Virus record (IMG/VR): IMGVR_UViG_3300007513_001216
Coordinates: 1-21,023 of that record
Direction: 5' to 3' (one strand)
Length of the DNA stretch: 21,023 nucleotides
Origin: a virus
Position numbers and translations under genes: made by a program. Shown one piece after another: positions 1 through 21,023 of the stretch. Each line of letters starts with the position of its first letter. Within the stretch, counting starts at the first letter, position 1. The notes below the pieces were generated by a model. That model ran no database searches and was not told the origin of the DNA. It saw nothing but the letters and a program-made list of their open reading frames with translations.

Positions 1-2
1 GT

Positions 3-347
3 GAGCCAGTCAAACCTGGTATGACGTATACGACACCGGGAGCTGTTGAAAAAATGTGGAGTGATCCACGTGCTATCAACGCAAAAAACTGGCTTGATAC
101 TGAGTCAAGCGATTTAGTGTTGGCATATCTTCCTAAAGAAATGAATGACAGACGACCCTCTATCGGAACTATCATAGAGATCGGTTGGACATTGGGTTTG
201 AAAAAACCATTGATTGTTGTCTCTAACGATAACCAGATGTTAGATCATCCCCTAATAGAATGTAATGCGGCATGGCGTCTAGATAACCTAGATGATGCTG
301 TAGAAGTTATTATAGGATTGTTTTCTGATTATGTTAAGAAGCGTTAG
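3..347 (+). CDS. Nucleoside 2-deoxyribosyltransferase-like protein (5' end outside window)
   Basis: The visible part resembles the C-terminal two thirds of the nucleoside 2-deoxyribosyltransferase family, which swaps bases between deoxyribosides in nucleotide salvage or clears modified nucleotides. Seen: an SSDLVLAYLP strand followed by SIGTIIEIGWTLGLKKP. The G-T-x-x-E-x-G pattern is where the family carries its catalytic glutamate, and KPLIVVS is the next core strand. The frame is open to the left edge (no stop before position 3) and the family's N-terminal nucleotide-binding strand is missing, so the ATG at 21 is probably internal and the gene starts upstream. It ends 15 nt before the late sigma factor gene. 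Known for the family: small Rossmann-like enzymes, common in phages. The exact substrate cannot be told from this fragment. Confidence 0.6.
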   Translation, partial: EPVKPGMTYTTPGAVEKMWSDPRAINAKNWLDTESSDLVLAYLPKEMNDRRPSIGTIIEIGWTLGLKKPLIVVSNDNQMLDHPLIECNAAWRLDNLDDAVEVIIGLFSDYVKKR

Positions 348-362
348 GTCCATGGAGACCAC

Positions 363-848
363 ATGGCAACTGATAAGAAGAAGAAACCACATTATGTAAA
401 TAATAAAGAGTTTTTACAGGCAATGATAGAATGGAAAGCCGATGTAAGAGAAGCAGAGGCGAATGATGAGCCTAAACCCCAAGTACCAAATTATATTGGT
501 GAATGTTTTTTGAAGATAGCAAACCATTTAAGCTATAGACCTAATTTTATTAACTATACTTATAGAGAAGAAATGATATCTGATGGTATCGAAAATTGTC
601 TTAATTATATTAATAATTTTGATCCAGAAAAATCAAAAAATCCATTTGCTTATTTTACACAAATAATTTATTTTGCATTTATTAGACGTATTACTAAAGA
701 AAAGAAACAAAGTCAAATTAAAGATAAAATTTTAAAAACTAGTAATATAGAAGATTTAGTTGCTACACAGGACCATGATGATGATACTCAGTTTCAACAA
801 CAATTTTTAGAATATTTGGAGCAGTATAATTTTGGCGACAGAAATTAA
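363..848 (+). CDS. 55: T4 gp55-like late-transcription sigma factor
   Basis: This is a small phage sigma factor (161 aa; T4 gp55 is about 185) that would direct host RNA polymerase to late promoters. The conserved central region runs from about residue 63 to 112 and includes YREEMISDGIENCLNYINNF, FDPEKSKNPFAYF and then a basic IRRITKEKK segment. This matches the sigma region 2-like part of gp55 that recognises the late -10 element. The C-terminus (residues 138-157) is acidic then hydrophobic (DHDDDTQ, then FLEYLEQYNF), as expected for the tail that docks on the gp45 clamp. An SD-like GGAG lies 7 nt before the ATG. The last 17 nt overlap the following oxygenase gene. Known in T4: late transcription needs gp55, gp33 and DNA-loaded gp45. 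gp45 is encoded at 8198, but no gp33 is visible here. Confidence 0.93.
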   Translation: MATDKKKKPHYVNNKEFLQAMIEWKADVREAEANDEPKPQVPNYIGECFLKIANHLSYRPNFINYTYREEMISDGIENCLNYINNFDPEKSKNPFAYFTQIIYFAFIRRITKEKKQSQIKDKILKTSNIEDLVATQDHDDDTQFQQQFLEYLEQYNFGDRN

Positions 849-1443
849 TGTAACATCAATTAATGCTTTTATTACACCCATATTTACATCAGTAATAGAG
901 GGTATGACCGAAGATAATAATATAGAAGCAGAATTAAAAGATAACATTATAGAAGATCCTTTAGATGCCTTTGCTACACAACAAACACCGGCAGATTTGT
1001 ATATTGAACCATTATGTGAAGCTATTACAACATTAGTACATGAAATACTGGTACGAAGTTATAGATATGCTTCATATGGTATAGAGATAACATCTATGTG
1101 GGGCAATGTACAGAGACATGGTAACTATTGTTTTAAACATACTCATGCTAATAGTATTTTTAGTGGGGTATTTTATCTCAATGAAGATATTAATTTTCCT
1201 CCTGTACAATTTCATCGTCCATCAGAAAGTAGTTTTGATATGATAATAGATGAGGATAACGAATTTAATAGAGGTAAAGTTTTTTTGTATCCTAAGAGAG
1301 ATATGTTAGTACTTTTTCCAAGTTGGCTAGAACATGATGTTCCGGTAAATACTTCTGGTAAGGATAGATTATCAATAGCGTTCAATGTTATGTGTCGTGG
1401 TAGATTTGGTCAAGAGAATAGTAGACAAGAGGTTATTATATGA
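832..1443 (+). CDS. 2OG-Fe(II) oxygenase, TIGR02466-like (copy 1)
   Basis: Putative 2-oxoglutarate/Fe(II)-dependent dioxygenase of 203 aa. Seen: KHTHANSIFSGVFYL (H103 and H105, metal-binding region), then FPSWLEHDVPV with the distal histidine H168, then R179 in DRLSIAFNV where the family binds 2-oxoglutarate. This is the TIGR02466-type jelly-roll pattern common in marine T4-like phages. No ATG fits the N-terminus. The TTG at 832 has GGAG about 10 nt upstream and overlaps gp55 by 17 nt. The next in-frame ATG (904) would drop 24 residues. It is clearly paralogous to the oxygenase at 3474. It is followed by a radical SAM gene with a 4-nt overlap, so the two are probably co-translated. Substrate unknown: protein side chain, nucleic acid base or small molecule are all possible. 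Confidence 0.82.
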   Translation: MATEINVTSINAFITPIFTSVIEGMTEDNNIEAELKDNIIEDPLDAFATQQTPADLYIEPLCEAITTLVHEILVRSYRYASYGIEITSMWGNVQRHGNYCFKHTHANSIFSGVFYLNEDINFPPVQFHRPSESSFDMIIDEDNEFNRGKVFLYPKRDMLVLFPSWLEHDVPVNTSGKDRLSIAFNVMCRGRFGQENSRQEVII

Positions 1444-2426
1444 TATTGACCGACCTGAATACTGCTATTAGGGAAAAGAGAGAAAGACAACGAGTTTTAG
1501 ATTTTTATTCAGATAAGGTTCAGTTTCATTGTGGAGAAAATTGTTTTCACATAGGAAAAGTTTCTCACGGTAATAGTTATTATTTTAGTAACGCAAAGGG
1601 ATTCTTTTGTTGGAAATTAGATGTAGGTCGTGATGTAGATTTACCTAATGTATGTAATTTTAATTGTGGATATTGCTCTCTTCCACACGCTTCAACAGTA
1701 CCACAATTTGTAAAGAATAATTATGTTGTTCCTCAAGATTGGGAAATGAAACCTATATGGAAAGAACAGATAAAATGGTCATGTGAAGATGCTGAGAGGG
1801 ATTATTTTCTTTATAATTTTACAGGCAATGAAGCAGAGACTTTATTTTATTTACCATGTGTTGAAGCATATATGAATTTTTTTGTTAATGAGTTAGAGCC
1901 GATTTATAATAAAAGAGGTTGGGCTAAACTTTCTACAAATGGTGTACCATTAAATAAAGAAAAAATACAACGATTAAAAGATGCTAGAATAGATGAATTG
2001 GTAGTCAATATAAGTGCTAGTAATTTTTCTAAAGATGTTTATAATAATATCGAAGAAGCTGCTAAGCATATGATAGTAACTTGTTGTGCGCCGCTGTGGC
2101 CGTTACAACGAGAGGGTTATATAGAAATGCTACCTATTTTAAATGATATTGGTGTAAAACATTTAGAACTTTATCAGTTACAAATATTAAATAACCTTCA
2201 TTTTGAAAAAACATCGAAGCTTCTTCCAAGCGAAACTAAATATGTTTCGATGGATAATATTAGATGGCCTACAAGTGAATTAGAAGTATTAATAGTAGAT
2301 GATGGATTATGTGAGGAAATAATGACTATAGTTGCAAACAATAATTATGATTATTCAGTTTTAGATATGAATTGGTATGTTACTTTACCATTTTCTTATG
2401 ATAAAGAAGCTTTTGATATTCCATGA
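1440..2426 (+). CDS. Radical SAM domain protein of unknown substrate
   Basis: 328-aa radical SAM enzyme. The CxxxCxxC motif that binds the [4Fe-4S] cluster is seen as CNFNCGYC (C72, C76, C79). A TGNEAETLF segment near residue 124 sits where many family members have the GGEP-type SAM-binding motif, and LSTNG follows as in the next barrel strand. Extra cysteines upstream (C31, C35 in CGENC, and C57) and a CC pair near residue 216 could serve an additional cluster or zinc. I do not recognise a specific subfamily. An SD-like GAGG lies about 6 nt before the ATG. It overlaps the 2OG oxygenase upstream and gp47 downstream by 4 nt each, so it is embedded between gp55 and gp47 in one transcription unit. 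A modification or maturation role with the neighbouring oxygenase is inference. Confidence 0.82.
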   Translation: MILTDLNTAIREKRERQRVLDFYSDKVQFHCGENCFHIGKVSHGNSYYFSNAKGFFCWKLDVGRDVDLPNVCNFNCGYCSLPHASTVPQFVKNNYVVPQDWEMKPIWKEQIKWSCEDAERDYFLYNFTGNEAETLFYLPCVEAYMNFFVNELEPIYNKRGWAKLSTNGVPLNKEKIQRLKDARIDELVVNISASNFSKDVYNNIEEAAKHMIVTCCAPLWPLQREGYIEMLPILNDIGVKHLELYQLQILNNLHFEKTSKLLPSETKYVSMDNIRWPTSELEVLIVDDGLCEEIMTIVANNNYDYSVLDMNWYVTLPFSYDKEAFDIP

Positions 2427-3481
2427 AAGTAGCAATAATAACTGACACACATTTCGGAGGAAAAAACGATAATGTTTCATTTGCCACCTTCCAGAGGAAA
2501 TTCTACGAAGGAACTTTTTTCCCAATACTTGATAGGGAAAAAATTACAACAATACTTCATTTGGGGGATGTGTTTGATAGGCGCAAGTATTCTAATTTTT
2601 TATCTCTTAAATTAGCTAAAGAAATGTTTTTTGAGCCAGCACAAAAATATAATATTCATATGTTGGTAGGAAATCATGATGCTTATTATAAGAATAGTAA
2701 TGAAGTAAATTCAATTGAATTAACTTGTAGCGAATATAAAAATATAACAGTTTACCGTGAAGTTCCGGAAGTCATAGATATAGCCGGACATTTTATTTTT
2801 TTAATTCCTTGGATAGCTCCAGCTAATCGTGCTATGACCTTGAATATGATAAAGAAGGCAAAGGCTGATGTTGTAATGGGACATTTAGAAATTAATGGTA
2901 GTGAGATGATGCCAAATATCTATTGTGACCATGGGTTAGATAGAGATTTATTTAAACGATATGAACGAGTATTTTCTGGACACTATCATACACAACAAGA
3001 CGATGGACATATTCGTTATCTTGGTGCACCGTATGAAATTAATTGGTCAGATTATAATTCAGCAAAAGGGTTCCATATCTATGATACCGAAACCCGTGAG
3101 ATTGAATTTTATCAGAACCCCAATAGACTATTCAAGAAAATCTTTTATGATGACAGTCAACATAATATGCTTGATATTGATTTGTCCGAATATGAAAACA
3201 CTTATGTAAAAATATTTGTAGTAAACAAGACAGATTTTTATACCTTTGATAGATTCATAGAAAAATGTTATAATGAAGGTAATTTTCTTGAATTGAAAAT
3301 TGTTGAAGATTTTAGTGATTTAAATCCAGATGCTATAGCAGATTCAGAATTAGAAGATATAGAAGATACCTTAACGATATTGAGCAAATATGTTGAAGAA
3401 ATTGATAGCGAATCTCTCAATAAGGTTAAGCTAAATCAGTTATTAAAAAACTTATATTTAGAGGCTAATGAAAATGATTGA
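2423..3481 (+). CDS. 47: T4 gp47-like recombination endonuclease subunit (SbcD/Mre11 family)
   Basis: Metallophosphoesterase nuclease subunit, 352 aa (T4 gp47 about 339). Motifs in order: TDTHFGG (D8, H10), LGDVFDRR (D49), GNHD (83-86), GHLE (153-156) and SGHYHT (H187, H189). This is the complete two-metal site of Mre11/SbcD. Together with gp46 it would resect double-strand ends and create the single strands used in recombination-dependent replication; in T4 it also helps degrade host DNA. The acidic C-terminal part (about 290-350) corresponds to the region that contacts gp46. In T4, 47 and 46 are close neighbours. Here a 2OG oxygenase gene lies between them. Confidence 0.95.
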   Translation: MKVAIITDTHFGGKNDNVSFATFQRKFYEGTFFPILDREKITTILHLGDVFDRRKYSNFLSLKLAKEMFFEPAQKYNIHMLVGNHDAYYKNSNEVNSIELTCSEYKNITVYREVPEVIDIAGHFIFLIPWIAPANRAMTLNMIKKAKADVVMGHLEINGSEMMPNIYCDHGLDRDLFKRYERVFSGHYHTQQDDGHIRYLGAPYEINWSDYNSAKGFHIYDTETREIEFYQNPNRLFKKIFYDDSQHNMLDIDLSEYENTYVKIFVVNKTDFYTFDRFIEKCYNEGNFLELKIVEDFSDLNPDAIADSELEDIEDTLTILSKYVEEIDSESLNKVKLNQLLKNLYLEANEND

Positions 3482-4061
3482 GTTACAAGAACATCGCTTA
3501 TTTCCTACTTTAATTTTTTCAACACATATAGAAAATTTTAAAGATATTAATATTTCTATTTTAAAAAAATTATCTAAAGCTGAAAGAATAGAAAAGGTAT
3601 ACGGCGAACAAACATTTAATATAAAAGATTGGGAAGAAATGCAACCATTTAAGGATCAAGTAGATTCTTGTTTGGGGCAGATACAATCTCATTTAGGATA
3701 TATTGTAGACCATTCTTTAGAATCTATGTGGATACAAAGTTACAGTAAACCACATATGTTAGAAAAACATACACACCCTAATAGTTGGTATAGTGGGGTT
3801 TATTATTTAAGAGCTGACGATGAAGCTGGTCCTATAGTTTTTCACGACCCTAGACCAGATGTTGGTGTTGTAAGTTATTATAAAGATAGAGAAGAAGAAA
3901 AAGTATCTAATAAAATAGAATTTAAACCAGAGCCTGGTTTATTAATATTATTTCCAAGTTGGTGTATGCATAGTGTATTAGTAGGCTCTGGTGCTAGAGT
4001 AAGTATTGCTTTTAACTATCAGAAATCTATGGTAAATGAAAATGAGTTAACCGTTATATGA
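3474..4061 (+). CDS. 2OG-Fe(II) oxygenase, TIGR02466-like (copy 2)
   Basis: A second 2-oxoglutarate/Fe(II) dioxygenase, 195 aa from this start. Seen: KHTHPNSWYSGVYYL (H99, H101), VFHDPRPD, FPSWCMHSV (distal H166) and R175 in ARVSIAFNY. It has the same architecture and nearly the same motifs as the gene at 832, so the two probably arose by duplication, although the rest has diverged. The ATG at 3474 was chosen because AGAGG lies 9 nt upstream. An in-frame ATG at 3468 is only 3 nt from that site. It overlaps the end of gp47 by 8 nt and the start of gp46 by 4 nt, so its product is made together with the recombination nuclease. Substrate unknown. Confidence 0.82.
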   Translation: MIELQEHRLFPTLIFSTHIENFKDINISILKKLSKAERIEKVYGEQTFNIKDWEEMQPFKDQVDSCLGQIQSHLGYIVDHSLESMWIQSYSKPHMLEKHTHPNSWYSGVYYLRADDEAGPIVFHDPRPDVGVVSYYKDREEEKVSNKIEFKPEPGLLILFPSWCMHSVLVGSGARVSIAFNYQKSMVNENELTVI

Positions 4062-5773
4062 TAGTTTTTAGAGAAGTAAATTTTAAAAATTTCCTGTCAA
4101 CAGGAAATACTCCTACTACAATACGATTAGATAAAGATAATACAACACTAATTATAGGTGAGAATGGAAGTGGCAAGTCAACAGTGCTTGATGCGTTGTG
4201 TTTCGGTTTATTTGGTAAAGCATTTCGTAATATCAAAAAGGATCAATTAATAAATTCTGTTAATGAGCGTGATTGTAAAGTAGAAGTTTATTTCGATATT
4301 GGTAAACGAAAATATCATATTATTAGAGGTATTAGACCTGGACGTTTTGAAATTTATTCTAATGATAAGATGATAAATCAAGACGCTAGTGCTAGAGATT
4401 ATCAAAAACATTTAGAAGAAAATATACTTAAATTAAATTATCGTTCATTTACTCAAGTAGTTATTCTTGGGTCATCATCATTTGTTCCATTTATGCAATT
4501 GACTCCAGCTGCTAGACGAGAAGTTGTAGAAGAAATTTTAGACATTAAAATTTTTTCCATGATGAATAGAGTGCTTAAATGGAAAATAAAAGACATGAAG
4601 GAAAAACAAGAGGATGTAAAACATCAATTTGTTATGACTAATACTAAAATTAATATGACAACAGAACATATAGAATACACAAAAGAAAAAAGTAAAGAAA
4701 GTAAATCGGCTCTAGAAACGAAAATACGAGATAATGAAAAAGAAGTAATGGAGCTGAAGGATCAAGTTAATCAATTGATATATGAAGTTGATGATTGGAG
4801 AGATAAAGTATTACCATCACAAGCAGAGTTTAAAAAAGAACAGACTGACTTTATTAATGTTAGAGTAAAGTTACATGATAACTCCAAACGTATGGAAAAG
4901 GAAATTAAATTCTTTAATGAGAATGATGATTGTCCTACTTGTGAGCAACCTATAGATAATGAATTTAAAGAGAGGGCTATAGAAAGAAGGGCAGACAAGA
5001 TGATGACAAATGCCTGTGCTCTTACTAGAATGGATGAACAGATAAAGGCTATGGACGCTCAAGAAAAATTATATAATAAAAAAGATAAGGAAACTAGAGA
5101 CAAGGAAGTAGAAGCAGCAAAGAAAACAACATCAGCAAATTCTATAGAAGATTTTAATGTAGACCTGAGAAAACAAATTGAAGAATTACAAACTATAGAC
5201 GCTGATTTAGTAGAAGAAAAAACAAAACTTAAATTATATAAAGATGAATTGAAAACAATTGAAAGAGAAAAAAATAAATTAACCGAAGATAATAACTATC
5301 TAACAATAGCAAAACAATTATTACAGGATTCAGGCATTAAGTCAAAGGTTATTAAGCGATATCTTCCTGTAATGAATAAATTGATTAATAGTTATTTGTC
5401 TGCTTTAGAATTTCAAGTTAAATTTGAGTTAGATGAGGAATTTAAAGAAACTATAAAATCTCGATATAGAGATGTGTTTGGTTATGCTAATTTTAGTGAA
5501 GGTGAGAAGATGAGGATTGATTTAGCGTTATTATTCACATGGCGACAGATAGCCAAAATGAAAAATTCAACCAACACGAACCTATTGATCCTGGATGAGA
5601 TTTTTGATTCTAGTTTAGATTACAATGGAACGGATGAATTTTTAAAAATACTTAATACTCTTTCAAATGAAAACGTATTTATTATTTCACATAAGAGTGA
5701 TTTGAATGTGGATAAATTTGATGGATTAATACGTTTTGAAAAGCGTCAAAACTTTAGTAAGGTGACAACATGA
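4058..5773 (+). CDS. 46: T4 gp46-like recombination endonuclease subunit (SbcC/Rad50 family ATPase)
   Basis: SMC-like ATPase partner of gp47, 571 aa (T4 gp46 is 560). Seen: Walker A GENGSGKST (34-42), a long charged coiled coil (about 170-420) interrupted by a zinc-hook CPTC (292-295), signature FSEGEKMRIDLALL (479-492), Walker B LLILDEIFDSS (509-519) and an H-loop SHKS (544-547). All elements needed for ATP-driven dimerisation and zinc-hook tethering are intact. It acts with gp47 at DNA ends in recombination-dependent replication. The ATG overlaps the stop of the upstream oxygenase (ATGA), and the gene ends with a 4-nt overlap with peptide deformylase. Confidence 0.95.
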   Translation: MIVFREVNFKNFLSTGNTPTTIRLDKDNTTLIIGENGSGKSTVLDALCFGLFGKAFRNIKKDQLINSVNERDCKVEVYFDIGKRKYHIIRGIRPGRFEIYSNDKMINQDASARDYQKHLEENILKLNYRSFTQVVILGSSSFVPFMQLTPAARREVVEEILDIKIFSMMNRVLKWKIKDMKEKQEDVKHQFVMTNTKINMTTEHIEYTKEKSKESKSALETKIRDNEKEVMELKDQVNQLIYEVDDWRDKVLPSQAEFKKEQTDFINVRVKLHDNSKRMEKEIKFFNENDDCPTCEQPIDNEFKERAIERRADKMMTNACALTRMDEQIKAMDAQEKLYNKKDKETRDKEVEAAKKTTSANSIEDFNVDLRKQIEELQTIDADLVEEKTKLKLYKDELKTIEREKNKLTEDNNYLTIAKQLLQDSGIKSKVIKRYLPVMNKLINSYLSALEFQVKFELDEEFKETIKSRYRDVFGYANFSEGEKMRIDLALLFTWRQIAKMKNSTNTNLLILDEIFDSSLDYNGTDEFLKILNTLSNENVFIISHKSDLNVDKFDGLIRFEKRQNFSKVTT

Positions 5774-6291
5774 AATTAATAGAAGCACACAATCCTATTA
5801 TCAGACAAAATCTTGAAGCATTTGATTTTGATAATCCTGTAGTTCCTCCATTGGAATTAGTTGAAGAAATGCAAAAGGTTCGTTTAGAAGGCAGAGGTGT
5901 GGGACTAGCAGCAAATCAAGTAGGAATTGATACAAGAGTTATAGTTATAGGAACTATAGGAGAAGATTTTGAGGCTTGTTTTTTTAATCCAGTTATTACT
6001 ATGCACAGTAAAGAAACGGATTACTTTATGGAAGGTTGTTTGACTTTTCCAGGGTTATGGTTAAAGATAAAAAGACCCACCGGAATAACCCTAATGTATC
6101 AAGATGTAAATGGTGAAGGACATCATATGGAATATAATAAAATGGTGGCTAGAATATTACAACATGAAATTGACCATTTGTATGGTATTACCTTCAAAGA
6201 ACGTGCCAATAAGTACCATTTACAAAAGGCTTTAAAAGAAATGAAGAAAAACAGTAGATTACAAAAAAAGGTTGACAAACAAGAATATTAA
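5770..6291 (+). CDS. def: Peptide deformylase
   Basis: Removes the formyl group from the N-terminal methionine of nascent proteins. All three family motifs are present: GVGLAANQ (43-50; consensus GxGLAAxQ), EGCLTFPG (88-95; consensus EGCLS with a conservative S-to-T change, metal ligand C90) and QHEIDHLYG (HExxH with H132 and H136). The length (173 aa) is normal for a bacterial-type enzyme. Unlike many short cyanophage versions it has a basic C-terminal extension (about 150-173) rich in lysine. Such an extension is near the region that docks on the ribosome in the E. coli enzyme, so it may do the same here (inference). SD AAGG lies 7 nt before the ATG. The gene closes the 55-47-46 block, and the hsp20 promoter lies inside its last codons. 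Confidence 0.95.
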   Translation: MKLIEAHNPIIRQNLEAFDFDNPVVPPLELVEEMQKVRLEGRGVGLAANQVGIDTRVIVIGTIGEDFEACFFNPVITMHSKETDYFMEGCLTFPGLWLKIKRPTGITLMYQDVNGEGHHMEYNKMVARILQHEIDHLYGITFKERANKYHLQKALKEMKKNSRLQKKVDKQEY

Positions 6292-6300
6292 TGTTATCCT
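6272..6300 (+). promoter_or_regulatory. Sigma70-type promoter for hsp20
   Basis: A perfect -35 TTGACA (6272-6277), a 17-nt spacer and a -10 TATCCT (6295-6300, 4 of 6). The predicted start near 6307 gives hsp20 a leader of about 80 nt. The -35 lies inside the last codons of peptide deformylase. The same TTGAC-N17 layout occurs at 7868, 13672 and 20965. Prediction only; no start site is mapped. Confidence 0.6.
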
Positions 6301-6315
6301 GGAAGTCTATTTAAT

Positions 6316-6323
6316 GATAAATA
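6316..6323 (+). promoter_or_regulatory. Possible late promoter element (GATAAATA)
   Basis: GATAAATA matches 7 of 8 positions of the T4 late promoter TATAAATA and lies in the only sizeable intergenic gap, 65 nt before the hsp20 start. Late RNA would begin near 6329, at the base of the hairpin described at 6329-6360. If real, hsp20 would be read both early and late. An AT-rich genome makes chance matches common. Confidence 0.35.
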
Positions 6324-6328
6324 GATGT

Positions 6329-6360
6329 GTAGGAAATGCCTCAGGGGTTTCTTACATTTT
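6329..6360 (+). terminator. Leader hairpin with short T-run upstream of hsp20 (terminator, attenuator or sensor)
   Basis: GTAGGAAATGCC (6329-6340) pairs with GGGGTTTCTTAC (6344-6355) across a TCA loop. The stem has 12 positions: nine Watson-Crick pairs, two G-T wobbles and one G-G mismatch. ATTTT follows directly. It may terminate transcripts from the 55-47-46-def block, or attenuate hsp20. The hsp20 ribosome-binding site (6374-6380) lies about 20 nt downstream and is not part of this stem, so it is not a simple fourU-type thermometer. Confidence 0.45.
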
Positions 6361-6387
6361 AACCTTGCTTAATAGGAGGACCTTAAA

Positions 6388-6861
6388 ATGGTTACAAGTA
6401 CAGCAATTTCAAATATTTTTGATGCCTTTGATAGGAATCAACTCACCCCATACGCAGTAGGATTTGACCGAGTCTTTGACCGGTTACAAGACTACGCTTC
6501 ACACCAAATGACATCAACAGGCTTTCCGCCTTATAATATTCGGAAAGACGGTGATTTCAATTTTGTTATTGAACTGGCACTCGCCGGCATGACCAAAGAA
6601 GATTTGGAAGTCGAAGTTGCCGACGGTGTTCTGTGTGTACGGACAGTAGGTAAAAAAGATGAAGGAGGGGCCGCTGGCATTTTAGATAAAAGTGTTGAAT
6701 TGCTACATCGTGGCATTTCACATAGGCAGTTTAATCGCAAGTGGACTCTTGCCGATGACGTTATTGTGAAAGAAGCCAAGATGGAAAATGGTATGCTTCT
6801 TATTCGGTTGGAACGTGTTATTCCAGAAGAAAAGAAACCTCGTTTAATTGCTATTAAATAA
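6388..6861 (+). CDS. hsp20: Hsp20 / small heat-shock protein (IbpA-like chaperone)
   Basis: 157-aa alpha-crystallin-type chaperone, which holds unfolding proteins without ATP. Seen: a variable N-terminal arm (1-47), then a crystallin domain (about 48-143) beginning PPYNIRKDGDFNFVIELALAG, with the MTKEDLEVEVADGVLCVR strands and the hallmark C-terminal G-x-L as NGMLLIRLE (134-142). The tail ends PRLIAIK, with an I-x-I/L-type anchor used in oligomerisation. A very strong SD (AGGAGG, 6374-6379) and an ATG 8 nt later fix the start. The gene is flanked by its own promoter and a strong terminator, so it is an independent unit in an otherwise continuous operon. Base use is visibly less AT-rich than in the oxygenase genes around it, consistent with high expression or a separate origin. 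hsp20 is a known marine T4-like phage gene. Confidence 0.93.
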   Translation: MVTSTAISNIFDAFDRNQLTPYAVGFDRVFDRLQDYASHQMTSTGFPPYNIRKDGDFNFVIELALAGMTKEDLEVEVADGVLCVRTVGKKDEGGAAGILDKSVELLHRGISHRQFNRKWTLADDVIVKEAKMENGMLLIRLERVIPEEKKPRLIAIK

Positions 6862-6866
6862 TAGTT

Positions 6867-6892
6867 ATGGGGCGGTTCGCCGCCCCATTTTT
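6867..6892 (+). terminator. Intrinsic terminator after hsp20
   Basis: A perfect 9-bp stem (ATGGGGCGG pairing with CCGCCCCAT) capped by a TTCG tetraloop and followed by TTTT. This is the only GC-rich hairpin in the window. It starts 5 nt after the hsp20 stop and ends 11 nt before the next gene. Confidence 0.92.
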
Positions 6893-6903
6893 ACGATTAT
6901 ATT

Positions 6904-7257
6904 ATGAAAGAAATTTTAGATGTAAAACCAGATTTTACAAAAATTACAGATATGGACCTTATTGGGTTATTATCTTATTGTGAAGATTGGCTTCCAGAAA
7001 GGGTTTATGATACAGCATATTCACAAGTATTTCCAGAACAACAGGTTCTGGAAGTAAAAAAACCCTTTGGAGAATGGTTAAAGGGACCTAAAAAATTGCC
7101 GGATATAGTTAGATTTGAATTAGTTAGAGCCGCTTATATTAATTTTGAAGCGGGTAAAATGAAAAATTTAAAGATTGCTTATCTTACTACAAAATTTTTT
7201 AAAAATTCTTTAGTTTGGTCGTTTATAGGTTTTATTTTTTGGTGGTGGTTTTTATGA
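6904..7257 (+). CDS. Hypothetical protein with C-terminal membrane segment
   Basis: 117-aa protein that I do not recognise. The soluble part (1-95) is mixed charge. The last 15 or so residues (VWSFIGFIFWWWFL) are strongly hydrophobic with three consecutive tryptophans and no following charge, which fits a tail anchor in the inner membrane. No SD is evident: the bases before the ATG are the terminator tail and CGATTATATT. The same 12 bases GATTATATTATG span the start of the gene at 7903. It overlaps the following 2OG oxygenase by 4 nt, so the two are likely translationally coupled. No function can be assigned. Confidence 0.7.
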   Translation: MKEILDVKPDFTKITDMDLIGLLSYCEDWLPERVYDTAYSQVFPEQQVLEVKKPFGEWLKGPKKLPDIVRFELVRAAYINFEAGKMKNLKIAYLTTKFFKNSLVWSFIGFIFWWWFL

Positions 7258-7871
7258 AAAAACAAGATTTAACTACAGGGGCTGGTAAAAAACTATATAT
7301 TTACGATGAAGTTTTTGATTATAGTACCCAATCTAAATTGGAACATTATATATGGTCATCATATTTTAAGCCTGTAGGAGAAGACCGTGGGTTTGATCGA
7401 AATACAGCTAATCATTTAACAATGATGGCTACTTATTCTAAAGAGGACCATGAAACATCACATTTTTTCGATTATCTTCCTAAAGAAATACAGGAAGAAC
7501 ATAATATAAGTTTAGATACTTATAGTCATGGCTTTGCTAATTTGGTTACACCATCAGATAGATTTCATGTGCATTCGGATAATAGTGTACCAGATCCAAA
7601 AACATATTATAAAGAAGATGAAATAGACCATAATAAGACTTTACTTTATTATCCGTCTATGAATTGGCACGTTGAATATGGTGGTGATACTTTATTTTTA
7701 GATGAAACTGGCTTAAGTGTAGAGGTGTTTTCACAATATACAAGTGGTAGAATTATTATATTTGATTGTAATATACCACACCTTATGAGACCATCGACAG
7801 CTTTGGCCCCCCATTTTAGATTCAGTTGGGTGATAAAGTTTCTAACAGATGAAAATTTTAGAAACTATTGA
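7254..7871 (+). CDS. 2OG-Fe(II) oxygenase (prolyl-4-hydroxylase-like, copy 3)
   Basis: 205-aa dioxygenase of a different subfamily from those at 832 and 3474. Seen: FHVHSDN with an H-x-D metal motif (H107, D109), LLYYPSMNWHVEYGGDTLFL typical of the core strands, then NIPHLMRP (distal H176) and R189 in HFRFSWVIKF for 2-oxoglutarate. The arrangement matches P4H-type phage oxygenases. The ATG at 7254 overlaps the upstream stop (ATGA), with GGTGG about 9 nt before it. A TTG at 7215 in the same frame would only add residues encoded by the upstream gene's membrane segment, so it was not used. The substrate is unknown. A hydroxylase of a viral or host protein is the usual guess for this subfamily. 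Confidence 0.82.
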   Translation: MKKQDLTTGAGKKLYIYDEVFDYSTQSKLEHYIWSSYFKPVGEDRGFDRNTANHLTMMATYSKEDHETSHFFDYLPKEIQEEHNISLDTYSHGFANLVTPSDRFHVHSDNSVPDPKTYYKEDEIDHNKTLLYYPSMNWHVEYGGDTLFLDETGLSVEVFSQYTSGRIIIFDCNIPHLMRPSTALAPHFRFSWVIKFLTDENFRNY

Positions 7872-7896
7872 CAAAACATTAAAAAAGTGATAGGAT
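7868..7896 (+). promoter_or_regulatory. Sigma70-type promoter before the DUF3310-like/gp45 unit
   Basis: A perfect -35 TTGACA (7868-7873), a 17-nt spacer and a -10 TAGGAT (7891-7896, 4 of 6). The predicted start falls at about 7903, the A of the ATG. AGGA within the -10 could alternatively be a Shine-Dalgarno site 7 nt from the ATG on read-through RNA, so the box may have two uses. It would feed the replication genes from gp45 onward. Confidence 0.6.
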
Positions 7897-7902
7897 TATA
7901 TT

Positions 7903-8211
7903 ATGACAGCAAAAATTGCTAAGTTACCTGAAACGTGTTATAAGTTCCAAGAAAATAAATCTCTTAAAGAATTAAGAGAATATATTGATAAAACTTATGA
8001 CGGACATTATTCTACAGACAAATATCAAGCAACAGATATGATTATTGATGCGGGTCACGGTGAAGGATTTTGTATGGGTAATATTATGAAGTATGCTAAG
8101 CGGTATGGACGTAAAAATGGAAAGAATAGGGATGACCTTATGAAGGTTTTACATTATGGAATTATTATGTTACACATAAACGAAACGGAGAGTGAAGATG
8201 AAATTAAGTAA
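7903..8211 (+). CDS. DUF3310-like small phage protein
   Basis: 102-aa protein matching the DUF3310 (SaV-like) pattern, sometimes loosely labelled a nucleotide kinase. Seen: the segment GEGFCMGNIMKYAKRYGRKN (about 54-73) followed by RDDLMKVLHYGIIML, equivalent to the family's F-x-x-G-N-x-x-K-Y-x-x-R-x-x-x-K and D-L-x-K-A-x-W-Y helices. No kinase P-loop is present, so a kinase label would be unsafe. It is the first gene behind the 7868 promoter and overlaps gp45 by 14 nt, so it is probably expressed early with the clamp. The biochemical role is unknown. Confidence 0.7.
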   Translation: MTAKIAKLPETCYKFQENKSLKELREYIDKTYDGHYSTDKYQATDMIIDAGHGEGFCMGNIMKYAKRYGRKNGKNRDDLMKVLHYGIIMLHINETESEDEIK

Positions 8212-8836
8212 TGAAACGATTGATGTATTGAAGAATTTTTCAAGCATTAATCAAAATATTTTGATTAAAGAAGGTAACACGGTGAAAACCATGTCTACTA
8301 TGAAAAACATTTTGGCGACAGCAGATGTTAATGAAAATTTCCCGAGAGATTTTGGAATCTATGATTTAAACGAATTTCTTGGAGTGATGAGTTTGACAAA
8401 AGATCCAGAAGTGTCTTATCAAGATAGTCATATGGTTATCAATGGTGGTGGTTCAAAGATTAAATATATGTATTCAGACCCATCTATTTTGGTGACTCCG
8501 CCTGAGACTTTTAATGCACCAGAAACTAATATCAATATTAAAGTGACAAAGGAGAATATGGCGGCTCTAACAAAAGCATCAGCAGTAATGATGTTGCCAG
8601 ACCTTATTATTGACCAAAATGTTATGAAAGTTAGTGATTTGAAAAATGCAACATCTAATGAGTTTGCTTTGGATCTTGATTATGAAGGTGATGATTTCAG
8701 TGTTAATTTTAAAATAGAAAATATTAAAGTTATTCCTGGTAATTATGATGTTAGTATTTCAACGACTGCTTTAGTATCTAATTGGAAAAGTGGTGTAGTT
8801 GATTATTGGATCGCTCTTGAGCAACCCACGGATTAG
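8198..8836 (+). CDS. 45: T4 gp45-like sliding clamp
   Basis: Processivity clamp of the phage DNA polymerase, and in T4 also the mobile activator of late transcription. The 212-aa length is close to T4 gp45 (228). The sequence begins MKLSNETIDVLKNFSSINQN and continues with ILIKEGNTVKTMS, as in the first clamp domain, and shows the two-domain repeat of beta strands expected of a trimeric ring. ATG 8198 is chosen over GTG 8192 because GGAG (8187-8190) is correctly spaced. It would be loaded by gp44/gp62 (8962, 11132) and bound by the C-terminal tails of gp43 and gp55. Confidence 0.92.
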   Translation: MKLSNETIDVLKNFSSINQNILIKEGNTVKTMSTMKNILATADVNENFPRDFGIYDLNEFLGVMSLTKDPEVSYQDSHMVINGGGSKIKYMYSDPSILVTPPETFNAPETNINIKVTKENMAALTKASAVMMLPDLIIDQNVMKVSDLKNATSNEFALDLDYEGDDFSVNFKIENIKVIPGNYDVSISTTALVSNWKSGVVDYWIALEQPTD

Positions 8837-8858
8837 TACGGAAATACTGTACCATTTT

Positions 8859-9002
8859 ATGTGCCACAAGTGTGCTGGTTGGTGGTCCATAGCAGTAGAA
8901 AGTTTTTTACCTTTGGATAGAGAATGGTACTGTCCTTGGTGCGGTGAGAAGGAACTTTATAATGAAAGAGACATATCTATGGGTAGAGAAGTATCGCCCT
9001 AA
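8859..9002 (+). CDS. Small zinc-ribbon protein between gp45 and gp44
   Basis: 47-aa ORF with two CxxC knuckles: CHKC at residues 2-5 and CPWC at 25-28, separated by a GWWSI segment and followed by an acidic, basic-ended tail. This is a classic four-cysteine zinc ribbon, and small proteins with CxxC-GGWW-type starts occur in T4-like marine phages. The frame is open further upstream (to 8799, into gp45), but the only sensible ATG is 8859, which has a weak SD. It overlaps the start of gp44 by 41 nt, which is long for this genome and suggests translational coupling to the clamp loader. It may bind DNA, RNA polymerase or the replisome. The function is unknown. Confidence 0.65.
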   Translation: MCHKCAGWWSIAVESFLPLDREWYCPWCGEKELYNERDISMGREVSP

Positions 9003-9897
9003 AAAGATAACCGATTGTATTCTTCCTGAATCAATCAAAAATACCTTTCTAGAATTTGTCGGACAAGGAGAGATTCCTAATCTTCTCCTTGCCGGTGGTT
9101 CTGGTGTAGGTAAAACAACTGTTGCTCGAGCGTTGTGTGAGGAACTTCATTCTGATTATATCATTATAAACGGATCAGAAGAATCTGGCATTGATGTATT
9201 GAGAAACAAAATTAAAACATTTGCTTCAACTGTTTCACTTCAAGGTGGACAAAAAACAGTTATTCTTGATGAAGCAGATTATCTAAATCCATCTTCAACA
9301 CAACCTGCTCTTCGTGGGTTTATTGAGGAGTTTCATAGAAACTGTCGTTTTATTTTTACTTGTAATTATAAAAATAGAATTATAGAACCATTACATTCTC
9401 GATGCTCAGTTATCGAGTTTAAGATAAACGGCAATAAAGCAATACTTGCTTCACAGTTTATGACTCGTATTGAAGGTGTTTTGAAACAAGAAGATATTGG
9501 ATTTGAAGAAGAAGTTGTAGCAGAATTAATTATGAAACATTTTCCAGATTTTAGGAGAGTGTTGAACGAACTACAGCGCTATAGTGTTAGTGGTGTAATT
9601 GATTCTGGTATTCTTGTAAACATTGCTGAAGTCAACATGAAAGAGTTGATGAATCATTTGAAGAAAAAAGAATTTACTCAAGTTCGCAAGTGGGTTGTGG
9701 ACAATATAGATAATGATCCTGTGAAAGTGTTCCGTAGAATATACGAAACTTTATATCAGTATATGAAACCTAATAGTATTCCCGCAGCAGTATTAGTATT
9801 GGGTAAATATCAATATTATTCAGCTTTTGTTGCTGATGCAGAAGTTAATCTATTGGCGTGTTTAACTGAAATCATGTCCCAATGTGAGTTTAAATGA
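8962..9897 (+). CDS. 44: T4 gp44-like clamp-loader ATPase subunit
   Basis: AAA+ ATPase of 311 aa (T4 gp44 is 319) that opens gp45 and loads it on primed DNA. Seen: WVEKYRPKKITDCILPE at the N-terminus, Walker A GGSGVGKTT (45-53), Walker B VILDEADYL (DEAD 103-106), sensor I at FTCN (132-135) and SRC (146-148) carrying the arginine finger, followed by the helical collar. ATG 8962 is preferred over the in-frame GTG at 8944 because GAAGGA lies about 9 nt upstream and the protein then starts like its relatives. In T4 the next gene is 62. Here a DruA-like gene is inserted between them. Confidence 0.95.
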   Translation: MKETYLWVEKYRPKKITDCILPESIKNTFLEFVGQGEIPNLLLAGGSGVGKTTVARALCEELHSDYIIINGSEESGIDVLRNKIKTFASTVSLQGGQKTVILDEADYLNPSSTQPALRGFIEEFHRNCRFIFTCNYKNRIIEPLHSRCSVIEFKINGNKAILASQFMTRIEGVLKQEDIGFEEEVVAELIMKHFPDFRRVLNELQRYSVSGVIDSGILVNIAEVNMKELMNHLKKKEFTQVRKWVVDNIDNDPVKVFRRIYETLYQYMKPNSIPAAVLVLGKYQYYSAFVADAEVNLLACLTEIMSQCEFK

Positions 9898-11135
9898 GAG
9901 AAGATTGGGACGATAGATTAACGGAAGAATATGAATATTGGTTATCAAATAATCCTGTAGATAAAGTTGATTGTCCTAGTGATGATGAACTACGGGCTTT
10001 ATTACTCGACAACCTAGAGTTTGTTCGTTCCATGTCTATAGAGGAATATACCCTCTATCAGAAATGGAATGAAATTCATACAAAATATCCTACTAAAGAA
10101 ACCTCTACACTGTTTGGTGTGGAGAATGTGATGATTGATGCGAAAAAGAAGCACATTACAGATAAAGCAAAGTCTATGGTGTGGCCTGGCGGAGATTATA
10201 CAAAATTACAACCAGAGTTAATTCTTACAGAGCATAATCGTTGGTTGACAGACCAATGGACTGCTGTAAGAACATTTTGTCATACACAAAGAAACAATAA
10301 TAATATTGGTAGAAATTTATTTTATCTTGTAGTAGATAAACCAACTGGACAATATCTAGGTGTAATTTGTATATCGTCAGATTTTATAGACTTAACTCCT
10401 AGAGATAAGTTTGTAGGTTGGACTAGAGAACAACGTAATGAGGGAATGTTAGGACATACAGCAATTGGGTCTAGTATATTACCCACACAACCTTTGGGAT
10501 TTAATTATGTTGGTGGTAAGTTACTTGCTTTGTTATGTTTATCCGATACAGTTCAGAATGATTGGAAGAAAAGATATAAACAAATATTGGTAGGTATGAC
10601 TACAACATCTTTATATGGATCATTTTCTCAGTATCAGAATTTGAAGTATTGGAATAAAAGAGGTAAAACAACAGGCAAAGTTGTATTTGAACCAAACATA
10701 CAGAATTTAAGAGCGTGTAGGAGGTGGACTCATAAGAATCATCCCGAGAAATATTGGGAGTGGTGGCATGCTATGAATGATAAAGGCAATAAGTATAAAA
10801 GAGACCATAAGTTTAGAATGTTGACATTTATATATTCTCAATTAGGTATTAAGAATGTAGAATCAATGCACCAACGTGGTATATACTTTTCCCATCTATA
10901 CGAAAATACAGCAGAATTTCTCCGACAAGAGATAACAGAGTCCATGTTAATTAAAAGATTTCCAACATCTACAGAGCATCTTGTAGATATATGGAAAGAA
11001 AAGTATGCTAGCAAGAGAATTAAATCACTTACAGAAAGTAATAGATTAAATAATAATATACTGTTTTATGATGATTTAATTTATATGAATTGGGAAGAAA
11101 CAAAACAAAAATATTTAAGTGATGTAGGACGATGA
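9894..11135 (+). CDS. DruA/DUF4338-like protein, copy 1 (between gp44 and gp62)
   Basis: 413-aa protein. The central part (about 112-262) follows the layout of the DUF4338 (Druantia protein DruA) family as I know it: NLFYLVVDKPTGQYLGVI, then LTPRDKFVGWTREQRN, then ILPTQPLGFNYVGGKLLALL, then RYKQILVGMTTTSLYG and a final YWNKRGKTTGK. The flanking regions (1-110 and 263-413) are not recognised. It is homologous to the protein at 16205 across the core and also near the C-terminus (ASKRIKSLTESNRL versus ASKRYDSIKEDGRL). The strand order and the closing Tyr-x-x-x-x-x-x-Trp/Tyr-Gly segments are reminiscent of GNAT-fold proteins such as phage Mu Mom, which is inference. It overlaps gp44 and gp62 by 4 nt each, so it is made with the clamp loader. 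DruA's own molecular activity is not established. Confidence 0.6.
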   Translation: MREDWDDRLTEEYEYWLSNNPVDKVDCPSDDELRALLLDNLEFVRSMSIEEYTLYQKWNEIHTKYPTKETSTLFGVENVMIDAKKKHITDKAKSMVWPGGDYTKLQPELILTEHNRWLTDQWTAVRTFCHTQRNNNNIGRNLFYLVVDKPTGQYLGVICISSDFIDLTPRDKFVGWTREQRNEGMLGHTAIGSSILPTQPLGFNYVGGKLLALLCLSDTVQNDWKKRYKQILVGMTTTSLYGSFSQYQNLKYWNKRGKTTGKVVFEPNIQNLRACRRWTHKNHPEKYWEWWHAMNDKGNKYKRDHKFRMLTFIYSQLGIKNVESMHQRGIYFSHLYENTAEFLRQEITESMLIKRFPTSTEHLVDIWKEKYASKRIKSLTESNRLNNNILFYDDLIYMNWEETKQKYLSDVGR

Positions 11136-11545
11136 AGAAAAACGAACCACCTTATCAATTAAAACATTATTTGAATGCTATAAACCATGAAAAAGTAGAT
11201 TTGATGGATGGTGAAGATGAGTTTTGGGAAAAGAAATATCCTGCTTTTATAGTAAATAAGGCATTAGGTTCTTTTGTTGATACTATACTATATGTGAATG
11301 AAATGAACAAGATGCACCACCTCGACAAGCGTCTCCAATTTCATTTTTTTCTAAATAGTATAGGTCGTAAAAAAAGATTTGCTAAATGGTTACGATCAAG
11401 CAAGATCGAAAATCTTGACACAATCAAAGAGTATTATGGATATAATAATGAAAAGGCCAGACAGGCTCTTGAGATACTAAATGATGAGCAAATTGAAGAA
11501 ATAAAAATAATAATAAATCGAGGTGGAAAACATGGAAGAACTTGA
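11132..11545 (+). CDS. 62: T4 gp62-like clamp-loader small subunit
   Basis: Non-ATPase subunit that completes the gp44(4)/gp62(1) clamp loader. At 137 aa it is shorter than T4 gp62 (187) but similar to marine relatives. Recognisable stretches: PYQLKHYLNAINHEKVDLM, FIVNKALGSFVDTI, NEMNKMHHLDKRLQFHFFLN, RKKRFAKWLR and YYGYNNEKARQALEIL, all characteristic of the family. SD AGGA lies 3-4 nt before the ATG. The gene overlaps RegA by 14 nt. In T4, 62 is translated by coupling to 44. Here coupling would have to run through the inserted DruA-like gene. Confidence 0.9.
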   Translation: MKKNEPPYQLKHYLNAINHEKVDLMDGEDEFWEKKYPAFIVNKALGSFVDTILYVNEMNKMHHLDKRLQFHFFLNSIGRKKRFAKWLRSSKIENLDTIKEYYGYNNEKARQALEILNDEQIEEIKIIINRGGKHGRT

Positions 11546-11936
11546 TTGGGACCCAGGCTTAATGCTTGAGGTCACATTATCAGAAGCTGATGATTTCCTT
11601 AAAATCCGAGAAACCTTATCACGCATTGGTGTTGCTTCTAGAAAAGAAAGAATTTTATATCAATCTTGTCACATTCTACATAAGCAGGGCCGATATTTTA
11701 TCGTACATTTTAAAGAATTGTTTGCGTTAGATGGTAAGCCAACCAATTTGACTCAAAATGATATAGAACGAAGAAATACAATAGCTGGTTTATTGGAAGA
11801 TTGGGGACTTGTGAATATTGAGGGGTTGTCAGAACCTAGAGCACCATTATCACAAATAAAGATATTATCTTTTAAAGAAAAAGATGAATGGACTCTAGAA
11901 ACAAAATATAATATAGGAAAGAAACGAGTGGAATAA
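11532..11936 (+). CDS. regA: RegA translational repressor
   Basis: RNA-binding repressor that blocks ribosome access at the start sites of many early phage mRNAs, including clamp, clamp-loader and its own. Conserved stretches are unmistakable: DDFLKIRETLSRIGVASRK, ILYQSCHILHKQGRYFIVHF, RRNTIAGLLEDWGLVNI and ILSFKEKDEWTLETKYNIG. The start is uncertain. ATG 11532 has GAGGTGG upstream (134 aa), while ATG 11562 gives MLEVTL, which aligns directly with the T4 start MIEITL but has a poor SD. If 11532 is used, the protein has a 10-residue N-terminal extension relative to T4 (122 aa). The position between 62 and 43 is as in T4. Confidence 0.95.
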   Translation: MEELDWDPGLMLEVTLSEADDFLKIRETLSRIGVASRKERILYQSCHILHKQGRYFIVHFKELFALDGKPTNLTQNDIERRNTIAGLLEDWGLVNIEGLSEPRAPLSQIKILSFKEKDEWTLETKYNIGKKRVE

Positions 11937-11937
11937 T

Positions 11938-12234
11938 ATGATTAAATTGATAAGAATGAAGTCCGGTGAAGATGTTATCGGCGATGTGACAGAAATAGAT
12001 ACAGGATATATAGTAGAAAGGCCAGCGGTACTCATGCCTATGCCAGCTTCTCAAGGTAGAGAAATGTCAATGGGCATGGTGCCTTGGCAACCATTTAGTA
12101 AAAGTACAAAATTTTCTATTCCAGGAGATTGGGTAGTTACAACTTCAGACCCAGCAGACGATATTGAAAATGGATATAGAACAAATTTTGGTTCAGGCAT
12201 ACAAGTAGCAACAAATAAATTACTCGTAGACTAA
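11938..12234 (+). CDS. Small conserved phage protein with KSGEDVIGDV motif (possibly Sm-like)
   Basis: 98-aa protein starting MIKLIRMKSGEDVIGDVTEI, followed by YIVERPAVLMPMP and a VPWQPFSKSTKFSIP segment. Small proteins with this KLxSGEDVI start are recurrent in T4-like marine phages next to the replication genes, but their function is not known to me. The opening resembles the Sm1 motif (a strand, then G-x-x-V-x-G-x-V), so a small beta-barrel RNA-binding fold is a reasonable guess and no more. An SD-like GAGTGGA sits 6 nt before the ATG. The gap to RegA is 1 nt, so co-expression with that RNA-binding repressor is near certain. Confidence 0.65.
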   Translation: MIKLIRMKSGEDVIGDVTEIDTGYIVERPAVLMPMPASQGREMSMGMVPWQPFSKSTKFSIPGDWVVTTSDPADDIENGYRTNFGSGIQVATNKLLVD

Positions 12235-12237
12235 ATA
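12230..12237 (+). promoter_or_regulatory. Possible late promoter element (ACTAAATA), 5 nt before the RimK-RimB start
   Basis: ACTAAATA matches 6 of 8 positions of the T4 late element TATAAATA. T4 late elements occupy about -13 to -6, so the 5-nt gap here puts +1 on the A of ATG 12243, predicting a leaderless late mRNA. The same octamer with the same 5-nt gap precedes the ATG at 19722. The only SD-like AGGA (12237-12240) is just 2 nt from the ATG. Speculative. Confidence 0.3.
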
Positions 12238-12242
12238 GGACT

Positions 12243-13685
12243 ATGAGTAAATCATTTTCTATGATTCGCAAAGCCAGAGGCACTTTGGTCGAGCAGAAAA
12301 AAGAAGAACAACCCAAAGACGAAAAGTATCGGTTGTTGGTTATTAGTAATAAGCCTGACAACAATCCTTATTTCCATACTGTTCAAAGACTTTTGGATGA
12401 AGCAAAAAAACTTGGCATTCCAGCTTATGTATTGATGGCGGAAATAGCAAATATTGCTGATGGCCAAGTTTGGAACTCTGGAGATGAAAAAAATAAATTT
12501 AATATTTCATCTGATGATACTATTACTATTGTTCGTGGTTCTGTTGCTCGCCGAGACGCATATTTAGACTTAATTTCCCAATTAGAAAAACTAGGTATAG
12601 TAGTTGTAAATAGTAGACAAACAGTACAAATATGTGCTGACAAATATTGGTCATCTTTGCGTTTTGCTGATAATAATATTCCAACTCCAAAAACAGCTTT
12701 AGTACAAAGTGAAGAAACTTTACAAGCATCATTAGATATTATTGGAGAAGAATACCCAATGATATTGAAAACTCTAAAAGGATCAAAAGGTGTAGGAGTG
12801 ATTTTTATTGAATCTAAACGCCAATTAGTTTCTTTGATACAATTACTTTGGAAAGAAGATGATTCTACAGAAATACTTTTACAATCATATATTAAATCAG
12901 ATTTTGATGTAAGAGCATTAGTTTTGAATGGCAAAATTCTGACCGCAATGCGCAGAGATGTTTTAGAGGGAGATTTTAGAAGTAATTATTCACAAGGCGC
13001 TAAAGTTAAAGAATATAAGTTAAGTTCCGAAGAAATGGAAATATGTATTAATGCTGATAAAAGTGTTAATGGCATATACACCGGAGTAGATTTTATTAAG
13101 AATGGTAACGATATTTTTGTATTAGAGGTAAACAGTTCACCTGGCACTGAAGGTATTGAAGAAGCAACTGGTAGAAATTTAATTAAGGAAATATTAGTTC
13201 ATTTTAAAGATAGAAATAATTGGAGATGGCAAGCTACAGAAATTGGGAGATTTGAATTAGTTACTTTAGAAGGTGTTGGTAAAATTGTTGCAAATTTTGA
13301 TACTGGTAATAGTGCAAGATGTATTATTCATGCTGACAAATATGATGTAAAAAACAATATAGTGACATGGGAAATACAAGGGAAAAAATTTAAAAATAAA
13401 CTTATTAAAATGACAAAGTGGGAACGGGGTGCTCTTGCCGCTGAGGTTATTGAAAGACCGCTCATATTATTAGATGTTACATTTGATGGTTCTATATATA
13501 AAGATGTTAAATTTGCTATAGATGATAGAAGTGAAAAGAGAACAAAATGTTTAATGAACCAAGATTTTATGAAACGAAGTAAAGTGATGGTCAATCCATC
13601 TAGATCATTTGTGGCCACATTTGCACCTAACCATGGTCTAAATTCTGATGGAACCTTTAAGAAGAACGCATTTGACTTATTTTGA
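12243..13685 (+). CDS. RimK-type ATP-grasp ligase fused to RimB-like aspartic protease
   Basis: 480-aa two-domain protein. Residues about 28-325 are a RimK-like ATP-grasp ligase: YRLLVISNK start, YPMILKTLKGSKGVGV (171-186, ATP-binding lysine K176 and glycine loop), DVRALVLNGKILTAMRR (222-238) and FVLEVNSSPGTEGIE (292-306) with metal ligands E295 and N297. RimK adds glutamates to the C-terminus of ribosomal protein S6. Residues about 335-457 match the RimB/ATP-dependent zinc-protease family (retropepsin-like): EGVGKIVANFDTGNSARCIIH with the catalytic-type DTG (353-355), then FAIDDRSEKRTKCLMNQDF and VNPSRSF (450-456). The N-terminal 27 residues are charged and variable. Writer and trimmer on one chain is the notable feature. 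The -35 of the gp43 promoter lies in its last codons. Domain assignment is strong; the S6 target is inferred. Confidence 0.85.
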   Translation: MSKSFSMIRKARGTLVEQKKEEQPKDEKYRLLVISNKPDNNPYFHTVQRLLDEAKKLGIPAYVLMAEIANIADGQVWNSGDEKNKFNISSDDTITIVRGSVARRDAYLDLISQLEKLGIVVVNSRQTVQICADKYWSSLRFADNNIPTPKTALVQSEETLQASLDIIGEEYPMILKTLKGSKGVGVIFIESKRQLVSLIQLLWKEDDSTEILLQSYIKSDFDVRALVLNGKILTAMRRDVLEGDFRSNYSQGAKVKEYKLSSEEMEICINADKSVNGIYTGVDFIKNGNDIFVLEVNSSPGTEGIEEATGRNLIKEILVHFKDRNNWRWQATEIGRFELVTLEGVGKIVANFDTGNSARCIIHADKYDVKNNIVTWEIQGKKFKNKLIKMTKWERGALAAEVIERPLILLDVTFDGSIYKDVKFAIDDRSEKRTKCLMNQDFMKRSKVMVNPSRSFVATFAPNHGLNSDGTFKKNAFDLF

Positions 13686-13700
13686 TTTTTATGATATAAT
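13672..13700 (+). promoter_or_regulatory. Strong sigma70-type promoter immediately before gp43 (leaderless)
   Basis: TTGACT (13672-13677, 5 of 6), a 17-nt spacer, and a perfect TATAAT (13695-13700). Only six bases (GGTCCC) separate the -10 from ATG 13707, so the expected +1 is the A of the start codon or within 1-2 nt of it. No Shine-Dalgarno sequence exists in the 25 nt before the ATG. Confidence 0.75.
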
Positions 13701-13706
13701 GGTCCC

Positions 13707-16208
13707 ATGAGTGACTTTTATATTAATGTAATGCAACGGGGTCCTAACCTCCTTGTTCGTGAATTCAAAGACGGTAAACGAGTAAAGCAAAAGATAAAAT
13801 ATGCGCCTACTCTTTACGTTCCTGTAGATAAAAAAACAGAATATACAACTTTAACAGGACAGTATGTAGCTCCTTATAAACTAGATGGCATATATGAGGC
13901 CCGGGCGTTTCTGGAGCAGTACGATGAACAACCTGAATTAGTTTATGGAATGGAGCGTTATCCATTTACTTGGATTGCTGATAATTATCCTGGTATAATT
14001 GATTGGGATATTAAGAAACTTAATATTTTAACTATAGATATTGAAGTTCAATGTGAGAATGGTTTTCCAGACCCACGTGCTGCTGATGAAGAATTATTGT
14101 GTATAACTGTAAAAAATCACTCTAATAAACAGATTTTAGTTTGGGGTATGCAAGAATATGTTGTGCATAATTCCGACGTTCAGTATGTTGAGTGTTATAA
14201 TGAAAAAGAACTGCTGAGAAAGTTTATAGAATTCTGGGAGTATTATGACCCAGATATCATTACAGGTTGGAATACAAAGTTCTTTGATATTCCTTATCTG
14301 TGTAATCGCATAACAAAAATTCTAGGTGAAGATGAGATGAATAGACTATCTCCTTGGAAAGTTGTGCATCCACAACGAACATTTATTGCTAATAGAGAAT
14401 TACAAACGTATGATATTTTAGGAGTATCATCATTAGACTATATAGACTTGTATAGAAAATATACCTATACCAGCCAAGAGTCATATACACTTAATCATAT
14501 TGCATATGTTGAGTTGGGTGAAGCTAAACATGAAAACCCACATGAAACATTTAGAGATTGGTATACAAATGATTATCAATCTTTTGTTGATTATAATATT
14601 CAAGACGTTGAGCTAGTAGATAGATTGGAAGAAAAGATGAAATTGATAGAATTACATCTTACTATGGCTTATGAGGCGAAGATAAATCCACATGATGTGC
14701 ATTCTCAAGTTCGTATGTGGGATGTAATTATCTATAATTATCTTAAAGAGCATAATGTAGTTGTGCCAATGAATTCATCACAAAGAAAAGATGCAAAGTA
14801 TGAAGGTGCTTATGTAAAAGATCCTATTGTGGGATTACATAAGTGGGTAATGTCTTTTGATTTGAATAGTCTGTATCCACATTTGATTATGCAGTATAAT
14901 ATTTCTACAGAAACTATAGCTAAAGAAGGTAATGGTGAAGTTAATGTAGACAAGATGTTAAATAAAGAGGTAGATATTCCTGATGATGGATTTACAGTGA
15001 CTCCAAATGGAGCACGTTTTATAAAAGATAGACAAGGATTTCTTCCCGCTTTAATGGAGAAATTTTATACAGACCGTGTTAAGTTTAAACAATGGACTTT
15101 AGATGCTAAAAATAATTATCAAAAATCAAAAGATTCAAAGTATTTGAATGAGATATCTAAATATAATAACATACAGATGGCTCGTAAGATTGCTTTAAAT
15201 AGTGCTTATGGTGCTATTGGTAATCAGTATTTTAGATATTATGATACGAGATTGGCTACTGCTATAACAACAGCGGGTCAGTTATCTATTCGTTGGATTG
15301 AAAATGCTGTAAATGGTTATTTGAATAAAATATTGGAAACAGAAAATGAAGATTACATCATTGCATCAGATACAGACTCAATATACGTTTCTTTTGACGA
15401 ATTGGTACATAAATCTTTTAATGGTAGAGATAACGTATCAAAGGAAAGAATTGTATCCTTTCTCGATACGGTGGCTAAAGAAAAAATTGAGCCGTTTATT
15501 GATAAATCTTATCGAGACCTTGCCGAATATGTAAAAGCATATGAGCAAAGAATGGAGATGGCTAGAGAAGTCATTGCCGACAAAGGTATCTGGACTGCCA
15601 AGAAAAGATATATTTTAAATGTCTATGACAGTGAAGGTGTACGATATAATGAACCTCAATTAAAAATAATGGGCATTGAGGCTGTAAAGTCATCAACGCC
15701 AGAACCTTGTCGTGATAAAATTAGAGAAGCTATAAAGCTAATACTTAATGAAGATGAAAAATCTCTAAATGAGTTTATTCAAGAATTCAGAAAAGAATTT
15801 ATGAATATGCCTCCAGAAATGATTGCTTATCCTAGGTCATGTAAAGGTTTAAAAAAGTGGGGAGACTCCACAACTGTTTATAAAAAGAGTACACCCATGC
15901 ACGTCAAGGGTGCTTTGATGTATAATTTCTTTTTGAAAAAACATAAGGTTACTCACAAGTATCCTAATATTCAAGAAGGCGATAAAATAAAATTTGTAGA
16001 ATTACGAACTCCAAATATAATTCAAACAAATGTTGTATCGTTTATGACAAGATTACCTAGAGAGTTTGATTTGAATTCAGCAATAAATTATGATGTTATG
16101 TTTGACAAAAGTTTTGTCGAACCGTTGACTTTTATTCTTGACCAAATACAATGGCAAGTAGATAGAAGTTATGGCACACAACGAACACTAGAAGCGTTAT
16201 TTGGATGA
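13707..16208 (+). CDS. 43: T4 gp43-like family B DNA polymerase
   Basis: Replicative polymerase with proofreading, 833 aa (T4 898; marine relatives about 830). Exonuclease motifs: ExoI TIDIEV (D111, E113), ExoII GWNTKFFDIPYL (D194) and ExoIII YNIQD (296-300, D300). Linker KYEGAYV (364-370). Polymerase motifs: A FDLNSLYPHL (D385), B KIALNSAYG (494-502) and C SDTDSIY (554-560, DTD 555-557). All catalytic residues are intact. The C-terminus ends RTLEALFG, a short hydrophobic peptide of the sort that docks gp43 on the gp45 clamp. The start is fixed by the promoter: ATG 13707 follows the -10 by six bases and has no SD, so the mRNA made here would be leaderless. It overlaps the next gene by 4 nt. 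Confidence 0.97.
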   Translation: MSDFYINVMQRGPNLLVREFKDGKRVKQKIKYAPTLYVPVDKKTEYTTLTGQYVAPYKLDGIYEARAFLEQYDEQPELVYGMERYPFTWIADNYPGIIDWDIKKLNILTIDIEVQCENGFPDPRAADEELLCITVKNHSNKQILVWGMQEYVVHNSDVQYVECYNEKELLRKFIEFWEYYDPDIITGWNTKFFDIPYLCNRITKILGEDEMNRLSPWKVVHPQRTFIANRELQTYDILGVSSLDYIDLYRKYTYTSQESYTLNHIAYVELGEAKHENPHETFRDWYTNDYQSFVDYNIQDVELVDRLEEKMKLIELHLTMAYEAKINPHDVHSQVRMWDVIIYNYLKEHNVVVPMNSSQRKDAKYEGAYVKDPIVGLHKWVMSFDLNSLYPHLIMQYNISTETIAKEGNGEVNVDKMLNKEVDIPDDGFTVTPNGARFIKDRQGFLPALMEKFYTDRVKFKQWTLDAKNNYQKSKDSKYLNEISKYNNIQMARKIALNSAYGAIGNQYFRYYDTRLATAITTAGQLSIRWIENAVNGYLNKILETENEDYIIASDTDSIYVSFDELVHKSFNGRDNVSKERIVSFLDTVAKEKIEPFIDKSYRDLAEYVKAYEQRMEMAREVIADKGIWTAKKRYILNVYDSEGVRYNEPQLKIMGIEAVKSSTPEPCRDKIREAIKLILNEDEKSLNEFIQEFRKEFMNMPPEMIAYPRSCKGLKKWGDSTTVYKKSTPMHVKGALMYNFFLKKHKVTHKYPNIQEGDKIKFVELRTPNIIQTNVVSFMTRLPREFDLNSAINYDVMFDKSFVEPLTFILDQIQWQVDRSYGTQRTLEALFG
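16125..16152 (+). promoter_or_regulatory. Possible internal promoter near the 3' end of gp43
   Basis: TTGACT (16125-16130), a 16-nt spacer, TACAAT (16147-16152, 5 of 6). It would start RNA near 16159 and feed the DruA-like/glycosyltransferase block from 16205. It is inside coding sequence of an AT-rich genome, so chance is a real alternative. Confidence 0.3.
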
Positions 16209-17353
16209 TATTAAGTGAAAAAGAAACATATTGGGCAGCTGATAAACTAGTAAATTTTTTCAACAGTTTTAATCGTATAGATGAATACTTTAGAAAAAGA
16301 AAAATAGAGCGAATCAAAAAATTCCCAACCCCACTTTTCGGTATGGGTCCTGAAGATGATTTATTTCAAGCTTGGGACATGCACCCCGAAGATATGGAAT
16401 TTGAAGTAGTTACAAGAACTAGAGAAGTTTTTGAGAATCTATTGGAGATGACTGCTAGCTTTACTCCAGATGATCCTCCCGCACGTGTTACTAAAATCTG
16501 TGTACAAGAAAAGAACACTGGAAAGATTTGTGGGTTTATTAAATTAGCATCACCTCTTATTAATGCCAAGCCAAGAAATGATTGGTTGGGTCGTCCATTG
16601 AATGGACAAGATAAAGCAGAGATGAGCAAATTCAATGATTCTACTATCATGGGATTTGTTATAGTACCAGCACAGCCATTTGGGTTTAATTATCTAGGCG
16701 GTAAGTTGATGGCTGCTATTTGTTGTTCACATGAAATTAGACGAAGAATGAATAAAAAGTATGGTGGTCCATTTTGTTTGTTCGAGACTACCTCGCTTTA
16801 TGGAAATATAAAAGGTATGTCCATGTATGATGGTATGAGACCTTTTCTAAAATATAGAGGCGATACTTTATCAAAATTGTTTTTAAATTTGGACGATGAT
16901 GTATATTTTGAAATACGAGATTGGTTTTATGAAAAGAATGGTGGTAAACCTTTAATACCTATGACTACTGAAGCAGGAACTCCTATTACAGGTCATAAGT
17001 TACGAACTCAAAGTAAAATCATAAGTATAATTACTAATTCACTTAAACATCATAACCAAGAAGCATATCAAAAATTTATGGAGTTTAAAAAGAGCGCAGG
17101 CGAAATAACTACACAGAAACGATTTTATAATTCTACATATGGGTTTTCTAATAGTCGAGAGTTTTTATTAGGAGAAACAGAAACGCTTATTAAGAGTGAT
17201 ACCTATGACAAATACGAGTTAGATAATATAGTAAAGTGGTGGAAGAAAAAAGCAAGTAAACGATATGACTCCATAAAAGAAGATGGAAGATTACGGAGAG
17301 AAATTGAAGTTTGGAAACGTGATAACATAGATACATTGGATATTATACGATGA
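16205..17353 (+). CDS. DruA/DUF4338-like protein, copy 2 (after gp43)
   Basis: 382-aa paralogue of the protein at 9894. Shared core (about 97-225): VTKICVQEKNTGKICGFIK, KPRNDWLGRP, FVIVPAQPFGFNYLGGKLMA (152-171), CLFETTSLYGNIKGMS (191-206), and FLKYRGDTLSK where copy 1 has YWNKRGKTTGK. The C-terminal KKKASKRYDSIKEDGRLRRE also matches copy 1. It differs by lacking the long N-terminal region and by carrying an insertion after LGRP (NGQDKAEMSKFNDS), so the two have diverged and may have separate tasks. As in copy 1, the layout follows DruA of the Druantia defence systems as I know that family, whose activity is unestablished. It overlaps gp43 by 4 nt and the glycosyltransferase by 4 nt. A DNA-related role is inferred from both neighbours. 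Confidence 0.58.
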   Translation: MILSEKETYWAADKLVNFFNSFNRIDEYFRKRKIERIKKFPTPLFGMGPEDDLFQAWDMHPEDMEFEVVTRTREVFENLLEMTASFTPDDPPARVTKICVQEKNTGKICGFIKLASPLINAKPRNDWLGRPLNGQDKAEMSKFNDSTIMGFVIVPAQPFGFNYLGGKLMAAICCSHEIRRRMNKKYGGPFCLFETTSLYGNIKGMSMYDGMRPFLKYRGDTLSKLFLNLDDDVYFEIRDWFYEKNGGKPLIPMTTEAGTPITGHKLRTQSKIISIITNSLKHHNQEAYQKFMEFKKSAGEITTQKRFYNSTYGFSNSREFLLGETETLIKSDTYDKYELDNIVKWWKKKASKRYDSIKEDGRLRREIEVWKRDNIDTLDIIR

Positions 17354-18333
17354 AGATAGTTTGTGCAAGAATTAGAAGCAATGTGACTTACACAGGTCCT
17401 TTAGAAACTGTCCTTGATAGTTTCTTTGAGTTGTATGTACGTTGGATGAAGGACAACCCGCAATACGAATACTCAACATACAATCTCAGTTTTGATAAGA
17501 ATGTTAAACCAAAACGAGATCCAGAAGTATTCAAAGATGCTGATGTTGTTGTGATACCATCCGACAGTGAGTTTAGATATCACGGAGAATTGCAAGTAGA
17601 CCCAAGAGATTTAGAAACATCAAATAACTTTGTAAAGGAGTTTACCCCATACATGGAAGGTAAGAAAGTTATTATCTGGAGGTCAGACCGTGGTGATACA
17701 GAACAATTGTATAGAGAAAACACTTTCAAAGGGGTAACTCTTGGTGACTTTCATACAATAGATGAGATTGATTTCCCTGCCAACATACACGGCATGAAGT
17801 ATCATTTTATCCAGACACTAAAGAACCCATTGTCTATGATGATGGACACACCTAAAGATAGAGACTTTGCCTATTGGGGTAGAATGAAACCGTCTGAGAA
17901 AAATCAACGAGAGAAAACTATTCGGGCACTGTACAGAGACCCAGACATATCGACTGTGTTGGTTGGTGGTTTTCCTTCCGGTGTAAAACGTGATGCGAAG
18001 TGGATCAAAGAATGGAAGGTGTTGTACCCAATGATAGAACGTGCCAAGTGTACACTGTGTTTTAATTGGTTAGACCCGACAGCAACAACATCAAGATATC
18101 CAGAAGCAATGTCTGTGGGTCTAGTTCCTTTTGTGTGGGGTGACTATGATATCAACAACACATATAATATTGATAACTGGCAACGAGTGAGTACCTTTGA
18201 GGACTTACGAGAAAAAATATTATCTTTAGATGAAACACAACTGAATGATATCAGAAACAATTATACAAAGATATTGCCAAGCCAAGATGAATACTATGAG
18301 ATGTTTAGAAAAATGATGGATGAATGTTTATGA
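17350..18333 (+). CDS. Putative GT-B-type glycosyltransferase
   Basis: 327-aa protein. The N-terminal half starts MKIVCARIRSN and contains DADVVVIPSDSE and KKVIIWRSDRGD, alternating strands and loops of a Rossmann-like domain. The C-terminal half begins FAYWGRMKPSEKNQREKT, then STVLVGGFPSG, RAKCTLCFNW and RYPEAMSVGLVPFVWGD (249-265). The last is the E-A-x-x-x-G-x-x-P segment that binds the nucleotide-sugar donor in GT-B enzymes. The whole is shorter than a typical GT-B enzyme (about 350-400) but comparable to phage DNA glucosyltransferases. Specific similarity to T4 alpha- or beta-GT cannot be claimed. Third positions look less AT-rich than in the neighbours upstream. It overlaps the DruA-like gene by 4 nt and the methyltransferase by 10 nt. 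Acceptor unknown: DNA base or glycan. Confidence 0.6.
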   Translation: MKIVCARIRSNVTYTGPLETVLDSFFELYVRWMKDNPQYEYSTYNLSFDKNVKPKRDPEVFKDADVVVIPSDSEFRYHGELQVDPRDLETSNNFVKEFTPYMEGKKVIIWRSDRGDTEQLYRENTFKGVTLGDFHTIDEIDFPANIHGMKYHFIQTLKNPLSMMMDTPKDRDFAYWGRMKPSEKNQREKTIRALYRDPDISTVLVGGFPSGVKRDAKWIKEWKVLYPMIERAKCTLCFNWLDPTATTSRYPEAMSVGLVPFVWGDYDINNTYNIDNWQRVSTFEDLREKILSLDETQLNDIRNNYTKILPSQDEYYEMFRKMMDECL

Positions 18334-18911
18334 GCACAGCAAAGAAATTAAATAGAGATAAGGGATTTTGGCAAGGCGAAACTCCAGGACATCTCAACAG
18401 TAAAGAACTACAGAAATCCTTAATAGAATTTTGTCAAAATGAAAAAGTAAAGTCGGTAGTAGATTTTGGTTGTGGTGACGCATCATACATTAAAAAAATT
18501 TATAATAGTTGTGAAGATTTAGAATATCTTAATGCGTTTGATGGTAACCCAAATGTGAAAAAGATTACTGATGGGTTTGCTGAACAACAAGATTTATCAA
18601 TACCATTTGATTTAGGTCGTAAGTATGATTTGGTTTTGTCCCTTGAGGTTGCCGAACATATACCTAAACAACACGAATCTGTTTATACAAATAATTTAGT
18701 GAATCATGTTGATAAACATTTGATTATTAGTTGGGCTACAGTAGGACAAAAGGGAATAGGTCATGTTAATTGCCAAAATAATGATTACGTTATTGACTTG
18801 TTTTCTAATTTTGGTTTGTCATATCAAAAAGAAACATCTCTACGGTTTAGAGATTCTATTGGTAGAAGTTGTAAATGGTTCAAAAACACAATAATGTATT
18901 TTAAAAAATGA
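18324..18911 (+). CDS. Class I SAM-dependent methyltransferase
   Basis: 195-aa Rossmann-fold methyltransferase. Seen: motif I VVDFGCGDASY (45-55), FDGNP (72-76) at the acidic SAM-ribose strand, DLSIPFD (90-96), motif IV-like DLVLSLEVAEHIP (102-114), then HLIISWA and GQKGIGHVNCQNNDYVI (141-157). The last segment is typical of small methyltransferases found in sugar and glycan clusters rather than of DNA C5 or N6 methylases, which would carry PC or DPPY motifs that are absent here. Two in-frame starts are possible (18324 and 18330). The context between two glycosyltransferases suggests it methylates a sugar or a related adduct (inference). Confidence 0.85.
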   Translation: MFMSTAKKLNRDKGFWQGETPGHLNSKELQKSLIEFCQNEKVKSVVDFGCGDASYIKKIYNSCEDLEYLNAFDGNPNVKKITDGFAEQQDLSIPFDLGRKYDLVLSLEVAEHIPKQHESVYTNNLVNHVDKHLIISWATVGQKGIGHVNCQNNDYVIDLFSNFGLSYQKETSLRFRDSIGRSCKWFKNTIMYFKK

Positions 18912-19717
18912 AGATATATATTCCAACATTAGGTAGAGTTGATAATCAAATCACTTTTGACAATTTGCCAGATAAACATAAAGAGCAAGTTGTATTTGTT
19001 GTGCAGGAACACGAACGACCAAAACATAAAAGAGATGTAGAATACATGGTTGTTGGTGACAACATAGGACTTTCAGAAACACGCCGACAGATTTTTTATA
19101 CAGTTGGTAAGAGTAGATTTTCTTTGTATGATGATGACTTGGTATTCTATAGAAGAAACATAAAATACACAACCGGTTCATCTGATATGGAAGGTTCTAA
19201 AAGAAAGATGACCGAATCTGACTTTGATGAAATGTATGATACTTTCAATGGTTGGTTGGATGATGGGTACATACAATGCGGACATAGAGAAACATCATTA
19301 CCACCACTAGGAAAACTGCACCATGACAACGTGGGTATGTTTTCTGGTTTCACAATGAATGGTGAATTGATATCAAAGTTTATTGATGATGTGGATTGGA
19401 TTTACACCTATGTTGGACAAGATAGTATGTGGCAGATAGAGTTTCTTACTAGAGGATATAGGATAAGAATGTCTGATATCTTTACACAAAAATCTGAGTG
19501 GTGGCAAGAAGGTGGTTGTTCTAATTACCGTGATGCTGATATGTATAATAATGAACATAGAAAACTAGTCACAAAATATCCAGAGTTTGTTAAAGAATCT
19601 GGATCAGTAACAAGAAAGAATATAGGAGAGATTATTAAGTTGAAGTATCGTTGGAGAGATGCTTACAAATATGGTCAGAGAAATAGTTTAGAAGGTTTTT
19701 TTGAAGAAACTAAATAG
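18908..19717 (+). CDS. TAGT-like (TET-associated) GT-A glycosyltransferase
   Basis: 269-aa glycosyltransferase-like protein whose landmarks match the TAGT family described next to phage TET/JBP base hydroxylases: IYIPTLGR (3-10), VVFVVQEHE (28-36), NIGLSETRRQIF (52-63), SLYDDDLVFYRR (72-83, with the acidic D-D-D metal/nucleotide motif), then TYVGQDSMWQIEFLTRGY and WWQEGGCSNYRD near the C-terminal third. Known TAGT proteins transfer sugars to hydroxylated bases in phage DNA. Here no TET/JBP-type oxygenase is visible within the window, only 2OG oxygenases of other subfamilies. It overlaps the methyltransferase by 4 nt and closes the modification block. The alternative is a glycan glycosyltransferase. 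Family call moderately strong; substrate unproven. Confidence 0.65.
   Translation: MKIYIPTLGRVDNQITFDNLPDKHKEQVVFVVQEHERPKHKRDVEYMVVGDNIGLSETRRQIFYTVGKSRFSLYDDDLVFYRRNIKYTTGSSDMEGSKRKMTESDFDEMYDTFNGWLDDGYIQCGHRETSLPPLGKLHHDNVGMFSGFTMNGELISKFIDDVDWIYTYVGQDSMWQIEFLTRGYRIRMSDIFTQKSEWWQEGGCSNYRDADMYNNEHRKLVTKYPEFVKESGSVTRKNIGEIIKLKYRWRDAYKYGQRNSLEGFFEETK
19709..19716 (+). promoter_or_regulatory. Possible late promoter element (ACTAAATA), 5 nt before the protease start
   Basis: The same octamer and the same 5-nt gap to the ATG as at 12230. The predicted +1 coincides with A of ATG 19722, and no SD precedes that ATG. A late promoter would suit a protease acting at the end of infection. It overlaps the TAGT stop codon in a different frame register from the first copy, so shared coding does not explain the match. 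Confidence 0.33.
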
Positions 19718-19721
19718 TATA

Positions 19722-20813
19722 ATGGGGAAAAAAATATATTTAACTTTAATAACATTAGTTTGTTTAATTGTAACTTATAATGTTAAGGCTGAAATTGATA
19801 CAGAAATTGTTAAACACGCTAGAGATGCCACAGTTTTAATAGCCGGCAGCCAGGGAGGTATGGGTTCTGGCATAATTTTAAATGAAGATGGATTAGTATT
19901 AACAAATTATCATGTAATTCATAGCGCCGAAGAATTAAGAGTATGGTTTTATGATGTACATAATGATAATTTTTATACCGCTGAAATTATAGGTATAGAT
20001 CCAATTGCTGATTTGGCACTAATACAAATGAAAGTGCCAGATTATTTACTACCGTTAAAGTTTTTAACAATGGAAACTGAAACTTGGGAGGTTGGTGAAG
20101 AAGTATTTGCTATTGGACATCCAATGGGAATACAATGGACTGTTAGTTTAGGACATTTAGCAAATTTAGAAAGAACAGGAAGAATAACACCGTATGTAAA
20201 TACAATACAACATTCAGCTGAAATACATAAAGGCAATTCTGGTGGACCTTTAATCAATAGACACGGTAGGATTGTGGGTGTAAATACTTATTTATTATTA
20301 CCCAATAAACAATGGAGTGGAATAGCGTATGCCGTTAAAAGTGATATAGTTAAATGGTCAATTAATCAAATGTTAGAATTGGGTATGACAAAATATCCAG
20401 CCTTTAAATTAGATTTAAGAAGTTTAAGTCCTAGTGGTTATGAGGCTCTTAAAGAAATAGATCCTGATAATAGAATACCTAAAGACCTTTTTGGTTTGTT
20501 AGTGTTTAGTTTAGATGATGATTATGCTAAATCACAGGGTATAAGGCGTTGGGATATAGTTGTTGCTATAGATGGTCAGCCAGTAAATAATTTATTGGAT
20601 GTTAGAGAAATTTTAATGCCCAATTATAAACCTGGTCAAATTGTAGATTTAATTTATATAAGAGAGGGACATTTTAGGAGAACTGATTATGTTTTGTCTG
20701 AAATAGAATTTGATTTTGTAGAATATTATGGCGATAGTGCTGCTGAACGACAACTAAATGAAGAAGAGGATGAAGATGATGGTCCTTCAGCATTTGAAGA
20801 AGAGGATGAATGA
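19722..20813 (+). CDS. Secreted HtrA/DegP-like trypsin-fold serine protease with PDZ domain
   Basis: 363-aa protein. The N-terminus MGKKIYLTLITLVCLIVTYNVKA is a typical Sec signal peptide (basic n-region, hydrophobic core, A-x-A-like end VKA|E at 23/24), so the enzyme should act in the periplasm. Catalytic triad: H64 in LTNYHVI, D97 in IADLALI, S173 in GNSGGPL. An HtrA-type glycine-rich GGMGSGIIL precedes them. A single PDZ domain (about 243-335) includes FGLLVFSLDDDYAKSQGI and RRWDIVVAIDGQPVNN. The C-terminus is a highly acidic tail (EEDEDDGP then EEEDE). The ATG at 19722 is chosen over an in-frame TTG at 19701 because it gives the clean signal peptide. HtrA enzymes degrade or chaperone misfolded envelope proteins. 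A role in lysis, capsid processing or envelope stress is open. Confidence 0.9.
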   Translation: MGKKIYLTLITLVCLIVTYNVKAEIDTEIVKHARDATVLIAGSQGGMGSGIILNEDGLVLTNYHVIHSAEELRVWFYDVHNDNFYTAEIIGIDPIADLALIQMKVPDYLLPLKFLTMETETWEVGEEVFAIGHPMGIQWTVSLGHLANLERTGRITPYVNTIQHSAEIHKGNSGGPLINRHGRIVGVNTYLLLPNKQWSGIAYAVKSDIVKWSINQMLELGMTKYPAFKLDLRSLSPSGYEALKEIDPDNRIPKDLFGLLVFSLDDDYAKSQGIRRWDIVVAIDGQPVNNLLDVREILMPNYKPGQIVDLIYIREGHFRRTDYVLSEIEFDFVEYYGDSAAERQLNEEEDEDDGPSAFEEEDE

Positions 20814-20913
20814 TAACTGGTTCGCAATTATTGCTATTATATTGATATTGACTATCTTTATTGGAAGTGCAATGTTTGCAAACTGTATGTTATTAGATGA
20901 GATATGTACTTAA
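20806..20913 (+). CDS. Tiny single-pass membrane peptide
   Basis: 35-codon ORF overlapping the protease stop by 8 nt. The product starts MNDNW, then has a continuous hydrophobic stretch (FAIIAIILILTIFIGSAMFA, residues 6-25), then NCMLLDEICT with two cysteines. This fits one membrane helix with a short acidic tail. GAAG/GAGG upstream could act as SD, though GAGG abuts the ATG. It overlaps the next frame by 10 nt, so it sits in a coupled chain of small genes. No homology is recognised. A holin-like, antiholin or membrane-adaptor role is possible but not shown. Confidence 0.5.
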   Translation: MNDNWFAIIAIILILTIFIGSAMFANCMLLDEICT

Positions 20914-21023
20914 CAATATGGACAAAACAAGGGAAAAAATCTATACATTTACCCTTTGAGGCGCTTGACGAAGTACGAAAAATGTTGTATACTAATAAAG
21001 ATAATATTATTGAATATAGTATA
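20904..21023 (+). CDS. Hypothetical protein, cut by window end
   Basis: Open frame of 40 codons running off the right edge, starting at ATG 20904 inside the end of the membrane peptide gene. The product begins MYLTIWTKQGKKSIHL and continues FEALDEVRKMLYTNKDNI. It is soluble, mixed charge, with an amphipathic helix about 18-28. Not recognised. A promoter-like sequence (20965-20993) lies inside it. Confidence 0.45.
   Translation, partial: MYLTIWTKQGKKSIHLPFEALDEVRKMLYTNKDNIIEYSI
20965..20993 (+). promoter_or_regulatory. Sigma70-type promoter near window end
   Basis: TTGACG (5 of 6, 20965-20970), a 17-nt spacer, TATACT (5 of 6, 20988-20993). Same TTGAC-N17 architecture as the promoters at 6272, 7868 and 13672. 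The predicted start is near 21000. It lies inside the coding frame cut by the window end and would serve a gene outside the window. Confidence 0.5.

What the first reader, a model, noticed from the sequence alone, without database searches (positions are those of the whole stretch)
9894..17353. Two divergent DruA/DUF4338-like paralogues embedded in a phage replisome operon
The proteins at 9894-11135 and 16205-17353 share a core (QPLGFNYVGGKLLA versus QPFGFNYLGGKLMA; TTSLYG in both) and a C-terminal ASKR motif. Both follow the layout of DruA, a component of the Druantia anti-phage systems, as I know the family. One sits inside the clamp-loader pair and the other directly after DNA polymerase. 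A phage carrying two copies of a defence-family fold in its own replication unit suggests either counter-defence (a decoy or dominant-negative subunit) or an ancestral DNA-modifying or DNA-sensing role shared by both. The core strand order and closing aromatic segments also recall GNAT-type DNA modifiers such as Mu Mom.
Basis: partly seen in the sequence, partly recalled or inferred. Interest (0 to 1): 0.8.

Follow-up and report, generated by a model that had tools for sequence, protein, structure and literature searches.

The report
Two DruA-like acyltransferase-fold proteins in phage
A marine T4-like virus of bacteria carries, threaded through its DNA-copying genes, two distantly related proteins of a family known mainly from a bacterial anti-virus system; their predicted shape and gene neighbours suggest that they chemically mark the virus's own DNA rather than act as defence parts or decoys.

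Summary
Genes A (9894-11135) and B (16205-17353) are related (29% identity over 273 aa, E=1e-20) and both pass the curated PF14236 (DruA/DUF4338) cut-off (72.9 and 35.8 bits; cut-off 27). A lies between clamp-loader genes 44 and 62 and B directly after polymerase gene 43, each joined by 4-bp ATGA overlaps. Confident AlphaFold models (mean pLDDT 93 and 90) are GNAT folds. Copy A's best match among 350,542 PDB chains is the Mu Mom DNA modifier, but profile comparison with Mom is at chance level.

A and B are two old subfamilies under purifying selection, widespread in cyanophages, pelagiphages and freshwater relatives. Seven of 14 long A-bearing contigs also carry B. B travels with a glycosyltransferase-like gene, and where B is absent its slot after gene 43 holds a DNA methyltransferase in four unrelated cases.

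Most likely they are stand-alone predicted DNA-modifying acyltransferases (about 50%); the decoy idea has little support. DruA-like cyanophage proteins were already reported (PMC12774648), and DUF4338 was already called a GNAT (PMC10853773). New here are the two-subfamily replisome arrangement, B's partner gene and the methyltransferase swaps. No activity has been shown.

The parts
9894..11135 (+). Copy A: DruA/DUF4338-family protein, 413 aa, predicted GNAT fold, between gp44 and gp62
   Evidence: PF14236 72.9 bits; model pLDDT 92.7; best PDB match Mu Mom 8bv8
10488..10529 (+). Copy A loop/helix QPLGFNYVGGKLLA (residues 199-212) right after predicted strand 189-197; candidate acyl-CoA-binding loop
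   Evidence: Q199 P200 G202 G207 G208 K209 invariant in 60 aligned sequences; position in model; role inferred
10602..10619 (+). Copy A TTSLYG (residues 237-242)
   Evidence: S239, L240 invariant, the rest at least 90% in 60 sequences
16205..17353 (+). Copy B: DruA/DUF4338-family protein, 382 aa, phrog_19197, predicted GNAT fold, directly after gp43
   Evidence: PF14236 35.8 bits; phrog_19197 E=8e-132; model pLDDT 90.0; GNAT matches
16673..16714 (+). Copy B QPFGFNYLGGKLMA (residues 157-170)
   Evidence: Q157 P158 G160 N162 G165 G166 K167 invariant in 58 sequences
16787..16804 (+). Copy B TTSLYG (residues 195-200)
   Evidence: S197, L198 invariant, the rest at least 90% in 58 sequences
8944..9897 (+). 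gp44-like clamp-loader large subunit, overlaps A by 4 bp
   Evidence: phrog_168 3.6e-125
11132..11545 (+). gp62-like clamp-loader small subunit, overlaps A by 4 bp
   Evidence: phrog_225 1.3e-41, Phage_clamp_A
13707..16208 (+). gp43-like DNA polymerase, overlaps B by 4 bp
   Evidence: phrog_262, 1081 bits
17350..18333 (+). Partner gene W17350: unnamed 327-aa protein that travels with B; probably a GT-B glycosyltransferase
   Evidence: B within 4 kb in 63 of 80 loci found through this gene alone; 31 of 34 dereplicated untruncated loci; no Pfam match for the window protein, one relative matches Glyco_trans_1_2 at E=0.047
18324..18911 (+). Class I methyltransferase next to the B - W17350 pair
   Evidence: Methyltransf_23, 28.3 bits, cut-off 27
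18908..19717 (+). TET-associated glycosyltransferase (TAGT) downstream of B
   Evidence: PF20691 34.6 bits (cut-off 27.5); phrog_842 beta-glucosyl-HMC-alpha-glucosyltransferase 9e-19

Best explanation
A and B are stand-alone, phage-encoded members of the DruA/DUF4338 branch of the GNAT superfamily. Their most likely job is to attach a small group from an acyl-CoA-type donor to bases of replicating phage DNA, so that progeny DNA resists host nucleases. B works as part of a movable modification cassette (B plus a glycosyltransferase-like partner, methyltransferase and TAGT glycosyltransferase). A is a second, older-diverged enzyme that could have a different target base or sequence. Shown: homology, fold prediction, conservation of the core, position, partnership. 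Inferred: catalysis, DNA as substrate, chemistry, protective purpose.
For: Family. Fold: AlphaFold pLDDT 92.7 and 90.0; A's top PDB match is the Mu DNA modifier Mom (E 1.3e-3, prob 1.00, TM 0.55 by target length) and the other leading hits are almost all GNATs; B matches GNATs. Core residues kept in both copies and in cellular DruA; dN/dS 0.05-0.10 (A) and 0.03-0.16 (B). Both proteins are basic (pI 8.8 and 9.0) among mostly neutral or acidic neighbours. B's partner gene stays with it in different genome places, on the other strand or in reversed order. DNA methyltransferases of three families take B's slot after gp43 in four unrelated cases without B: MT-A70 in Mosig, an HhaI-type C5 methylase in Melnitz-1, PF00145 in L343/L345-L347 and PF01555 in L381. 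MTase-like genes within 2.5 kb follow gp43 in 4/43 anchors versus 8/338 for other replication-gene anchors.
Against: No biochemical data exist for any DruA that I know of. Profile-profile comparison with Mom is no better than shuffled controls; B does not list Mom among its top 50 PDB hits; no PDB hit reaches E below 0.001. The gp43-uvsX interval also holds unrelated genes, so methyltransferase replacement is suggestive, not proof, and numbers are small. In L188 a methyltransferase and B occur together. Cyanophages carry B without the W17350 partner.
Confidence: 0.5

Rival explanations
1. They are acyltransferases, but the substrate is not DNA: a replisome protein, a host protein, a tRNA, or a glycan precursor (B next to glycosyltransferases).
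For: Most GNATs act on proteins, small molecules or tRNA; B's neighbours include glycosyltransferases; HAT-type and other protein or tRNA acetyltransferases are among the fold hits.
Against: Repeated placement with replication genes and DNA methyltransferases; nearest solved fold of A is a DNA modifier; cellular relatives are defence-associated.
Confidence: 0.2
2. Counter-defence decoys: they imitate host DruA and poison Druantia-like complexes.
For: Some Pelagibacterales carry 658-703-aa DruA proteins in what look like defence cassettes.
Against: Only 4 of 247 Pelagibacterales species have one. Phage copies are far from cellular DruA, retain the whole core, are under strong purifying selection and have two deep subfamilies, unlike a fast-evolving mimic. 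The host of the window phage is unknown and cyanobacteria were not surveyed.
Confidence: 0.08
3. Phage-borne defence against competing phages or host DNA: the DruA-like protein marks self DNA and a partner nuclease attacks unmarked DNA.
For: Some B clusters hold nuclease-like genes, e.g. an endonuclease (phrog_3978) beside a DNA methyltransferase in L159.
Against: No nuclease is consistently linked to A or B; the window's A and B are flanked by replication and modification genes only.
Confidence: 0.1
4. Non-catalytic DNA-binding or structural accessory of the replisome that uses the DruA fold.
For: Basic pI and position within the clamp-loader and polymerase genes with ATGA overlaps.
Against: Positions shift between phages (after PDF, gp44, gp43, gp41, UvsY-sigma) and many T4-like phages lack both (Melnitz-1; 29-31 matching records versus 2306 records with RegA), so it is not a core replisome part.
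Confidence: 0.1

Closest known systems
DruA (PF14236, DUF4338) of Druantia type I anti-phage systems
   Same: Significant profile match of both copies; shared core with G-G-K-L, T/S-S-x-x-G, S-x-Y motifs
   Different: Phage-encoded, in replication operons, no DruB-E beside them; far from cellular DruA in the tree
DruA-like proteins of Synechococcus phages reported with Phold (PMC12774648), e.g. S-PRM1
   Same: The S-PRM1 member belongs to the B subfamily and sits between gp44 and gp62
   Different: That report gives six cyanophage proteins and structural similarity only; no subfamily A, no two-copy arrangement, no partner gene, no replacement by methyltransferases
Mom of phage Mu (PF25680; PDB 8bv8)
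   Same: GNAT fold; top PDB match of copy A; phage-encoded with a suspected DNA-modifying role
   Different: No PF25680 match and no significant profile similarity; DruA proteins are larger
DUF4338 GNAT domains fused to DndF (PMC10853773)
   Same: Independent assignment of the domain to the GNAT superfamily
   Different: There a fused accessory of a phosphorothioate-linked system; here stand-alone phage proteins

Membership tests
DruA / DUF4338 (PF14236) | Curated profile score above the gathering cut-off | tested here: met
   72.9 (A) and 35.8 (B) bits, cut-off 27; 58 of 58 relatives match at the E-value limit used; a profile of the phage proteins recovers cellular DruA at 4e-23 to 9e-18
DruA / DUF4338 (PF14236) | Conserved core residues shared with cellular DruA | tested here: met
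   G, R, P, GGK, S, Y and G positions aligned across phage and cellular members
Druantia type I system | druA encoded next to druB-druE | tested here: not met
   Neighbours of A and B are gp44, gp62, gp43 and W17350. Distant genes of the whole phage were not scanned with PADLOC
GNAT superfamily | GNAT fold | tested here: met
   Models pLDDT 92.7 and 90.0; leading PDB hits are mostly GNATs, best E-values 1e-3 to 1e-2
GNAT superfamily | Acyl-CoA binding and acyl transfer | not testable with these tools
   Candidate loop QPxGxNYxGGKL follows a strand as in GNAT motif A, but is longer than the usual Q/RxxGxG/A (sequence)
Mom family (PF25680) | Profile match to Mom | tested here: not met
   No PF25680 hit for A or B at E up to 1; hhalign E 0.02-0.28, close to the range of shuffled controls
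Mom family (PF25680) | Fold like Mom | tested here: inconclusive
   Best PDB match for A, but Mom is not in the top 50 for B

The most novel reading that the evidence does not exclude
DruA-family proteins are DNA-base acyltransferases. Marine T4-like phages run two of them, with different specificities, coupled to their replication genes, and combine B with a glycosyltransferase to build a new kind of hypermodified base. In Druantia, DruA would then mark or sense such modification.
Probability: 0.25. Interest if true: 0.85.

Novelty: new variant of a known kind. Interest (0 to 1): 0.55.

Why it matters
The biochemistry of DruA was not described in any paper I could find. These phages offer natural test sets: cultured genomes with both copies (HTVC008M), A only (Mosig), B only (S-PRM1, S-SSM7) and neither (Melnitz-1), so mass spectrometry of virion DNA could directly test whether the family modifies bases. 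It would also show that a 'defence' family name can mislead annotation of phage genes.

Tried and rejected
Profile-profile link to Mom: tried with 8-sequence and 93-sequence Mom alignments, with reversed and block-shuffled controls; not significant (one search was run in a wrong global mode and is disregarded). PDB sequence search: nothing. Identity of W17350: no PDB, PHROG or NCBIfam match and only one weak Pfam hit in a relative; the GT-B call rests on the SRYPEAMSVGLVPF-type motif and is an inference. Recent duplication of A into B: rejected, B forms one clade (100/99) and a cellular ParB-DruA fusion groups on the A side (91/85, long branches). Literature search for the Mom structure paper found nothing held.

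Full report
OBSERVATION. The two ORFs are real and at the stated places. They are homologous to each other (29% identity over 273 aa, E=1e-20) and both exceed the curated Pfam cut-off for DruA/DUF4338 (72.9 and 35.8 bits; cut-off 27); PADLOC DruA models also match (3e-15, 2.4e-5). The window is a 21-kb virus record of a T4-like marine phage. gp44, gp62, RegA and gp43 were identified by profile; the sigma factor, gp47, gp46 and gp45 are named by similarity to annotated HTVC008M genes. A is joined to gp44 and gp62, and B to gp43 and the next gene (W17350), by 4-bp ATGA overlaps, so both probably belong to the replication transcription unit.

DISTRIBUTION. Among 50,697 phage records A-type matches occur in 29 and B-type in 31, all cyanophages, pelagiphages or unnamed marine viruses, against 2306 records with a RegA match, so the genes are accessory. 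In most cyanophages examined B lies between gp44 and gp62; S-B68 is an exception, with B near gp47/gp46. HTVC008M has B after gp43 and an A copy after a deformylase-like gene (named); Mosig has only A. A census of fetched loci (not dereplicated; it includes the window and two re-fetched pieces of it) puts A directly after peptide deformylase in 77 of 114; the gp44-gp62 position of A was seen only in the window and close relatives (L001, L002, L004). B follows gp43 in 37 and gp44 in 26. Of 14 long A-bearing contigs, 7 hold a second copy, typed as B and lying just after gp41; 16 B-bearing contigs have only B. L184 has B and A in tandem.

PHYLOGENY AND SELECTION. B is one clade (100/99). A is separate, with a cellular ParB-DruA fusion protein on the A side (91/85; long branches, so tentative); cellular DruA is far from both. 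The core (R, GGK, S, Y) is retained across A, B and cellular DruA. dN/dS is about 0.05-0.10 for A and 0.03-0.16 for B; gp44 0.04, gp43 0.14 in comparable pairs (some pairs were saturated at synonymous sites and gave no ratio). Neither copy looks like a decaying or fast-evolving decoy.

STRUCTURE. AlphaFold2 models are confident (A pLDDT 92.7, pTM 0.88; B 90.0, 0.85). Foldseek against the PDB gives GNATs for both. For A the first two of 350,542 chains are Mu Mom (8bv8, E 1.3e-3 and 4.1e-3, probability 1.00, TM 0.55 and 0.50 by target length). B's best hits are malonyl-CoA decarboxylase, tandem GNATs and acetyltransferases, and Mom is not in the top 50. No hit is below 0.001, and whole-query TM is low (0.30 or less). 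Profile-profile comparison to Mom is at chance level. So: GNAT fold well supported, Mom the nearest solved relative for A, but common descent with Mom beyond the superfamily not shown. PMC10853773 already calls DUF4338 a GNAT domain, and PMC12774648 already reports DruA-like proteins in six Synechococcus phages. One cyanophage record is even annotated 'methylcarbamoylase mom'.

NEIGHBOURHOOD OF B. Downstream of B the window carries W17350 (327 aa, unnamed), a class I methyltransferase and a TET-associated glycosyltransferase. W17350 stays with B in different places: after gp43, in the UvsY-sigma-gp47 region, on the strand opposite to its surroundings, and in reversed order. Searching viral contigs with W17350 alone recovers B within 4 kb in 63 of 80 loci; after dereplication, 31 of 34 untruncated loci, all on the same strand. 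HTVC008M's W17350 homologue (39% identity) lies two genes before its A copy. Where B is missing, the slot after gp43 holds DNA methyltransferases: C5 type in L343/L345-L347 (read in L345; the others have the same gene spacing), N6/N4 type in L381, MT-A70 in Mosig and an HhaI-type methylase in Melnitz-1, a complete relative that lacks A and B (absent). MTase-like motifs within 2.5 kb follow gp43 in 4 of 43 dereplicated anchors and other replication genes in 8 of 338. This is the best functional hint, with small numbers, and in L188 and L223 an MT-A70-type gene and B occur together.

HOST SIDE. 5 of 247 Pelagibacterales species genomes contain PF14236: one B-like 371-aa protein, probably phage-derived, and four proteins in 662-703-aa frames. 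In the two loci examined (L292, L293) the protein is 658 aa, matches PADLOC DruA1, and sits beside a gene with an MzaB-like match (a GHKL ATPase in L292); L292 also lies next to hisG. Host targets for a decoy are therefore rare in this order; cyanobacteria were not surveyed.

MECHANISM. Shown: family, predicted fold, conservation, operon position, partnership of B. Inferred: CoA-type donor bound by the QPxGxNYxGGKL loop, DNA base as acceptor, protection of progeny DNA. Confidence in DNA modification about 0.5.

VERDICT. A real, accessory, two-subfamily DruA/GNAT arrangement in marine T4-like phages; partly anticipated by earlier reports; function untested but directly testable with cultured phages.

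Noticed in passing
L292:7688-11578 and L293:5300-9114: SAR11-order genomes carry a 658-aa DruA1 beside a gene with an MzaB-like match (GHKL ATPase in L292), in L292 next to hisG: a possible DruA defence cassette without druB-E.
   Followed up: partly
L296:1154-2914 (also L215, L216): Proteobacterial single-cell genome with a ParB_N - DruA fusion protein; a ParB-like gene also occurs near B (L171), and one beside Mom in a Microbacterium phage record.
   Followed up: partly
BFVD hits: Giant viruses (Faunusvirus, Yasminevirus, Dasosvirus) encode proteins structurally matching copy A (E 3e-20 to 2e-10).
   Followed up: no
L159:5447-6918: Phage contig with an endonuclease-like gene (phrog_3978) overlapping an N6/N4 DNA methyltransferase, between W17350 and TAGT: looks like a restriction-modification pair.
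   Followed up: partly
window 12243-13685: RimK-like ATP-grasp ligase with a C-terminal weak match to an ATP-dependent zinc protease domain, between RegA and gp43; recurs in relatives.
   Followed up: no
window 1440-2426: Radical-SAM-like protein (CxxxCxxC in CNFNCGYC; Pfam 27.4 bits, just under the cut-off of 29.5) between sigma factor and gp47.
   Followed up: no
window 832-1443, 3468-4061, 7215-7871: Three ORFs that look like 2OG-Fe(II) oxygenases by sequence; not tested with a profile here.
   Followed up: no
window 19701-20813: DegP-like secreted serine protease gene (by sequence) at the end of the modification gene run.
   Followed up: no

What the first reader, a model, noticed from the sequence alone, without database searches (positions are those of the whole stretch)
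12243..13685. Natural fusion of RimK-type ligase and RimB-type protease in a phage
RimK adds glutamate residues to ribosomal protein S6 and RimB is the retropepsin-like protease that trims them. In bacteria they are separate proteins of the RimABK system. Here both lie on one 480-aa chain with intact key motifs (K176, E295 and N297 in the ligase; DTG 353-355 in the protease). The gene is in the early replication block beside the RNA-binding repressor RegA and a possible Sm-like protein. This suggests a viral device that resets the host ribosome's modification state during takeover.
Basis: partly seen in the sequence, partly recalled or inferred. Interest (0 to 1): 0.74.

Follow-up and report, generated by a model that had tools for sequence, protein, structure and literature searches.

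The report
Phage-packaged RimK–RimB glutamate-tail enzyme
A marine T4-like phage carries a gene that joins an enzyme adding glutamate tails to proteins with a protease that trims them; the fusion itself was already reported, but its relatives carry a head-targeting tag and swappable bodies, which suggests the enzyme is packed in the virus particle and injected to modify the host at the start of infection.

Summary
Window 12243-13685 encodes a 480-aa RimK ATP-grasp ligase followed by a RimB-type retropepsin-like domain. Both folds and the key residues are supported, and the gene lies between a RegA/Sm-like pair and gp43. The fusion is not new. Monier et al. 2008 described marine T4-like contigs with rimK beside regA and a C-terminal DUF785 (= PF05618). 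Little et al. 2025 purified a bacterial RimBK hybrid, proteolytically active but without S6 glutamylation. So 'separate proteins in bacteria' is wrong, and S6 as target is untested.

What appears new: (1) 78 of 89 phage relatives carry an N-terminal tag (F-x-x-[FY]-[IL]-x-E-A) matching the T4 capsid-targeting leader MKTYQEFIAE at the residues shown by genetics to target (4, 7) and be processed (8, 10); other ORFs at these loci have it in 9 of 586. (2) The YerA41 homologue was found in phage particles by mass spectrometry. (3) In near-identical phages (flanks about 99%) the enzyme body is swapped right after the leader, down to 30% identity, with or without RimB. The window's own leader is a variant (MSKSFSMIRKARGTLVE).

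Best reading: a head-packaged, injected glutamate-tail-editing enzyme, Alt-like in logic, substrate unproven.

The parts
12243..13685 (+). RimK-RimB fusion gene, 480 aa
12243..12293 (+). N-terminal leader MSKSFSMIRKARGTLVE (residues 1-17), putative variant of a capsid-targeting/propeptide sequence; disordered in the model
   Evidence: Leader conserved in 16 contigs, all RimK homologues, ending in LxE; in near-identical phages the body changes right after it; pLDDT 32-37 for residues 1-20
12639..13196 (+). RimK-like ATP-grasp domain (residues 133-318); K176 at 12768-12770, E295 at 13125-13127, N297 at 13131-13133
   Evidence: PF08443 1.2e-40; invariant residues; fold
13245..13619 (+). RimB-type retropepsin-like domain (residues 335-459)
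   Evidence: PF05618; profile match to 9g59/9g58/2pma; fold
13299..13307 (+). DTG active-site motif, residues 353-355
   Evidence: invariant in 43 aligned relatives
13455..13529 (+). stretch from R405 to R429, which align with the two arginines (R114, R137 of RloA) modelled to contact polyglutamate
   Evidence: R405 invariant, R429 at least 90%; alignment to 9g58; published contacts; the residue mapping is my inference
11523..11936 (+). RegA translational repressor (a later ATG at 11532 is the likelier start)
   Evidence: phrog_242, 1.4e-58; start context
11938..12234 (+). Sm-like protein, homologue of PDB 3BY7
   Evidence: 3e-13
11132..11545 (+). clamp-loader small subunit (gp62-like)
   Evidence: phrog_225, 1.3e-41
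13707..16208 (+). DNA polymerase gp43
   Evidence: phrog_262, 1081 bits
13672..13700 (+). promoter-like site for gp43 (TTGACT-17-TATAAT, extended -10) whose -35 box lies in the last codons of the fusion gene
   Evidence: 11 of 12 consensus matches; consensus match only

Best explanation
The gene makes a bifunctional enzyme of T4-like marine phages: a RimK-family ATP-grasp ligase that adds glutamates to a protein C-terminus (or makes poly-alpha-glutamate) and, on the same chain, a RimB-type aspartic protease that cuts glutamate tails. In this phage family the enzyme is most likely packed into the head through a cleavable N-terminal leader of the T4 internal-protein type, injected with the DNA, and acts on a host target at the very start of infection, like T4 Alt in logic. 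Shown by sequence and models: both domains, the invariant active-site residues, the leader in most relatives, its match to experimentally mapped T4 residues, particle association of one homologue (published mass spectrometry), and swapping of bodies behind a constant leader. Inferred: packaging in this phage, enzymatic activity of both domains, injection. Open: the substrate; host S6 is the first candidate but not demonstrated.
For: Domains and residues. Leader: 90 of 110 sequences have F-x-x-aromatic/aliphatic-x-E near the N-terminus and 15 more the FSM[IV]RKAR variant; 78 of 89 RimK ORFs against 9 of 586 other ORFs of at least 100 aa in the same loci; in 34 non-redundant sequences position 4 is F in all, position 7 F/Y, position 8 I/L, position 10 E in all, and positions not demanded by the search pattern (6 = E/S/D, 9 = T/S/A, 11 = A) also resemble T4. 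T4 IPII and IPIII leaders MKTYQEFIAE are annotated as removed after residue 10; T4 genetics puts targeting at residues 4 and 7 and processing at 8 and 10 (PMC9026906). The DNA pattern for M-x-x-[FY]-x-E-F-I-[AT]-E-A finds almost only ORF N-termini with unrelated bodies, including T4 internal head proteins and several RimK proteins. YerA41 homologue (g112, marked as detected in particles; PMC7354516 Table 3). Mosig, the closest isolate, has a prohead protease and a capsid protein with a T4-like FLSE/A site. Stand-alone cyanophage RimKs without RimB lack the leader. Body swapping.
Against: The window protein itself has a variant leader without F-x-x-F-I-x-E; only an LxE site fits the cleavage logo. 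No virion proteome exists for this phage or for a close relative. The YerA41 homologue is only 36% identical, has no clear leader of this type, and its particle list of 63 proteins includes likely co-purified enzymes. No T4-type late promoter (NATAAATA) lies within 150 nt upstream in 80 of 82 loci, although the T4 internal proteins also lie in an early region. Substrate and activity untested; the published bacterial hybrid gave no RpsF glutamylation.
Confidence: 0.6

Rival explanations
1. The enzyme is made early inside the infected cell, is not packaged, and resets glutamylation of host ribosomal protein S6 to favour phage translation.
For: Gene sits between regA and gp43 in the replication/translation-control block; RimK and RimB act on S6 in Pseudomonas; Mosig also encodes S21; no late promoter nearby.
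Against: Does not explain the T4-type leader in 78 of 89 relatives, the particle association in YerA41 or body swapping behind a constant leader. S6-specific model not reached.
Confidence: 0.25
2. The enzyme acts on a substrate other than S6, such as another host protein, a defence protein, a phage head protein, or free poly-alpha-glutamate.
For: The bacterial RimBK hybrid was a protease but did not glutamylate the RpsF tested; RimK relatives act on cofactors in other organisms (discussion); bodies vary down to 30% identity within one phage population, as expected of a target or arms-race function rather than of a conserved ribosomal target; one locus carries a tagged PGA_cap protein next to the gene.
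Against: No direct evidence for any alternative substrate; RimK structures, including the RpsF complex, are the closest folds.
Confidence: 0.45
3. The RimB domain is regulatory rather than a working protease: it stimulates the ligase, as RimB does for RimK, and can be lost.
For: RimB stimulates RimK; alleles without RimB occur in otherwise near-identical phages (L023, L022, L037) and in Melnitz.
Against: DTG and the arginines aligned to polyglutamate contacts are invariant or nearly so, which a purely structural domain would not need.
Confidence: 0.2
4. The apparent body swapping comes from chimeric metagenome assemblies joined at a shared identical stretch.
For: All swapped contigs are short metagenome contigs sharing identical DNA upstream, the situation in which assemblers make false joins.
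Against: Several pairs agree at about 99% on both sides of different bodies (L032 with L033, L023, L028), which needs two false joins at the gene's two ends; body types recur in separate samples (types A, B and D in three or four contigs each).
Confidence: 0.15

Closest known systems
Marine phage RimK with C-terminal DUF785 (Monier et al. 2008, PMC2530865)
   Same: Same gene kind, same neighbourhood (regA, 3BY7-like protein, T4-like genes), same domain order.
   Different: That paper gave no leader, no packaging, no body swapping, and DUF785 was then of unknown function.
RimBK hybrid of Desulfotalea psychrophila and others (Little et al. 2025, PMC11957791)
   Same: RimB and RimK domains on one chain; protease part cleaves polyglutamylated RpsF.
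   Different: Bacterial hybrid has RimB at the N-terminus; phage protein has RimB at the C-terminus and an extra N-terminal leader. No RpsF glutamylation was seen with the hybrid.
Pelagibacter phage Mosig QOI69969-type gene 'putative glutathione synthetase' (QOI68969.1)
   Same: 45% identity over both domains, same place between regA and gp43, leader FKNYLEEA.
   Different: Annotated as glutathione synthetase; no Sm-like gene between; no functional data.
Yersinia phage YerA41 g112 / QSM00767.1
   Same: 36% identity over both domains; found in phage particles.
   Different: Different phage group and gene neighbourhood (ribonucleotide reductase); no clear T4-type leader.
T4 internal proteins IPII/IPIII and Alt
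   Same: Ten-residue leader with matching key residues; constant leader with divergent bodies; host-modifying enzyme in the case of Alt.
   Different: Unrelated bodies; packaging proven in T4 only.

Membership tests
RimK-family alpha-L-glutamate ligases | RimK ATP-grasp domain above curated cut-offs | tested here: met
   PF08443 139.6 bits against 21; TIGR00768 172.9 against 143.4
RimK-family alpha-L-glutamate ligases | ATP/metal residues K176, E295, N297 conserved | tested here: met
   invariant in 43 sequences
S6-specific RimK (PRK10446 equivalog) | score above the equivalog cut-off | tested here: not met
   101.5 against 331 bits
S6-specific RimK (PRK10446 equivalog) | adds glutamates to S6 | not testable with these tools
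   needs an assay
RimB / PF05618 retropepsin-like peptidases | PF05618 gathering score | tested here: inconclusive
   window protein 22.2 bits against 27; 38 of 43 relatives match at E<1e-3, best 4.8e-10
RimB / PF05618 retropepsin-like peptidases | DTG active-site motif | tested here: met
   residues 353-355, invariant
RimB / PF05618 retropepsin-like peptidases | retropepsin-like fold | tested here: met
   2pma Z 16.0, rmsd 2.1, 120 aligned; XMRV protease Z 9.2, rmsd 2.6, 99 aligned
RimB / PF05618 retropepsin-like peptidases | homodimer with glutamate-tail cleavage | not testable with these tools
   needs biochemistry
bacterial RimBK hybrid (Little et al. 2025) | RimB at the N-terminus of RimK | tested here: not met
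   order is RimK then RimB
T4-type capsid-targeted internal proteins | leader with aromatic at 4 and 7, I/L at 8, E at 10, in the relatives | tested here: met
   78 of 89 RimK ORFs against 9 of 586 other ORFs
T4-type capsid-targeted internal proteins | the same leader in the window protein | tested here: inconclusive
   variant MSKSFSMIRKARGTLVE with an LxE site but no F-x-x-F-I-x-E
T4-type capsid-targeted internal proteins | prohead protease of the T4 type in the phage | tested here: inconclusive
   present in the relative Mosig; outside this 21-kb fragment for the window phage
T4-type capsid-targeted internal proteins | present in the virion and injected | not testable with these tools
   published only for the distant YerA41 homologue: particle-associated

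The most novel reading that the evidence does not exclude
Marine T4-like phages carry a hypervariable locus in which a constant head-targeting leader is joined to interchangeable RimK-type ligase bodies, with or without a RimB protease; the enzymes are injected with the DNA and edit glutamate tails on a host target under an arms race, making this a virion-delivered polyglutamylation effector of abundant ocean phages.
Probability: 0.45. Interest if true: 0.82.

Novelty: new variant of a known kind. Interest (0 to 1): 0.6.

Why it matters
If true, it adds protein glutamylation to the short list of modifications that phages deliver with their DNA (T4 Alt does ADP-ribosylation), in one of the most abundant groups of ocean viruses. 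At least 588 contigs of the viral collection encode a relative. It gives a testable purpose to a gene seen in 2008 and never followed up, and it turns the leader into a way to list candidate injected effectors in marine T4-like phages.

Tried and rejected
Cellular origin: two scans of species genomes. The RimB domain alone found nothing; the full alignment found three MAG contigs, two of which carry clear T4-like phage genes (gp62, regA, gp43) and so look like phage sequence binned with archaea; no source of the gene was found. Late promoter upstream of the gene: none beyond background (2 of 82 loci against 9 of 492 control windows). A leader-like N-terminus in other Mosig proteins: the strict pattern hits the RimK-RimB gene only, so in that phage it is not a general head-protein mark. 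The window-type leader on non-RimK proteins: 16 hits with one pattern, all RimK homologues; 14 with a second pattern, of which 13 were the same loci and one (L158) was not examined. The host's S6 C-terminus and own rimK could not be checked: no SAR11 genome handle could be reached. Papers linking RimK to virions or to capsid-targeting in marine phages: none found in the held library, which is open-access only.

Full report
What is there. Window 12243-13685 (+) is an open frame of 480 aa. Residues 133-318 are a RimK ATP-grasp domain (PF08443, 1.2e-40) and the chain passes the RimK subfamily model TIGR00768 (172.9 against 143.4 bits) but not the S6-specific PRK10446 model (101.5 against 331). 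Residues 335-459 match PF05618, the RimB family, at 22.2 bits, under the gathering score of 27. In 43 relatives the match is good in 38, best 4.8e-10. A profile of the domain finds three solved PF05618 structures (9g59 9.1e-10, 9g58 9.9e-7, 2pma 3.0e-6). A model of the domain (pLDDT 83.9) aligns to 2pma with Z 16.0, rmsd 2.1, 120 residues, and to retroviral proteases with Z about 8 to 9 (for example XMRV 9.2, 2.6 A, 99 residues). The whole-chain model (pLDDT 79.4) is closest to RimK structures, one of them in complex with RpsF. K176, E295, N297 and D353-T354-G355 are invariant across 43 sequences.

Surroundings. The genes before it are gp62-like (phrog_225), RegA (phrog_242) and a 98-aa Sm-like protein related to PDB 3BY7; after it comes gp43. 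The window is a 21,023-base IMG/VR virus record. The nearest isolate, Pelagibacter phage Mosig, has the same order and a 45% identical protein, annotated as glutathione synthetase. A strong promoter-like site for gp43 has its -35 box in the last codons of the fusion gene.

What was known. Monier et al. 2008 (PMC2530865) reported marine contigs with rimK beside regA, several with a C-terminal DUF785 (PF05618), the 3BY7-like neighbour, and DUF785-RimK proteins in Synechococcus (N-terminal) and haloarchaea (C-terminal). Little et al. 2025 (PMC11957791) showed RimB to be a retropepsin-like protease, found RimBK hybrids in 12% of rim-bearing accessions, and showed that the Desulfotalea hybrid cleaves polyglutamylated RpsF but did not glutamylate the RpsF tested. 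So the fusion, in phages and in bacteria, is already known, and S6 is not an established substrate for fusions.

The leader. Aligning relatives showed N-termini such as MEKFSEFITEA, MENFKSFITEE and MQVQPFKNYLEEA. T4 IPII and IPIII begin MKTYQEFIAE, annotated as removed after residue 10. T4 genetics places targeting at residues 4 and 7 and processing at 8 and 10 (PMC9026906). Of 110 phage RimK sequences, 90 have the F-x-x-[FYLIM]-[ILVMF]-x-E pattern at the N-terminus and 15 the variant FSM[IV]RKAR leader; of the other five, three (L016, L028, L177) lack their N-terminus and two have near-misses (FKSFTTE, FKETLSE). At 90 loci 78 of 89 RimK frames have the tag, against 9 of 586 other frames of at least 100 aa; the internal background is about 0.5% per 16 starts. 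In 34 sequences under 85% identical, position 4 is F in all, 7 is F or Y, 8 is I or L, 10 is E in all (partly required by the pattern); position 6 is E, S or D in 33, position 9 is T, S or A in 31, and A is the commonest residue at 11 (21 of 34), none of which the pattern required. Stand-alone RimKs of cyanophages S-RIM32, S-RIM12 and S-CAM8 lack it. Mosig has a prohead protease, and its capsid protein has FLSE/A where T4 gp23, from my memory, has FLTE/A.

Particle evidence. The YerA41 homologue is the 'ribosomal protein modification protein' g112, marked as identified by LC-MS/MS of purified particles (PMC7354516), and is annotated as structural protein in GenBank. The gene-name match rests on its place after the ribonucleotide reductase genes. 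That list of 63 proteins includes many enzymes, so co-purification is possible.

The window's leader. The window protein starts MSKSFSMIRKARGTLVE. A search for FSM[IV]RKARG found 16 contigs, all RimK homologues, all ending the leader in LxE. The three more distant ones (L031, L035, L036) keep the amino acids while differing at synonymous sites. This looks like a cleavable leader but is not the mapped T4 type, so for the window itself packaging is an inference from its family.

Body swapping. Thirteen of the 16 contigs share the same 60 bases upstream and the leader exactly. Pairs agree at 98.6-100% upstream, and for L032 with L033, L023 and L028 also at about 99.5% downstream into gp43. Between them lie different RimK bodies, 30-51% identical to the window protein, of at least five types, one type (L022, L023, L037) without RimB. 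Identity is lost just after the leader and returns just after the stop codon. Catalytic residues stay. Single crossovers explain some cases (L029, L025). This is the pattern described for T4 internal proteins: constant leader, divergent bodies, linked by the authors to an arms race. Chimeric assembly is possible but needs two joins per case in several samples.

Mechanism. I think the most likely course is: the ligase-protease is made early, enters the prohead core through its leader, the prohead protease removes the leader after the E, the enzyme leaves with the DNA, and in the new cell it adds and trims glutamates on a host protein. The steps shown are the domains, residues, leader statistics, and one published particle finding. 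Two arginines, R405 and R429, align with RloA R114 and R137, modelled to hold polyglutamate (mapping by me), which fits cleavage of glutamate tails. S6 is one candidate; host defence proteins, a phage head protein or poly-glutamate itself are others.

Scores. Fusion alone would rate low because it is known. The leader, the particle evidence and the swapping raise it. I rate interest 0.6 and call it a new variant of a known kind: a RimK-RimB body used as a T4-type internal protein.

Noticed in passing
L168:3212-4816: Between regA and rimK-rimB of one contig lies a 535-aa PGA_cap protein (PF09587, 1.4e-64) with its own leader-like N-terminus MKTFKSFLNE, a second candidate packaged protein at this locus.
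   Followed up: partly
window 9894-11135 and 16205-17353: Two genes of a DruA-like type flank the replication block; the first matches PF14236 at 3.3e-20 (Druantia protein DruA), the second looks similar by eye. Mosig has a DUF4338 gene too.
   Followed up: no
many loci (e.g. L060:7774-8238, L085:6724-7383): Many marine phage proteins with the T4-type leader carry a YHGTS-like N-terminal motif that resembles ADP-ribosyltransferases by eye; they matched no PHROG or Pfam family and may be Alt-like injected enzymes.
   Followed up: partly
window 13672-13700: The 3' end of the fusion gene doubles as the -35 region of a strong promoter-like site for gp43; other alleles keep a TATAAT-like box there, some with TTGACA, so body swaps may need to preserve it.
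   Followed up: partly
L237, L238, L239: Three genome-collection MAG contigs (labelled Thaumarchaeota, Izimaplasma, Pacearchaeota) encode relatives; L237 and L239 carry gp62, regA and gp43 beside the gene and are probably misbinned phage.
   Followed up: partly
window 18908-19717: Gene matching the TET-associated glycosyltransferase family (PF20691, 2.3e-8), a hint of modified phage DNA bases.
   Followed up: no
L030 and L028, downstream of rimK: These two contigs have about 1.5 kb of extra sequence between the rimK body and gp43 that the other near-identical phages lack.
   Followed up: no
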